IMG/VR virus record: IMGVR_UViG_3300032006_001933
Location: 1-58,779 of that record
DNA: 58,779 nucleotides
Origin: a virus
Reading direction: 5' to 3' (one strand)
Below the pieces are notes generated by a model. The model saw only the letters and a program-made list of their open reading frames with translations. It was not told the origin of the DNA and made no database searches. The position numbers were made by a program, and so were the translations under genes. Shown here piece by piece: positions 1-58,779 of the stretch; within the stretch, counting starts at the first letter, position 1; each line of letters begins with the position of its first letter.

Positions 1-922
1 TGTCAGGTAATACAGTTGCATGCCAATCACATACCTCATCCATATACCATATATTAAAAGCACTGATAGTACAAAAAATTCCAATTTTTACATTATCTTT
101 ATATTTAAATATATTTTTTTCAACATCGGTCCATTTTGCAGGATACCTTAAATAATCAAATTTGTTACCTATTCCATCTATACTGAATAATAACTGAACA
201 TATTTAAAATGCTTCCATAATTTTATAAGTTCCTCGTTATATATCGTACCATTTGTATTATAACTTAATTCAATTTTATTTGCTACTTTTTGATCTATAC
301 ATTCTTGTAAAATAGATATATGTTCTTTTATAAGTAATGGTTCCCCTCCAAAAAATTCTATTTCCGTTAAATTAGTTATATTGTTAGATAAGTCTTCCCA
401 AAATAATTTATTAGCCCTTGGCCAATTTCCTTTTTTGAGAAAAAATTTAGATTTTACATTACCTAATTTAATATCGTCTGATGCCCATTTACTACTTGCA
501 AATCCTGAACATATTCTACATGCACTATTACAAATATTTCCCAATTTTAAATCTAAATACGCAGGGTAAGGATGATTTTTTAATGTTTTGTTAATTACAT
601 TTCTATAACGATATAATTCCATTTCTCGTTTACTAATAATACCGCTATGTTCTTCATGCCAACAATTATTACACGACTCACGAGGATTTCCTGATAGAAA
701 ACTTTTTCTTATTTCTTGTAAATGGGAGCTCTTCCAAGCATCACTAATTGTATGTTCTGATAAATCTATATCATCTAGAGGTTCTTGCATAACACAACAA
801 ACACATGCTTTAGCATCTGTTCTTGTTTCTAAACCTATCCAAGGTAATATACAAAAATGATCAGGTAAATTATTTTTTTTTAAAAATTCTTTATTATTTT
901 TTATGGCAGAACGATTCCACAT
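1..922 (-). CDS. Radical SAM protein with N-terminal cysteine cluster (3' end cut by window edge)
   Basis: About 307 residues are visible; the C-terminus lies outside the window. Translation from the ATG at 922 reads MWNRSAIKNN, with an AAAGG ribosome site upstream. A first cysteine region (CVCC near residue 50, CNNCW near 90) is followed by the radical SAM signature CNSACRIC near residues 130-137 and then by FFGGEPL. The order, cysteine cluster first and AdoMet/4Fe-4S barrel second, is that of twitch-type radical SAM proteins encoded further along the cassette. The start overlaps the stop of the upstream gene by 22 bases, so translation is probably coupled. The substrate is unknown. Confidence is high for the fold and low for the role. 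Confidence 0.85.
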   Translation of the reverse strand, partial: MWNRSAIKNNKEFLKKNNLPDHFCILPWIGLETRTDAKACVCCVMQEPLDDIDLSEHTISDAWKSSHLQEIRKSFLSGNPRESCNNCWHEEHSGIISKREMELYRYRNVINKTLKNHPYPAYLDLKLGNICNSACRICSGFASSKWASDDIKLGNVKSKFFLKKGNWPRANKLFWEDLSNNITNLTEIEFFGGEPLLIKEHISILQECIDQKVANKIELSYNTNGTIYNEELIKLWKHFKYVQLLFSIDGIGNKFDYLRYPAKWTDVEKNIFKYKDNVKIGIFCTISAFNIWYMDEVCDWHATVLPD

Positions 923-2670
923 TGCCAACCTTTATTTTTTCTATTTAGACCTATAAAACTACTATAATTTTTAATAGATCCCATTCCGTGATGTGTAACT
1001 GTTATGTTATTAATAGTTCGAGGATAATTATACTCCGGAGTATAATGATATGCATCAAACAAATTTACTAATATATCTATGTTTTCTTGTTTATAATATG
1101 TTTCTAAAAATACTTTTAAATCTATTAACGTTTCATTTCGTTTGTATCTACCTATATCATTTAAGTAATCATATTCAAAAATATATTTTTGAAAATTATA
1201 AGATGTTAAATGTACATTCCATTTATTAAATTTTTTATTTAATATACCTTTGCTATTTGCAATAAAATCAAACCAATTATTATAAAATTCTTTTACACTA
1301 TAACCTTTATTAAATAAAAATTTAACTATTTCATTGGTAATACCTAATGTATGACCTAACCTAGCACACCATGTCCATTGCCATACTTTTGTCATTTCAT
1401 TTGAGGTTATTGTATCAGTGCTTACTATTTGTTTAGCATACTCAGGAATTTCTGTATTTTCTAATTTTACTTTTTTATATTTAATATTATATTTGTTTAT
1501 AAATTTAGTCAATTCGCTATTATTTAATAACGTACACGGATAACTTTCTATACATAAATTATCATTTTCCATTAATTTAGAATAGTTATCTATCCAACTA
1601 TTAAGAGTTTCGCCAGGCAAACCTACTATAAGCTCTACCATAATATTCATTTGATATTGCTTAGTTAATTCGATTACCCCACTAAAATCATTTATTTTTA
1701 AATTAGTTCTTTTTATATTTTGTAAAACTGTACTATTTAAACTTTGAAAACTAACACCATATTTTCTTAATAATGAAACATCATGTAATTTTTTTGCTAA
1801 TGACACAATAAATTTATTACTATTTTTTGCCCAACTAGTATCAAAGGATTTCGGATAACTATATTTTTTATTTGTTTCTATTAATTTGTTTACAATATCC
1901 TCGTCTCTTTTTTTAAAAATGCCAAAATTAGCGTTAGCACTATAAAACATATCTATTTTATTTTTACCCGCCCATTCGATCTCTTTATAAATTCTATCTA
2001 AATTTATTTTTTCAATTTTACTAAATATGGTTCCGCCCCAATCACAAAATGTACATTGATAAGGACATCCTCTATCAAATTCAAAAATAGCATTTAATGT
2101 TAAATTTTTAGGCCTAACTAATTTATCAAATATACCAAGTAAATATGGACTAGGAATATTATCTAAATTTTTAATCCGTTTACTTGGGGATGTTTTAATC
2201 CATTCTTTTCCTGTATTATATGTTATACCGTCAATGTCTTTAAATTTTTTATTTTTTAATATTTGAGAAAATGTTATTTCACCTTCTTGATGTACACAAA
2301 CATCTATAAATTTTCTATTATTATACCACTCTATTTGATCATCAGGTACTTGAGGACCACCATATACAATTAAGCAATTAGGATATTTTTCTTTTATTTT
2401 AGATGCTAATATATCATTATAATTTTCATTCCATATGTAATTACTAAATCCAACTAAAGTAGGATTATCAAATTTTTTTATAATATTATCTATTGGTTCT
2501 CTATAAAAAAATATATGTTTTAATTCATTTCTAGATACAATTTTATTTTTTTCAGCTGACGCCCATAACGACGCCACACTATACGGCAAATATATAAATT
2601 GATCTTCTATAATTATACTAAATTGTGTTAGATAAATTTTGTTACCATCATTAGGCTTATAGTATTCCAT
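901..2670 (-). CDS. B12-binding-type radical SAM protein
   Basis: 589 residues. The N-terminus (residues about 10-40, IYLTQFSII...LPYSVASLWA) and the following stretch with YGGPQVP and HQEGEITF match the cobalamin-binding half of B12-dependent radical SAM enzymes. The radical SAM motif GCPYQCTFC lies near residues 201-209, after FDRG. The family includes methyltransferases and ring-rearranging enzymes that act on unactivated carbons. It is the only member of the cassette's eight radical SAM genes with this architecture. It overlaps the upstream methyltransferase-like gene by 43 bases and the next radical SAM gene by 22. The ATG lacks a strong ribosome site, which fits coupling. The canonical cobalamin-ligating His was not looked for in detail, and many family members lack it. 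Confidence 0.85.
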   Translation of the reverse strand: MEYYKPNDGNKIYLTQFSIIIEDQFIYLPYSVASLWASAEKNKIVSRNELKHIFFYREPIDNIIKKFDNPTLVGFSNYIWNENYNDILASKIKEKYPNCLIVYGGPQVPDDQIEWYNNRKFIDVCVHQEGEITFSQILKNKKFKDIDGITYNTGKEWIKTSPSKRIKNLDNIPSPYLLGIFDKLVRPKNLTLNAIFEFDRGCPYQCTFCDWGGTIFSKIEKINLDRIYKEIEWAGKNKIDMFYSANANFGIFKKRDEDIVNKLIETNKKYSYPKSFDTSWAKNSNKFIVSLAKKLHDVSLLRKYGVSFQSLNSTVLQNIKRTNLKINDFSGVIELTKQYQMNIMVELIVGLPGETLNSWIDNYSKLMENDNLCIESYPCTLLNNSELTKFINKYNIKYKKVKLENTEIPEYAKQIVSTDTITSNEMTKVWQWTWCARLGHTLGITNEIVKFLFNKGYSVKEFYNNWFDFIANSKGILNKKFNKWNVHLTSYNFQKYIFEYDYLNDIGRYKRNETLIDLKVFLETYYKQENIDILVNLFDAYHYTPEYNYPRTINNITVTHHGMGSIKNYSSFIGLNRKNKGWQCGIVLP

Positions 2671-3152
2671 ATAGTTTTTTCATTAAGATGTTTTGCCCAA
2701 TTTTTATTATTATAATTATCTAGCCTCTTTGTTTTGCAATCAAACTCACTAGCCAATATATCAACATCTATTCCTAATTGGTTGTTTGCAACATTGCTTG
2801 TTGTAATTAAAATACCGCCTGGTACAAGATTTTTTAACGCCCATTTCATACCATTAAGTCTAGGAACAGGATCTTCGTTTACATTACCAATATCATTTTC
2901 TGCATATGCAATTGGTATATTAAAATCTATTTCATTTATATTTAATTCATACACATATGGATCATTATTAATATTAAATAAATCTATACCTCTAGTTCTG
3001 TGTTCACCAAAATGTTTTTTCATTAAATTAAATGTGTATCCAGTATTTACACCCATTTGTACGCAAAAACCAATTGATGGTATTTTTAGTTTTTTTACTA
3101 GACCATTAAAAACTATTGTACTTTTATAATTTTTTCCACCTATAGTATCCAT
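2628..3152 (-). CDS. Class I methyltransferase-like protein
   Basis: 174 residues. A glycine-rich strand-loop (VQMGVNTGYTF, about residues 31-41), an acidic strand end (GIDLFN) and a later PGGILITTSN strand give the pattern of a small Rossmann-fold AdoMet methyltransferase. It is shorter than usual (200-250), and motif I is degenerate (GVNTG rather than GxGxG), so a non-catalytic relative is possible. It lies between a putative glycosyltransferase and the B12-type radical SAM gene, overlapping both. In a surface-glycan or modification pathway it could methylate a sugar or side chain. That role is inferred from context only. Confidence 0.5.
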   Translation of the reverse strand: MDTIGGKNYKSTIVFNGLVKKLKIPSIGFCVQMGVNTGYTFNLMKKHFGEHRTRGIDLFNINNDPYVYELNINEIDFNIPIAYAENDIGNVNEDPVPRLNGMKWALKNLVPGGILITTSNVANNQLGIDVDILASEFDCKTKRLDNYNNKNWAKHLNEKTIWNTISLMMVTKFI

Positions 3153-4285
3153 TCTTTAATTTGACCATAAACATTATCAATATCATTTGAACTATGATAT
3201 GTAAATAATTCTTTATTATTTTTTATTTCTTTTTGTTTATATTTTTTTAAATCTAAATTAAAAGTTATTAAATCTTTTAATGCTAACACAATACCTTCAG
3301 GTGTATTGTTATGGAAATCATCAAACAAATAATATCCTAATTTTTTTTCATATTCCATAGAATTATTTGTACATAATACTAAAAAAGGTTGTAAATTATA
3401 CATTGGTCTTAAAGTTTTTTCTGTAAAGGGGACACAAGTATCAATTAATTCTTGGTGCCAATCCAAATCATTTTCAGAAAATGATTCAATTACTAATTCT
3501 ATATCAACATATTTAGACCAATCTACTTGTTTTAGTTTATTATCCACAATTAACGGCATATAATTTTTTAAATAATTATTTTTAATGTTCCAATCTTTCA
3601 TCATTTTTTCCATTAAATTTGTATCTACAGGTCCTTTATATACTTTTCCATCATACGTAGATGATCCGGTTCCATATGAAACATGTCCTTTATCTAATAA
3701 ATTATATTTGGCTAAAAAATTTATAACCTCTAATCGACTTTTACGGGGTCGCCCACACATACATACATATTTTTTGATAGCATATTCATCTTTATCATTA
3801 TATGCATTACTAAACCATTTTCGACAAAACCATTTCATCCATCCTGATGATGTGTTAATAATTTTAAGTTTTGTTTTTCTTTGATGTTCTTTATTAAAAT
3901 TACTAAATGCAATAGCCACATCTTCATATTTCTTGTTAATACTATCGCAAAAATTTTCTATTGATTCAAATTCGTCTGCCCAAAATTCATGACAAAAACT
4001 TATAAGTAATGGATTTTCTTTAATTAATAATTGTTGAGTTTTAGTTAAATTTTCCCACCATTTGTCAATAACCGTGGAAGGTCGATTTTTAAATGTGATT
4101 TCTATTATACCGGAAGATCCTAGTGCTACATTTTTATTAGTATCTTCTAAATAATTAAAAACTTGTAAGTAATTATTTTTAAAACCTGCAAGCCAGATTT
4201 TAACAGATTCATCTATATGCACACCATCCATTTTAAATATACCTATATCTTTAAAAATTAAACTCATAATTCCATTTTTCAGCAT
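3140..4285 (-). CDS. FTEKT-motif protein, putative glycosyltransferase
   Basis: 381 residues. Two motifs are recognisable: MCGRPRKSRLEVINFL (about residues 176-191) and FTEKTLRPMYNLQPFLVL (near residue 290), the latter followed by a GYYLFDDF segment. The pair FTEKT...RP...PFLV is shared by a group of marine bacterial and phage proteins. Its C-terminal half resembles the nucleotide-sugar-binding half of fucosyltransferase (GT10)-like enzymes. The start could be the ATG at 4285 (AGG five bases upstream) or the in-frame ATG at 4267. It overlaps the sulfotransferase-like gene upstream. The glycosyltransferase assignment rests on motif memory, not on a full domain match. Confidence 0.5.
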   Translation of the reverse strand: MLKNGIMSLIFKDIGIFKMDGVHIDESVKIWLAGFKNNYLQVFNYLEDTNKNVALGSSGIIEITFKNRPSTVIDKWWENLTKTQQLLIKENPLLISFCHEFWADEFESIENFCDSINKKYEDVAIAFSNFNKEHQRKTKLKIINTSSGWMKWFCRKWFSNAYNDKDEYAIKKYVCMCGRPRKSRLEVINFLAKYNLLDKGHVSYGTGSSTYDGKVYKGPVDTNLMEKMMKDWNIKNNYLKNYMPLIVDNKLKQVDWSKYVDIELVIESFSENDLDWHQELIDTCVPFTEKTLRPMYNLQPFLVLCTNNSMEYEKKLGYYLFDDFHNNTPEGIVLALKDLITFNLDLKKYKQKEIKNNKELFTYHSSNDIDNVYGQIKEWIL

Positions 4286-4847
4286 ATTCGCCTGCTATCT
4301 GTTTTATTAATTTTTTTTCTTCATCAGTAAGTTGAGGCAATGGAGGCGAGATCATTGTATTATATTGATTATTTTTCCATTGTTCTTTATCATACAGTTT
4401 TATATCAAGATAAGCCTCCAATTCATTTAATTTTTCAAATTTAAAAATTTTTGTATTATCGGGTAAATGTTTATCAGGTAAAATACAACTATGCCAATAC
4501 CAATCATTAAATGCACGTAAATTATATTTAATTTTATGATTAATTAATAAAAACCAGGGATTCAAAACACATTCTAAATGTTCTTTAAATGATAATTCAA
4601 AATATTGGTAAGTAAAATTATACCCACTCCAAAGCCAAGTAACAGGATGTCGTACAACACCAATTATTGTATATTCCGAAATATTCGATATATTTAACAA
4701 AGGTTCATATGCATTACGATACCATTTTTGTTTTTCTGCATCAATAAAATCATTATTACAAATAAGAGTTCTACTTATGTTTGTACCTGCACATCGAGGG
4801 GTATGAACATATGCAATATTACGAAAAGGATGATAGCATGTACTCAT
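4251..4847 (-). CDS. Sulfotransferase-like P-loop protein
   Basis: 198 residues. The N-terminus carries IAYVHTPRCAGTNISR (residues about 10-25), the 5'-phosphosulfate-binding loop of sulfotransferases (PRCAGT). Near residue 64 there is GVVRHPVTWLWSGYNF, which matches the 3'-phosphate-binding motif (RxPxxxxxSxY-like). The family moves a sulfuryl group from PAPS to sugars, lipids or tyrosine. The protein is shorter than typical stand-alone sulfotransferases (about 250-300). Its ATG overlaps the upstream stop as ATGA, which implies translational coupling with the sulfotransferase-radical SAM fusion. The acceptor is unknown. Confidence 0.75.
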   Translation of the reverse strand: MSTCYHPFRNIAYVHTPRCAGTNISRTLICNNDFIDAEKQKWYRNAYEPLLNISNISEYTIIGVVRHPVTWLWSGYNFTYQYFELSFKEHLECVLNPWFLLINHKIKYNLRAFNDWYWHSCILPDKHLPDNTKIFKFEKLNELEAYLDIKLYDKEQWKNNQYNTMISPPLPQLTDEEKKLIKQIAGEYAEKWNYEFNF

Positions 4848-6721
4848 TTTACAAATTCAGGCCACAAAGATTTCCAATTTGTTTTTCTTTTTTTATCAAG
4901 AAAATCTAATCTATGAAGGGTCCGTTCCCACATTTTTTTATCAGTATTATCAGTATCATTCATAAAATTTATTGCTTCATGCAATAATTTTTTATGAACA
5001 TCACTGGATGTTTTTGATATGTATCTATTTAATTTATTAGTATATATTTTTTTTAATTTAATAGGCAATACTTGAGGATTTAAATCTGCCGGACCGTGAA
5101 CAAAATTAGAATTCATATTATTACATCCTATTTTTTTTAATTCACTTAAAAATTCAGGAAGATAACCTATTGTTAAAGAAGAAATAGTTATTTGCATCCC
5201 TAAATTTGTATGAGGAATTGCATTTTTTATTTCTAACCAATTATTTTTAAATTTATCCCAATCAAATCCCCAACGTTGGTATGCACCTCGTTCTCCATTT
5301 AAATCGGCACTAGGTAATATACTTAATTTAGGAAATAACTTCCATTTTTCTATAATGTTTATATTTTTATATTTTAATGTGCTAAGATTAGTATTATATC
5401 GTAAAAAAACTTTTTCATTTAAATTATTTTCTATTAAAAAATCTAAAATTTCATAATGTTTTTTCATAATTAATGGTTCGCCACCGGCAAAATAAATATG
5501 ATCAACATCTTTAAGTAATTCTTTAAGTTCATTTATTGTTTTACTTGAGATACTTATTATTCCTTTATGTTTCTTCCAATCTTCATCTGACATGTTTTCT
5601 GGTGAACCTATATAATTTTGGTCTTGAAATTTACTAATATATTCTTTAAAGCCAAACGCATCGTCATATAATTTACTACTTAATTTAGGTGTACACATTA
5701 TACATGCTTGATTACATTCATTACTAAATCGAATATCTAAATATTTTAATTCTAATTGGGGAGTTAACGATAAATTTTTAGTTGGCATATCATATTGCTT
5801 ATTTAAAAATGTTCGTAAACTACCCTCGCTACCCTCAGTATGTTTTTCTTGTTCATAACAAAACTTACAATTAATATTTGGAATATTTTTTGTCATTTCA
5901 TTTCTAAATTTTTTAGAAGCGTTACTATTCCATATTTCGGCTAAAGTGTTATTATTGGTATTCCCCAATTTTATACCTAGAGAAGTACAACATGGTGTCA
6001 CATCACCATTTGGACCTATATACATAGAAACCCACGGAGCTTTACATGAATATAAATTATCTTTAGCAGAAGAATCTATCCAATCTAAATTAGATTCATT
6101 TTTCCATCGATGGTATGTTTCATTAAAAAAATCAATATCATTTTTATGAATATAATCATACCTGGTATGATCGTTTTGTTTTATTAAATATTCTCTTCTA
6201 GAAGGTGCTTCCCAATCAGGATATAATTTTTTTATATCATCAAATGTGTTTTCATATCTTATTACAGGTAAATTATATGTGTTTAAAAAATAATTAAACC
6301 TAACAATAGAGTGAACATATCTAATTATATTAAATTTTCCTTCAATAGTATCACTCATATGTATTATTTTTTTAGGTAAAATTTTATTATGAATATCTTT
6401 AGCAAGTAACGTCCATTGATTGGTTTCCATTGCAATAAGCCAACTTGCAAACATTTCTACGTTGTTTTCCCGTGTAACAGCAATTGATCTATTATTCAAT
6501 AAATTATATTCAATTAAATTATTAAATGTTGCCCAAGTATGTAATTTAATTATTGAATGGTTAATATATAAATTATTAGGTATTTTTTTAAAAATATTAA
6601 AAAATTCATTCTCGTCTTCTCGGTGTACGTTATATTTTTTTACAAGATACTGTTCTAATAATTGAAGAATGTGAGTACTACCACATCTAGGTACTCCAAA
6701 TATAACAAAATTATTCAACAT
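4844..6721 (-). CDS. Sulfotransferase-like domain fused to twitch-type radical SAM domain
   Basis: 625 residues from the ATG at 6721, chosen because AGGAG sits three bases upstream; a 51-base in-frame extension to 6772 has no support. Residues 1 to about 180 start VIFGVPRCGSTHILQLL, a sulfotransferase P-loop, followed by VTRENNVEMFASW in the position of the second phosphate motif. From about residue 240 a second module begins: APWVSMYIGPNGDVTPCC, CKFCYEQE, the radical SAM triad CNQACIMC near residues 335-342, and FAGGEPL. The C-terminus (LDFLDKKRK...WPEF) matches its radical SAM neighbours. The fusion links sulfotransfer-like and radical chemistry on one chain. I do not know of a characterised homologue with this arrangement. 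Confidence 0.8.
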   Translation of the reverse strand: MLNNFVIFGVPRCGSTHILQLLEQYLVKKYNVHREDENEFFNIFKKIPNNLYINHSIIKLHTWATFNNLIEYNLLNNRSIAVTRENNVEMFASWLIAMETNQWTLLAKDIHNKILPKKIIHMSDTIEGKFNIIRYVHSIVRFNYFLNTYNLPVIRYENTFDDIKKLYPDWEAPSRREYLIKQNDHTRYDYIHKNDIDFFNETYHRWKNESNLDWIDSSAKDNLYSCKAPWVSMYIGPNGDVTPCCTSLGIKLGNTNNNTLAEIWNSNASKKFRNEMTKNIPNINCKFCYEQEKHTEGSEGSLRTFLNKQYDMPTKNLSLTPQLELKYLDIRFSNECNQACIMCTPKLSSKLYDDAFGFKEYISKFQDQNYIGSPENMSDEDWKKHKGIISISSKTINELKELLKDVDHIYFAGGEPLIMKKHYEILDFLIENNLNEKVFLRYNTNLSTLKYKNINIIEKWKLFPKLSILPSADLNGERGAYQRWGFDWDKFKNNWLEIKNAIPHTNLGMQITISSLTIGYLPEFLSELKKIGCNNMNSNFVHGPADLNPQVLPIKLKKIYTNKLNRYISKTSSDVHKKLLHEAINFMNDTDNTDKKMWERTLHRLDFLDKKRKTNWKSLWPEFVK

Positions 6722-7838
6722 ATGCTCCTGTAATATATGGATATTTAAGTATAAAATCGTTAAACTCATCAATTGACTTTATATCTGATGTTTCGCCTAA
6801 TACTGCTCTACCTGATTTATGTTTAGGTAATGTATAATCGATATACTTACTTAATTTATTTTTTTCACACCATAACATATATTGTTTGTATTCGTCTTTG
6901 TTTCTTTCACTTTCTGATCGTTTTTGAATTTTATTAGAAAAAGCAAAATTTACATAAGGCATACAATAAAGTTGAGGTTTAACTTCGTTATTTTTTACTA
7001 AATCAATATCATTTGTACAATATGCCGCAAATAAATCTTTTCCTATAGTTGCATAATCTAAATATAATTTACCTTGATTACTAGTTGAATGATCAGTAGG
7101 CTTAAAACTTTCATAGTCTTTATCTTGCAATGAATAATAATTGTCCTTCTCAAGACATTGCACATTTCTTATAACATTAAAAATTTGTTTTATATCAGAA
7201 TTAGATGATTCTAATAAATGAACTAATTGATTTAGAGTCTCTAATGCATAATATCTTACTCTTGCATTATGAAAAAAGTTATCAAATAAATGTTCTAATT
7301 CTGTGTGGTTACTACGAATTTTAGTCCAATTATAATCCATTATTTTTACCCAATCATTGGCTTGTGATTCAAAGAAAAAATGAATATCATTTAATTTATC
7401 AGATTGAATATCATTTAATGATGCTTCTAATTTTACATTTTTATCGATAAGTTTTACATTACTAACATCTATTGCCTTACTTATAATTTCACTACATTTA
7501 TCTATTAAAAATGTACTTGCATCATTTATTTCATCAACTGTTTTATTAACACATTGTTGTAAATACACACGATACGGCCCATCAACCTTTCTATAAACAT
7601 TCCAATGAATAGTTCGTCGAGATAAGAAATAATTTTTTTTCCAAGTTTCGAAAAATATGTTAGTAAGAGGTAAGTCATTTAATTTAAATGTTAATACCTC
7701 ATCGTTATGTGTTATCTTAATATTATTAATTGTATCAGTATGAGGTAATATAAAAGCACTTGTTGAAAATTCATTATAGTCATAATTACTGCTAGGGCAA
7801 CTTTTACTATATACTATATGAAATTTATTCGATTTCAT
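6711..7838 (-). CDS. Unrecognised cassette protein
   Basis: 375 residues; I do not recognise a domain. It has no signal peptide or membrane segment. The middle (residues about 90-240) is rich in charged helices and contains HFFFESQANDWVKI. The C-terminal third includes PKHKSGRAVLGETSDI and ends in GAYVE. It is soluble and slightly acidic to neutral by eye. It overlaps the fusion gene downstream by 11 bases and the SGNH-like gene upstream by 14, so it belongs to the cassette transcription unit. It could be an acceptor protein, a scaffold or an enzyme of unknown type. Confidence 0.75.
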   Translation of the reverse strand: MKSNKFHIVYSKSCPSSNYDYNEFSTSAFILPHTDTINNIKITHNDEVLTFKLNDLPLTNIFFETWKKNYFLSRRTIHWNVYRKVDGPYRVYLQQCVNKTVDEINDASTFLIDKCSEIISKAIDVSNVKLIDKNVKLEASLNDIQSDKLNDIHFFFESQANDWVKIMDYNWTKIRSNHTELEHLFDNFFHNARVRYYALETLNQLVHLLESSNSDIKQIFNVIRNVQCLEKDNYYSLQDKDYESFKPTDHSTSNQGKLYLDYATIGKDLFAAYCTNDIDLVKNNEVKPQLYCMPYVNFAFSNKIQKRSESERNKDEYKQYMLWCEKNKLSKYIDYTLPKHKSGRAVLGETSDIKSIDEFNDFILKYPYITGAYVE

Positions 7839-8481
7839 TTATTTTCTCTAATATAATTGAAGCAAATTTTTCATGGCCTTCTAAAGTACCATGACCATCG
7901 GATCCTCCTAGATCATTTAATCGAGTCCACCTACTAAACCCAACTTTTGTAAAACAATTATCTTTTAAGACAATATTTTTAAAATCATTACCATTTATAA
8001 AAATATTCTTATCATAAATTGTTTTCAACATTAAATTAGTATCATAATTAGTTAATTCGTCCCATATACAAAAAAGAGTATTAGTACCAGATTCAAATGA
8101 TAATTTAATATCGTATAATCTATTCCAAAAAGTAACATTAGTTAATTGCTCATTAAAAATATGTTTTATATAATATTCAGAAATAGTTTTTTTATTATGA
8201 ATATTTTTTTCAAACATATTTGTTGAAAATACATTATTATTATCATCTATTAATTCTCTTCTATATAGATGTGTAAATAAAACAATAATTAAACTATCTT
8301 CATGTTTTAAATTTGCTTGACTTATAAACCTAAAGATGGCATCATTACTAATACCATTATCCGAATATTCTTCATATGGCAAATTTAATTTTTTAGCAAT
8401 TATTCTTGGAAATGGCATAGACACCATTGAAAGAATGCTTGCCCCTATGCCAATAATTTTTTTAATTTGACCACCATTCAT
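7825..8481 (-). CDS. SGNH/GDSL hydrolase-like protein
   Basis: 218 residues from the ATG at 8481; an upstream GTG at 8511 is less likely. The N-terminal strand IKKIIGIGAS is followed by SMVSMPFPRIIAKKLN, typical of the start of phage and marine SGNH-like proteins. The C-terminus carries GSDGHGTLEGHEKFA, matching the D-x-H...GH block that supplies the catalytic Asp and His. A central strand LIIVLFTH precedes RRELI. The nucleophile position reads GAS rather than GDS. Family members are esterases, acetylxylan esterases or O-acetyl transferases/hydrolases of sugars. A role in trimming acyl groups from a surface glycan is a guess from context. Confidence 0.6.
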   Translation of the reverse strand: MNGGQIKKIIGIGASILSMVSMPFPRIIAKKLNLPYEEYSDNGISNDAIFRFISQANLKHEDSLIIVLFTHLYRRELIDDNNNVFSTNMFEKNIHNKKTISEYYIKHIFNEQLTNVTFWNRLYDIKLSFESGTNTLFCIWDELTNYDTNLMLKTIYDKNIFINGNDFKNIVLKDNCFTKVGFSRWTRLNDLGGSDGHGTLEGHEKFASIILEKINEIE

Positions 8482-9805
8482 ATAATTCTGTATTATGTTT
8501 ATAAATATCACCTATTGTAATTTTTTCATTACGTATCTTGTCTAATTGATTTTGGTAATGTTTTCCTTTTTTAAATTCATCTAAATATGTATCTGGCCAC
8601 TGTTCTGCAAATGTAGGTCTATTCTTCATTTCTTTAAGAGTACTAACTAACGTATTTTGTTTATATGTTGCTTTAGGTTCGATATAAAAAAGTAATTCAT
8701 CTATTTTTTTATCTAATATGTGCCTAGGCCATGCAAAAGGTGAAAATACTATATCAGGATGAAACGCAAACATAATTTTCGTTTCAATTTTTACATCTAA
8801 TTCTAAACTTAAATCGAATAAATCTTTTATAGAAAACATACCTGGTCCTGTTATAGTAAGATCAAACAGCATTTTATCCTTGCCGCCAGGTAATTTTAAT
8901 CCTTCTTTAAAATTATTTAACCATTCTTTCCATACAATATTTTTTCTTATAAATTCTACAATTTCACCTGTACCATCTATACTTGCACACATTAACCAAT
9001 CTTTAAATTGTGGCAAATAATCATATAAGTGTTTTCCTTTATGATGTATTTTACTTAAATTACTATTATATCGCAAATAGCAATTTTTAGCACTTTTATT
9101 ATTAATCATTTCCTCTAACGCCCACCAATGCATTTCATACATTAACGGTTCGCCACCTACCCAATAGATTTCTTCTACTATACCTTTACTAATAGCATCT
9201 TTAAATTCGGGCTCAACAACTTGAACCTGAAATTTTTTCATTTTTTCTTTTACTTTGGGTTGCATAAACGGTTGACTTTCCTTAGTCCACATGTTATGCT
9301 TATATTTTTCTGCTTCCCAAGTAGAACTTAATTGTTCGCCACACATACGACATTTAAAATTACATAAATTACTATAACGATAATCAAAAGAAATAACAGG
9401 CATAGTTGTTTTACCTGTATGGTCAGTGCTATCAAATGCTTCTTGTATTTTATGTTTAAATAGATGACCAGTAAACCAATGTCTATATGAACTAACACTT
9501 AATATATCTTCATTGCAAACATCACATTGAGGTATTTTCTCTCCTGCCATTAATTTTTTACGAATATTACACATATAAGGAGAATTCCAATGTTCCTCTA
9601 AATTAACAGGATTAAAATCATCTGCTTCTGTTTTGCTTTCTTTTATTTCTCCATATCGCTCATCATTTGTTGCATCTATATATTGTTTTTGAAAACTATG
9701 TTCTTCTCTACTCGCACAACAAAGCCGGCGTTCACCTTGAGGACTAATATAGGTATGAGTCCAAGGTGCCATGCAAAATACTTTATTCGATTCTATGTTA
9801 TTCAT
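8462..9805 (-). CDS. Twitch-type radical SAM protein
   Basis: 447 residues. It opens with FCMAPWTHTYISPQGERRLCC, the first cysteine block of this group, then CDVCNED near residue 100. The radical SAM triad CNFKCRMCGEQLSSTW starts near residue 146, followed by WVGGEPL near 215. The C-terminus ends LDKIRNEKIT..., a variant of the shared tail motif. The N-terminal cysteine pairs probably hold an auxiliary iron-sulfur cluster, as in twitch/SPASM enzymes, although here the cluster precedes the barrel. The stop overlaps the SGNH-like gene start by 20 bases. The substrate is unknown. Confidence 0.88.
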   Translation of the reverse strand: MNNIESNKVFCMAPWTHTYISPQGERRLCCASREEHSFQKQYIDATNDERYGEIKESKTEADDFNPVNLEEHWNSPYMCNIRKKLMAGEKIPQCDVCNEDILSVSSYRHWFTGHLFKHKIQEAFDSTDHTGKTTMPVISFDYRYSNLCNFKCRMCGEQLSSTWEAEKYKHNMWTKESQPFMQPKVKEKMKKFQVQVVEPEFKDAISKGIVEEIYWVGGEPLMYEMHWWALEEMINNKSAKNCYLRYNSNLSKIHHKGKHLYDYLPQFKDWLMCASIDGTGEIVEFIRKNIVWKEWLNNFKEGLKLPGGKDKMLFDLTITGPGMFSIKDLFDLSLELDVKIETKIMFAFHPDIVFSPFAWPRHILDKKIDELLFYIEPKATYKQNTLVSTLKEMKNRPTFAEQWPDTYLDEFKKGKHYQNQLDKIRNEKITIGDIYKHNTELYEWWSN

Positions 9806-10658
9806 TTTTTTTACTATGAAATGGTAATAAATTTTTTAAATTATATTCAGTATCATACGACAAATTATAAGATTTTAATATCTTGTTTAAAATACTAATT
9901 AATTCAGGTCTATCGTTATATGCGGCATTCGTGTATTCATTTGGTGTGCTAAATCGACCACTCATTAAATCTATTTCATATTTTATATGAAAATCACATG
10001 TAAGCATTGATGTATTTTCTATATCATTATCTATAAAATCATCATATTCGTATACACCATCTATTAAATTGTACATATTCCAAGTATAAAATTTTATAAA
10101 AAATTTTACATAATTTTTTATAACATTAGAAAAAACACTTTTACATTCCTGCATACTAGGTTTAGTAAAATCTACATTCAATGGTGCTGTATTTGGAGGT
10201 GCCATACTCATACGTAATATATATGTTTTTAATTCACTCATTGCTGTCTTTAAAAGATTTCGTCTATATAAAGTTATAATTTTAACATAACTAGATTTTT
10301 CCGAACGCAATTCTTTCATTACATCTACATTTAATATATCATATGCTCCTGGAAAATATTTTAATACAAATGGTTTATCATCATTTGCTAATTCTCTAAA
10401 CATTGACGCATATTGCCACCTTTTACTAAAAAATTCAATATCCTCATTAACCCTTTTCTGGTCTTCTTCTTTCAGTTTAAGTTTTTGAAGTTTAGTTAAA
10501 TATTTTTCAATTTCAATTTGCTTACCATTTAATAATTCCCATGGCAACTCTCTCCGATATCCATGTTTATTTTTTTGATAAGAAGATATAATATTACATG
10601 CATAAGAAGACCGAGACCTAGGATGGCACAATATTAAAATTTTATTATTTTTTAACAT
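9798..10658 (-). CDS. Sulfotransferase-like P-loop protein
   Basis: 286 residues. The first 20 residues read NNKILILCHPRSRSSYAC, a P-loop of the PxSGSS/PRSxSS type seen in sulfotransferases. About residue 130 there is VKIITLYRRNLLKTAMSEL, in the position and shape of the 3'-phosphate-binding segment (LxRRN...S). The rest is helical with an acidic C-terminal half. It is the third sulfotransferase-like domain of the cassette and lies between two radical SAM genes, overlapping both (8 and 14 bases). Diverged nucleotide-binding proteins can look similar, so activity is not assured. Confidence 0.6.
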   Translation of the reverse strand: MLKNNKILILCHPRSRSSYACNIISSYQKNKHGYRRELPWELLNGKQIEIEKYLTKLQKLKLKEEDQKRVNEDIEFFSKRWQYASMFRELANDDKPFVLKYFPGAYDILNVDVMKELRSEKSSYVKIITLYRRNLLKTAMSELKTYILRMSMAPPNTAPLNVDFTKPSMQECKSVFSNVIKNYVKFFIKFYTWNMYNLIDGVYEYDDFIDNDIENTSMLTCDFHIKYEIDLMSGRFSTPNEYTNAAYNDRPELISILNKILKSYNLSYDTEYNLKNLLPFHSKKNE

Positions 10659-11856
10659 CTAACATATCTGCTAAATGGGGGAAAGACGTAGTAAAATCTT
10701 CATTCCTGATCTTATCTAGCTTTTTTATTTCTTTTATTCCTGACGATTCCCAATAGTGGCTATCATCACTAGAATTCATAGTAGATATTACGGCATCCCA
10801 TACGTACTTATGATTTTTTATATCTACATTTTTTGACTTTAACCAAGATATATGATTTGTCAATTTTTCAGTTGTTTTTTCTTTTAATTTTTTCGGTAAT
10901 ACTTTTACTGAAAACCATCTAGGATGAATTAAACATTGAGTATAAAATGATTCATAATTTTTAATAATTCCCTTTTCAAATAAATCTTTTTGTAATTCCG
11001 GTAAACTCCATACATTCCAAAATGCTACACAAGTAGATATATGAAGTGTTACGCTAGGTACTGATACATATTGCTTGGCTGTAAAAATTACATTATTATA
11101 TTCTGCCGGATGGCGTATATAATTTAATTCGGAACCAAACCCATCAATACTTGATTGCATATAAACATCATCAAATTTAGACCATAATTCTAATATATCC
11201 CAATTTTTATGTTTAAGTTGAGTAGTATTGCTATTATATCTTATTCTAGGTTTTACTCCCAATTCTAATAATTTTTCTAATAATATATAATGCTCATCCA
11301 TAACCAAAGGTTCGCCACCAGCAAAGTATATTTCTTCACATGTTTCTAAATATGAAAATACCTCATTTAACATACTAGCATTTAATTTATAAACTGCTGG
11401 TGATCGATTAAGTTCTTTTGCCCATTGGCTACTAAAAGTAGGACCACACATTCTACATTTTAAATTACATATATTACTAAATCTAATATCTATATACCTC
11501 ATATTAAAATCATTTACAGTACCATCAGATAACGTAGAATGTACATCATTTAAATCATTTTGGTATTTTGAATTAAAATCTAAACGAAATGGTCTTCCTC
11601 CGGCATCTTCTTTTTCATAACACCAAGAACAACTTTTATGTCTTATATCCTTTAACATATCAAGTCTAATTTCTTTTAATTTTGGAGAATTCCATAATTC
11701 TTTTAAAGGAGTTTCTTTTACATTTCCTAAATATGAAGTTGAATCATTTATTAAACAACAAGGAAACACATCTCCTTTTGGGGTAACATGTAAATGAGAC
11801 CATGGGGCCATACAAAAAGATTTACTATTTTCAATAAATTTTTTATCTATCATCAT
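10645..11856 (-). CDS. Twitch-type radical SAM protein
   Basis: 403 residues, the most compact of the cassette's radical SAM proteins and closest to the SPASM/twitch pattern known from bacteria. FCMAPWSHLHVTPKGDVFPCC (residues about 14-34) is followed by LKELWNSPKLKEIR and CSWCYEKED. The triad CNLKCRMCGPTFSSQW starts near residue 128, and IYFAGGEPL lies near 180. The tail reads KLDKIRNEDFTTSFPHL. The WNSxxxxxxR segment between cysteine blocks is the usual SPASM spacer, found here before rather than after the barrel. It overlaps neighbours by 14 bases on both sides. Confidence 0.9.
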   Translation of the reverse strand: MMIDKKFIENSKSFCMAPWSHLHVTPKGDVFPCCLINDSTSYLGNVKETPLKELWNSPKLKEIRLDMLKDIRHKSCSWCYEKEDAGGRPFRLDFNSKYQNDLNDVHSTLSDGTVNDFNMRYIDIRFSNICNLKCRMCGPTFSSQWAKELNRSPAVYKLNASMLNEVFSYLETCEEIYFAGGEPLVMDEHYILLEKLLELGVKPRIRYNSNTTQLKHKNWDILELWSKFDDVYMQSSIDGFGSELNYIRHPAEYNNVIFTAKQYVSVPSVTLHISTCVAFWNVWSLPELQKDLFEKGIIKNYESFYTQCLIHPRWFSVKVLPKKLKEKTTEKLTNHISWLKSKNVDIKNHKYVWDAVISTMNSSDDSHYWESSGIKEIKKLDKIRNEDFTTSFPHLADMLDVKK

Positions 11857-13270
11857 TTACAAAGGTATCTAAAGTTGCCGGATCACCTTGGGCTTGAATA
11901 CTTTCTTTATCTAAATTATAAGGTATACTATCATACCACTCTACAAAACTAGGAAAACATAATCTAAAATTTCTATTTCGTCTAATATCATATTGTTCAT
12001 AAAATGCTTTAAAATCATTATATAATTTTGGTATTTCGGCAGTATCTCTATGAGGTGTTTTTACTACATCTAAATAATCAATAAGACGTTGTACATGTGC
12101 TTGTTCACCATCCGATAATACATTACGTTTAGTTGGTAACCAATTTTCTAATTTAGTTTTAAAGGTATTTTTTAATGACACAGGTATTATTGCACAACTC
12201 TGAAAACTTGGAAATCGTAATATATTTAAAGTCATTGTGGGAGCTTTTACGCCAAAATGTTCTCTTAATAATAACATATCGTCCATAAACTCGGTTATAG
12301 ATTCTAAGCATAATGCATTTATAGTCATCATCATATGCATTTTTTGAATATTGCTTTCGTTTAATAATCTTACTAAATTTTTTCGCCATACATTATACTT
12401 CATACCATACCTTATATATTCACTTTGTATTCCAATACTTTCATTGCTGGTATAAATTTCAAAATGAGGTACATTAAAACTTGCTTTTAGCAATTTCTCA
12501 AATGTTTCTTCTTTATCAGGTACTAAGTTACTATTCATGGCAAAACGCATTTTACTTTCAGGGTGTTTTTTAAACCAATCAAATAATTTCCAGACGCTCT
12601 TATGAACTAAAGGTTCGCCGCCAGTAATTCGTATCTCTTCTAAATTATTACCTAATGAATGGTCCCACCATTTCCAAAATGCTTGAATATACGGATTATC
12701 TTCTTCATCATTCGATGCTCTAGCCGCCCAAGGGGCAGTATCTGTAAAATGTCCTCGCCCATCACTTATTATGTTTTTATACGGTCCATTTGTTTTAATA
12801 TCTTTAACCCATGTACTACTAAATGCAGGGTTACAATAACTACATGCAAAATTACAAGCTCTATCAAATGCAATTTCTAAAGTTTTAAGATCAACATCTG
12901 TATCCCATGGTTTATTTGGTATGTCAAGTACATCTTCATCTTTAAAAATTTCTGTTTTATATACTCTATCACTAATGTTATTGCGATTTATATCTTCTAC
13001 TTTCCAGCAATACTCACACTCTTGTGGCCGTTTACCTTCCAACATCATTTTACGCATTTCTTTTTTATGTTTGGTATTATGAATTGCAGTAAAATTTATC
13101 GCTAATTCTTCTTTAGGAATCCAATGAGCAGGAGGATGGTGGCAACTTGTGGTTTGGCCATGACCTAGCCATATAGTTGCATTATACCATTTTGCGGCAC
13201 AAAAACTAGGACTAATTTTATCTATTATTCTAGTTTTATAATTCTCGAGTGATTCGTTGGGCTTTCTCAT
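11843..13270 (-). CDS. Twitch-type radical SAM protein, histidine-rich subgroup
   Basis: 475 residues. It belongs to a subgroup of three in this cassette (with those at 13236 and 15529), marked by SCHHPPAHWIP instead of the FPCC block, then CEYCWKVED. The triad CNFACSYCNPAFSSTW starts near residue 138, EIRITGGEPL lies near 220, and NPYIQAFWKWW precedes it. The tail is DIRRNRNFRLCFPSF. The Cys-His-His-Pro-Pro block may supply iron-sulfur ligands. Its start overlaps the upstream paralogue by 35 bases. The three paralogues probably arose by duplication inside the cassette or were acquired together. Confidence 0.88.
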   Translation of the reverse strand: MRKPNESLENYKTRIIDKISPSFCAAKWYNATIWLGHGQTTSCHHPPAHWIPKEELAINFTAIHNTKHKKEMRKMMLEGKRPQECEYCWKVEDINRNNISDRVYKTEIFKDEDVLDIPNKPWDTDVDLKTLEIAFDRACNFACSYCNPAFSSTWVKDIKTNGPYKNIISDGRGHFTDTAPWAARASNDEEDNPYIQAFWKWWDHSLGNNLEEIRITGGEPLVHKSVWKLFDWFKKHPESKMRFAMNSNLVPDKEETFEKLLKASFNVPHFEIYTSNESIGIQSEYIRYGMKYNVWRKNLVRLLNESNIQKMHMMMTINALCLESITEFMDDMLLLREHFGVKAPTMTLNILRFPSFQSCAIIPVSLKNTFKTKLENWLPTKRNVLSDGEQAHVQRLIDYLDVVKTPHRDTAEIPKLYNDFKAFYEQYDIRRNRNFRLCFPSFVEWYDSIPYNLDKESIQAQGDPATLDTFVNDDR

Positions 13271-14741
13271 ATAATTTTTCTAATTCTGGAAATGTTTTTT
13301 TAAAATTTAAATTTCTGCGTTTATCTATTTCTTTAAAATACAAATAAAAATTTTTTAGTTCTATATCATTCGGTAAATCTTGTTTAATTAAATCTATATT
13401 TCTTTCTAATTTTTCTATTTCATATTTTTTAAAACCATGCCCTGTTTTATGGTAATCTTCTTGTTCAACATTATCTTTCATAAATTTTAAACAATCATTT
13501 AATATAGGTAATAAACTTTTATCTTGAGCAATAACGGTTGCATTTAACCATTTAGGATGATCAAGCATAGGTATATCAAACCAAATACGTTGTTTGGATT
13601 TAATAATCACTGGAGGATGCTTATATTCGCCTCTATCAGGAGGTTGTATTTTTAATTCTTTTTGTTTATCTTTACCAAATTTAATTCTTAAATCTAGAAT
13701 TAATTGTAAAAAGTCTTTTAATTTTGGAATGCTTAGTAGATTAAAAGTATTTATGAAGCATATTTCTGATGTAATAGTATTTTCTAAAAAGTTATGTATA
13801 TTATCTAATAGTATATTATAATTCAAAGGATATCGTATATATTCGGCTTGCTCACCAACTGAATCTAAACTAACAAATAATGAAAAATGTTTGCAACTTG
13901 CACCAACAAAATTATTATTATTATATTCTTTATTAATTTTATTTGGGTCTTCCCACCATCTTATTTGTTCTATTTTTTTAATTTTATTAATAAATCTATT
14001 AATTATTTTATTATCAGGCGGACATAAATTTGATGTTATACTTAACTCTAAATCTGTATTAGGATTTTTAATTACATAATCTAAAATTTTATAAGTGTTA
14101 TTATCTATTAAAGGTTCGCCTCCAGTCATTCTAAATACTTTTAGAGTTTTATATAAATCAGGCCACCAATTCCAAAATGCTTTAACATAAGGATTATCAT
14201 CATTAGAACTTTGAAATGGCATGTCTAAATATTGTGTATCATTATGTTTTATATTAGATAGTTCATATGGCCCACACTCCTTTATTTCTTTTTCCCAAGT
14301 GGTACTTAAATGTGGAGAACAATATACACATTTAAAATTACATGCTTGATTAAAATTTACTTCTACATACCTAGGTAAAATAGTATCTGTGTTTTTTATT
14401 TCATTCCAACCATCTTGTGCCCACCATTCGGCCGACCTATAATGTCTATCGCTTAAATGTCCTGCATCTTCTATTTTCCAACAATATTCACATTCGCTAG
14501 GTCGCTCCCCGGTTAACATTTTTTGTCGTTGGACTTGTTTGTGCTTTGTATTATGTAATGCACCAGGAGCTTGTTCTAGTTCTGTTAGTGGAATCAATCG
14601 TGCAGGAGGATGAAAACAACTATGGGTTTTTCCATTAGGTAAATGTAAACTAACTTGAAACCATTTAGCCATACACATAGACGAAGATATCTTATCTAAT
14701 TTGTTTTTAGTTTCATTAATATCATCTATATAATAAGTCAT
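13236..14741 (-). CDS. Twitch-type radical SAM protein, histidine-rich subgroup
   Basis: 501 residues. SCFHPPARLIPLTELEQAPG and CEYCWKIED form the first cysteine region. The triad CNFKCVYCSPHLSTTWEKE starts near residue 133, and NPYVKAFWNWWPD then FRMTGGEPL follow near 215-240. The tail is EIDKRRNLNFKKTFPEL. It is more similar to the 15529 gene than to the 11843 gene (LEQ.PGALHNTKHK and SPHLS.TW are shared). The ATG overlaps the aminotransferase-like stop as ATGA. The order radical SAM, aminotransferase-like, radical SAM within two coupled overlaps suggests consecutive steps on one substrate; this is inference. Confidence 0.88.
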   Translation of the reverse strand: MTYYIDDINETKNKLDKISSSMCMAKWFQVSLHLPNGKTHSCFHPPARLIPLTELEQAPGALHNTKHKQVQRQKMLTGERPSECEYCWKIEDAGHLSDRHYRSAEWWAQDGWNEIKNTDTILPRYVEVNFNQACNFKCVYCSPHLSTTWEKEIKECGPYELSNIKHNDTQYLDMPFQSSNDDNPYVKAFWNWWPDLYKTLKVFRMTGGEPLIDNNTYKILDYVIKNPNTDLELSITSNLCPPDNKIINRFINKIKKIEQIRWWEDPNKINKEYNNNNFVGASCKHFSLFVSLDSVGEQAEYIRYPLNYNILLDNIHNFLENTITSEICFINTFNLLSIPKLKDFLQLILDLRIKFGKDKQKELKIQPPDRGEYKHPPVIIKSKQRIWFDIPMLDHPKWLNATVIAQDKSLLPILNDCLKFMKDNVEQEDYHKTGHGFKKYEIEKLERNIDLIKQDLPNDIELKNFYLYFKEIDKRRNLNFKKTFPELEKLYEKAQRITREL

Positions 14742-15544
14742 ATTATTTTTTGTGCAACAATTATTCTTTCATCCTTATTAAATCCCATTAAAATATTATC
14801 ACATTCGGTTAAATTATTTTTTTTACATACATCAGAATACGTATTACCAAATGTATTCCAGTTATAATCAACATCATATTCATGAATAAGCTCATTAGCA
14901 ATACCTATATTAATTCTACTAAACATTTCTATACCTGAACTGTTAAAAACATCTATTCCATCATCAATATTTTCTTTTTGCATTCGGACACCAATTCGTA
15001 AATATTCTGCACCATAACAAAATTTTGATAAACTAAATGCTAATGTTTCAATACATTTGTATTTGGTTAAGTCAATGTCTATATTCCTAGCAATAGGTAA
15101 ATGAGCAAAATCTAATAATACTGGTATTTGTAATTCTTCACATTTATCTAAAATACCAAACATGTCGGGATGAATTTTTCCTTTTCTAGTATACGGAACA
15201 CTTATAATAAAAGCATCATACGAATTAATATAATCATCTTCAATGAATTTATAGTTAAGTTTATGCTTACATACTGCTTTATGATACATAAATTCGCCTT
15301 TAAAAAACCTAAATCGTTTTTCATAGTATTGAAGATAAAAATGGTCAAATATTTGAATAGAACCATTAGATAGAGATATAGAATTAAATTTATCTAACCC
15401 TTCTATTGTGTTTAATTTAGAATTTGAAATCCAATTAACAAAATTTTTTTTAAATTTATCAGGTAAATCGTTATCATACAAATTTACATGTTTTAAAAAT
15501 TTTGTTAAATCTATACTTTTAATACCTTCTAGCCTTGCTTGCAT
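14738..15544 (-). CDS. Short PLP-dependent aminotransferase-like protein (fold type I)
   Basis: 268 residues. AFIISVPYTRKGKIHPD, then IPVLLDFAHLP (the Asp that pairs with the PLP ring nitrogen, about residue 143), then ETLAFSLSKFCYGAEYLRIG (candidate Schiff-base Lys near residue 174, followed by the Arg-Ile-Gly strand) are the ordered core motifs of class I aminotransferases. The usual length is 350-420; here both the small N-terminal domain and the C-terminal domain look shortened, and no Gly-rich phosphate loop is obvious. It may act as a heterodimer partner, use a reduced reaction, or be decaying. It lies between two radical SAM paralogues with 4- and 16-base overlaps. Confidence 0.6.
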   Translation of the reverse strand: MQARLEGIKSIDLTKFLKHVNLYDNDLPDKFKKNFVNWISNSKLNTIEGLDKFNSISLSNGSIQIFDHFYLQYYEKRFRFFKGEFMYHKAVCKHKLNYKFIEDDYINSYDAFIISVPYTRKGKIHPDMFGILDKCEELQIPVLLDFAHLPIARNIDIDLTKYKCIETLAFSLSKFCYGAEYLRIGVRMQKENIDDGIDVFNSSGIEMFSRINIGIANELIHEYDVDYNWNTFGNTYSDVCKKNNLTECDNILMGFNKDERIIVAQKII

Positions 15545-17181
15545 AAATTGTAAAACTCCTTATATTCTGGAAATATTTTTAAAAAATTAGTATTCCGCCT
15601 TTTATCTAACTGATCAATATATGAAATAAAATTTTTTCTTTGGATAATATAATTATTCTGTCCGTAAATTTTATCTTCCATATATCGTATATTGCGTTGA
15701 AATTTTTCTATTTCAAAATCTGCAAAACCTACCAAAGAAGACGTATTTTTAATTGAATTTTCTTTCATAAAATATTCTGCATCCCACATATATTGAAGGA
15801 AATCTTTTGTACAAATATCTACAGACAACCAATTAGGATTTTCTAAAATAGGTAAATCAAACCATATCATTTGTCTGTCTCTAAAACCATTATATTTTTG
15901 TCTTAATTTTAATATAAATCTAAGATATTCTTGTATAGAAGATATAGATAAAATATTAAAAGTGTTTATAAAAGACATACTACACGAATATAACCAAAAA
16001 TTGTATGTAAATTCATATTCATATCCAATAACTTCTGAAGGCAATTTATCAATAACTCCTTTTTCTCCTATTTCTGATAACGTAGTTATATCATCAAATG
16101 TTTTTTTACCTACTATGTATTCTTTCCACAATAATTTACCATCTTTATCGTGTGAAGGTGTTCCGTCTTCTGGATCTTCAACAAACACAGTTGCTGGTTT
16201 TTCATATAATTTTAAAAATTTATCAATATTAGTTTTTATTTTCCCCCAATCCATACCAGAACGAATGTACTCGGCTTTTTTACCTATTGAATCTAAACTT
16301 ACAAAAAGCATAAAATGTTTTAATGATTTTACTCGTTCTAAATTAAATAATTTATCAATAAATTTATCTATAAGTTTATCATCAGCAGGAGAAAAATTGC
16401 TAGTTATGCCCATTTGCAATTTTTTATTTTTATATTTTAATGCATAATCTAATACTTTATATGTATCTTTATGCATTAAAGGCTCCCCTCCGGTCATTCG
16501 AAAATAATGCAAATTATCATAGATATCAGGAAGCCATTTCCAAAATGCTTTTACATAAGGATTATCCTTTTTCTTTACTTTATTTTCTTTACGTACCTCA
16601 AATGGTAATTTTTCTTGCTGTTCTAAATATCTTATATCATTGTGTAAATGATCTACTTCCGTTATTGTTGTTGAGTGATTAAATTTTTTACCTAAAGTTT
16701 TTAGTTTAAAAGGTCCAAATTCTTCTATTTCTTCATACCATGTACTACTTAGATGAGGTGAGCAATATATACATTTTTGATTACATGCATGACTAAAATT
16801 AATTTCTAAATAGGCTGGTTTTACATTAAAATTATATTCATTATCAGTTATATAATCATAATTTTCAACTGCCCATTCTTCTGATGATTTGTATACCCGA
16901 TCACTTATTTGTTTAGAATTGTTTAGTTCTTCTATTTTCCAACAATAGTCGCAACCAGATGGTTTTTTACCAAGTACCATTTGTTTGCGTTCTGCTATTT
17001 TAAATTTTGTATTATGCAACGCACCAGGATCTTGCTCTAATTCTTCTAGTGGAATTTTATGGGCAGGAGGATGATAACAACTTTGTGTAAGACCGTGAGG
17101 TAAATGTATTTGGACATACAACCATTTTGCTAAACAAAAAGTAGGAGATATATCATCTAATAATTTTTTTACATCATTCAA
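15529..17181 (-). CDS. Twitch-type radical SAM protein, histidine-rich subgroup (TTG start)
   Basis: 550 residues, the largest of its subgroup. FCLAKWLYVQIHLPHG, SCYHPPAHKIP and CDYCWKIEE precede the triad CNQKCIYCSPHLSSTW near residue 132; FRMTGGEPLMHK follows near 235. The tail reads QLDKRRNTNFLKIFPEY. Relative to the paralogue at 13236 it carries extra segments of about 20-40 residues, around residues 165-205 and 310-370. The start appears to be TTG at 17181, behind a GAGAAG-type ribosome site inside the upstream gene's end; no in-frame ATG lies close by. The weak start may keep expression low. Confidence 0.85.
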   Translation of the reverse strand: MNDVKKLLDDISPTFCLAKWLYVQIHLPHGLTQSCYHPPAHKIPLEELEQDPGALHNTKFKIAERKQMVLGKKPSGCDYCWKIEELNNSKQISDRVYKSSEEWAVENYDYITDNEYNFNVKPAYLEINFSHACNQKCIYCSPHLSSTWYEEIEEFGPFKLKTLGKKFNHSTTITEVDHLHNDIRYLEQQEKLPFEVRKENKVKKKDNPYVKAFWKWLPDIYDNLHYFRMTGGEPLMHKDTYKVLDYALKYKNKKLQMGITSNFSPADDKLIDKFIDKLFNLERVKSLKHFMLFVSLDSIGKKAEYIRSGMDWGKIKTNIDKFLKLYEKPATVFVEDPEDGTPSHDKDGKLLWKEYIVGKKTFDDITTLSEIGEKGVIDKLPSEVIGYEYEFTYNFWLYSCSMSFINTFNILSISSIQEYLRFILKLRQKYNGFRDRQMIWFDLPILENPNWLSVDICTKDFLQYMWDAEYFMKENSIKNTSSLVGFADFEIEKFQRNIRYMEDKIYGQNNYIIQRKNFISYIDQLDKRRNTNFLKIFPEYKEFYNLCKQG

Positions 17182-18103
17182 TTTGATCTTCTCTAATTAA
17201 CGGTGCAGTTCGGGTAGGACTTACATACACTTCTTTAAAGAATTTACTATTTTGTACATCCATTTCTGCTATTGGTAATTCTAAATCGTCACGAATTTTA
17301 TTACCCAATTCAAAAACTTCTTCTAATAATTTTTTATGGCCGATATCATTTTCAAATTTGGGCCATACTTCCGTTTCCCAAAACTCTGTGTGCCATTTAA
17401 AGTCACGTACAAGTGTATAATCCCAATCAGTTGCATTTGTCATCCAACAACCTAATCGAGCACCATATATTGCCCACCAGCCATTAAGTGCATCTGCTCC
17501 TACTGTCATCCATACTAACAATCGTTTAAGATTTTTATTATGCAACATTGTTAAAGGTTTATTTTTAAGTTTAGCACCTTCATCTAAACTCATTTTTACA
17601 CCTTCACGAAACCCTGCTCTGTATGCTTGGTATGGTGTAGAATTATTATGTACATAACTATAAACATTATTCATTTGAACATAACGTACATCCCAACAAA
17701 ATTCTATAAGTGATTTTGCCGAACCAAGTATATTAGATGCTTCGTGTGTTCGCATATTTTCTACTACATGTTTTGGCCAACATTTTAATCCTCCATTACC
17801 ATATACAAGCCCATTAACATCATTTTTACCTGACCAACTAATTACCCAATCATCTTCTATTTTATCTGTATCAATTTCTGCACCAAAAAAATCAGGATCA
17901 ACAATGTTGTCAGCATCTACACCAACAAATCTATTTGTTTCTGATAATTTTGCCGCGGCTTTATGTGCCGCATCACTACCGAATACGCCATGTGATCGTT
18001 TTGCCCATGGGCATTTCCTTTGTAAATCTGCAAAATTTGCATTAGCATTAGGTTCATCATATGAGATGAATATAATATCTAGTTCAGTTACTGGTATTTT
18101 CAT
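17174..18103 (-). CDS. DxD-motif glycosyltransferase-like protein
   Basis: 309 residues. The N-terminus ELDIIFISYDEPNANANFADL followed by AHKAAAKLSETNRFVGVDADNIVDPDFFG (about residues 48-76) is the layout of GT-A glycosyltransferases: a nucleotide-binding strand, then DAD as the metal/nucleotide-sugar motif. YGNGGLKCWPKH (about residue 122) resembles the acceptor-side GGxxxW/P loop. No membrane segment is visible. It overlaps the radical SAM gene by 8 bases and the unrecognised 288-residue gene by 20. The donor sugar and acceptor cannot be read from sequence. Confidence 0.65.
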   Translation of the reverse strand: MKIPVTELDIIFISYDEPNANANFADLQRKCPWAKRSHGVFGSDAAHKAAAKLSETNRFVGVDADNIVDPDFFGAEIDTDKIEDDWVISWSGKNDVNGLVYGNGGLKCWPKHVVENMRTHEASNILGSAKSLIEFCWDVRYVQMNNVYSYVHNNSTPYQAYRAGFREGVKMSLDEGAKLKNKPLTMLHNKNLKRLLVWMTVGADALNGWWAIYGARLGCWMTNATDWDYTLVRDFKWHTEFWETEVWPKFENDIGHKKLLEEVFELGNKIRDDLELPIAEMDVQNSKFFKEVYVSPTRTAPLIREDQIE

Positions 18104-18950
18104 TTGTATAAGTTATGTTGAGATAATTTTTATTAACGTAAAGTGCTTTATCTTCTAAAAAAATATTATCTATTTGTTGCCAAGGCAATTTAATCATAAT
18201 AAAATTATTTTCTTTTATATTAGCTAATCTAAAAGAAAAACTAATTTCTAATTTGTTTTTATTCTTTTTATCAGTAAAAAAAATTGTAATTTTATCGTTT
18301 AAAACAGATTCAAATTCTTCCCAATATTTAATATGATTTCTAACTAATAAGTCCCAATCACTAAATTTAACAATTTCTAAATGAATATTATTATCTAGTA
18401 AATTTCTATCAACAACTTTTGGTTGTGCAATATTTTTATTAATTTCATATGCATATTCTTCGAAACACCGTTTGGTTTTGAATATTAAATCAGTTACATT
18501 TACTTTACTTAAAATAGTAGAAATATCTTGTTCGTATTTTCCTGTTTTAAAATATTCGTCTAAATTTACTTCTAATGTACCTAATAACTCGGGACTTTTT
18601 TTAGAATGAATATATATTTTTAATATTGGATGAATAAATTGAATCTTATCAAGTTGATAAGCATCTATAAATGATTCTATAAAATACTTATCAATTATTA
18701 TTTTTAAAATATTTTCATCAGGAAATATATTTAACTTTACTGTGGCTGTTTTACCATATTTTATAATTGAAAGATTTTTTTCTAATGGTGTTCTAACTAT
18801 ATTATCTCTTTTACATAATTTATCATCAAATACAATATAATCATAAATATCATCGGTAGGCATATTATCTTTAATACAACAATCAGATTTTTCTCGTGTA
18901 TGACCAGTAATTAACCCAGTCCATTTTTCATAATGTATGTATTTCTGCAT
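18084..18950 (-). CDS. Unrecognised cassette protein
   Basis: 288 residues with no domain I recognise. It is rich in Lys, Ile, Asn and Asp, with alternating strand-like stretches and a helix around residues 155-180. The N-terminus contains SDCCIKDN, and there are only two other cysteines or so. It is probably soluble. It lies between two DxD glycosyltransferase-like genes with overlaps of 20 and 23 bases, so a part in the same glycan or modification pathway is likely. An acceptor-binding or regulatory role is possible. Confidence 0.7.
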   Translation of the reverse strand: MQKYIHYEKWTGLITGHTREKSDCCIKDNMPTDDIYDYIVFDDKLCKRDNIVRTPLEKNLSIIKYGKTATVKLNIFPDENILKIIIDKYFIESFIDAYQLDKIQFIHPILKIYIHSKKSPELLGTLEVNLDEYFKTGKYEQDISTILSKVNVTDLIFKTKRCFEEYAYEINKNIAQPKVVDRNLLDNNIHLEIVKFSDWDLLVRNHIKYWEEFESVLNDKITIFFTDKKNKNKLEISFSFRLANIKENNFIMIKLPWQQIDNIFLEDKALYVNKNYLNITYTNENTSN

Positions 18951-19686
18951 TTCTATAATGTATTGGATAATATTGATTAAAATTTTCTATATAAAGGTTT
19001 GTTATATCGCCCCAATGTCCTAAATCTTCGTCCCATTTTAATGTCTTGGCATTCAAGCATGATAATTTCATATCTATATATTTAAATACGTTATTTTTAT
19101 CATATACTGAATCTTCTATACCTAACATCTTTATACAAGCAGGAAATACGTGACTTGTTCTAAGTGATGTTGGGCGACTATTTGGAAATATTTCTGTACT
19201 TATAGATCTATAATTTTTTAAAATTTGTTCTAACATTGTAAAAAATTCTTGAGCAAATTGTCCTTTTTTAAAATAAAACATTTTTTCATATGCTGGGCGT
19301 ATTCCGTGTTCTGTTAAGATTTTATCATACTGCTCATGTTTTATTGTTTCTTGTTTATAATTTATTATTGTATTAGGAAATAATAAATCAAATTTAGACA
19401 AATAATCCCACCAATAAGAATAGTCGTTTAGAAACAACATATCAGCATCTAGTACAATAGTTTCATCATAATTTGAAGCCCAATATAACTGCCATATATT
19501 TAATAAATTACTAATATATGTATTATTATTTTGTTTATCGAATTTTTTAGTTATATCTTCATAAGGAAAATTATTAGATATTATAGTAACATCATCTTCG
19601 GTATGATGTTCAATGCTTTTCTTAAGAGCAGTTGCCTTACTTATATAAGGTTCATCTATTGCATATATTAAATATCCCCTAGACAT
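18928..19686 (-). CDS. GT8-like glycosyltransferase
   Basis: 252 residues. The order is RGYLIYAIDEPYISKATALKKSI (N-terminal nucleotide strand and helix), YISNLLNIWQLYWAS, YDETIVLDADMLFLND (DxD near residue 81), and a C-terminal HWGDIT...YYPIHYRN region where GT8-like enzymes carry the HxxGxxKPW-type motif. A bare GT-A domain of this length is normal for phage sugar transferases. The ATG overlaps the upstream glycosyltransferase-like stop by 8 bases. A role in adding sugar to a phage or envelope component is inferred. Confidence 0.65.
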   Translation of the reverse strand: MSRGYLIYAIDEPYISKATALKKSIEHHTEDDVTIISNNFPYEDITKKFDKQNNNTYISNLLNIWQLYWASNYDETIVLDADMLFLNDYSYWWDYLSKFDLLFPNTIINYKQETIKHEQYDKILTEHGIRPAYEKMFYFKKGQFAQEFFTMLEQILKNYRSISTEIFPNSRPTSLRTSHVFPACIKMLGIEDSVYDKNNVFKYIDMKLSCLNAKTLKWDEDLGHWGDITNLYIENFNQYYPIHYRNAEIHTL

Positions 19687-20608
19687 ATAACTCCATTAAT
19701 TTATCATAGTGCCTTTCAATAGCACGTTTGTTCATCATATGTAAATTTTCACCTTCACTATATGTTAAAATATTATTCCATTCTTCTTTATAATCATTAG
19801 CAAAAAATATAATACCATTTTTGTCAACATTTGCAATATCATCTTTATATGCCATGTACTTCATAGGTGATGCTGGTAATTCTGTAAATATATCATCTAC
19901 ACAATCATTAAATCCTTTTAATAAATGCATACTAATACTGACTGCAAAATCTGTTCTATATACTCCCTCTGGAAATTTATACAAAGATTGATAGTAATCA
20001 TAGTTTTCTTTTACATGGGCCCACATATCAAAAAACATTTTTGATATAGAAGACTTATCAAAATATATAATAGTTGACCAATACAACGGAATACCTACAT
20101 CATTTAATCTTCTATCTAAATTATGATCTGGTTCTGTATTTTTTAATGTTTGTGCATTTTTATATAATTGTATAGGCGAATTTACATCAAAAGCTAAATT
20201 TAGTACAGCATTATTGACTAAAAAATCTACATCAAATAATATAGTTTGATCATATGGCGATAATGTAAATACTTCGTGCTTATTTAAATTGTTAAATTGT
20301 GCTTTATAATTAGCATATGGTGTATCAAAATAGTTACGAATGTTTGGTGTAGATTCGCTTTTTTCGTGTACTATAACATTATCAAATATATTACTTTCTT
20401 TAGAATGATTTAACGATCCTTGATCAGTAATCATAGTACAAGGCAAATTTAAATGCTTTTTTACAGAAGCCGCACTTAAACATGCTAACTTAATATAATT
20501 TAATTGTTCGTTGTTATACGCAAAAAATATTGCGCCTTTACTCGAAGTTAACGAGCTTTTTAATTGATCTTGCTTTTCGGATTTTTTCGTATCCTTGGAA
20601 GTGTTCAT
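19679..20608 (-). CDS. GT8-like glycosyltransferase at the cassette boundary
   Basis: About 309 residues from the ATG at 20608; in-frame ATGs at 20617 and 20623 and a TTG at 20635 are alternatives, none with a clear ribosome site. GAIFFAYNNEQLNYIKLACLSAASV forms the nucleotide strand and first helix, and LSPYDQTILFDVDFLVNN holds the DxD motif near residue 125. MKYMAYKDD and FFANDYKEEWNN follow late. The first 25 or so residues are encoded within the last bases of the upstream structural gene in another frame. That is unusual and suggests that the cassette was joined here. It resembles the neighbouring GT8-like protein only in layout. Confidence 0.65.
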   Translation of the reverse strand: MNTSKDTKKSEKQDQLKSSLTSSKGAIFFAYNNEQLNYIKLACLSAASVKKHLNLPCTMITDQGSLNHSKESNIFDNVIVHEKSESTPNIRNYFDTPYANYKAQFNNLNKHEVFTLSPYDQTILFDVDFLVNNAVLNLAFDVNSPIQLYKNAQTLKNTEPDHNLDRRLNDVGIPLYWSTIIYFDKSSISKMFFDMWAHVKENYDYYQSLYKFPEGVYRTDFAVSISMHLLKGFNDCVDDIFTELPASPMKYMAYKDDIANVDKNGIIFFANDYKEEWNNILTYSEGENLHMMNKRAIERHYDKLMELYV

Positions 20609-20888
20609 TTTTTGCATTTGCATATGTGTAAACAATATTTTCTAAAAAGTCTTTTGGATCGTCTATTTTAACAGGATTTCCATTAACATCATCTACAACA
20701 AATTCTGCATACTCTAAATCTATCATAGTTTTAGTTAATGCAATAAGTTGTTCTGTTGTTTTAATAAGTCTGTCTCTGTATGTTAGAAGTTTTAGGTCTT
20801 CTACTTTTGAAAATAATGTTTGTTGTTGGTTATAAAGTGTTTGTCTAAAGTTTGAAAAGTCTAATGCTTTTTCTAATTTACTATCCAT
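20538..20888 (-). CDS. Small conserved phage protein downstream of fibre genes
   Basis: 116 residues, no cysteine, rich in Lys, Leu and Glu, probably helical throughout. It opens LEKALDFSNFRQTLYNQQQTLFSKVEDLK, a coiled-coil-like stretch. AAGGAG lies a few bases upstream of the ATG. The position directly after two large fibre genes suggests a fibre chaperone or small accessory virion protein, as marine T4-like phages often encode at this place. That is by position only. Its last 71 bases or more overlap the first glycosyltransferase gene of the cargo cassette. Confidence 0.7.
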   Translation of the reverse strand: MDSKLEKALDFSNFRQTLYNQQQTLFSKVEDLKLLTYRDRLIKTTEQLIALTKTMIDLEYAEFVVDDVNGNPVKIDDPKDFLENIVYTYANAKNEHFQGYEKIRKARSIKKLVNFE

Positions 20889-20901
20889 TTTCTCCTTTTA
20901 T

Positions 20902-22974
20902 TTAAGTTCTAAAAAATCCACTATGGTTTTCGGCAGATGACGCATTATCTTTAGCTATTGCTGGATTACCTTGCTCAGGATAAAAATAACCCACGGCGTC
21001 TGGGGATCTCATGCCAATTCGTAATGTTCCTGACCCATGAACTGTACAATTAGTTCCTGCATTATCATACATCATTCTATAAAAAATACATGGCTTATTT
21101 GATTGACCAGGATCTTTTACAAATCTCCAATCAAAATGAATCCATCCTCCGTCCCCAGGTGCTGTTTGTGAACCTGATATATCAGTTCCATATAAACTAG
21201 CGGCACCATTATATTGACAAGCTCTGTACCATTTGCTACATGCCCAGTTATAGCTAACTAAATTACCATGTGTGGCATTATCATATACGGTTCCGGATAT
21301 TCCTCGAAGATTTTGATAAAGCTCAACGGTTGAAGCATCAGTTATAGTTTCGATTTCACCTATCCAATCACCTACATGTAATATATCGTGTGTAGCCATA
21401 TTTGTTGTTGAAAGTCCTGTTATTGTTGTTCCGTTGGTTGTACCACTACCACCGCCACTAAAATATGCATTTGCCTTATCTCCTAATCCATGCACCCTAA
21501 TACAATCTCCAGTAACTGGCCATCCATTACCAGATCCACCAGAGGTAAAACCGATATACCCTGAACTTATAAGTGCGGCATTTTCATGATAAGGATTAAA
21601 TTGTCCTGCAAAGACTTTACTAGTATTACTATCTTCATTAGCACGAGCCAACATTGCCCACATGTTACCACCCCACGATCCGTTACTATTATAATGAGGC
21701 CAAAAAGTACAACAACCACCTTGATTAAACCAATATCGCAAATGATTCCAATCATTAAAAGTCATGCGAGCTTCAACAAATGGTCTATCTTTTCCATAAT
21801 CGGTCCCGCCGGAAGCACTCCAAGGCCATGGTAGACCACTATAACTCTGAGACCAAGTATCTGAACCCCAAGCATGGTTGCTTGGAAGTGATCCGCTTAC
21901 AGCCGACAAAGAGTCGGAATAAACATCTTCATCTTTATTATTAGTTGTATAAGGAGCATATATTCCGTCTACATGTAATTTATGAAAATTATAACCACCT
22001 AATGAAGATGTATTAGGAGGAACCGACTCCGCTCCTCCTATCCGTTCTATTTCAGCCGACATTGCATTTACATGATCATCCCGAACTCGTCCCATATCTT
22101 CATTTATATCTGTAGTAGAAGAACCATCTGATTTTCTCATTGATCCATGTTCTGTTACAAGATCGAGAGTTTTCTTGCTATTACCTGTAGCAAAAGTAGA
22201 TTGCCCTGTACGTTTTATTGCGGCATTTATTCTTTGTTGTATTGCTATATATTGATCTCTAGCAATAGAAGTTGTTCGTTCGTAATTACCTGCTAAACCA
22301 GTTCCTGCAACAAAATCTATAACAAAATTAATATGTCCTCCCGATCCTGCCCATACTTGATAAGAACTAGCATCATGGGGAACTGTCATTGCTTCATTAT
22401 CATATAAGTCTAATGTATCGGCGTCAATAACTTTTGCATAAAAATATTGTTCATTTAATTGATGCATACTAGTTGAAGGGACACGTACTATTTGTATATA
22501 ATTATGAGCAGATAAAGTACCGCCTTCGTGGGCTTCATCTAATAAGCCATGACCTACACATGTAACTCTACATGGATTTGCTTTAGTAGCATTAGTTATA
22601 TTAGGTAGTACTGTATATTTTCCATATCCAGTAGCATCTCTTGGATCAGAAGTAGATATTGGATTTGATCCAGATCCTCCAGCAGAAATATGAGAATCGG
22701 GATTTCCAGACATATCGCCCATACCTGCGGCTTGATTTCCTGAACCAGATGTGCCTGCATCATAACTAGCAGATTGGTTCCACCCACAGGCTCGTTCGTA
22801 TTCGTTTTTGTCGTCCCAATCCGTACAAATAGGACCTGGACCCCAAAACCTAACCCACAAATCTCTTTCTAGTTTTCTTACCCATTGTGCTTCAATAGTA
22901 TCAGGTGGTTCAGTTCCACCTGATCCGCCAACAATACCTACATTGTAACCGGATCTATTTTGATATTCGGCCAT
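20902..22974 (-). CDS. Tail fibre/virion protein
   Basis: 690 residues. Near the N-terminus is EAQWVRKLERDLWVRFWGPGPICTDWDD, a tryptophan-rich segment that I associate with virion proteins of marine T4-like phages. The remainder is rich in Gly, Ser, Asn and Trp, without hydrophobic stretches, as expected for beta-rich fibre material. It includes a GGSGTTNGTTITGL turn region and a late HFDWRFVKDPGQSNKP strand. It has its own ATG, 13 bases downstream of the 1599-residue gene's stop. It may form the distal or adhesive part of the fibre. No chaperone domain is seen at its C-terminus. Confidence 0.75.
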   Translation of the reverse strand: MAEYQNRSGYNVGIVGGSGGTEPPDTIEAQWVRKLERDLWVRFWGPGPICTDWDDKNEYERACGWNQSASYDAGTSGSGNQAAGMGDMSGNPDSHISAGGSGSNPISTSDPRDATGYGKYTVLPNITNATKANPCRVTCVGHGLLDEAHEGGTLSAHNYIQIVRVPSTSMHQLNEQYFYAKVIDADTLDLYDNEAMTVPHDASSYQVWAGSGGHINFVIDFVAGTGLAGNYERTTSIARDQYIAIQQRINAAIKRTGQSTFATGNSKKTLDLVTEHGSMRKSDGSSTTDINEDMGRVRDDHVNAMSAEIERIGGAESVPPNTSSLGGYNFHKLHVDGIYAPYTTNNKDEDVYSDSLSAVSGSLPSNHAWGSDTWSQSYSGLPWPWSASGGTDYGKDRPFVEARMTFNDWNHLRYWFNQGGCCTFWPHYNSNGSWGGNMWAMLARANEDSNTSKVFAGQFNPYHENAALISSGYIGFTSGGSGNGWPVTGDCIRVHGLGDKANAYFSGGGSGTTNGTTITGLSTTNMATHDILHVGDWIGEIETITDASTVELYQNLRGISGTVYDNATHGNLVSYNWACSKWYRACQYNGAASLYGTDISGSQTAPGDGGWIHFDWRFVKDPGQSNKPCIFYRMMYDNAGTNCTVHGSGTLRIGMRSPDAVGYFYPEQGNPAIAKDNASSAENHSGFFRT

Positions 22975-22987
22975 CTAGTTTCCTATA

Positions 22988-25900
22988 TTAGTTTCTAGTA
23001 ACGGCGATTTCTATTGTGCCTTCTCCGTCAGAGTCATGTGCCTCAATCGCTCTACCTATTATAGCAAATACTGAATCATTTGTCAAGTCTGCTTTTCTGG
23101 CTCTGCCCGGTGTTGAGGATGACACTAATCTATCGCCTTTATTTATTTTTCCAACAACCTTACATGGACACCGCCCGGTCATTGCTATTAATGGATGCGT
23201 TTCGTTTGTACCTGCTCTTCCATTCATTATAAATGCAGGTTCTGTAGATACTACTCCAAAAACATCTTCATCATTTTCAGAGGTAGTTGCTGTTACTTCA
23301 GCAGTACCAGCCATAGCAACTACTGTTCCTGGTTCTAAATTATCATCTGCTTCATAACGTTCTGCTAAGTCAGCGGTATATGTTGCTTGGAAAGTTGATC
23401 CAGCAGTTAAGGACCAATCGCCATCTATTAATCCAGTTGATGTATTGGATCCGGCACTAATATTTCTTACATAAATTGTACGCCAACGTTTATTAGTGGT
23501 ACCAGTTGCTGTTAATCCGGCATGATGTTGGGAAATACTTAATTCAGCATTTGTTGCACCTAAATCCCAACCTTCACCAGTAAGTGTTGCATTAAGATCA
23601 GTACTATCTGTTGCTGGCATTACATGAGAACCGATAAATGAATTAAAAAATACATGTCTATCCCATAAATCAGTTGTACCGGGATTAACTAAAGTTCCAT
23701 CACCTAAGTGTATATGACCATTTAATCTTGTATCTTTTGCATCTACTTCAAATCTAGTTAACCAATCGGCCATTGTCCCAACAGTTCCGACTGGAGTAGC
23801 TGATGTTCTACCTATAGTATCATGTTTTTCTATTACAACCATATCTGTTGCTTGAAGATGAACTTCGTTTCCGTCATCGGCTTTGGTTTCAATTTCTATA
23901 TTACTGTCGGCCGACCCACCCCATACTGTTCGCTGTCCGTATGGAAAAAGAGTTGAACCTGAGGCTGTCGGAGCACCAGATGATCTAACATATACTTTAC
24001 TCTCTTGAACCCCAGCAGTATGATTACCATCGGCTTCTGCTCTAATATCAACTGTACTTAAAGAATCACCTTTAACATGTGTATGAATATTAGCCTCTGC
24101 TGGTGCTGAATCGCCTTGTGATTCAGCATATGCTGTAAATTTACCAAATTTACCTGCATCATCAGGTCCACCTAATGCATATATAAAAACTTCTCCTGCA
24201 CCTTTATGAGTTGCTATTGCTCCTAAATTAGTTGTTGCTTTAGCAGTTGTCCCTGATGAATGAGTTGCTCTATTTAAAATAGTTAAATGTTCTTCAACAT
24301 CCCAATGATTTTCAACTCTTATATTTTTAATAAATCCATCAGCATAATGTAAATTATGAGTACCAATTGTCATGCCTGATCCGTCAAATGGTTTTTCCTG
24401 GTCAAATGCTCCATCATTATGTCCATCCATTATAGGATATAAACCTACAAATTTTTGAGAACTATCAGTTACATGAGGTCCGTCTATCATTGGACTAGGA
24501 GTTGAAACTGCTTGGGATGGATCCGAACACAATACACCATTAAACTTAGTTGAATTTACTTCTTTAAAAGGTTTAGGTGTTCTATAATTATTACCTGCTT
24601 GAGAAGCTGATGCACCATTTACAGTACCTGAAGAATATTGTACTGCAATTACAGCATTTTGTCCTAAACTAGCATTTGCAGTAGTTGAATCTCTTGCCTC
24701 ACCTACTATACCTACAGGGCCTTGTTCTGAGTAATGTTTTCCTTTAGTCATCACTTCAACACCTGCTATAGTGCCATCTGCTCCTACAGTAGGTATTACA
24801 AATGCTCCTGTTCCATAATCGGTATCTGTATCATGTACATGAATTCTTGGTCTATTCCATCCTATTGCCCTACCTTCTCGTAAAGCACATACTTGGCCTT
24901 CACCATTATCAACAAACCATATTGGATCTTCTAGAAAACTATTTGTTATATCTACTCCTGCCCAAGTTGCAGATGTTATATCTGGAGTTGTTGCATCTAA
25001 ATCTATTGCTGTAGCTCCCTGTGTATTCCATCTAGCACCAGGTCCTCCCGATCCTCTCATAAATGTCCCTGGTGAATCAGCTTGAGTAGTTACTGCTCCA
25101 TCTCTAATAACAAATAAATTGTCACCACTAGAACCACTTACCTTAGTAGATGATGCTCCTCCTTCACCGATGCTAACTCCTGTATTCACCAATGAATCAG
25201 ATCCATCACAAGGATATGCATCTCTATAAAAATGAAACTCACCTCTAACAATTCTTTCGTCACTATCAACTAAAATAAGATCTTTACCTGGATAACCACC
25301 AGCATCATTATATTCAGTATCAGCATCTGCCAATGTATTTGGGTATGCCGCGGCCGCACTATCTTGAGGCCATCCGTTATATCTAGCAATAAATCCACCA
25401 ACATCTCTATCAGTTGGTACTGCTTCGTGTCCTTGACTATCACTTATTATATCACATTTAACACCTGCTTGAGCAGTATACATCAATGCATCTAAATTTG
25501 CTAACTTAAAACCAGAAATTGTATCTTGGTTTAAAGATCCATCTTCTGGATCATCGCCTGCGGCTTCTTCATTTTCTAAATCACCTTCAGTTTTACCAGT
25601 AAATGTACCTAACTTAAAAAAGTCTTCTTGTTTATTAATAGGTCCGCCACCTGTTACTACTGTACCGGATAATGCAAAATCTGAATCATCCCATAATAGT
25701 GTAGAAAATGGAACTTGATTATTTGCAAGCAATCCTCTATCTATAAATAAACCCGAAATACCTTCTAGTGGGGCGGATCCTGAATTTGCTGGTGCCAAGT
25801 CTGTTTGGCTTTTATTAAGTTCTATTAAATTATCTTCAATAGTTAAATTGTTTACTTCAATATTATTAATATTACCGCCAGTATATAAAGATCCTGTTAC

Positions 25901-27787
25901 AGACATACTACCGTTAACGTGTAAATTTTTACCTATATGGGCTCCGCCATCTACTCTTAATCCTCCATCGGCTGTTACTGCTCCGGATGAAGTACCTAAT
26001 GTTTGCTCTCGTTCGTATGTAACATTAACATAACCTGCTCGTCTTCGTTGTAGTGCATCTGATGAATCTAAAATATCCATTTTCCATGCACCTGCTCCTC
26101 CACCATATGTATAACCAGACCATGCAGTTTTATCGTTATCATGAACCGAAGTTTCGTTGCCTGTTTCGCCTTCGTCTGTACCATATCCATCTCTTGTTGT
26201 TAACCCTGCAATACCTGGATCGTTTCTGTGCCAATTAGTAAGATCACTAATAGCTCCTGATTCAAAACTAGATATATTTCCACCATGTATTTTATCACCA
26301 CTAATAGCATTACTATCTAATAATAATCTATCATCTCCTAATACAGCCATTAATACAGCATCGCCATTTCCTGCACCTGCTGTACCTGTAAATGTTATTC
26401 CTCCATTTGTAGTAGAAGGAGCATATGTATAACCATCACCTTGATTAGCTATTGTAACGGCAGTAATTACACCAGCATCTGTTGTAATGGAAGCGGTTGC
26501 TGTGGTGCCTGCTTCTCCAGTAGGAGCCTGAATAATTATAGTACCATTAGTATAACCTGTACCAGCATTTAATATGCTAATTGTTGTAATTTTTCTACCA
26601 AATCCTGCTTGAAGATTACTAAAATCTGCAAAATCAGTTGCATTTCTTCCTATACGAATATTACCTGATAAAGCAGGTTTAATAGGAGGTGTAAAATATC
26701 CATTACCGCCTGCTTTTCCATTTGTATCATTACCTATTGTAACAGATATAATTTTATCTTCAAATTCTGTTCCTGCTGTTCCTAATACAGCAGTAAGGGC
26801 TGGTGCTGTTCCTGAAGGTCCTTGTCCTGCGGGTATTTGATCAAAAGCACTTGCACCATTTGTATTCCATGTACTAACGGTAGATGTAGTATAACCACTA
26901 CCTTGATTGGTTATAACAATTGATTCAATTGACTGCAATGACTTATTAATAACAGGATAACCTTCCGCCATAGTACCGCCTGCTCCTGGAGCAGGAAATT
27001 TAACTTGATATTCTCTTCCTTCGGTAGATCCTGTTTGAAGATCTGGATCATACGCACCAGATAATGTTAATCCTGCATTTACAAACGGAAATGATGTATG
27101 TAATGCAGATCCATCAGGATGAGATTCAACATCATATGTTACAGAAGATCCACCACTTTGAATTTGTAAAGGTGTGCCATCTAATTTTCCTAAAGGTGAC
27201 CATTCTTTTTCACCGGTAGAATATATACCAATAACCCTGCTATCAACAACAAATTTAATACATGCATGAGATACCGGGGGCGTAGTTGTTTGTCCTGCGG
27301 CAGAATCATCGTAAACATTTTGAAAAAGCAATGTTGCATCTGCGGCAACAGGTACACTAAGTTGACCCCATTGTAAGGCACCTGTTTCGTCATTTTTATA
27401 TCGTATGTTTAATATACCAGCATCAGCCGAACTATTAAACCAAAAATCACCTTCTCGAGGTGTATATCCACTTGCATCATCAACAGGATCTGTTGGCCTA
27501 ATATCCAATGTAGCCATTGACTTCCATTTGGTTTTGTTGTTAGCATCTTGGTCTAACATGTATATGTGACCATCCGATGGTTTATACCAAAGTTGGCCAA
27601 CAATAGGATTAGTAGGTGCAATATCTCTAGAAAAATTTTCTACTATATGAACAAAATTTTCTGCAATAAGTTGTCCATAATTTTTATAGTTTTGCCCTAC
27701 TAATTTTAAAGGGGTCTGGGTGTTAACTGTACCTTCTAGTACACTTGCTATTGAAGCACCCTTGTAATTTTTTACATCATATGGCAT
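22988..27787 (-). CDS. Large fibre/baseplate protein with self-processing C-terminal domain
   Basis: 1599 residues. The N-terminus (about 25-65) has LKLVGQNYKNYG...AENFVHIVENF...PTNPIVGQLWYKP, typical of marine T4-like fibre/baseplate proteins in the gp10 position. Residues about 280-470 contain repeated GxGYT units such as ITNQGSGYTTS and ILNAGTGYTNG. The last 120 residues start TADLAERYEAD and contain VFGVVSTEPAFIMN and PCKVVGKINKGDRLV. That matches the peptidase G2-type intramolecular chaperone domain that ends many such fibres and is often cleaved off. Being so much longer than T4 gp10 (602), it probably combines baseplate attachment and fibre shaft. Confidence 0.8.
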   Translation of the reverse strand: MPYDVKNYKGASIASVLEGTVNTQTPLKLVGQNYKNYGQLIAENFVHIVENFSRDIAPTNPIVGQLWYKPSDGHIYMLDQDANNKTKWKSMATLDIRPTDPVDDASGYTPREGDFWFNSSADAGILNIRYKNDETGALQWGQLSVPVAADATLLFQNVYDDSAAGQTTTPPVSHACIKFVVDSRVIGIYSTGEKEWSPLGKLDGTPLQIQSGGSSVTYDVESHPDGSALHTSFPFVNAGLTLSGAYDPDLQTGSTEGREYQVKFPAPGAGGTMAEGYPVINKSLQSIESIVITNQGSGYTTSTVSTWNTNGASAFDQIPAGQGPSGTAPALTAVLGTAGTEFEDKIISVTIGNDTNGKAGGNGYFTPPIKPALSGNIRIGRNATDFADFSNLQAGFGRKITTISILNAGTGYTNGTIIIQAPTGEAGTTATASITTDAGVITAVTIANQGDGYTYAPSTTNGGITFTGTAGAGNGDAVLMAVLGDDRLLLDSNAISGDKIHGGNISSFESGAISDLTNWHRNDPGIAGLTTRDGYGTDEGETGNETSVHDNDKTAWSGYTYGGGAGAWKMDILDSSDALQRRRAGYVNVTYEREQTLGTSSGAVTADGGLRVDGGAHIGKNLHVNGSMSVTGSLYTGGNINNIEVNNLTIEDNLIELNKSQTDLAPANSGSAPLEGISGLFIDRGLLANNQVPFSTLLWDDSDFALSGTVVTGGGPINKQEDFFKLGTFTGKTEGDLENEEAAGDDPEDGSLNQDTISGFKLANLDALMYTAQAGVKCDIISDSQGHEAVPTDRDVGGFIARYNGWPQDSAAAAYPNTLADADTEYNDAGGYPGKDLILVDSDERIVRGEFHFYRDAYPCDGSDSLVNTGVSIGEGGASSTKVSGSSGDNLFVIRDGAVTTQADSPGTFMRGSGGPGARWNTQGATAIDLDATTPDITSATWAGVDITNSFLEDPIWFVDNGEGQVCALREGRAIGWNRPRIHVHDTDTDYGTGAFVIPTVGADGTIAGVEVMTKGKHYSEQGPVGIVGEARDSTTANASLGQNAVIAVQYSSGTVNGASASQAGNNYRTPKPFKEVNSTKFNGVLCSDPSQAVSTPSPMIDGPHVTDSSQKFVGLYPIMDGHNDGAFDQEKPFDGSGMTIGTHNLHYADGFIKNIRVENHWDVEEHLTILNRATHSSGTTAKATTNLGAIATHKGAGEVFIYALGGPDDAGKFGKFTAYAESQGDSAPAEANIHTHVKGDSLSTVDIRAEADGNHTAGVQESKVYVRSSGAPTASGSTLFPYGQRTVWGGSADSNIEIETKADDGNEVHLQATDMVVIEKHDTIGRTSATPVGTVGTMADWLTRFEVDAKDTRLNGHIHLGDGTLVNPGTTDLWDRHVFFNSFIGSHVMPATDSTDLNATLTGEGWDLGATNAELSISQHHAGLTATGTTNKRWRTIYVRNISAGSNTSTGLIDGDWSLTAGSTFQATYTADLAERYEADDNLEPGTVVAMAGTAEVTATTSENDEDVFGVVSTEPAFIMNGRAGTNETHPLIAMTGRCPCKVVGKINKGDRLVSSSTPGRARKADLTNDSVFAIIGRAIEAHDSDGEGTIEIAVTRN

Positions 27788-27799
27788 TGTTTCTACCTT

Positions 27800-28429
27800 T
27801 TAACTTGCTGTATAGTTGGTTCTCACTTTAATTGTGTATAGAACTTGAATCTTTCTGTTTGCACTTTTTTGGACTGGATGAAATACTACATGGCTTAATA
27901 ATAATCCTTGATTTCTTCCATCTGCTGATTTTGCTTTTAAACCTAATTCATCAAATACAAAATTTCCATCAATAGTAGCATCGTCTGCTTTTTGATCTGC
28001 ACTTGCTAAATTAAAATTTGTATCGCTTGCTACCGGTTCATCATAATTTAAAGTGCATGTTATTATAATATCTGTATATGCATTTCCATCTGTATATGCA
28101 ATATCCATTTTATTTTCTGTTATGTCTGTATTATCGGCATCTAACACATCAACATTTTTAAAGAACCTATCATTATATAAATCATCATTTGCTAAAGTAA
28201 CTTTGGGTTCTCTATATGTAATATTACCTTGAGCATCTATAATTGTACCGTCATTTCCGAAATGCATTTCATATAAAGAAAAATGATCTTTATTGCTTAG
28301 TGTAGTTGCAATACATCTGCTCATATTTTCTGCATGTATTTTATTTGCTTTATCGACAAGGATCTCACCTGTATCTACATCAAATATTTTAACGTGTCCT
28401 TGCATATCTATATTAAGATTACTTTTCAT
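27800..28429 (-). CDS. Small virion structural protein (gp8 position)
   Basis: 209 residues, no cysteine beyond two, beta-rich, acidic. It opens MKSNLNIDMQGHVKIFDVDTGE and has a HAENMSRCIATTL segment and a FHPVQKSANRKIQVLYTIKVRTNY C-terminal strand pair. Its place between a giant baseplate-associated gene and a large fibre gene is that of wedge or fibre-attachment proteins in T4-like phages, but it is shorter than T4 gp8 (334) and I see no decisive motif. A TATAAATA late-promoter box lies 20 bases upstream of the ATG, so it is probably strongly expressed late. Confidence 0.65.
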   Translation of the reverse strand: MKSNLNIDMQGHVKIFDVDTGEILVDKANKIHAENMSRCIATTLSNKDHFSLYEMHFGNDGTIIDAQGNITYREPKVTLANDDLYNDRFFKNVDVLDADNTDITENKMDIAYTDGNAYTDIIITCTLNYDEPVASDTNFNLASADQKADDATIDGNFVFDELGLKAKSADGRNQGLLLSHVVFHPVQKSANRKIQVLYTIKVRTNYTAS

Positions 28430-28448
28430 TTATAATACCCTATATTAA

Positions 28449-28456
28449 TATTTATA
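28449..28456 (-). promoter_or_regulatory. T4-type late promoter box TATAAATA
   Basis: Exact TATAAATA on the minus strand, overlapping the stop of the 4066-residue gene and 20 bases before the ATG of the small structural gene. In T4 late transcription this box is bound by gp55. In such AT-rich DNA an 8-base match may arise by chance, but the placement directly ahead of a start is apt. Confidence 0.5.
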
Positions 28457-31400
28457 TGGTTCCTTTTCCTACATTTATAAGAGCCGCTTGTGTATTCGTG
28501 CTACTTTGTATTGTAGTAGTTCCATCATCATTAAATGCATTATATGCTTCAGGATCAGGATCTACCGGAAGTGCCACTGTAGGCCCTGCTGATGTTACTG
28601 TTACACCTGATGCATGAGTTGCCGCCGCTGTTCCGGCTACACCCCTGGTACAACCTTGAAGAACTCCGGTATTTGTTGTTTCATATCGTATTCTTTCAGC
28701 CCCAATAACGACTTCTCCTGGTGCTGTAGGGAGTGGTGTTATTGATGTTACGGATATTTCTGTTTCCTTTGAATCAAGAACTTCGGTTGTTGTTGTTTTA
28801 TTTGCATCTATCATTGTTTCATAAATTCGTGTACCTGTGTTATCAATAAACATTCTAAATGCTCTAGAATTGGCAGTTTCTGTACTACCTGATGTATTAG
28901 TTTGTACTCTTATATCGACAACTTCATCTGCTGAAGCATTAATTTCTTCTTCAAATGTTCTAGAATCAAAAACTGTTTCAATTTTAGAATGATACGGTTT
29001 AACTTCATTAAGATATGCTAAAATATCTTCTTCACTACCTACATCAAATGTTTTTGGAGTAAGAGCTCCTGGAGTTTTTCGTTGTAATTGTAAAAATGTA
29101 GTCTTAGCAACCCAATCTAAATTGGTTTGTTCTGCATATATAAAATGTATAACTGTAAAGAATAATTCTTTATAGTATTGTTTATATGTATCAATAAATA
29201 TATCTTCGTGTAAACCTTTTAAGATTGCTTGTAGTTCATTTGTATAATTTTTATCCCAACCACCTATATCATATTCTGCGGCATCCCAACCTGCATCTAT
29301 ATCTTGGACATCATACAATAAACTTGATAATTCAATAGTTCCGTTTTGTTTACCTATTTTAAACCAATTATCGTCTACCCATTGATAGAATGCCCAGTTA
29401 CCATCTGCATCGTCACTATCTACCCTTACTACAGAATAAACATCTTCATTTACATCATATAATTCATTTCTTGCACCTACTGTATATTGTGCAACAGACG
29501 ATGAACTAATAGTAAAGTCTGGATGAAACCAATCAACATATTTCCAATAATCTTGAGGAGCAAAAGTTGAATTACCTTTAGCAAAACTTTGTCCTAAATG
29601 TTTCTTCCAATTTAAATATGAATCACTTAAATTTATTTTTAATAAATTTTTATTTGCATTTTGTATTAATGCTCTTATTGCCGCTACTCTACTTTTAATC
29701 CAACTTTGTTTATAAGGCCGAATTTGCCCTCCATATCTAAATATATTATGTAATCGTAAATTAGGAACCATATTAGGTGAATCTACTGATATATTTCTAT
29801 CATCGATCCAGTTATAAGTTAATAATTCCTGCCATCGTTGCCTATTAAAATTACCTAATTCTTTAAACGTAGCATATTGATCATGAGCTACTGCGGTGGT
29901 AGATTGAGCGGCTCTGCCTACTATAATTCTATCACCTACTGCTGGATTAGTAAATTCCATACTATCTATATGCATTATAAAACCGTTTGAATCGGGTACT
30001 TCTATTTCTAACCACATTGCATGATAATCGTCTGTGCTAGAAACAAATTCTCCTTGAACACTATAAACCAATGTTGTTCCAAGACTTGTTTTTTCAGATG
30101 ATACTGCTGGTGTTAAAGTAACAGCCGTCATTGCATCAAAATCTACATCAGTTGCCGAATGTCCATATTTTAATTTTACAGAATCTAATGAAGTATTTGT
30201 TTTAAACAATGCTTTACCTTGGTATTGTATATTTTGTAATATTGTACCTCCAGCTAAATTTGCATTTTTTAAACTTCTTTGTCCAACATAATGAGTTGCA
30301 TTTTGGCTTGCACCAGTATATACACCACTTGCAAGTCCATATACAACGGCACTCGAATTAACAGTTGCTATTGTAAAAGTACCATCTGTTCCGCCTAATA
30401 CCGATACAACATCACCAACTGTATATCCACCGCCGCCTGTTTGTACTGTAGCAGATTGAATTACTCCGTTTATTTGTGTTATGTCAAGAGTTAATCCTGT
30501 GCCCGAACCACCAGTTGTTGCGGCAATACCAGATGAATACCCAGTACCACCTCCATAAATTGCAACGGTAGCAACTTTACCTGTAGGATCTATTGTACCT
30601 AATTTTGTACTCCAAAATGCAGTAGTTTTTTGTTCAAAGTCTCCATTTGTTAACATATTAACATCTGCATTGAACCTTCGTGTAGCAAATCTATCATAAT
30701 ATTTTAATTCTAGAATTTCTTCGTTTGATTCGCCTTCGTCTATAACTGCATAAGAACTTTCGTATCCAGATCCTTTTCTAGTGGAATCCATAGCAATAGC
30801 AGTAATTTCACCATTTACAATTGTTATATCTGAATCTATCACAGTTGCTTGAATCCCGCCTTCTGACGTTGGGGCACTTATAGTAACAGTAGGAGGAGTT
30901 GCTGAATTATATCCTTGTCCTGGACGATTCATAACAATACTATCAACTTTACCACTTACTATATTTGCATATGCATACGCTACTACATTTTCATATGGTA
31001 AACCATATGTATTTGATTCTGCTGGAGGAGTGCCTATCTCAACAGAAGCAGGAAAAGTTAATTCGCCTGCTTTTTCTCCTATTCTAAGTTGAATAGTAGT
31101 AGTTTGGTTATCAATGGATAATTTAGTATTTGTTTTAACTAAGGGCAACTCTTTATGTGTTTTATACAATTTAGTACTACTTTTAACAACATCATTTGCC
31201 ATATATTCTAATTTTTGATTCCAGTCATAATTATATTTTTTAGCAGAATATGTTGTTGAAGCACCATGTACAGTATATTCATTAATGTCGTCTCCATGCC
31301 AACCGCAAAGAAACATTTGAAGTCCATTATTATTAAAGCAAAAGCCTCTTGGTTTAGTTTCTTCATTTGTTACCTCAAACGATTTATTTGAATAGGATGC

Positions 31401-34400
31401 TGTTGAAACATCAAATGCTGTTGATAATGTGTATTTGAATATTGTCGGAGCACCACTTCCATTTAAAACATACATTGTAGTTCCATCTGATTGAAATTGT
31501 ACTGCTGATGGTTTTCCGGCTTGAGAACTAACATCAAAATTTTGAGAATATGTTGCTGTAGAAACATCAAAACCTGTTGTTAATGTATATTCATTAATAT
31601 CATCGCCTGCCCAACCCGTAACATACATTTTAGTTCCATCATTATTAAATGCCAAACCATAAGGCTGGAGTTCTTGAGTACTAATATCAAAACTATCTGT
31701 ATAGGAGGCAGTTGAGAGATCAAAACCTGTACTTAAAGCATATTCATAAACTTTATCATTATTTTGACCTAACATAATCAATATAGTTCCGTCTGTATTA
31801 AATTCTATACTATTTGAAGATACGTCTTGACCACTAACATCTAACGACTGAGCATAAGTTATTGTCGAAACATCAAATGCGGTTGATACCGAATATTCAT
31901 AAACTTTATCATTGGCTCTACCTAACATAAACATTTTAGTTCCGTCTGTGTTAAACTTCACATCTCTTACATCACTATCATCGGAAGTTAAAGCGGCTGA
32001 GGCTTTAACAAATGTAAAAAGTCCTGCTCCTGTTGGTGTAGGTGTTGTGTATGTATAATTTTGATCTTCTTCAATTCCTGCTACTTTTAATAAATCTTTA
32101 TTTTCGTCTATACCTAAAATACTTTCATGAAGTCTATTAGCAAATCTATTTGGTATTGTTGTTTCTTGATCTTCTTCTCTAATAGTAATCCATTCTTTAT
32201 GTGAATCATCAATATCGCTAGTAAAGTTTATTTGAAAAACAGAATTTTGGGTTAATCGTTCACCTACATTACCAGTTATAATATTTGATGCACCTCCAGG
32301 AGCCGCCCAAAAAAGTCCTTGTGCGGTAGGATCATTTAAGTATTCTCCAATTACTTTTGTAGATATTTCTCTATGAGATTGGGTTTGTGGAACTGAAGTT
32401 TTATTTTTAACCCAAAAATAATAAAATGTAGATACTTGTCCTGTTTGTGGATCGAGTGCTTCTTCTTCGCACCAATAGTAATGGGTAACTCCACTTAAAA
32501 TTTTTGTATATGCTTCACCTGATGCAATTTCACCATCTATTTCGTAATTACCTTCAACTAACGTAACCCATTCATCGGGTGCAACCGTACTTTTTGTCCA
32601 TTCATATATATCCATCGAAGAACCTGGAAATTGTTCTCCCCAATGTTTAAATGTATAATCTAAATCTAACGGTTGTTCATATTCTATATATCGAACAGTA
32701 TTTAAATTCCACCATGAAATACCAACCTCATGTTGCCCCCAATTTCGTGTTGAAGTTAATGTTTCTGTGTCTTGAGTTGTAGCATTATATAATGCTTGAT
32801 CATAACCTGAAATAATATCAATTTCTGCTTCAGCAATTCCAGGTACTATACCTTTAAACGGATCCCATACTTCTGCTCTTGCTAATTCTTTATTTTGTTC
32901 ATAATCATATACAATAACATTTGCTAATTGTCCTGTGTCTGCTTTTGGCTGTTGTTTGTTCATTTCAACAAATGTTCTATTAGTAGCATCATATTTAAAT
33001 GAACCCCAGCCTCTAGTTCTATTCTTATAAACAATCATCAATGGTTGTCCTGCTTGAAAAGTGCCACCTAAATTTTCAGGATAAAATATAATAGTAGTTC
33101 CTATTACTTCCCATGCCTTTGTGCCTCCACTTCCAGGTTCAAATTTTTGTCTAAACTCTCCTACAAATACATCTAAATCACCTGCTGTTGCTGGATATAC
33201 TAATTCATAACTTGATGTCAATGTAAATGAAGTACCACCTGCAAATGATGGGTTATACGAACCTGCGGCGGATGAGGCACCTATTGCTTGAGCTTGGACA
33301 TCATAGTATGCATCGCAATAAGCATAATTATTAGTTACCCAGTTCCATTTTGTGTTGGCAATAGAAGCAAACATTGCCGAATAATCCGAAAATCTACTTT
33401 TTCGAAATGCAAATACTTTACCATATACTTCATTGCTACCAACAAATTCATCTATATAAAATTGTTTATTTTCTCTTAATCCACATGTTTGACAATCTGA
33501 TCCTGTTGGAAATCCGGTTATCTTATGAATTCCATTTAGTGCAGGATTATTTTCTGCACCTGTAATCATAACATAATCACCTTCAGCTAAATTATGATCA
33601 ACTCCTAATTTAATAAGGGCTTCGTCACCAGTTTCATATCCTTTACAAATTTGTTCAATTCCAAAATTATCATCTTGAAGATTGAATGTCGACCAATCGC
33701 CTGCTCCTGTGTCTGCTGTCCATACATTAAATAATCCTGCTTCACCTGTTTCTATCCATCTATCTAATACAGTACTATCTGCCGCTTCAGCATCTGTTTT
33801 ATAATTAAATGCTGACAAATACATTTTATCGTCATCTGCTGGAACATTAACAGCAGGAACTTGACCATCTGCAAACGAAAGTATATAAGTAAAATCACCA
33901 TTTGCGTCTGCTCCTTTGGCTACAGCCGGATCAACTGTACTATTTGATAATGAGGCAGATGGCGTATAATACGAAAAATCAAATTCCCCGAATCTAGCCG
34001 TAACACCTGTTATACCATAAAGATAAGGATCAGCAGTTGCAGTAACTTTAGTAATACCATCAACTGTGAAAACACATTTTTCAATTACAAGTTCTGCTAA
34101 ATTACCACTTGCATGAGTTTTTGTGTATTTTGCATTTACTATACCATAAAAACTTTTAGCGGCGGCATTTATAATTCTAGTAGAAGTATATCGCTTACCT
34201 TTATATCGTACATAATATCCTTTTGCATAGGTATATGTATCTTTCCAATTTGGTGTCTGAAGTAATTTATATAATAATGAACTATCGTCATTTTTATATT
34301 TGTCATATAATGTAGGTAAATCTTCTAATTTAAAAACTTGATACGATGTTTCTTCTAATCTAGGATAACCAGCATTAGGTAAATCTTTTTCATACGTTTC

Positions 34401-37400
34401 AATTTCAGCAAGAGTATCTATCGATTGATCAAATATAGGTCTAGTACTAAATTGAACAGCAGGATTTGTTGATGGTTGTTCTAACCATCTTCCGTCTCCG
34501 CCTAACATACTAATAGTAGTATCATAATCAAAATCTGTTGCTTGTCCTTGATAAATTTCCCCAAAATTTATTAACTGAGGATTTGCTTTTATATCTGTAT
34601 TTTTAAGTGTAAATTCTTTAGTTGTTTGTTTAGATTCAGGACCAAATTCACCTAACCTAAACATCCATTCTTCTTCTAGATTAATATCAACACTTGCTTC
34701 AAGTAAAAATGTACTTCTAGTCAATCTATTAAAAACTTCAGGTGTACCTTTTAAATGGCTTACTCCTTTCATAAATTGAAATTGCACATCTTCTGAAAGA
34801 CGCATATTTCTTAAAAATTGTTTCTTTTCATAACCAATATTTTTTCTAGCAACATTTATACTATCTTTATTCAATCCTGTTTGCTCAGATGCAAAATAAC
34901 TAGAGGTTATATTGTCTACAGTTTTATCAAAATTTTCATATATTGTGTCACCATAAACTAAATAACCAGGCGCATGTAATGAACCATTCCATTCTGGAGT
35001 TTTTAAATATTCTATTTTAAATCTATGTTTTGCATCACCTAAAATAGGATAATAAATCATATCATCAAATATTGTTTTGTTGTTAATTATTAATAGATGT
35101 TCATAATCGCATACAACAAACGAAGCACAATAAATGGCCCTACTTTCATCCTTGGGTTTAACAGTAACATAATTTAATTGTCTATCAACATCTACAGTTG
35201 TTGAGTCAAATAAAGATTTATTTACATCTAAATAAAAACTGCCATATTCATAATCATTACTTTTTATATGACCATGTGCGGTTTTAAAATATAATAAATT
35301 ACCTGCAGGACTTAATTTAATAGATGTGTCGTCGCCCCATTCGGCTTCAGACCATAATATAAATTGTTGGGCAGTTAATGTCCAGTCTTCATACACTCCG
35401 TCTTGATTAGGATAATGAAATTCAAATCCTACATTTTCTAAATATTTTCCATAAGCATATAAGAAATTATACACATCATTTGCTGATTTAAATTCTGTAC
35501 CATAATCTATCCGTTTTGTGCCTGTATCAAATTCTGAATGTAATTGAATATTTGTTTCACTTACTGTAATTTGTTTAATTGTCGGCTTTAATTGATTTTG
35601 TATTATAAAATACGGTTTATCATTATGATATCCATAAACAGCATAACCTGTTGATGTTTTAATAATTTCAACACCACTATAAATATATTCTTTATATGGT
35701 GATGAATTGTGAAATTTAATAGTTAAGTCGTCGTTTGGTATAAAGTTATTTGATTTTTCTGATTGTAAACTATCTGCCAGCATAGATATAGAAGATTTTT
35801 TAGAAAATCCTTGCATTTTATAACTTAGTTTTGTGTTCAATTGTCTTTGTTGTCTAGCAAAATCTACATATATATCATTACCTAAAAACATTAATCTATC
35901 AACAATAGGTTGTTGCAATCCTAATATTCGTCTAGATAAACTATTATTATCTACTTCATTATGAATGAACAATTCATTTGAATTATGTCGTTTTTTTGTT
36001 TTATTAGATATAAATTGTTTTTTACGTTCTACAGATACTACTTCTATTACACCACCTTCTTGGGCGTGGTAAAGCCCACCTTGTGAATCATAATAGTATA
36101 ATATTTCTGGGGTAGATGAAGTTGGCGAAAATGTAGGTTTAGTTGCATCAGTTGCTTCGTCCCAACCTGTTGTGTACTGTCCAGAGACCTGGCCTTCCCA
36201 TGCTTCTGATAATTGAAAATCATGTCCGCTATAAGATGAATCTGTTAAATTAAATGTATATACATTTCCTGCTTGTAATACTAACTTTTTTTGTTGAACA
36301 CCATCTATATAAAATACTGTACCAGAGGTGTTACCAGCCTTGGGGGCTGTTGTCACATCAATTGTTATTGCTTTACTTCCGCTATCAGTTATTCTATCTT
36401 TTGTATCATAATATTTTTCTAAATATTTTGCAGGATTTATTGAAAATAAAAATTCATTTTCTACATATGGGAACAACGATGTTCGTTCCCATACAGTTTC
36501 TATCGGACTGCTATCACCTATGGACCAACTTGCTTTGGCTTCTAAAGCCGTCGGGCTTGACATTAAAGTTGCTGTAACAGGATCTTGTAATGTTCCGTCT
36601 ACGGCCACAGGAAATGTAGCACTAGGCCTCGCAACATTAATATCTTGAACAATAGTTTGGCCAGGTTCAGATATAATTCCTTTTTGCAAGGCAGAAATCA
36701 TATTATTTCGTTTAGTAGCATTGACCCATTCGTAATGTGTATCCCACCAAGAAGGTTTTCCTATAAAACCTAACATTTCCCAAGGATGAGAATGTGGTCT
36801 ATCTGTATCAAAATAATGTTTATAAATGCCTCTCCAATATCCTATTCCATTAGCATTAGCATCTGCACTATAATTCCATGTAAATTTATTATTTGCATCA
36901 TATCCTGTATTTGGTAATAATGTTATACCTCGAGCAATCTTAAATGCGTTAAAATAATTATCATAAAAATTATTTCTATCAGTTATTGTATATGGCGTTG
37001 TTCGATATTTTCCAGGAAATAAAGTTAAATCTTTTCGTTTAGATTCTGGACTATGTGAATAGGTTACTATATTGTCATCGTCGCTATTAAACTCAGATTG
37101 TATATGTCCATAAATTCTATTTTCTAATTCTAATAATGCTTTATCTCTATAATCTGTTATCGTGTGCGATAAAACAGATCCCGAACCTGTAATAGTTGAA
37201 TCGTGAGCTACTGTTTTTGAACCGTCATGTCCTTCAATTACAACTACTGTTCTAGAACCTGTATCGTCAACATAACTTTTTGGCACATATGTTGGAGCAA
37301 CGCCTAATTTAGCAAGAGTAGGTGGTATAAAACTTAATCCTTCGTCAATACTAACTTTTATGACAACTTTTCCTGATGCAACCGCTGTCCCTAATGTAAT

Positions 37401-40400
37401 AGTATTTGCATTAGGATCTAGAGTAAACTCAGTTTCAAATGTTTCAACATCATTGGTATCTATTGTATAAACATACACATGATTATGATATTGGTTTTTT
37501 CTTGTAATTGTTTTAGGTAAAGTAAATGTACTAGTTGATGTTGTCACTGAATATGTTTTTTCAACCATATTAAAATAATACGCCATATCACTATTTGCAA
37601 ATGGAAATGTATTATTTTTACCTAAATTTAAATCATATAATGCTTGATCAACTAATGCACTTGTGTTTGTGCCGGAATCCATTGAAGCATATAATTGTTC
37701 AATTTTTTGTATGAATTTCTTTTTAAACACATTATAACTATCAGCAGTATAATCTAATGCTAATAATAAATCATAATTTTCATTTCCCAACATTAAACCA
37801 AGTTTAAGTAAAGGAGATATTTGGTGATTAATTGTTCCACCAAATCCTGATTCACCACCTAAACTTCTATAATTATTATTACCAAATGCCGGACCTTTTA
37901 AACCAGGGTGTTTATCAATTAAATCAATCATATGCGGAAATATTTCTGCGTACGAAATATTACCCAATACCTCATTGCCTGGATTGTTTTTAAGTCCGTT
38001 TGGAACGTCGTATGCCCATTCATCTGTAGCACTGGTATCTGTAGTATAAAATTTTACATCTACTATGTCACCTACTGCTAATAAATTATCTGTACTTTGC
38101 GTTTGATTAGCAGGAGAAAATACTGGTACACCAGCATCAGAAACTGTTTCGTCTGTTCCTGAACTTTCGTAAGGTATAACTACATTTTTTCCATTAAAAA
38201 TATAATGTGTATCACGAGTTAATCTTACACCGTTATGATATACTTCTGGCCATCTTTGCTCTAATACTTTATCTATTATGATAAGTTTACCAGTTCCACT
38301 AGGTGAAGAATAATATAATACATCATTAGGTTCTGTTTCGCTTACTGCAAATGTAACTATTCCACTATGTGTATTATTATTTGTAACACCTGTACCATAT
38401 GCCGAGGCACTTGCATCTTGTATTTGAAAGGTTGTGGTTCCGTTGGTTATATCAAATGTATAAGTTTGCCCTTTAGCCAAATATAATGTAGGATTTATTC
38501 CTGAAAGTTTTTCAAACCCATAAGCAGATTTTAAACAAAACTCAAATCCTGTTGTAGTTGCTATAACATTATAATCACGTTCTGGTTCGAAATTAGTTGT
38601 ACCTAAATCAACAACAAAATCATCTTCTGCATTTGTAATATCTCGAGTTACAGTAATAGGTGTTCTAATTTGTTTGTAACTTTGTTCCCAACAATTATCA
38701 AAATCATATTTAGAAATGTCTCTATCAAATTTTCTTAGATAATACAACCCTAATATATCTTTTGGTATAGTACCTCTATCATACAAATACATTGTTTGTT
38801 GATGAGAATTATTAAACATTAAATTTGAAGTATTAGTAGACGACAAATAATTTGTAGTTGCATATGTTAACGGAAAACCTAAAAATTTATCCTCTGATCT
38901 ATCAGCAGTGGTTTTGTCTTCTAAATATTCAAAAACTGTATTACCTAAAAAGTCTGTTTCATTATATTCTGATAGCGGTTGAAATGTTGTATCATATAAT
39001 TCAAACTTTACTGGAACATTTTTAGTACCTTTTTCTTGTGCTAATCTCCATGTTGTTTGAGAAGATGTCTGGGCCGTAGGTCCATTTCTTCCATCGAACC
39101 AATAATCTTGACCTTGTAATGTAGTTCCATTTAATGAAGTAACAACATCACCATGGGTAGGCGGACCTGCCCCTCTACCATCTGTTTCTAATGTTAATGC
39201 TGTTGCACCTGTATTTGCTGTATTAACTTTATAAATTTTATTATTATATGTATCACTTGAAGAATTAACAAATAATACTCTATCGTTATCTTGAACTGTA
39301 TATCCATCATGAACTTCTGCCGCGGCAGACCCGCCCGATAATAGAAAACCGTTTGCCGCATCGGCAGGATCCATTGCTTCTGTAATAATAATATCAACAG
39401 GTTTTCTAAAATGTGTACCGTAATTATATAAATGTAAATCTCTCTCCCATTCTATAATAGGACGTTGTGCATAATCGTCGTCAACAATAATACCATCTAA
39501 TTTAAATGATTTAGTAAGATTTAACATTGTGTTTACTGCTTGAATAGTATTAATATGGTACCAATTATTAACTCTAGACCATGCATTATTATCTCTTGCA
39601 CTTTTTTCCATACAAATATATTCATGCATATAATGGACATCTTTATTAGCATTTACATACGGAGGCCTTGTAGTTTGTCCACCCATAATATGTAATGTAA
39701 CTCCACTAGTTGCATATCCTGCTCCTGCATTTGTAATTGTCAATGTAGTATCTACAGCACCATTGTTAACATCAGCCTCTAATATTGCGTGGGTACTTGG
39801 TGTACCACTTTGATCATATACATTAACAAATGGTATGTGAACATAGTTTGTGCCTTGTGTTCCTATTGAGTAACTTGCAACAGAACCAGTTCCTGTATCA
39901 ACTGTACCTAATGCTTGAGTCGGTGTAGCAAGACCCATAGATGTTTCTGTTACTGAACATAATGTACTTTCATCTATTAATGTTATTTTTTTACCTACAC
40001 CTGTTACCAAATATGTTTTTGTATCATTAATAAATGCAAGGCGCATTCCGTTTTCTAGTGTTAATGTTCTATTTCCATGTATGACTTGAGCTGATGTTGT
40101 GTATGTTCTTTTACCTTCTATTCCTGCTTTTGTTTCGCCATGTAATCCTACAAGAGGCAACCCAAAGGGCAACCACACATAACTATTCCAATTAACAAAC
40201 ATGTCATAATTTATAGGTGGTTTCCAAGCATAATTATAATCAGAAAATAATTTATCTAAATTTGTTGTGTTAGTTTCAAGATATTTTAACTTACTAATAA
40301 TATCATCATATGGTATAGCAGATTCATATTCTAAAGTTGATGGGTTTTGGCTTACGACTGTAGGATCTACTTGATATCTATTATTAAGAGTTGTTTTACT

Positions 40401-40652
40401 TTCAGTATAAACATCTTTTGCTGATGTTCGTATTGCTCCTATTTTTTTACCAATATAACCTGATTCAATTTTAGGATTGCCACTTAAAATCATTTGATCT
40501 AATGTAGCATTTAAAAACTTTTTATTAGTATCAGATTGAAGATATTCCGGTAATAAATCATACGTAGATCTTTTTGTAGTATTTTTACTTGTAGATCCGG
40601 GTATAGTATTATCTACCTGGTCACTGGTGTTTTTACTAGAATAATCTGCCAT
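28452..40652 (-). CDS. Giant virion protein, 4066 residues (gp7 position)
   Basis: One uninterrupted reading frame of 12.2 kb. The N-terminus (residues about 30-70, YDLLPEYLQSDTNKKFLNATLDQMI) matches large tail-associated proteins of marine T4-like phages. It lies just after gp6 where T4 has gp7 (1032 residues). Visible modules include a GxGY unit near residue 310; two modules resembling degenerate cupredoxins at about 720-790 and 1425-1537; five 50-residue beta-propeller-like repeats at about 2890-3129; further GxGY units near 3365-3435; and a C-terminal ERIRYETTN...CTRGVAGT...H motif near residue 3995. No cysteine clusters, protease or membrane segments were noticed. It is probably a baseplate or tail-peripheral structure carrying added surface domains. 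Confidence 0.8.
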   Translation of the reverse strand: MADYSSKNTSDQVDNTIPGSTSKNTTKRSTYDLLPEYLQSDTNKKFLNATLDQMILSGNPKIESGYIGKKIGAIRTSAKDVYTESKTTLNNRYQVDPTVVSQNPSTLEYESAIPYDDIISKLKYLETNTTNLDKLFSDYNYAWKPPINYDMFVNWNSYVWLPFGLPLVGLHGETKAGIEGKRTYTTSAQVIHGNRTLTLENGMRLAFINDTKTYLVTGVGKKITLIDESTLCSVTETSMGLATPTQALGTVDTGTGSVASYSIGTQGTNYVHIPFVNVYDQSGTPSTHAILEADVNNGAVDTTLTITNAGAGYATSGVTLHIMGGQTTRPPYVNANKDVHYMHEYICMEKSARDNNAWSRVNNWYHINTIQAVNTMLNLTKSFKLDGIIVDDDYAQRPIIEWERDLHLYNYGTHFRKPVDIIITEAMDPADAANGFLLSGGSAAAEVHDGYTVQDNDRVLFVNSSSDTYNNKIYKVNTANTGATALTLETDGRGAGPPTHGDVVTSLNGTTLQGQDYWFDGRNGPTAQTSSQTTWRLAQEKGTKNVPVKFELYDTTFQPLSEYNETDFLGNTVFEYLEDKTTADRSEDKFLGFPLTYATTNYLSSTNTSNLMFNNSHQQTMYLYDRGTIPKDILGLYYLRKFDRDISKYDFDNCWEQSYKQIRTPITVTRDITNAEDDFVVDLGTTNFEPERDYNVIATTTGFEFCLKSAYGFEKLSGINPTLYLAKGQTYTFDITNGTTTFQIQDASASAYGTGVTNNNTHSGIVTFAVSETEPNDVLYYSSPSGTGKLIIIDKVLEQRWPEVYHNGVRLTRDTHYIFNGKNVVIPYESSGTDETVSDAGVPVFSPANQTQSTDNLLAVGDIVDVKFYTTDTSATDEWAYDVPNGLKNNPGNEVLGNISYAEIFPHMIDLIDKHPGLKGPAFGNNNYRSLGGESGFGGTINHQISPLLKLGLMLGNENYDLLLALDYTADSYNVFKKKFIQKIEQLYASMDSGTNTSALVDQALYDLNLGKNNTFPFANSDMAYYFNMVEKTYSVTTSTSTFTLPKTITRKNQYHNHVYVYTIDTNDVETFETEFTLDPNANTITLGTAVASGKVVIKVSIDEGLSFIPPTLAKLGVAPTYVPKSYVDDTGSRTVVVIEGHDGSKTVAHDSTITGSGSVLSHTITDYRDKALLELENRIYGHIQSEFNSDDDNIVTYSHSPESKRKDLTLFPGKYRTTPYTITDRNNFYDNYFNAFKIARGITLLPNTGYDANNKFTWNYSADANANGIGYWRGIYKHYFDTDRPHSHPWEMLGFIGKPSWWDTHYEWVNATKRNNMISALQKGIISEPGQTIVQDINVARPSATFPVAVDGTLQDPVTATLMSSPTALEAKASWSIGDSSPIETVWERTSLFPYVENEFLFSINPAKYLEKYYDTKDRITDSGSKAITIDVTTAPKAGNTSGTVFYIDGVQQKKLVLQAGNVYTFNLTDSSYSGHDFQLSEAWEGQVSGQYTTGWDEATDATKPTFSPTSSTPEILYYYDSQGGLYHAQEGGVIEVVSVERKKQFISNKTKKRHNSNELFIHNEVDNNSLSRRILGLQQPIVDRLMFLGNDIYVDFARQQRQLNTKLSYKMQGFSKKSSISMLADSLQSEKSNNFIPNDDLTIKFHNSSPYKEYIYSGVEIIKTSTGYAVYGYHNDKPYFIIQNQLKPTIKQITVSETNIQLHSEFDTGTKRIDYGTEFKSANDVYNFLYAYGKYLENVGFEFHYPNQDGVYEDWTLTAQQFILWSEAEWGDDTSIKLSPAGNLLYFKTAHGHIKSNDYEYGSFYLDVNKSLFDSTTVDVDRQLNYVTVKPKDESRAIYCASFVVCDYEHLLIINNKTIFDDMIYYPILGDAKHRFKIEYLKTPEWNGSLHAPGYLVYGDTIYENFDKTVDNITSSYFASEQTGLNKDSINVARKNIGYEKKQFLRNMRLSEDVQFQFMKGVSHLKGTPEVFNRLTRSTFLLEASVDINLEEEWMFRLGEFGPESKQTTKEFTLKNTDIKANPQLINFGEIYQGQATDFDYDTTISMLGGDGRWLEQPSTNPAVQFSTRPIFDQSIDTLAEIETYEKDLPNAGYPRLEETSYQVFKLEDLPTLYDKYKNDDSSLLYKLLQTPNWKDTYTYAKGYYVRYKGKRYTSTRIINAAAKSFYGIVNAKYTKTHASGNLAELVIEKCVFTVDGITKVTATADPYLYGITGVTARFGEFDFSYYTPSASLSNSTVDPAVAKGADANGDFTYILSFADGQVPAVNVPADDDKMYLSAFNYKTDAEAADSTVLDRWIETGEAGLFNVWTADTGAGDWSTFNLQDDNFGIEQICKGYETGDEALIKLGVDHNLAEGDYVMITGAENNPALNGIHKITGFPTGSDCQTCGLRENKQFYIDEFVGSNEVYGKVFAFRKSRFSDYSAMFASIANTKWNWVTNNYAYCDAYYDVQAQAIGASSAAGSYNPSFAGGTSFTLTSSYELVYPATAGDLDVFVGEFRQKFEPGSGGTKAWEVIGTTIIFYPENLGGTFQAGQPLMIVYKNRTRGWGSFKYDATNRTFVEMNKQQPKADTGQLANVIVYDYEQNKELARAEVWDPFKGIVPGIAEAEIDIISGYDQALYNATTQDTETLTSTRNWGQHEVGISWWNLNTVRYIEYEQPLDLDYTFKHWGEQFPGSSMDIYEWTKSTVAPDEWVTLVEGNYEIDGEIASGEAYTKILSGVTHYYWCEEEALDPQTGQVSTFYYFWVKNKTSVPQTQSHREISTKVIGEYLNDPTAQGLFWAAPGGASNIITGNVGERLTQNSVFQINFTSDIDDSHKEWITIREEDQETTIPNRFANRLHESILGIDENKDLLKVAGIEEDQNYTYTTPTPTGAGLFTFVKASAALTSDDSDVRDVKFNTDGTKMFMLGRANDKVYEYSVSTAFDVSTITYAQSLDVSGQDVSSNSIEFNTDGTILIMLGQNNDKVYEYALSTGFDLSTASYTDSFDISTQELQPYGLAFNNDGTKMYVTGWAGDDINEYTLTTGFDVSTATYSQNFDVSSQAGKPSAVQFQSDGTTMYVLNGSGAPTIFKYTLSTAFDVSTASYSNKSFEVTNEETKPRGFCFNNNGLQMFLCGWHGDDINEYTVHGASTTYSAKKYNYDWNQKLEYMANDVVKSSTKLYKTHKELPLVKTNTKLSIDNQTTTIQLRIGEKAGELTFPASVEIGTPPAESNTYGLPYENVVAYAYANIVSGKVDSIVMNRPGQGYNSATPPTVTISAPTSEGGIQATVIDSDITIVNGEITAIAMDSTRKGSGYESSYAVIDEGESNEEILELKYYDRFATRRFNADVNMLTNGDFEQKTTAFWSTKLGTIDPTGKVATVAIYGGGTGYSSGIAATTGGSGTGLTLDITQINGVIQSATVQTGGGGYTVGDVVSVLGGTDGTFTIATVNSSAVVYGLASGVYTGASQNATHYVGQRSLKNANLAGGTILQNIQYQGKALFKTNTSLDSVKLKYGHSATDVDFDAMTAVTLTPAVSSEKTSLGTTLVYSVQGEFVSSTDDYHAMWLEIEVPDSNGFIMHIDSMEFTNPAVGDRIIVGRAAQSTTAVAHDQYATFKELGNFNRQRWQELLTYNWIDDRNISVDSPNMVPNLRLHNIFRYGGQIRPYKQSWIKSRVAAIRALIQNANKNLLKINLSDSYLNWKKHLGQSFAKGNSTFAPQDYWKYVDWFHPDFTISSSSVAQYTVGARNELYDVNEDVYSVVRVDSDDADGNWAFYQWVDDNWFKIGKQNGTIELSSLLYDVQDIDAGWDAAEYDIGGWDKNYTNELQAILKGLHEDIFIDTYKQYYKELFFTVIHFIYAEQTNLDWVAKTTFLQLQRKTPGALTPKTFDVGSEEDILAYLNEVKPYHSKIETVFDSRTFEEEINASADEVVDIRVQTNTSGSTETANSRAFRMFIDNTGTRIYETMIDANKTTTTEVLDSKETEISVTSITPLPTAPGEVVIGAERIRYETTNTGVLQGCTRGVAGTAAATHASGVTVTSAGPTVALPVDPDPEAYNAFNDDGTTTIQSSTNTQAALINVGKGTI
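31265..31985 (-). repeat. Five beta-propeller-like repeats within the giant gene
   Basis: Five diverged units of about 150 bases, each coding a segment like FNTDGTKMFMLG...DKVYEYSVSTAFDVST. Key shared residues are F-N-x-D-G-T, the Y-E-Y or N-E-Y strand, and TGFDVSTA. They cover about residues 2890-3129. Five blades alone could close a small propeller. Confidence 0.75.
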
Positions 40653-40664
40653 TTATTTTCCTAA

Positions 40665-43600
40665 TTAATAATAATTACTTCCGCCTGAACTAGAACTAGA
40701 ACCTGTACCTGTTGCGACTCCTGTAATACTTGTTGTTGCTGTTGGAGTTTCAACAAGTCCTGCGGCAATTCTCATATTTGTCTCAGTATATGAATCGACT
40801 ATATCAACATCTGATACCTTTGCGGCACTAACAAAAAGTTCATGAGCATTAGGTGTAACCTGAAACATATTACCAAACCTAGAATCTGCATTTGTTGGGA
40901 CAATTACTAATGAAGAAATTATACCTATCATATTTCTATGAATAAATGCGGCAAGTTCTGTAAAATAAAATGTTTCGCCAAAATCCCAATTATCAGGTTC
41001 AAAATAATCATCAACATAATCTACTATTGTTGCTTTTATTTCATTATCGGTTAAGTTTGTTATTGGATTTTTAACCACTTTAAATTTTGCTTGTAATGCA
41101 TAATCCGCTTCTGTACCAAATAAAATTTTATATTCACAAGATTTATAAATTATTGTATCAGAAGATGTTTTTGCATCTTCTAATGCTATAAACATTGTTT
41201 TTAAATCTTCTGTAGTATGTGGCAATGGCTTATATTTTGCTCGTCTATCATTTTTCAGCCAATTTCTAAACTCAGTATTATATGTATTTGTTAATACGAA
41301 AGTATCTATAATATTTGTAACCGCTGGATCAATTCGTGTTTCTTCACTAGCGGCATGCTTCCATTTAAATCGTACTCCCGATCTACCTGTATATTTTGCA
41401 TAAATCAAATCTCTAATATAAGACCATTTAGATGTATCAGTCGGTAAAACACCCAAGTTACCTGTAACTTTAGATTGATATTCTGCACCATTATATTCTA
41501 TTTTATCAGCTAATTCATAAGACGTAGACGATACCCAATATTTTATAGAACCATCTGCATTTGTCGGAGGCGGAGTAGCCATTAATGTTTTATATACATA
41601 ATTGTCTACTAATTCATCTGCAACATAAATTTCATTTGATCCTACAATACTATCAAAAGCAAACGGATCGTCAATAACAAAATCTTTATTAGTATCTGCA
41701 AATTTTAATAATACTCTGCGTGGGTCTGTATAACCATCGTCATATGTATAAAATCCTTCAATATCAAAATCATAATTTGCAGTTAATAATGATGTACCTA
41801 ATCCTCCACCAACAGTTGTGAGCGGTTGTAAATTAATATCTAATATTCTAATTTCGTCCTTTGTAGATTTTTTTGTAATTTTACTAACTTTATTATCTAA
41901 TCGTTGGTTAAAAAATCTAACATTTTTTATTGAGCCAAAATTATATTTTATAGCCCTTGCCAAAAACACCCATTGTTCTGTTTGGAATTCTACTCTCATT
42001 AAATAACTATTATCCGATTGTGTTCCTGCGGTACTTTCAGTTAGACTAAAAGCAGTAGATTCTGATTCTCCTAAATCGATACCTAATATAACTTCATATT
42101 TGTTATTTCTATGATCCCATCGTATACCAAATGAATTATTAAGTTCTAATTGATCTTTAATTGCTGTAATTTCAGTTGCACTAAATTTATTATTATATGC
42201 AGGTGCTATACGTTTTATTCTAACATTATTTGGTATATTTCTTGATAATGATACAGTACCATATTCTTCTTTAGTTTTACCTGTGTAACCTAATGCAGAA
42301 CTTGTAACTCCTCTACCATCTCCATATATTCCAGTTATACTTGCCCAAGTAGTTGACGATCCTGTTACAAAATTACCGTTAGTATCCACTTCTGCGAATT
42401 CTATATTTGCACCTTCAACTAAAAATTTACCTATTGAATCCGACGAATCTTTACCTATAGCAACTATATCAGGAGTAGTAGCACCTTTTTCAAAATAACC
42501 AGTTGCTTGTCTAGCAGAACCTGTTACTTTTTTCCAAGTCCACATTTTTGCGGCTAATGCAGGAGTTGCTTCGTCTGACGTTGTAAAATGTAAATCATCT
42601 CCTGTTGTACTACCTGACCAAACAAAATCATTTTTATATTTTTGATAATAAAAGTTTTGTACTTCAGATTCTTCTAAATATGGTTGTAAGTATTGCTCAA
42701 TAATATCTGTTGGATTTAACGGAGTAGGTAATGTTAATGTTTTTCGTAAAAATGTTTCTTCTTTAAAAATATATCCATCATCACCAAAAATAGTTAAATC
42801 TTTATATGTTCCTGTCGGGTCGTTAATATCAACATAACGTGTATGACCACTATGTACTCTATTTGTACTTTTAATTTTTGTAATATTTGTAGATGCTTGC
42901 AATGGATAAACTGCATAATCTTGTGCTGATACCATTCTATTTTGAGTACTGTACACCTGTGGTGCTTTAGATTGTATACTAGTATTTGATTCTGTTAAGG
43001 AACTATTTTTTATAGGTTCTTCTAAATCTAGTGTAACAACTAAATCATATAATTGCAAATCATGCTTACTAAAATAAGGTACAGTAATTTCTATATCTCG
43101 AATATCGTCAGCTCTAATTGTATATTCTTCACCATTTCCTACTCTATACCAAATACGTATAATACCTTTAGGTGCATTACCAAATCTACCATCAGCAAAT
43201 TTAACACTAATTGCATCTTCTGCATTAGTAACTACTTGAAAAATATCTCGAATATTATTATCGACTGCATTAAAAATAACATTTGATCCTACTACTGTAT
43301 CTACTGGAGTCCACGTTGTTACTATTTGTCCTGTTTGATCAATAGTTTGAACCCATACATCATCATTAACAATATTTGATGTTGTTATATCTATAACTTG
43401 ATTTTCAATTGGTCTTGAAATTAACGTGTCTTTAAATTCTATAGAACCTTGCTTAAAATAAAAGAAAAATCCTGTTTTAGCACTAGCATTCCCTTTTCCA
43501 TCATTAAGGTACAAACATCGCATAGCAGAATTAGGATCTGGATATGGTTCAAATAAACCTAATGTTCCATCCACATCAACATTTGTTATTTCAAATGGTA

Positions 43601-44222
43601 TAGATTCTCCTTGCACATTACCAGCAAAAGTATGAGTCACATTTTGTTGTGTTTGCGAATTCATTTTATAAATTTCAGTTTTAACACCATCTATTGTTGC
43701 CGCTTTAAACGGGGTACCAAATTGTGTCGTACTGCCAAATGCAGAATTCATTATCATTAAAAATTGTTCATATGCATTTGCATTTGTAGAATCATTCCAA
43801 GTAATATCAGTGTTCAGTAAATTATTACCATCCGAATCAATTAATGCTTCTGTTGTTCTTATTGTTTTAATTTTTAACACACCACTTGAATTTATACTTC
43901 TAGTAGGATTATATCCGAGGAACCTGGCTAATCTTAATATCGAATCTCTACTTTGAGCAGTTTCCATAAAATTTTCACGAGTAGCAAAATCTGTTCTAAA
44001 CGCTAAATTATGGCCCATAAAGGCTATTAAATCCATCAAACTAATAAATTCAGATGATTGGATCCAATCATTATAATCTTCTGGGTAGTTTAATCTTATA
44101 TAATCTACCATTGCCGCTTTTAAAGTATCAAAATCATATGCTTGAAAATTAGATTGAGCAAATGATTGGTATTTTGCTATATAATCTTCTGCGGCAAATA
44201 AAACATCTTGTCGTGTAGCCAT
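40665..44222 (-). CDS. gp6: Baseplate wedge protein gp6-like
   Basis: 1185 residues. The first 130 residues (RQDVLFAAEDYIAKYQSFAQ, PEDYNDWIQSSEFISLMDL, AFRTDFATRENFMETAQ, LRLARFLGYNP) are the hallmark of gp6/gpJ baseplate wedge proteins. T4 gp6 has 660 residues; marine relatives are longer, owing to beta-rich insertions in the middle. The gene lies 4 bases after gp25, as expected from the physical wedge core. It ends in a Gly/Ser-rich tail (TGTGSSSSSGGSN). Its role is to form the iris-like ring around the tail hub that opens upon sheath contraction. Confidence 0.92.
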   Translation of the reverse strand: MATRQDVLFAAEDYIAKYQSFAQSNFQAYDFDTLKAAMVDYIRLNYPEDYNDWIQSSEFISLMDLIAFMGHNLAFRTDFATRENFMETAQSRDSILRLARFLGYNPTRSINSSGVLKIKTIRTTEALIDSDGNNLLNTDITWNDSTNANAYEQFLMIMNSAFGSTTQFGTPFKAATIDGVKTEIYKMNSQTQQNVTHTFAGNVQGESIPFEITNVDVDGTLGLFEPYPDPNSAMRCLYLNDGKGNASAKTGFFFYFKQGSIEFKDTLISRPIENQVIDITTSNIVNDDVWVQTIDQTGQIVTTWTPVDTVVGSNVIFNAVDNNIRDIFQVVTNAEDAISVKFADGRFGNAPKGIIRIWYRVGNGEEYTIRADDIRDIEITVPYFSKHDLQLYDLVVTLDLEEPIKNSSLTESNTSIQSKAPQVYSTQNRMVSAQDYAVYPLQASTNITKIKSTNRVHSGHTRYVDINDPTGTYKDLTIFGDDGYIFKEETFLRKTLTLPTPLNPTDIIEQYLQPYLEESEVQNFYYQKYKNDFVWSGSTTGDDLHFTTSDEATPALAAKMWTWKKVTGSARQATGYFEKGATTPDIVAIGKDSSDSIGKFLVEGANIEFAEVDTNGNFVTGSSTTWASITGIYGDGRGVTSSALGYTGKTKEEYGTVSLSRNIPNNVRIKRIAPAYNNKFSATEITAIKDQLELNNSFGIRWDHRNNKYEVILGIDLGESESTAFSLTESTAGTQSDNSYLMRVEFQTEQWVFLARAIKYNFGSIKNVRFFNQRLDNKVSKITKKSTKDEIRILDINLQPLTTVGGGLGTSLLTANYDFDIEGFYTYDDGYTDPRRVLLKFADTNKDFVIDDPFAFDSIVGSNEIYVADELVDNYVYKTLMATPPPTNADGSIKYWVSSTSYELADKIEYNGAEYQSKVTGNLGVLPTDTSKWSYIRDLIYAKYTGRSGVRFKWKHAASEETRIDPAVTNIIDTFVLTNTYNTEFRNWLKNDRRAKYKPLPHTTEDLKTMFIALEDAKTSSDTIIYKSCEYKILFGTEADYALQAKFKVVKNPITNLTDNEIKATIVDYVDDYFEPDNWDFGETFYFTELAAFIHRNMIGIISSLVIVPTNADSRFGNMFQVTPNAHELFVSAAKVSDVDIVDSYTETNMRIAAGLVETPTATTSITGVATGTGSSSSSGGSNYY

Positions 44223-44225
44223 TTG

Positions 44226-44600
44226 TTATATTTCCTCGTCTATTTCACGGTCGAATTGTAACGCCATAACTTCTAATTGGTCTGTGGGTTGATAAAAAAG
44301 GCTTAATTTAACACTTAAAGCATTATTATTAGAATAAGTCTCTACGCCTTCTAGCCTCCATCTTGGATCTTTTCCTACAATATCTATGCAATCTTCTTTA
44401 ACTGCTTCTTCGGTTGAATCATTCCATGGTTCAAACATTAGTTGCCAAATCATAGAACCAAATGAAGGATTCATTACTCGCTCACCTCGTTTAGTATGGA
44501 AGTGATTTTTTAAATCCTGTTTTGCTAATTCTATATCATGTAATTTTCTAGTTTTTGGTCCTTGAACTGTCGAAAATCCTTTAAATAATGTTTTTGCCAT
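44226..44600 (-). CDS. gp25: Baseplate wedge protein gp25-like
   Basis: 124 residues, the normal length for the gp25/GpW family. DIELAKQDLKNHFHTKRGERVMNPSFGSMIWQLMFEP contains the family's GERVMNPxFGS core and the downstream helix. The family sits at the baseplate/sheath contact and initiates sheath polymerisation; it was once called lysozyme-like, but no catalytic residues are evident. It is the first gene of the leftward virion module. A candidate late-promoter box AATAAATA lies 24 bases upstream of the ATG, in the divergent intergenic region. Confidence 0.93.
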   Translation of the reverse strand: MAKTLFKGFSTVQGPKTRKLHDIELAKQDLKNHFHTKRGERVMNPSFGSMIWQLMFEPWNDSTEEAVKEDCIDIVGKDPRWRLEGVETYSNNNALSVKLSLFYQPTDQLEVMALQFDREIDEEI

Positions 44601-44623
44601 GGCATCCTTAATAGATTATATTG

Positions 44624-44631
44624 TATTTATT
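44624..44631 (-). promoter_or_regulatory. T4-type late promoter box, AATAAATA
   Basis: Minus-strand AATAAATA, 24 bases before the gp25 ATG. Marine T4-like phages use the relaxed late box NATAAATA. It is the only candidate in the gap for the whole leftward virion module. Confidence 0.5.
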
Positions 44632-44663
44632 GAAAAAATTATATACACATTTAATTTTTTTGG

Positions 44664-44691
44664 TTGACATTTGATCTGTAGAGTGTATAAT
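44664..44691 (+). promoter_or_regulatory. Sigma-70-type promoter
   Basis: TTGACA at 44664-44669 and TATAAT at 44686-44691, spaced 16 bases: a full match to both consensus hexamers. It lies in the 136-base gap between gp25 (leftward) and the first rightward gene. It should be used by unmodified host RNA polymerase, hence early. Confidence 0.85.
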
Positions 44692-44707
44692 AGTTGTATA
44701 GGTTAAA

Positions 44708-44717
44708 TTAGTTAAAC
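44708..44717 (+). promoter_or_regulatory. Shared leader element TTAGTTAAAC
   Basis: The ten bases TTAGTTAAAC lie between the promoter's -10 box (ending 44691) and the ribosome site AGGAG, inside the predicted leader. The same ten bases occur in the leader behind the second promoter at 49099-49108. Possible operator or mRNA element; function unknown. Confidence 0.4.
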
Positions 44718-44736
44718 ACTTACTTAGGAGACAAGT

Positions 44737-45306
44737 ATGCCAATTGAAAGTGGTTACAAAAGTTGGACTAAAAGTAAGATCGTTGAACTCCTCGAAAATA
44801 ATAACAAGGCTGTAGAACGTGCCTTAATAGTCATTTTCAATAATCAAGAGCTTGATGAACAGAGCTCAGATTCCACTCACAAAGCCAATGGTATTGGGTT
44901 TACTGCATTTGATGCAGAAATCCTTTCTTCCTTTGCAAAACATATCCTTAAAGGGCGTTCACTTTCCGTTAAGCAAATGGCAATCGCTCGTAAGCAGGAT
45001 AAATTTGGTAATATGAAAATTGCCAAATACTGGAAACAGTTACAAGCAGAAATAGTTCGTAAAGAGAGCGAAACTCAATTTACATACGACGACGATACAT
45101 ATTCCGACCATTTTAAAGACGCAAATGGTTTTAGACCACGTGGTATTTTGTGGGATAACTTTATGGCAAAAAGTCCTGCAGAAAAGCAAAAGGAGTGGGA
45201 CTATTTGCAGGAAAAAATTATTGAAGATATTGCTCGTGAAAAAAGGTTTAATCACTGTCTACAAAAAGAAGTAGACAATTTTGTTAATTATTCTTATAGG
45301 AAGTAA
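44737..45306 (+). CDS. Conserved phage protein of unknown function
   Basis: 189 residues. The N-terminal part (SKIVELLENNNKAVERALIVIFNNQ...DEQSSDSTHKANGIGFTAFDAE...KHILKGRSLSVKQMAIARK) matches a group of proteins I recall from many unrelated phages and plasmids, without a known function. The rest is charged and helical. AGGAGACAAGT upstream provides a strong ribosome site. It is the first gene behind a TTGACA-16-TATAAT promoter, so it should be expressed early in infection by host RNA polymerase. It is soluble. Confidence 0.8.
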   Translation: MPIESGYKSWTKSKIVELLENNNKAVERALIVIFNNQELDEQSSDSTHKANGIGFTAFDAEILSSFAKHILKGRSLSVKQMAIARKQDKFGNMKIAKYWKQLQAEIVRKESETQFTYDDDTYSDHFKDANGFRPRGILWDNFMAKSPAEKQKEWDYLQEKIIEDIAREKRFNHCLQKEVDNFVNYSYRK

Positions 45307-45307
45307 T

Positions 45308-45559
45308 ATGAATGATTTTGAACGTGGTAAACGAGATGGCATGCGAGAAACACTTAATGAAGAACTAAAAAATTCTGCCATGCGGATAGCAGTTCTTGAA
45401 GAGGATCTCGAAAGAGAGCGTAATAAAAAGTGGAGTATTGTTCGCAAATTACGCCTTGTTGAAATGGAAGGTTATGAAATTGATATGATTTTAGATGATA
45501 ACGAAGCAATAACACTCCATGATAAGATAGAACGAATCAAAGAAGGATTTACCTTATAA
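45308..45559 (+). CDS. Small coiled-coil protein
   Basis: 83 residues. The ATG at 45308 has AGGAAGT immediately upstream; a longer frame from 45281 lies within the previous gene and lacks a ribosome site. LNEELKNSAMRIAVLEEDLERERNKKWSIVRKLRL is a heptad-patterned amphipathic helix, so a dimeric coiled coil is expected. The function is unknown. It is in the operon of the gene before it (1 base apart). Confidence 0.7.
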   Translation: MNDFERGKRDGMRETLNEELKNSAMRIAVLEEDLERERNKKWSIVRKLRLVEMEGYEIDMILDDNEAITLHDKIERIKEGFTL

Positions 45560-45562
45560 ACA

Positions 45563-45570
45563 GATAAATA
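45563..45570 (+). promoter_or_regulatory. Possible late promoter box, GATAAATA
   Basis: GATAAATA (NATAAATA pattern) in the 37-base gap before the 300-residue gene, 27 bases before its ATG. It could give late expression of that gene within an otherwise early operon. The evidence is short and chance is possible. Confidence 0.35.
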
Positions 45571-45596
45571 ATTTTAAACAGTTTTAAGGTGTTTAA

Positions 45597-46499
45597 ATGA
45601 AAATTAATGAAGTATGCAAACGTATAAATGAAGTGATAAACTTTAGTAAAATGTCAGATGCTAAATTAAAGAGATTTATTGCTAGTTTTGATCCTGACGA
45701 ACGGATGGGGCAAGTTGCAGGAATGCAATTAAAAGCCGCTAGAAAAGAAGCCAGGAAACGAGGAATATTAAATGAAGCATGTGATGCAAATCAATGTGTA
45801 GTCCAAATGGGAACACAACGAGGTTTTAAATCAGGACAAGTAGATCCAAAACTTGCTGATGCTAGTGATGCTAGAGATGACGAGGTGTACGATTGGGAAG
45901 GAGCATTATCAGACAAGGATTTTGATACATATGATCGTACAAAAATGAAAACATATAGGGACACCGGTAGTAAATGGCAAGCTCATTTAGCAGGAAAAAA
46001 ACAATTAAATATGTCTGCCAAGCCCAGAACATTAATGCAAGCGGTTGGCGAAGCATCCCCTGATCTTCCATCATCAAACTTTAAGCATACTGAAGAATAT
46101 AGTATTGAATTCGGAAAAGAAATAGATTTTGCTAGATGGATTGCCCAGCAATTAGAAATAATGGGCGTCACACAAGAACAAGCAGAACGATTATATAAAG
46201 CCTCAAAAGAAGGCGATTATAATTGGGTTCATAGATTTGGTGCAAGTCCCAAACTTAAAGCACTTGTTGGTCATAATATTGGTACTGCAATGACAAGTAA
46301 TGCAGTAGCAATTCACAATGGTATGGGTCTACATGCAGGTATATTAAAAATAAGACCAAAGCAAAATAGACCTCCATCCCGCATTCCAGACGATTTACAA
46401 CCAGGTGGGCATGATACAGATGAATATCTTAGAAGTAGAGATGAAAGACAAGCCCAGCAATACCGTGATCCAGATATGAACTGGAGTGCATTTCGTTAA
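45597..46499 (+). CDS. Phage protein of unknown function
   Basis: 300 residues, opening MKINEVCKRINEVINF, a leader style found on several proteins of marine T4-like phages. Residues about 25-60 form a basic helix pair. The second half contains ARWIAQQLEIMGVTQEQAERLYKAS and GHNIGTAMTSNAVAIHNGMGLHAG, and the C-terminus is rich in Asp, Arg, Gln and Pro, probably disordered. I do not recognise a domain. AAGG lies 9 bases before the ATG. A GATAAATA late-type box 27 bases upstream suggests additional late expression, so a virion or packaging-associated role is possible. Confidence 0.7.
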   Translation: MKINEVCKRINEVINFSKMSDAKLKRFIASFDPDERMGQVAGMQLKAARKEARKRGILNEACDANQCVVQMGTQRGFKSGQVDPKLADASDARDDEVYDWEGALSDKDFDTYDRTKMKTYRDTGSKWQAHLAGKKQLNMSAKPRTLMQAVGEASPDLPSSNFKHTEEYSIEFGKEIDFARWIAQQLEIMGVTQEQAERLYKASKEGDYNWVHRFGASPKLKALVGHNIGTAMTSNAVAIHNGMGLHAGILKIRPKQNRPPSRIPDDLQPGGHDTDEYLRSRDERQAQQYRDPDMNWSAFR

Positions 46500-46520
46500 T
46501 TAAATTATAACAAACTATAT

Positions 46521-46733
46521 ATGAGTTATGAAATAATAGATCGATTACGAGTTGTTTTTGAAAAACAAGAAACTCGCATCCACGAACTCGTGGGTAAATG
46601 CGATGAACTAGAACAGGAAAACGATAAACTTCACAAAGAACTTGAAGATTATGTTTTCTCTACTACTAACTATGAAAAATCAAGGTGGCATGATTCAAGT
46701 AGAGCTCAACGGGAATTTGATGGAGAATTTTGA
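46521..46733 (+). CDS. Small coiled-coil protein
   Basis: 70 residues. VFEKQETRIHELVGKCDELEQENDKLHKELEDY is a clear leucine-heptad coiled coil, followed by a polar tail SRWHDSSRAQREFDGEF. No strong ribosome site precedes the ATG. The 3' end overlaps the next gene. The function is unknown. It resembles, in style only, the coiled-coil proteins at 45308 and 47091. Confidence 0.6.
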   Translation: MSYEIIDRLRVVFEKQETRIHELVGKCDELEQENDKLHKELEDYVFSTTNYEKSRWHDSSRAQREFDGEF

Positions 46734-47082
46734 CTGGGCAAATAAATGGCATAAAGCATTTAAAAATATAGAAAACCATGGACCAGAATTAACAACTATT
46801 CGAGTTTATAAAAATATAGTTTGTCGAGACGGTTTTAATTTTTCTCTCCAAGCAGGTCCTTCACATTATTCCGAACCAAAAGCAATAGCAGACAAATACG
46901 AAGCATGGGAAATAGGATTTCCTTCAGACGAAGAACCTTTATGGATGGAATGGCAAGAGCCAGGTAATATTCCAACTGAAAGTGTATATGGTTGGGTACC
47001 TAATAATGTTGTTAATGCGGTAATTCAAAGACATGGCGGTATAGATGAACGAGAGTTCATTACAGCCAAGCTCTTAAAATAA
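46690..47082 (+). CDS. Phage protein of unknown function
   Basis: 130 residues from the ATG at 46690 (AAGG four bases upstream); an alternative ATG at 46720 is preceded by GGGA. The upstream in-frame ATGs at 46642 and 46672 lie deeper in the previous gene and lack a site. Content: WANKWHKAFKNIE, VYKNIVCRDGFNFSLQAGPSHYSEP, EAWEIGFPSDEEPLW. It has a compact alpha/beta look. It resembles small conserved proteins of large phages that I cannot name. Confidence 0.65.
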   Translation: MIQVELNGNLMENFDWANKWHKAFKNIENHGPELTTIRVYKNIVCRDGFNFSLQAGPSHYSEPKAIADKYEAWEIGFPSDEEPLWMEWQEPGNIPTESVYGWVPNNVVNAVIQRHGGIDEREFITAKLLK

Positions 47083-47090
47083 ATACATTT

Positions 47091-47252
47091 ATGAAACCGC
47101 ATATTGAAGATCATCTTGATGAGCGCCAAGAACTTGAACAAGAACGAGATTATTATAAAGAACAATATGAAGCAGTTCAGAAAGAACTTGACGAGGTTAA
47201 GATAGAATTAGATAGAATAAACAAAATTTATTTTAAAGACGGTCACTATTAA
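47091..47252 (+). CDS. Very small coiled-coil protein
   Basis: 53 residues, ATG to TAA. The reading frame is almost all charged helix (HLDERQELEQERDYYKEQYE, then a Leu-Asp-Glu-Val heptad run) and ends FKDGHY. It fills the gap between two longer genes in the same direction, with 8 and 14 bases to its neighbours. The coding look and the tight spacing support a real gene; the ribosome site is poor. The function is unknown. Confidence 0.55.
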   Translation: MKPHIEDHLDERQELEQERDYYKEQYEAVQKELDEVKIELDRINKIYFKDGHY

Positions 47253-47266
47253 TTCAGAAACTATTT

Positions 47267-48193
47267 ATGATACTGATAACAGGTAATGCAAACACAAAAC
47301 TTTCTACTGATATTGCTAATATTGCCGACGTCGATTTATGTGAAACTCTAGTAACTAGATTCGCTGACAACGAAATATGGGTAGAAATAAAAGATAACAT
47401 TCGTGGTGAAGATGTCTTCATCATCCAAAGCACATGCAATCCCGCCAACGATAACTTAATGGAACTATTAATAATGGTTGATGCTTGTAAAAGAGCAAGT
47501 GCAGGTCGAATTACGGCTGTGATACCTTATTATGGTTATGCTAGACAAGACAGAAAGCCAGCAGGACGATCCCCTATTAGTGCAAAACTTGTTGCTAATA
47601 TGTTAGAAGCGGCAGGAGTAGATCGTATGCTAACAATGGATTTACATGCAGGTCAAATTCAAGGCTTTTTTGATATTCCGGTAGATAATTTATATGCTCA
47701 ACCATTGTTTGTTAAAGATTTAAAAACAAGTCCAATGGTAAAAAGTAGTAATGCTATTATTGTTTCACCAGATGCAGGTGGGGTTCCTAGGGCAAGAGCT
47801 GTAGCAAAACAATTAGATTTAGATATTGCAATTATAGATAAGAGACGAGACAGGGCCAATGAGTCCGAAGCAATGAACGTCATAGGAGACGTAAAGGGGA
47901 AGCAATGCATCATCGTCGACGACATAATAGATACAGGTGGGACTTTAGTAAAAGCCGCACAAGCATTGATAAGCGAAGGCGCCGAAGAAGTGGAAGCCTA
48001 TATAACACACGGTGTATTAAGCAAAGGCGGAGCTCAGAGGATGGAAAAATCAGCTCTGAGTAGATTAGTAATAACTGATACTATTCCTGCACCTGAAAAT
48101 AATGTACTAAAAGTTATCTCAGTTGCGAATATATTTGCAGAAGCAATTCGCAGGGTACATCATGATGAATCTATATCAGTATTATTTGATTAA
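47267..48193 (+). CDS. prs: Ribose-phosphate pyrophosphokinase (PRPP synthetase)
   Basis: 308 residues, the full length of bacterial Prs. It converts ribose 5-phosphate and ATP to PRPP, the precursor of nucleotides, NAD and some amino acids. Visible motifs: RFADNEIWVEI near residue 30; IPYYGYARQDRK near 88; TMDLHAGQIQGFF near 125; SPDAGGVPRARAVA near 168; KRRDRANE near 196 (flexible catalytic loop); and the PRPP-binding loop IIVDDIIDTGGTL near 213-225. All key residues seem intact. Phage-borne prs is known in some large T4-like phages, usually read as boosting nucleotide supply. No nadV or other NAD-salvage gene is in the window. The stop abuts the next ATG directly. Confidence 0.95.
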   Translation: MILITGNANTKLSTDIANIADVDLCETLVTRFADNEIWVEIKDNIRGEDVFIIQSTCNPANDNLMELLIMVDACKRASAGRITAVIPYYGYARQDRKPAGRSPISAKLVANMLEAAGVDRMLTMDLHAGQIQGFFDIPVDNLYAQPLFVKDLKTSPMVKSSNAIIVSPDAGGVPRARAVAKQLDLDIAIIDKRRDRANESEAMNVIGDVKGKQCIIVDDIIDTGGTLVKAAQALISEGAEEVEAYITHGVLSKGGAQRMEKSALSRLVITDTIPAPENNVLKVISVANIFAEAIRRVHHDESISVLFD

Positions 48194-48805
48194 ATGTACG
48201 ATTACGAAGCGTGGGTAAAATGTCATCCAGATGATTTATGGATATTCGACAAACTCATTCTCGCCAAAAAATTAGGATATCTATGTGGTCCAGCAGATGT
48301 AGCAGTACCAAAATCAGACAATTATATAGTCAGACCTTGTGTTAACCTTGCAGGTATGGGTATAGGTGCAGAATTGCGTTTTTTAGAAAAAGGAAGATGG
48401 GATTTAGAACCAGGTTATTTTTGGTGCAAATCTTTTAAAGGTAGACATTTAAGTGTTGATTATGCAATAGATCCTAACTCACGGACAATAGAACAAGGCG
48501 AAACTATCGAAGGTTTTCGAAATCCTGCAAATCCATTATGGAAATTTGATAAATGGGTTCGTGTTAAAGACAAATTAAAAATTAACTTTATGCTAACAAA
48601 GCTCAAAGGTTCCTACGAGCATATAAATTGCGAATTTATAGGTGGCCGACTTATAGAAATGCATTTACGACACAATACAGAAATGGGCGATTATAATGAG
48701 ATAATCCCTGTATGGGAAGACGAACTTGTTTCCACAACCCCTCCCGACGGATACATATATGTCGAAGACAAAGATTACAATAGACTCGGTTTTTTCAAAC
48801 GTTAA
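48194..48805 (+). CDS. Phage protein, weakly ATP-grasp-like
   Basis: 203 residues. DNYIVRPCVNLAGMGIGAELRFL resembles the lysine/arginine-and-glycine-loop strand pair of ATP-grasp ligases. INCEFIGGRLIEMHLRHNTEMGDYNE resembles their later acidic/Asn metal-binding strand. Between them is YFWCKSFKGRHLSVDYAI. The match is only by eye and the protein is too short for a full ATP-grasp enzyme, so this is a hint, not an assignment. It begins immediately after the prs stop (TAAATG), so the two are co-translated. Confidence 0.6.
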   Translation: MYDYEAWVKCHPDDLWIFDKLILAKKLGYLCGPADVAVPKSDNYIVRPCVNLAGMGIGAELRFLEKGRWDLEPGYFWCKSFKGRHLSVDYAIDPNSRTIEQGETIEGFRNPANPLWKFDKWVRVKDKLKINFMLTKLKGSYEHINCEFIGGRLIEMHLRHNTEMGDYNEIIPVWEDELVSTTPPDGYIYVEDKDYNRLGFFKR

Positions 48806-49067
48806 AGGATACTTCAAAGAAAGTTACAGACTAAGTCCTATAGCATTTTATTGTGAAATAGGCGAAGCATTCCTTGTTTGCGGAGCCAGTGCTATATTAA
48901 CATATACCGTATTAGATCCTGCTACTAAAATATTCATACCTATGATGTTTGTAGGTAGTATTTTAGGTGTTATTAGTACATTTAACCGTAAAGCGGCTTT
49001 TGCAATTTTTCTTACTAGTTGGTTTGTAGTAATGAATTCTATTGCATTAATTAAACTTTTCGGTTGA
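48759..49067 (+). CDS. Small two- to three-helix membrane protein
   Basis: 102 residues from the ATG at 48759, inside the end of the previous gene (47-base overlap in another frame). After a polar N-terminus come hydrophobic segments: IGEAFLVCGASAILTYTVL (about 33-51), FIPMMFVGSILGVISTF (about 58-75) and AAFAIFLTSWFVVMNSIALI (about 78-97). An inner-membrane protein is likely; the function is unknown. Its TGA stop is embedded in the TTGACA of the next promoter, so no bases are wasted. Confidence 0.65.
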   Translation: MSKTKITIDSVFSNVKGYFKESYRLSPIAFYCEIGEAFLVCGASAILTYTVLDPATKIFIPMMFVGSILGVISTFNRKAAFAIFLTSWFVVMNSIALIKLFG

Positions 49068-49091
49068 CAAATATCTTAAAGATAGTATAAT
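49064..49091 (+). promoter_or_regulatory. Sigma-70-type promoter
   Basis: TTGACA at 49064-49069 and TATAAT at 49086-49091, spacing 16. The TGA stop of the small membrane-protein gene lies within TTGACA. It drives the 85-residue gene and, by overlap, both lipoproteins. Confidence 0.85.
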
Positions 49092-49098
49092 ATATGTA

Positions 49099-49108
49099 TT
49101 AGTTAAAC
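49099..49108 (+). promoter_or_regulatory. Shared leader element TTAGTTAAAC
   Basis: Second copy of the ten-base leader element found at 44708-44717. Here it starts 8 bases past the -10 box, against 17 in the first copy, so it is tied to the transcript rather than fixed relative to the promoter. Confidence 0.4.
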
Positions 49109-49124
49109 TTTATTGGAGTTTATA

Positions 49125-49382
49125 ATGAGTATGAATGAATGGGATTTTGTACATGAAGATGTTGCCCCACTCGATATTGCTTTATTTGAAATGGCTCCAA
49201 ATATATCGTTTAACGATACACATTGCTTGGCACATATTATGTTCTGGGCAGGTGCGTTCCCTAGTGTATCACAGGCTAGGAAAAATGGATGGGATAAGCC
49301 TATCCCTTTTGGCTTTTCTGAATTTAAAGTAGGAAAAACCAAAAGACGAATTTTCATCCTTAATCGAATAGGAGAAAAATGA
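49125..49382 (+). CDS. Small phage protein of unknown function
   Basis: 85 residues from the ATG at 49125, behind TTGGAG. Content: MSMNEWDFVHEDVAPLDIAL, HIMFWAGAFPSVSQARKNGWD, KPIPFGFSEFKVGKTKRRIFIL. The middle helix followed by a strand loosely resembles an S4-type RNA-binding fold; I would not rely on it. It is the first gene behind the second TTGACA-16-TATAAT promoter. It overlaps the first lipoprotein start as ATGA. Confidence 0.7.
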   Translation: MSMNEWDFVHEDVAPLDIALFEMAPNISFNDTHCLAHIMFWAGAFPSVSQARKNGWDKPIPFGFSEFKVGKTKRRIFILNRIGEK

Positions 49383-49987
49383 GGTATTTTTATTTGGTGC
49401 TTGTAGCACTTTTAACTGTTGGTTGTTCCAGCAAACAAGAATTGGTTAAAGAAGCCCTTAATAGTGTTGGTGACAGGCCCGATTGGGTTATGGTACCACC
49501 TGGTCCAGAGGGAGACCAACTTTACTTTGTAGGTACAAGTGCTTTGTATGGCACTGAAAAACATGCCCGCAGAGATGCAAAAAGGGATTCAATCCGGGAA
49601 ATGTCAGAGTATGTTCGTGTTCTTAATAAGAACAAGTTTGAACGAGCAAGTGTTACATATGGCATGGATAGTTTTGTAGTTATGCCTACTGTAAGTGAGC
49701 GTAACTTTGAAAAAATTGTGAGTGCATCTACTGCAAATTATTTGCGGGTACAAGAGATGTACTTTGAACGTGAAGCAGATGCCGCAGGTGTTCCTGGCTA
49801 CAAATACTTTGTCCTCACAAGCATTAGTAAAACTGATCTTGAAACTGCATTACAATCTAATGCTGAAGCCAATGCCGAAGATGCCCAAAAAGCAATGCAA
49901 CTTGCTAGTACCGAAGAGGCAAAAGAGCAATGGAAAAATGCTCGTGATTTTTGGAAAGAACTTGCTGAAGATGGCTTTGTACGATGA
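49379..49987 (+). CDS. LPP20-like lipoprotein
   Basis: 202 residues. The N-terminus MRYFYLVLVALLTVGC is a short signal sequence ending in a lipobox-like VGC with lipid-attachment Cys16. After this, RPDWVMVPPG, DQLYFVGTSAL and EKHARRDAKRDSIREMSEYV form the LPP20-like core, where an Ala/Asp-rich helix follows a FVGxS strand. The family includes outer-membrane or periplasmic lipoproteins in proteobacteria. In an infected cell it would be exported and anchored in the envelope. The next lipoprotein gene starts by ATGA overlap. It lies behind an early-type promoter. A role in exclusion of other phages or envelope alteration is possible but unproven. Confidence 0.75.
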   Translation: MRYFYLVLVALLTVGCSSKQELVKEALNSVGDRPDWVMVPPGPEGDQLYFVGTSALYGTEKHARRDAKRDSIREMSEYVRVLNKNKFERASVTYGMDSFVVMPTVSERNFEKIVSASTANYLRVQEMYFEREADAAGVPGYKYFVLTSISKTDLETALQSNAEANAEDAQKAMQLASTEEAKEQWKNARDFWKELAEDGFVR

Positions 49988-50913
49988 ACAAACTATTCGC
50001 AATCCTACTAGGGGCCTCCCTAGTAGGTTGTGCCTCAACGGCACACAAGCAACCAGTTTTAATATCAGACGATTCTAAACCTAGTTGGGTTGAAGAATAC
50101 GAATTAGAAGATTCCACTCACCTGTTTTTTACAGGTATATCCACAAAATATGCAGAAGAACGCAAGGCACTCAAAGACGCCAAATATGATGCTTTGTCTA
50201 AATTTTTAGACTATTGTGGATTACATACTAAATTGCATGAGAAATATATTTCGCAAGTAGATGGAAATACTGCAAATGTATTAACAGCCACAAATAAAAT
50301 AGAAACACACCTAGAAACAAATTCTGAAGCACAAGTAGGGCAATTCCGTATTGTTAAAAAATACATGGAAGTGTATAATGGTACTAGAGGTAAATTCTAT
50401 AAAATGTATGTATTTGCTAGTGTACCAAAAACTGAAGTTGCTTTAGTTAAAGCATGGAAAAAAGAAAACGATTTACAAAAAATTACTAAACTTAAATCAC
50501 TTAATAGTGAGCAATCTGAAATAATAGTACAAACAAGTGAGGAGCTCGATGCGGTACAAAAACAGCTCGAACAATTAACATTTTTAAAAGAACGTGTTTC
50601 TGTGCTATCTACTGAAAATACCGAGCTCATAACTGAAAACAAACAGTTAAAGGAAACATTTCACAAGGACAAGGAAACAATAGAAGATTTAACTGTTAGA
50701 GTAGATAAATTAACAGAAGTTAATAAAATATTAAAAGATGATAATGACGATGTTCAAGTCATAAGAAAAAATCTTATAGATGCTTTAAAAACTGCTGAAT
50801 ACATGACACATGAAGCAGAACATTGGAGAGAAAAATATTATAATAAAGGGCCCGGAGAAGCTCTTGCAGAATTGCTTGGTGTAAAAGAAAGACCTGTAAT
50901 AGTTATAGATTAA
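49984..50913 (+). CDS. LPP20-like lipoprotein with long coiled-coil tail
   Basis: 309 residues. MNKLFAILLGASLVGCAS is a signal sequence with a good lipobox (LVGC, Cys16). KPSWVEEYE, THLFFTGIS and AEERKALKDAKYDALSKFL repeat the LPP20-like core of the preceding gene; the two are probable diverged duplicates. From about residue 165 to 285 there is a heptad-rich coiled coil (for instance EELDAVQKQLEQLTFLKERV). It ends with a GEALAELLGVKERP tail. The protein could span the periplasm as a rod. The start codon lies 20 bases upstream of a perfect 10-base-pair inverted repeat within the signal-peptide codons. The stop overlaps that of the opposing fibre gene. Confidence 0.78.
   Translation: MNKLFAILLGASLVGCASTAHKQPVLISDDSKPSWVEEYELEDSTHLFFTGISTKYAEERKALKDAKYDALSKFLDYCGLHTKLHEKYISQVDGNTANVLTATNKIETHLETNSEAQVGQFRIVKKYMEVYNGTRGKFYKMYVFASVPKTEVALVKAWKKENDLQKITKLKSLNSEQSEIIVQTSEELDAVQKQLEQLTFLKERVSVLSTENTELITENKQLKETFHKDKETIEDLTVRVDKLTEVNKILKDDNDDVQVIRKNLIDALKTAEYMTHEAEHWREKYYNKGPGEALAELLGVKERPVIVID
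50004..50027 (+). promoter_or_regulatory. Perfect 10-bp inverted repeat at the start of the second lipoprotein gene
   Basis: CCTACTAGGG, a GCCT loop, then CCCTAGTAGG. It starts 20 bases after the A of the ATG at 49984 and lies in the signal-peptide codons. There is no T-run after it, so it is not a usual terminator. It could slow translation, protect or process mRNA, or bind a regulator. Confidence 0.6.
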
Positions 50914-51209
50914 ACTTCAGTTAATGCTAATTTATATTGTTTACCAGTTTTTTTATTAATTACAAATATATCATTCTCGCCTTCTTGGATCACCCAAGAA
51001 CCTTTAGTCCCGTCTACATCATTTCCTAAACGATTAGGTCTATCATTAGACATAATTACGTCAGCAGTATTAATATCTTCGCAATATATATTATTACATG
51101 TTATATCTTCAAATTCTACATTATCAGCAGAGCCTAATCCTTGGGCTACTTGACCTACAACATTATCATCAAAAACTCTTGTAGTTCCAATATAAAGTTT
51201 CTTTGCCAT
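50910..51209 (-). CDS. Fibre-tip-like small protein
   Basis: 99 residues: LYIGTTRVFDDNVVGQ, then DITCNNIYCEDINTADVIMSN, then GTKGSWVIQEGENDIFVINK. The second half is clearly paralogous to the C-terminal 65 residues of the protein at 58309 (shared ADxIMSNDR, GN(D/E)xDGTKGSW, INxxxGKxYK). It lacks that protein's N-terminal part, so it may be a free-standing trimeric tip or an assembly alternative. A TATAGGAAAA-type ribosome site lies before the ATG. It is the last gene of the leftward fibre/enzyme block. Confidence 0.65.
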   Translation of the reverse strand: MAKKLYIGTTRVFDDNVVGQVAQGLGSADNVEFEDITCNNIYCEDINTADVIMSNDRPNRLGNDVDGTKGSWVIQEGENDIFVINKKTGKQYKLALTEV

Positions 51210-51230
51210 TATTTTTTTCCTATAAAATAT

Positions 51231-52100
51231 TTAGCGAATAAGAAGAAACGAAACTGCAATAATAACTGAGCAAAGAAAAACAACAAAAGTATAATATGTT
51301 ACTAAGGGAGTTTTAAAATACATTTTACCTATAATGAAACATTTATGAACAGGACTTAGCATATAGCCTGCATAATCTATAGCGAAAAACATAGGAAGGT
51401 ATTGGACACCAAATATACTTGTAAGAATAGCAGTAAATGCCGCAAACCTTGCAGAAGATCCTAATAAAAAACTACCAGCAAATCCTATCCAAGCACCTGT
51501 TACAAGTGACCAATCATTATTTTCGATATATGCTTTAATTTCATTTGTATAAGATTTAATATAATTACCTAAAACAATAACCAAAAATAATGCTATTAAT
51601 AGTTTCCAATTAACCCATTCTACTGTAACTTCTTTTTGTTTAGGATTAGTCCAGATTACATCTTGTTCTTTTAAAAAATAAAATACCAAAAACAATGGAA
51701 GAACTATTGCAATCATTGCAAGAGGTCCCATTATATACATAAATTCTACATACGTTAATCCTAAAACTGCCATAGGTATAATAACAGATTTTTCTAAAGG
51801 AGACCACAAATAATAATGATGTGTACTAAGATAATCTATAATGCCATACCATTTACGTCTAGAATCTTTAGGTGCCATTGTATCTAAAATACCAGCAGAT
51901 ACAGATACCCTTCCAGGTATAGGTAATACACCGCATACAGCACTAACTATTACAATAAACAATCTATTTGATTTTATATATTTGCTTAAAAAATTTAGAA
52001 CATGATACACATACCCATTACGTTGCACATAAGCCGATGCAATCATAATTCCTGCAAGGTATAAAATATACCATTGATTATTAAATATTATTTCTAACAT
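51231..52100 (-). CDS. DUF401-like membrane permease
   Basis: 289 residues with about eight hydrophobic segments (first at residues 8-24, last at 265-287). The motif region VLPIPGRVSVSAGILDTMAP, followed by YGIIDYLSTHHYYLWSPLEKSVIIPMA, follows the conserved pattern of DUF401 integral membrane proteins (P-x-PG...SA...Y...W...P). Their cargo is not known; they are distantly related to anion and organic-acid permeases. The length is below the usual 400, so the C-terminal half is abbreviated. The ATG overlaps the upstream gene end by 20 bases. In a phage it is probably an auxiliary metabolic gene that changes uptake or efflux during infection. Confidence 0.65.
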   Translation of the reverse strand: MLEIIFNNQWYILYLAGIMIASAYVQRNGYVYHVLNFLSKYIKSNRLFIVIVSAVCGVLPIPGRVSVSAGILDTMAPKDSRRKWYGIIDYLSTHHYYLWSPLEKSVIIPMAVLGLTYVEFMYIMGPLAMIAIVLPLFLVFYFLKEQDVIWTNPKQKEVTVEWVNWKLLIALFLVIVLGNYIKSYTNEIKAYIENNDWSLVTGAWIGFAGSFLLGSSARFAAFTAILTSIFGVQYLPMFFAIDYAGYMLSPVHKCFIIGKMYFKTPLVTYYTFVVFLCSVIIAVSFLLIR

Positions 52101-52809
52101 GAGATTCGTATAATTTCTTAATTAAATTTCTAGCATACTGAAATGAGAAAAAATTTAAATATTCTCTCTTTTTAAGCCATAGCTCATCATTTTTATTCTT
52201 ATCTCTAACTATAAAATTATATGATTTTTCTGTGAGAGGTATTAATTGTGCAATTGGAGTTCCTGCTTTAATCATAGTAGATCCTATAAGTTGATTCCAG
52301 TATCCTTGAATATTTATTTCTGTACTATAACCTGGATCTAATATACCTATACAACTTTCAAATATAATGTGATCAGTATAAGGCATAGGTATCATTAAAA
52401 ATTTTACATCTTTGGGTGCTATAACATGCCATGGCGTATTTATTTTAACTATATCCGGACGACTCCATGGTCGCTTAGGCAAATGTTTTGCTATGCTATT
52501 ACCATCTTGTACTCCAATTGTATCTTTTCCTAACAAGGTATTAATTTGTTTATCTGGTACTGTTATTCCCTTGCCTGTTATTTCTACATCATGCCACATA
52601 GACACAATATAACCGGTCGTAAACAAATGGAAAATACCAGGACACCTAGTTACATGCTGAAACCCTGGTCCGACATTCTTTTGTGCAATTACAAAATCTT
52701 TTCGTGCATCATTTACCCAAGGCGGTATAACTTCCTTTGCTTGCTGTATAGGAAATGCTTCTGTTACACCCTCAATGGATGAAAAAAATTCAATAGTCTT
52801 CTTGCCCAT
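52081..52809 (-). CDS. Conserved phage/marine protein of unknown function
   Basis: 242 residues, no membrane segment. TEAFPIQQAKEVIPPWVNDAR, VTRCPGIFHLFTTGYIVSMWHDV and LIPMPYTDHIIFESCIGILDPGYST stand out. These recall a family of marine phage and bacterial proteins often encoded next to 2OG-Fe(II) oxygenases, but I cannot give a function. Late strands (GYWNQLIGSTMIKAGTPIAQLIPL) look like a jelly roll, with His and Asp residues scattered. It overlaps the oxygenase gene upstream by 20 bases and the permease gene downstream by 20. Confidence 0.65.
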   Translation of the reverse strand: MGKKTIEFFSSIEGVTEAFPIQQAKEVIPPWVNDARKDFVIAQKNVGPGFQHVTRCPGIFHLFTTGYIVSMWHDVEITGKGITVPDKQINTLLGKDTIGVQDGNSIAKHLPKRPWSRPDIVKINTPWHVIAPKDVKFLMIPMPYTDHIIFESCIGILDPGYSTEINIQGYWNQLIGSTMIKAGTPIAQLIPLTEKSYNFIVRDKNKNDELWLKKREYLNFFSFQYARNLIKKLYESHVRNNI

Positions 52810-53404
52810 CTGTTAAAAATTGTACTTTAAAACTTATATTAAATGCTATATTAATTCGTTGTTTATCTGAATGATTTGGACCTACATCATGTGGTACCCA
52901 TCCTGGAAACACTAGTAAATCTCCTTCCTTTGGTTCGTATGTCATAACTGAAGCCCATGGTGCTGTTGCATGACAATTTTCAGTTAAATTAGCAGGATTG
53001 TAACATGCAAGTTCTCCTGTGCCTTCTACTTGCAAATAATAAACTGCCGCATATTGTATTGCTTGATGACTATGTAAAACATTCCTACTTCCAGGTTCAT
53101 TTATATTTGTCCAATAAGTTAAGTCCAATTCACCTTGTTGTTCTAATTTACTAGGATATGTAGGATCGTCGATTTTGTAATATTGCATTGCCTCGTCTGT
53201 TACTTCTTGCAATTCGTCAAAGAACCATTCAAAGTTTTTATATACAAAAGTTGATCGCCAACATCCATCATTTGTATACTTCATAAAATATGGTTCGTGC
53301 TCTTTAACCCATAAAGCCTGCTTTATTAACTCGTTACGTTGTTCAACTGTACCTACATTATTTTTAACGAACATGTCTGCTCTATGTAAAGGAAATCTAT
53401 TCAT
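52790..53404 (-). CDS. 2OG-Fe(II) oxygenase (TIGR02466-like)
   Basis: 204 residues from the ATG at 53404, five bases past the upstream stop; an in-frame TTG at 53428 is an alternative. Double-stranded beta-helix motifs: YWTNINEPGSRNVLHSHQ (candidate ligand His111/His113), VYYLQVEGTGEL, then LLVFPGWVPHDVGPNH (His172) and RINIAFN (Arg183, 2-oxoglutarate). This is the pattern of the small oxygenases common in marine T4-like phages. The substrate is unknown; family relatives hydroxylate protein or small-molecule targets. A second oxygenase gene is directly upstream. Confidence 0.85.
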   Translation of the reverse strand: MNRFPLHRADMFVKNNVGTVEQRNELIKQALWVKEHEPYFMKYTNDGCWRSTFVYKNFEWFFDELQEVTDEAMQYYKIDDPTYPSKLEQQGELDLTYWTNINEPGSRNVLHSHQAIQYAAVYYLQVEGTGELACYNPANLTENCHATAPWASVMTYEPKEGDLLVFPGWVPHDVGPNHSDKQRINIAFNISFKVQFLTDGQEDY

Positions 53405-53408
53405 ATAA

Positions 53409-53960
53409 TTACCATACTTGACTATCAAAATAATTATAATTTATAATTATTCTTGTTTTTTTATCCGAACATGATGCACCCGAATGCTCAGTGTCTCCTG
53501 AAAATTTAACAAATCTATTTGCAATACTGTCTATCTTAGTTACCTTGGTTCCATCTTTAAATGTTGTGTATCCATTATTAGTATTGACATAAAGAATAGC
53601 AGATGTCCATTGTGCAGATTTAATTGGATTACTTTTAATATCTCCAATATCAGTATGAAAGGGACTTGAGATTGTTTTGGGTGTTCTAGGATATAAATGA
53701 GCTGACATATTTCTTATAGAAACAGGTTCAGTTCTTTCTACTATCGGACCAAAAATATCTTTAGTACACATAGGAGATGTTATTATAAAATCTTCATATA
53801 TACTATGAGAAAAATGATAATAATTTGCATAGTCGTGTTCTAATTCTTTTCTGTCGACCCAAAACCCTACATAAAACCACGGAAATGGTTTATCCATAAT
53901 TAATTCATATAAATTTTTAAATTCTTGTTTTGGAAGAAAATTATCAATTACTCTATACAT
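53409..53960 (-). CDS. 2OG-Fe(II) oxygenase
   Basis: 183 residues. SPFHTDIGDI gives His102 and Asp104 of the iron site; FSGDTEHSGASCSDKKTRIIINYN gives the distal His159 and Arg170, the 2-oxoglutarate anchor. The distance between them (about 55 residues) is usual. The start VIDNFLPKQEFKNLYELI is typical of prolyl-hydroxylase-like phage oxygenases. The start ATG shares one base with the stop of the U32/methyltransferase fusion (TAATG). The two adjacent oxygenases share only the general fold by eye and probably have different substrates. Confidence 0.88.
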   Translation of the reverse strand: MYRVIDNFLPKQEFKNLYELIMDKPFPWFYVGFWVDRKELEHDYANYYHFSHSIYEDFIITSPMCTKDIFGPIVERTEPVSIRNMSAHLYPRTPKTISSPFHTDIGDIKSNPIKSAQWTSAILYVNTNNGYTTFKDGTKVTKIDSIANRFVKFSGDTEHSGASCSDKKTRIIINYNYFDSQVW

Positions 53961-55669
53961 TATTCTTTAATTACTACAACTATATATAACCCATTCCACC
54001 ATTGGCTTGAATCTTCTATTTTATTAAGCATTTTTTTAGAATACATTGGAGTCAAATTAGATTGTTTTATACCTTCGTCTGCTCCCTCTACTACACCTTC
54101 CCAATTAGCATCATCAAACACTAAAATACATACATCTGCAAAACAATCTTTATAATACTTTACTGCTTCTTGTACTTTATTTGCTTCATGCGGACCATCA
54201 TGAAAAAATAAATCTATATTTTTAATTTTAGAAGTATCTACTTCATAGATATCCGAATCATGAATTATTACTTCTTTATTGCATTCGTTTATATGTTTTA
54301 AAAATAAATCTTTAGTATTATCTGGTAACTCAAATTCATCTGATTCTGGTTGGATATTTATAGACCAATTATCTACACAATGTATTTCTTCTAACTTATC
54401 CGATACACTTACTGTAACATGACCAAAGCCACTTCCTATTTCTAAAAATCTTTTACAATGTTTAGATAATCCATACATGAGTGTTTGTATTCGAGATGAA
54501 GTTAACCCGTCAGAAGGTACAGTTGAATGATAATTAACAGATTGTACTAATTCATGCGTGACTGCTAAAACTAAAGGATGCGCCTGTTCGTTTGATTTTG
54601 CTTCATATACTTGATCACAATAGTTACAATCCCAACAATCAAATTTACAATTTTTTATTTTTTCACGCCATAACTTTATAGGTTTACTATTATCGACAAA
54701 CGATAATTCTTTTCTACCTGCAGGACCATACCAATCAAAACTATCATATAAAAATTCTTCATTATTTGCATATCGTTTAATTATATCCATAGTTTCATAT
54801 ACACGAGCATTAGATTCTCGCCCATGCATTTTAAATACTTGAACATAATTTAATAATTCATCCCAGTCTTCTTTCCATGGAGGAATATCTGCTGTTTTTA
54901 ATGGTGTTGACGGATCTTCATAATCCCATTTAGGACACGATACTCTAGATATAGGATCATTAAAATATTGTGGAGCACTTTCAAAACTGCCCTTTGATCG
55001 TCTTGCTAATCTATGTTGTTGATCATCTTTAATAACACCAGACATATTCATTCTTGAATTATTAAAATGATAATGCTCGTCCATCATAGGACAATTACCT
55101 AAACAGCCTTCGTTACCTAATAACGATAGCACAACATCATATTTGTCGGCGGCTTGTTTCATTCTAATTAATGTGTCTCTATCCCGCATTAAATCACGAT
55201 CTATATTAATATAATGGAACCCTGCTTCTGCTAGTTTTGCTATTTCATTTGGGCGTGTAACATTTCTTAATATAGTATTTTTAACAAGTAAGTCTGGAAA
55301 TGCTTTTTGTATTTGTCCTGTAGCCATCCAATGTGTATGAGGTATTGTAGCAATTCGTACACCTGATTCATATAATTGTGCAAAATTTTGTATAAAAAGA
55401 TCTAAGTTTTGTTGGGTAGGTTTAACTTGTATATTATTAAATGTAGCAGATATTTTAATCCCTAACTGTTCTTGCATATGTAATGCATTCTCAACTGGCC
55501 CATAAGGATCACTTACAATAACATCGCCCATTGCATCTTGAATAAACGGCGGCATTCTACAAGTAAAATATAAATCATAAATTAAATCTTTATATTCCCT
55601 GCAAAAATTAAAAAAATCATGAAATTCTGGTTCAGTTAATTTAGGATTAATTGGTATAGAAAAAATCAT
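53960..55669 (-). CDS. Fusion of U32-peptidase-like Fe-S protein and class I methyltransferase
   Basis: 569 residues. Residues 1 to about 360 form a TIM-barrel-like U32/UbiV-type module: AEAGFHYINIDRDLMRD, then LLGNEGCLGNCPMMDEHYHFNN (Cys189, Cys193), SCPKWDY (Cys245), and a second group Cys341, Cys345, Cys348 and Cys351. U32 relatives UbiU/UbiV, TrhP and RlhA use four cysteines for a 4Fe-4S cluster and catalyse oxygen-independent hydroxylations. Residues about 400-569 form an AdoMet methyltransferase: FLEIGSGFGHVTV (motif I, 408-420), IHCVDNWS, and IDLFFHDGPHE. I know of no described protein of this arrangement. It is coupled to the 253-residue gene by a 4-base overlap and to the oxygenase genes downstream. 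Confidence 0.75.
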   Translation of the reverse strand: MIFSIPINPKLTEPEFHDFFNFCREYKDLIYDLYFTCRMPPFIQDAMGDVIVSDPYGPVENALHMQEQLGIKISATFNNIQVKPTQQNLDLFIQNFAQLYESGVRIATIPHTHWMATGQIQKAFPDLLVKNTILRNVTRPNEIAKLAEAGFHYINIDRDLMRDRDTLIRMKQAADKYDVVLSLLGNEGCLGNCPMMDEHYHFNNSRMNMSGVIKDDQQHRLARRSKGSFESAPQYFNDPISRVSCPKWDYEDPSTPLKTADIPPWKEDWDELLNYVQVFKMHGRESNARVYETMDIIKRYANNEEFLYDSFDWYGPAGRKELSFVDNSKPIKLWREKIKNCKFDCWDCNYCDQVYEAKSNEQAHPLVLAVTHELVQSVNYHSTVPSDGLTSSRIQTLMYGLSKHCKRFLEIGSGFGHVTVSVSDKLEEIHCVDNWSINIQPESDEFELPDNTKDLFLKHINECNKEVIIHDSDIYEVDTSKIKNIDLFFHDGPHEANKVQEAVKYYKDCFADVCILVFDDANWEGVVEGADEGIKQSNLTPMYSKKMLNKIEDSSQWWNGLYIVVVIKE

Positions 55670-56427
55670 AAATCTATTTTAGGATCGTAATCACCTTCGG
55701 ATTCGCCTGATTCAAGCCATCGTTCTTTGGTCATCCAAAAGCCATATCTTTTACATTGCAAAACATGACAGTCAAGAATTGTACTACATGCTTTTATTTC
55801 GGTTTCTACTTTTTGTTTTTTTGCCAATAATGTTGCCATGTTATCATAATAACCATCAATAGCATTGTTAACTTTTATTACCATATCGGCAACAGATATT
55901 CCTCTTGCTTCTGCTAGTTTTGTTAACAAAGGTGTGCTTGCAGAATTATCAGCAGTATACGCATCTGCTTCTTTGCGTTGTTGGTCCCAAGATAATTGTT
56001 CTATTTGTGTTACATCTAATGTATTTGTTTTTAATCTATGTTCGTAATAACCATCTAAAACAAATCGCATAAAAAATTGTAAAAATTTAACTATGTTTAC
56101 CTTGTCATCATCAGTAAAATAATATTTTACTTTTTCAACGCCTTCTTCTAGATCTTCCATTGAATTACATATTTGCTGAATATGTGGATCAACAGTATCT
56201 CCATCGTCCCCTTTTTTAACACTTGTATGATCTCTCTCAATACCAGCAAACTTATAACATAATGCTACATCTTCTGAAGGTATTACTCTATGCTGTAATC
56301 CGGTAAGAGGTAAAATTTCTGCAATACTATCATCTATTAATGCAATATTATGTCCTTCGTAATTACCAATCCGTTGGATCATGTTCGGTAATTCTTGGCG
56401 TGTTTCTACCTTGTATATTACGTACAT
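55666..56427 (-). CDS. Phage protein of unknown function, possible fibre-associated
   Basis: 253 residues. N-terminal MYVIYKVETRQELPNMIQRIG; a helical middle (KVNIVKFLQFFMRFVLDGYYEHRL); a C-terminal helix run LLTKLAEARGISVADMVIKVNNAIDGYYDNMATLLAKKQ that recalls the DUF4376-like end of tail-fibre-assembly proteins. It ends CKRYGFWMTKERWLESGESEGDYDP. GGAAAAAG lies before the ATG at 56427; an internal ATG at 56382 is possible. It overlaps the coiled-coil gene by 65 bases in another frame, the longest such overlap in this block. Confidence 0.6.
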   Translation of the reverse strand: MYVIYKVETRQELPNMIQRIGNYEGHNIALIDDSIAEILPLTGLQHRVIPSEDVALCYKFAGIERDHTSVKKGDDGDTVDPHIQQICNSMEDLEEGVEKVKYYFTDDDKVNIVKFLQFFMRFVLDGYYEHRLKTNTLDVTQIEQLSWDQQRKEADAYTADNSASTPLLTKLAEARGISVADMVIKVNNAIDGYYDNMATLLAKKQKVETEIKACSTILDCHVLQCKRYGFWMTKERWLESGESEGDYDPKIDL

Positions 56428-57244
56428 TTTCTTTTTCCGTTATCTCAAGTAACTGAGCTCCTGAACTAGGAGGAAGTCCTTTTTGTATTCTTTCGTTTAC
56501 CTCATCAGTTAACCTTTTAATTCGCATTTCATTTCTTGCAAATAATTCAAGAGCTAACTTTAATACTTGTTCTTGTTGTTCACCTTCTAATTGGAAAACA
56601 GCATCCATGTTACCTATACCTGGTCTACCATATGCAATCCAATCTAGTGCGGTTTGCTTTGCCATACGATATGTCCAGTGTTCGTATTCTAATTCTTCAC
56701 ATATTTTTTCATCATCAAGTACATCTATTAATAATCTACCATCTTTATATTTGCCTTGTGGCGATTCGTTAAATTCTCTTATTAACCTTAAAAAACTATT
56801 TCTTTCTTTTTGAACTTGTCTTAAGTTAATTTTATATTGTTTTAATTTATTATTTGCTTCTGTAACTTCTAATTGTAATAATCTAAACTCATAACTTTCG
56901 GGTTCTAATTTTCTACATTCCTTTAAATCTCTTTCCATTTCAAGATCTAATTTTGATATTTGATACTCATTATGCTCTACTAAATTTTGTCTTGATTGTA
57001 CTTCTAATAGATATTGTTTAATTTTTTGGTAAGGAGTAATTTGAGCACTACCTACAAAATTTTTTGCTTTAAAAAACGGTATGCTATTATTAGTATGTAA
57101 AGAATGAGTAATCCATTGTTTTTCTTCTTCAGGTAAATCTTTTGTATTTGTTGAACTTGCTAAAAGTCCATCTATTAATTCTTTATATGATATTACTCCG
57201 TGTTCTGCCCACTGGTCTTCTTTGTGATTATCGTTTTCGTACAT
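56363..57244 (-). CDS. Coiled-coil phage protein
   Basis: 293 residues from the ATG at 57244, which has AAGGAG directly upstream and lies 13 bases past the previous stop; the 48-base in-frame extension to 57292 would run into the fibre gene. Residues about 90-190 form long charged helices (LDLEMERDLKECRKLEPESYEFRLLQLEVTEANN in outline), strongly predicted to be a coiled coil. Residues 205-250 contain WTYRMAKQTALDWIAYGRPG. The function is unknown. Its place after a fibre gene is compatible with an assembly or collar role. Confidence 0.65.
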   Translation of the reverse strand: MYENDNHKEDQWAEHGVISYKELIDGLLASSTNTKDLPEEEKQWITHSLHTNNSIPFFKAKNFVGSAQITPYQKIKQYLLEVQSRQNLVEHNEYQISKLDLEMERDLKECRKLEPESYEFRLLQLEVTEANNKLKQYKINLRQVQKERNSFLRLIREFNESPQGKYKDGRLLIDVLDDEKICEELEYEHWTYRMAKQTALDWIAYGRPGIGNMDAVFQLEGEQQEQVLKLALELFARNEMRIKRLTDEVNERIQKGLPPSSGAQLLEITEKENVRNIQGRNTPRITEHDPTDW

Positions 57245-57257
57245 ATCTCCTTTTTTA

Positions 57258-58307
57258 TTAGCCTTTCCACGCACCATGCCCTGATGAAGCACCTGGTACT
57301 CCTGTTCGTAATGACCCTGATCCTAATTCCCAACCAGTGTCTGTATGATAATAATATTTCCAACCTCTATTATTTTGAAGGCCGTCATACATGCTTATCA
57401 TATATTGCCAATCTTGGCCCATATCAAAATTTTCTTCGCCACAATTTCCAATAGGTTTAGATACAGTACCATTATGACTTTCTGTATAATAATCCCATCG
57501 CCTTAAATTATAACCACCGCTATAAGATCCTTCATTACCTGCATATCCTCTACCTATTTTAGAACAAATACCTTTTTGCTGTCCGTGTGCCGCCCAATGT
57601 GATCCGCTATTTCTAGCATCAAATGTTACAACAGATGTATCTGTATCATATATTGCACATCTACCCCAACTATTGTCCCAAATCATTCCTTTTGTTTCAC
57701 CACTAAACGCAGATGAACTATCAGAAGTATTCCAAGTAAAACCATTTGTATATTGTGCTGAAGAATACATTGTTTCTGTAGTCAAATTATGTGTATCGGT
57801 ATAATTACTACCGCCTGATGCAATGTATGCAAAATAATGTTCTTTAAAACAAGAACCAGCATCCCCTCTACCTGTAGTCATATTCATAGTACCGCCATAA
57901 CTAGCATTTGTTTCGGTAGTCATATTCATTGCTACTGTTTGAGCAGAATATCCCGGATGATTATTATCAGACGAATACAACCATGCCTTCGTTAAACTAC
58001 ACGATCCTGTTGTGTATGATCCTGCATAAGATAATAAATCACCTAAGTTTGAACATGTATCAGTAGAATGGTTCATTCTGGCTACATTTTTCCAAGGAGT
58101 ACCGTCTTTATATCCACCCAATACATAACCAGTAGTAATAATTGTTCGATACTTGTAAGCATTGCCGTCTGCTTTTTCACCTACCGGATACCAAAAACTA
58201 TCAGTATAAACTTCTAGTATGTTTTTATCTGTGTTAAAAATTACTTGGCCTTCTACTGGAGTAGTTGGCCTGGCTGAGGTACCATATCCTCTATGTTTAA
58301 TAGACAT
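57258..58307 (-). CDS. Fibre/virion surface protein
   Basis: 349 residues. The N-terminus SIKHRGYGTSARPTTPVEGQVIFNTDKNILEVYTDSFW is the short repeat (GQxxFNTDxNxLEVY) that links many marine phage fibre proteins. The remainder is rich in Gly, Ser, Thr, Tyr, Asn and Trp, with MNMTTETNASYGGTMNMTT as a small internal repeat. About eight cysteines or fewer are scattered, and no hydrophobic segment is present. The C-terminus ends GWELGSGSLRTGVPGASSGHGAW. AGAGGAAG lies before the ATG. It is probably a receptor-facing fibre part. Confidence 0.7.
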   Translation of the reverse strand: MSIKHRGYGTSARPTTPVEGQVIFNTDKNILEVYTDSFWYPVGEKADGNAYKYRTIITTGYVLGGYKDGTPWKNVARMNHSTDTCSNLGDLLSYAGSYTTGSCSLTKAWLYSSDNNHPGYSAQTVAMNMTTETNASYGGTMNMTTGRGDAGSCFKEHYFAYIASGGSNYTDTHNLTTETMYSSAQYTNGFTWNTSDSSSAFSGETKGMIWDNSWGRCAIYDTDTSVVTFDARNSGSHWAAHGQQKGICSKIGRGYAGNEGSYSGGYNLRRWDYYTESHNGTVSKPIGNCGEENFDMGQDWQYMISMYDGLQNNRGWKYYYHTDTGWELGSGSLRTGVPGASSGHGAWKG

Positions 58308-58308
58308 A

Positions 58309-58779
58309 TTATACTTCCTCTAACATTATTTTGTAGCGTTTCCCATTACTTCTATTTATTAAATACATACTTTCGTCTCCCTCCTGCATGACCCAAGAAC
58401 CTTTGGTTCCGTCTATTTCGTTACCGGGCCTATCAGCTCTATCATTCGACATAATTAAGTCAGCGGTACTAATATCATCACAAGTTATGTCACCACAAGT
58501 TATGTCATTACAACCTAAATCACCTGTGGTTGTAACATTACCTGCATACATGTGAAAATGACCATCTCTGTCAATTTTAAATTTATCAGCAACATTTCCT
58601 AAATTATGTTGTGTTCCGAATACTAAATCCATACCATCTGCTAAACTAACAGGACGAATTGCTTTTATATATGCTCCAACACCTGATGCTCCTGCGGCAG
58701 AATGTCTAAACTGCATTTGTACAGTTCTTTCGGCAGTATTATCTCCGGTATTTTCCATTACTACATTTAAGTCTGTAGT
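58309..58779 (-). CDS. Fibre-tip-like protein (5' end cut by window edge)
   Basis: The frame is open to the window edge (TTDLNVVMENTGDN...), so the N-terminus lies outside. A first half with GVGAYIKAIRP and HNLGNVADKFKIDRDGHF has the pattern of phage fibre knob/shaft segments. It is followed by CNDITCGDITCDDIST, a pentad repeat (C-x-D-I-T), and a C-terminal segment shared with the protein at 50910. Tandem 15-base repeats in the DNA encode the pentads. It is probably the end of a long tail fibre or a hinge connector. Confidence 0.7.
   Translation of the reverse strand, partial: TTDLNVVMENTGDNTAERTVQMQFRHSAAGASGVGAYIKAIRPVSLADGMDLVFGTQHNLGNVADKFKIDRDGHFHMYAGNVTTTGDLGCNDITCGDITCDDISTADLIMSNDRADRPGNEIDGTKGSWVMQEGDESMYLINRSNGKRYKIMLEEV
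58353..58360 (-). promoter_or_regulatory. Possible late promoter box, AATAAATA
   Basis: Minus-strand AATAAATA within the end of the fibre-tip gene, 46 bases before the ATG of the 349-residue fibre gene. It is inside a coding region and may be coincidental. Confidence 0.25.
58479..58508 (-). repeat. Tandem 15-base repeat in a fibre-tip gene
   Basis: Two copies of the 15-base unit CACAAGTTATGTCA(C/T), back to back, differing in the last base. They encode two C-x-D-I-T pentads. Slippage here would add or remove whole pentads without a frameshift. Confidence 0.7.

Follow-up and report, generated by a model that had tools for sequence, protein, structure and literature searches.

A gene carried, without annotation, by hundreds of marine bacterial viruses (PHROG 1458) encodes a single polypeptide in which a divergent relative of the U32 barrel is joined to a class I AdoMet-dependent O-methyltransferase. 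Both domains are of known kinds, and what appears to be new is their joining in one phage chain. We propose that the protein is an iron-sulphur hydroxylase fused to an O-methyltransferase, the two steps acting on a shared substrate; for both the activity and its coupling, analogy with characterised enzymes leads us to favour this reading, if modestly.

The window analysed here is a 58,779-base virus record from a myovirus-type phage. Within it, the fusion ORF runs on the minus strand from an ATG at 55669 to a stop codon at 53960-53962, shares 1-4 bases with each flanking ORF in the style of a phage operon, and lies opposite a plus strand that has stops throughout in the same frame. An earlier note had described this ORF as a U32-like module fused to a methyltransferase, and a two-domain make-up of U32-type barrel and class I O-methyltransferase is borne out by an AF2 model, by structure matches, and by a match to PF13578. 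The model has a mean pLDDT of 82.6, with low confidence at the cysteine-rich linker (residues 339-351) and at a loop (residues 210-237); its residues 1-290 match U32 Mk0906, and residues 376-569 match O-methyltransferases. Features of the gene and its surroundings are collected in Table 1.

Table 1. Features of the fusion gene and of its immediate neighbours, in window coordinates.
Feature	Position	Strand	Remarks
Two-domain fusion ORF, 569 aa	53960..55669	minus	PHROG 1458 / T4-GC 354; phrog_1458 E 1e-143
Eight-stranded U32-like TIM barrel, residues 1-290	54800..55669	minus	AF2; 5d88 best solved match
C189-x3-C193 in NEGCxGxC, after strand 7	55091..55105	minus	Invariant; aligns with archaeal NxxCx3CP
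C245, third barrel cysteine, ahead of strand 8	54935..54937	minus	Invariant; aligned with archaeal and coliphage Cys
K280-M-H-G-R284, after strand 8	54818..54832	minus	Counterpart of U32 K-I-E-G-R; K280, G283, and R284 invariant
Second cysteine group, C341-x3-C345-x2-C348-x2-C351	54617..54649	minus	Invariant; counterparts in archaeal and coliphage branch
Class I AdoMet methyltransferase domain, COMT/TrmR fold, residues 376-569	53963..54544	minus	PF13578 and structure matches
AdoMet-binding motif I LEIGSGFG, residues 409-416	54422..54445	minus	G412 invariant, E410 and G416 nearly so
D491, candidate metal site partner of D519-D520-x-N522	54197-54199	minus	Invariant in alignment
D519-D520-x-N522, candidate divalent-metal/catalytic site	54104..54115	minus	Invariant in methyltransferase alignment
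Upstream neighbour, T4-GC 353 / phrog_1604	55666..56427	minus	4-base overlap; in 36/44 related loci
Downstream neighbour, probable 2OG-Fe(II) oxygenase (phrog_274)	53409..53960	minus	HxD...H...R; 1-base overlap
2OG-Fe(II) oxygenase (PF13759)	52790..53428	minus	E 1e-18; relative in 22/44 related loci

The family is widespread among marine phages. Matches occur in 123 Synechococcus/Prochlorococcus phage records, with coverage of at least 80% in every one, and a relative is encoded in no fewer than 586 IMG/VR stretches. Cyanophage annotations place it in cluster T4-GC 354, which is labelled "hypothetical" in all records inspected and for which a literature search returned no paper; likewise, the literature searched describes neither a U32-methyltransferase fusion nor any cyanophage U32 relative. 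Selection on the two halves is purifying (dN/dS of ~0.02-0.25 for pairs with unsaturated dS). Among 84,980 species genomes, a scan limited by the peptide patterns used gave two matches and no convincing cellular case: both matches sit with phage neighbour genes on the same contigs and are, therefore, probably phage contigs in MAGs. A search of plasmids for relatives of the barrel found none.

To place the N-terminal half, we relied on structure and profile comparison alone; the barrel matched nothing in Pfam, NCBIfam, or PDB sequences. The AF2 model of residues 1-290 has eight strands in TIM-barrel order. When Foldseek matches were re-aligned (VIA), the U32 protein Mk0906 (5d88) came top (Z 17.4 over 217 residues, rmsd 3.0), and the next barrel was MTHFR (Z 14.2). 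The same structure has the best target-normalised TM-score among the Foldseek matches listed, and by Foldseek E-value it ranks 7th, behind several MTHFR chains. Pfam U32 (PF01136) did not appear among the families shown for the fusion protein or for 44 relatives, and when the phage barrel was compared directly against canonical U32 proteins by hhalign, the match was weak (14-15%). Against a seven-cysteine U32 branch from archaea, the phage barrel aligned at 97.0% (E 1e-10), with the cysteines aligned; this became 97.4% (E 1e-11) with cyanophage rows added and 98.3% (E 2e-14) when coliphage proteins were also added. Given the weak direct match and the missing PF01136 match, the link to U32 runs via this intermediate branch. 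Hence, the barrel is a divergent U32 relative through the seven-cysteine branch, and not a UbiU/UbiV-type protein as the earlier note had supposed.

The archaeal members of the branch (L209-L213) were obtained by searching one sampled archaeal phylum (Thermoplasmatota) with the Pfam U32 model. They are ~380 residues long, pass the Pfam U32 cut-off, and in a profile comparison score 98% against canonical U32 proteins. Each motif follows in the same run: N-x-x-C-x3-C-P after strand 7, a single C, K...R after strand 8, D-N, and C-x4-C-x2-C-G-Y-C. The best NCBIfam match of the branch is TrhP, far under that model's own cut-off, and the neighbours of the archaeal gene, viewed by eye, showed no common pathway. 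A search with an archaeal protein as query matched 298 phage records (E up to 1), some of them from Synechococcus phages. Among the matches are standalone relatives from enterobacterial T4-like phages, and those examined either belong to PHROG 5757 or lie close to it. PHROG 5757, a "peptidase" by label, occurs in RB69-like, Klebsiella, and Proteus phages; it is ~386 aa long, scores over the PF01136 cut-off, and shares the seven-cysteine layout, with a C-terminal group resembling Cx5Cx3Cx2C. The fusion barrel fits the layout of the branch as a whole, namely NxxC...CP/S, C, and Cx3-5Cx2-3Cx2C along a U32 barrel of ~350-390 aa. We know of no member of this branch with a tested activity.

Seven cysteines, C189, C193, C245, C341, C345, C348, and C351, do not vary among 96 distinct homologues with identities down to 40% (two of the columns count 95 of 96, since one alignment stops early). 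Shuffling the same amino acids produced CxxxCxxCxxC in 7 of 20,000 trials. The canonical four-cysteine U32 motif, CX6CX15-16C..., which binds [4Fe-4S] (PMC6747719), is absent; the fusion has Cx3C, x51, C followed by Cx3Cx2Cx2C. Of the four canonical positions, the barrel appears to retain three and the C-terminal group to stand in for the fourth. After strand 8, KMHGR retains the K, G, and R of the U32 K-x-E-G-R motif, with H in place of E. The second cysteine group had been noted before at residues 341-351 as an addition to the usual U32 set; its positions are as described and all four cysteines are invariant in the 96 homologues. The group is no feature of the fusion: archaeal and coliphage proteins that lack a methyltransferase share the layout, so the second group is a mark of the whole seven-cysteine branch.

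The C-terminal half is an O-methyltransferase by fold and by family. Residues 409-520 match Pfam Methyltransf_24 (PF13578; E 6.4e-8, over the cut-off), as do 44 of 44 aligned family members; searched alone by sequence against solved structures, this half gave no convincing match. By structure, residues 376-569 of the AF2 model align with O-methyltransferases at Z 15-17, including TomG, SafC, COMT, and TrmR. TrmR (5zw3; Z 16.2) is one among many O-methyltransferases with an equal structural score. D433, D491, D519, D520, and N522 are unvarying save where homologue alignments end early, and the last four are candidate metal-site residues, judging from the COMT-type fold.

How might the two halves work together? 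Characterised U32 proteins bind [4Fe-4S] through cysteines and hydroxylate without O2 (PMC6747719), and those with known roles act on tRNA U34 with prephenate (TrhP), on 23S rRNA (RlhA), and on quinone precursors (UbiUV) (PMC6747719, PMC6599085). By analogy, we suggest that the N-terminal barrel binds iron-sulphur clusters through its seven invariant cysteines: most likely, C341/C345/C348/C351 would hold one [4Fe-4S] cluster and C189/C193/C245 another, in which one iron site is left open. Two clusters, one of them with a free iron site, is our preferred reading. As in TrhP, RlhA, and UbiUV, the barrel would then carry out an O2-independent hydroxylation of its substrate, for which prephenate may be the donor, and the COMT/TrmR-type domain would O-methylate the new hydroxyl with AdoMet. 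The fusion could thus be the counterpart, within one chain, of the pair TrhP and TrmR, which make ho5U and then mo5U in tRNA. Its presumed substrate is either a pyrimidine, whether in nucleic acid or as a nucleotide, or else part of the tail fibre.

Two kinds of substrate were weighed. A pyrimidine in phage DNA, in the nucleotide pool, or in tRNA, which would end as a 5-methoxy-pyrimidine, is a tentative assignment, short of an even chance. Kinship with RNA- and DNA-acting enzymes favours it: there is the TrhP-TrmR precedent (PMC6599085), and coliphage members of the branch sit in a 5-hydroxycytosine pathway (PMC13390438). Set against this, no nucleotide-metabolism genes lie near the fusion in the cyanophages inspected, and the gene belongs to a tail-associated cassette. 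This tail-associated setting favours instead a virion component, with a tail-fibre protein or its glycan being hydroxylated and O-methylated, which we rate as slightly less likely than the pyrimidine. The fusion follows a conserved cassette of phrog_1417 (38/44 loci), phrog_1409 (42/44), and phrog_1604 (36/44). In the window the gene has tail-fibre fragments both upstream and downstream of it; in cyanophage records, proteins annotated as tail fibre lie close by. The cassette proteins themselves have no assigned function, and, to our knowledge, no U32 protein acts on protein or glycan.

Downstream of the fusion are a 2OG oxygenase (22/44 loci), phrog_7084 (21/44), and a DUF401-like membrane protein (30/44); all of these neighbour counts are lower bounds, as many contigs end early. 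In the window, the membrane protein is the ORF at 51231-52100, with a match to DUF401 (transporter-like) at E 2e-9. The ORF that directly adjoins the fusion belongs to PHROG 274, which is labelled DNA endonuclease V, as is the "denV" gene found directly downstream in cyanophages. The ORF in the window has no DenV domain match, carries HxD...H...R, and weakly matches 2OG-Fe(II) oxygenases, so the label looks wrong.

These adjacent 2OG-Fe(II) oxygenases, whose relatives occur in roughly half of the related loci, bear on a different reading, in which the barrel carries iron-sulphur but is no hydroxylase. It could then catalyse another redox or group-transfer reaction, or act as a partner that presents substrate either to the methyltransferase or to the adjacent oxygenases, with the latter as the hydroxylating enzymes. 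The coliphage genes point the same way. In Escherichia phage p000v (Mosigvirus), a PHROG 5757-type gene has arabinose-5-phosphate isomerase and phosphoheptose isomerase to one side of it and a thymidylate-synthase homologue to the other, and such a homologue is likewise near the branch gene in Klebsiella and Proteus phages. Mosigvirus DNA contains arabinosylated 5-hydroxycytosine, with hydroxylation credited to the thymidylate-synthase homologue, and the available part of that account makes no mention of a U32 protein (PMC13390438). Nevertheless, in the literature searched, the U32 proteins with known roles (TrhP, RlhA, and UbiUV) all take part in hydroxylation, and we consider a barrel with some other role unlikely. 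As a separate observation, the U32-branch "peptidase" gene of RB69-like phages (L241:4992-6152) lies inside the arabinosyl-hydroxycytosine modification cluster, adjoining the thymidylate-synthase homologue, and may be a missing partner in 5-hydroxy-dCMP formation.

Groups of the form CxxxCxxCxxC also occur in zinc sites. The C-terminal cysteines might accordingly form a structural zinc knuckle, with iron-sulphur bound at the barrel cysteines only or nowhere, and the low confidence of the model in this region is compatible with such a knuckle. We find this doubtful: proteins from archaea, coliphages, and marine phages all keep the seven-cysteine pattern, and tested members of the U32 family bind [4Fe-4S] (PMC6747719). 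Lastly, a sugar isomerase/epimerase-like TIM barrel lacking iron-sulphur, the fold that the earlier note had itself named as the outcome that would overturn its proposal, is very improbable, since weak PF01261 (xylose isomerase-like) matches in 10 of 44 members, all sub-threshold (best E 0.0099), are outweighed by hhalign values of 0.1-0.2% for PF01261 as control against 97% for the U32 branch, by a lead of three Z units for the U32 structure, and by the seven invariant cysteines.

Several other features of the window deserve mention. About seven radical SAM proteins form an island next to the tail genes on the minus strand (901-17181), an unusual density for a phage. Five of them score over the Pfam Radical_SAM cut-off (three of these with SPASM) and two fall just below; sulfotransferase-like ORFs, along with others of modification type, lie in between. 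The baseplate wedge protein (40665-44222) has its nearest relatives in large (jumbo) phages of Sinorhizobium and Agrobacterium, and also of Pseudomonas (~37-39% identity); it is not closest to cyanophages, although the fusion gene is common to cyanophages. On the opposite strand, the ORF at 47267-48193 resembles ribose-phosphate pyrophosphokinase (prs), a name given by eye from the translation.

Returning to the proposed hydroxylase-methyltransferase, the analysis offers a testable function for a "hypothetical" gene that recurs in 123 cyanophage records as well as in hundreds of marine viral contigs. The little-known seven-cysteine branch ties together marine phages, archaeal U32 proteins, and the RB69-like hydroxycytosine pathway, such that one biochemical answer would inform all three. 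If the proposal is true, this would be a rare single chain that combines O2-independent hydroxylation with O-methylation. In its fullest form, which we put forward only speculatively, it describes a single-chain viral enzyme with two [4Fe-4S] clusters that performs both steps, makes a methoxylated base or tail component new to marine phages, and is carried by a large part of the ocean's T4-like viruses.

A close functional parallel is in Bacillus subtilis, where one operon encodes TrhP1/TrhP2, both of them U32 proteins, together with the O-methyltransferase TrmR, and the enzymes act sequentially to give 5-methoxyuridine (U34 to ho5U34 to mo5U34; PMC6599085). Like the fusion, this system pairs a U32 barrel with an AdoMet O-methyltransferase of the same fold; unlike it, the proteins are separate, the U32 members are canonical, and the substrate is the tRNA wobble uridine, whereas the phage protein is one chain with a seven-cysteine layout. 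A hydroxylase joined to an O-methyltransferase does have a precedent, since TrmR is fused to TrhO in three eukaryotes (Phytophthora and Phaeodactylum are examples; PMC6599085), but TrhO is an O2-dependent hydroxylase of the rhodanese family, not a U32 protein. UbiU and UbiV share the U32-type barrel and hydroxylate in a [4Fe-4S]-dependent, O2-independent manner, each subunit carrying a cluster (PMC6747719). They differ in having four cysteines (CX6CX16CX38C or CXnCX12CX3C), a heterodimeric state, a quinone substrate, and no methyltransferase. Among members of the branch itself, PHROG 5757 has the same seven-cysteine layout and K-x-x-G-R as the fusion, but it matches PF01136, has no methyltransferase, and resides, next to a thymidylate-synthase homologue, in a cluster of DNA-modification type. 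The archaeal proteins resemble the fusion in module length and in the seven-cysteine layout, ending in CGYC, yet are without a methyltransferase and only ~20% identical. Finally, Methyltransf_24 and COMT-type enzymes (macrocin OMT, COMT, and SafC) share the fold, motif I, conserved D, and DD-x-N of the fusion C terminus, but are free-standing and act mostly on small molecules.
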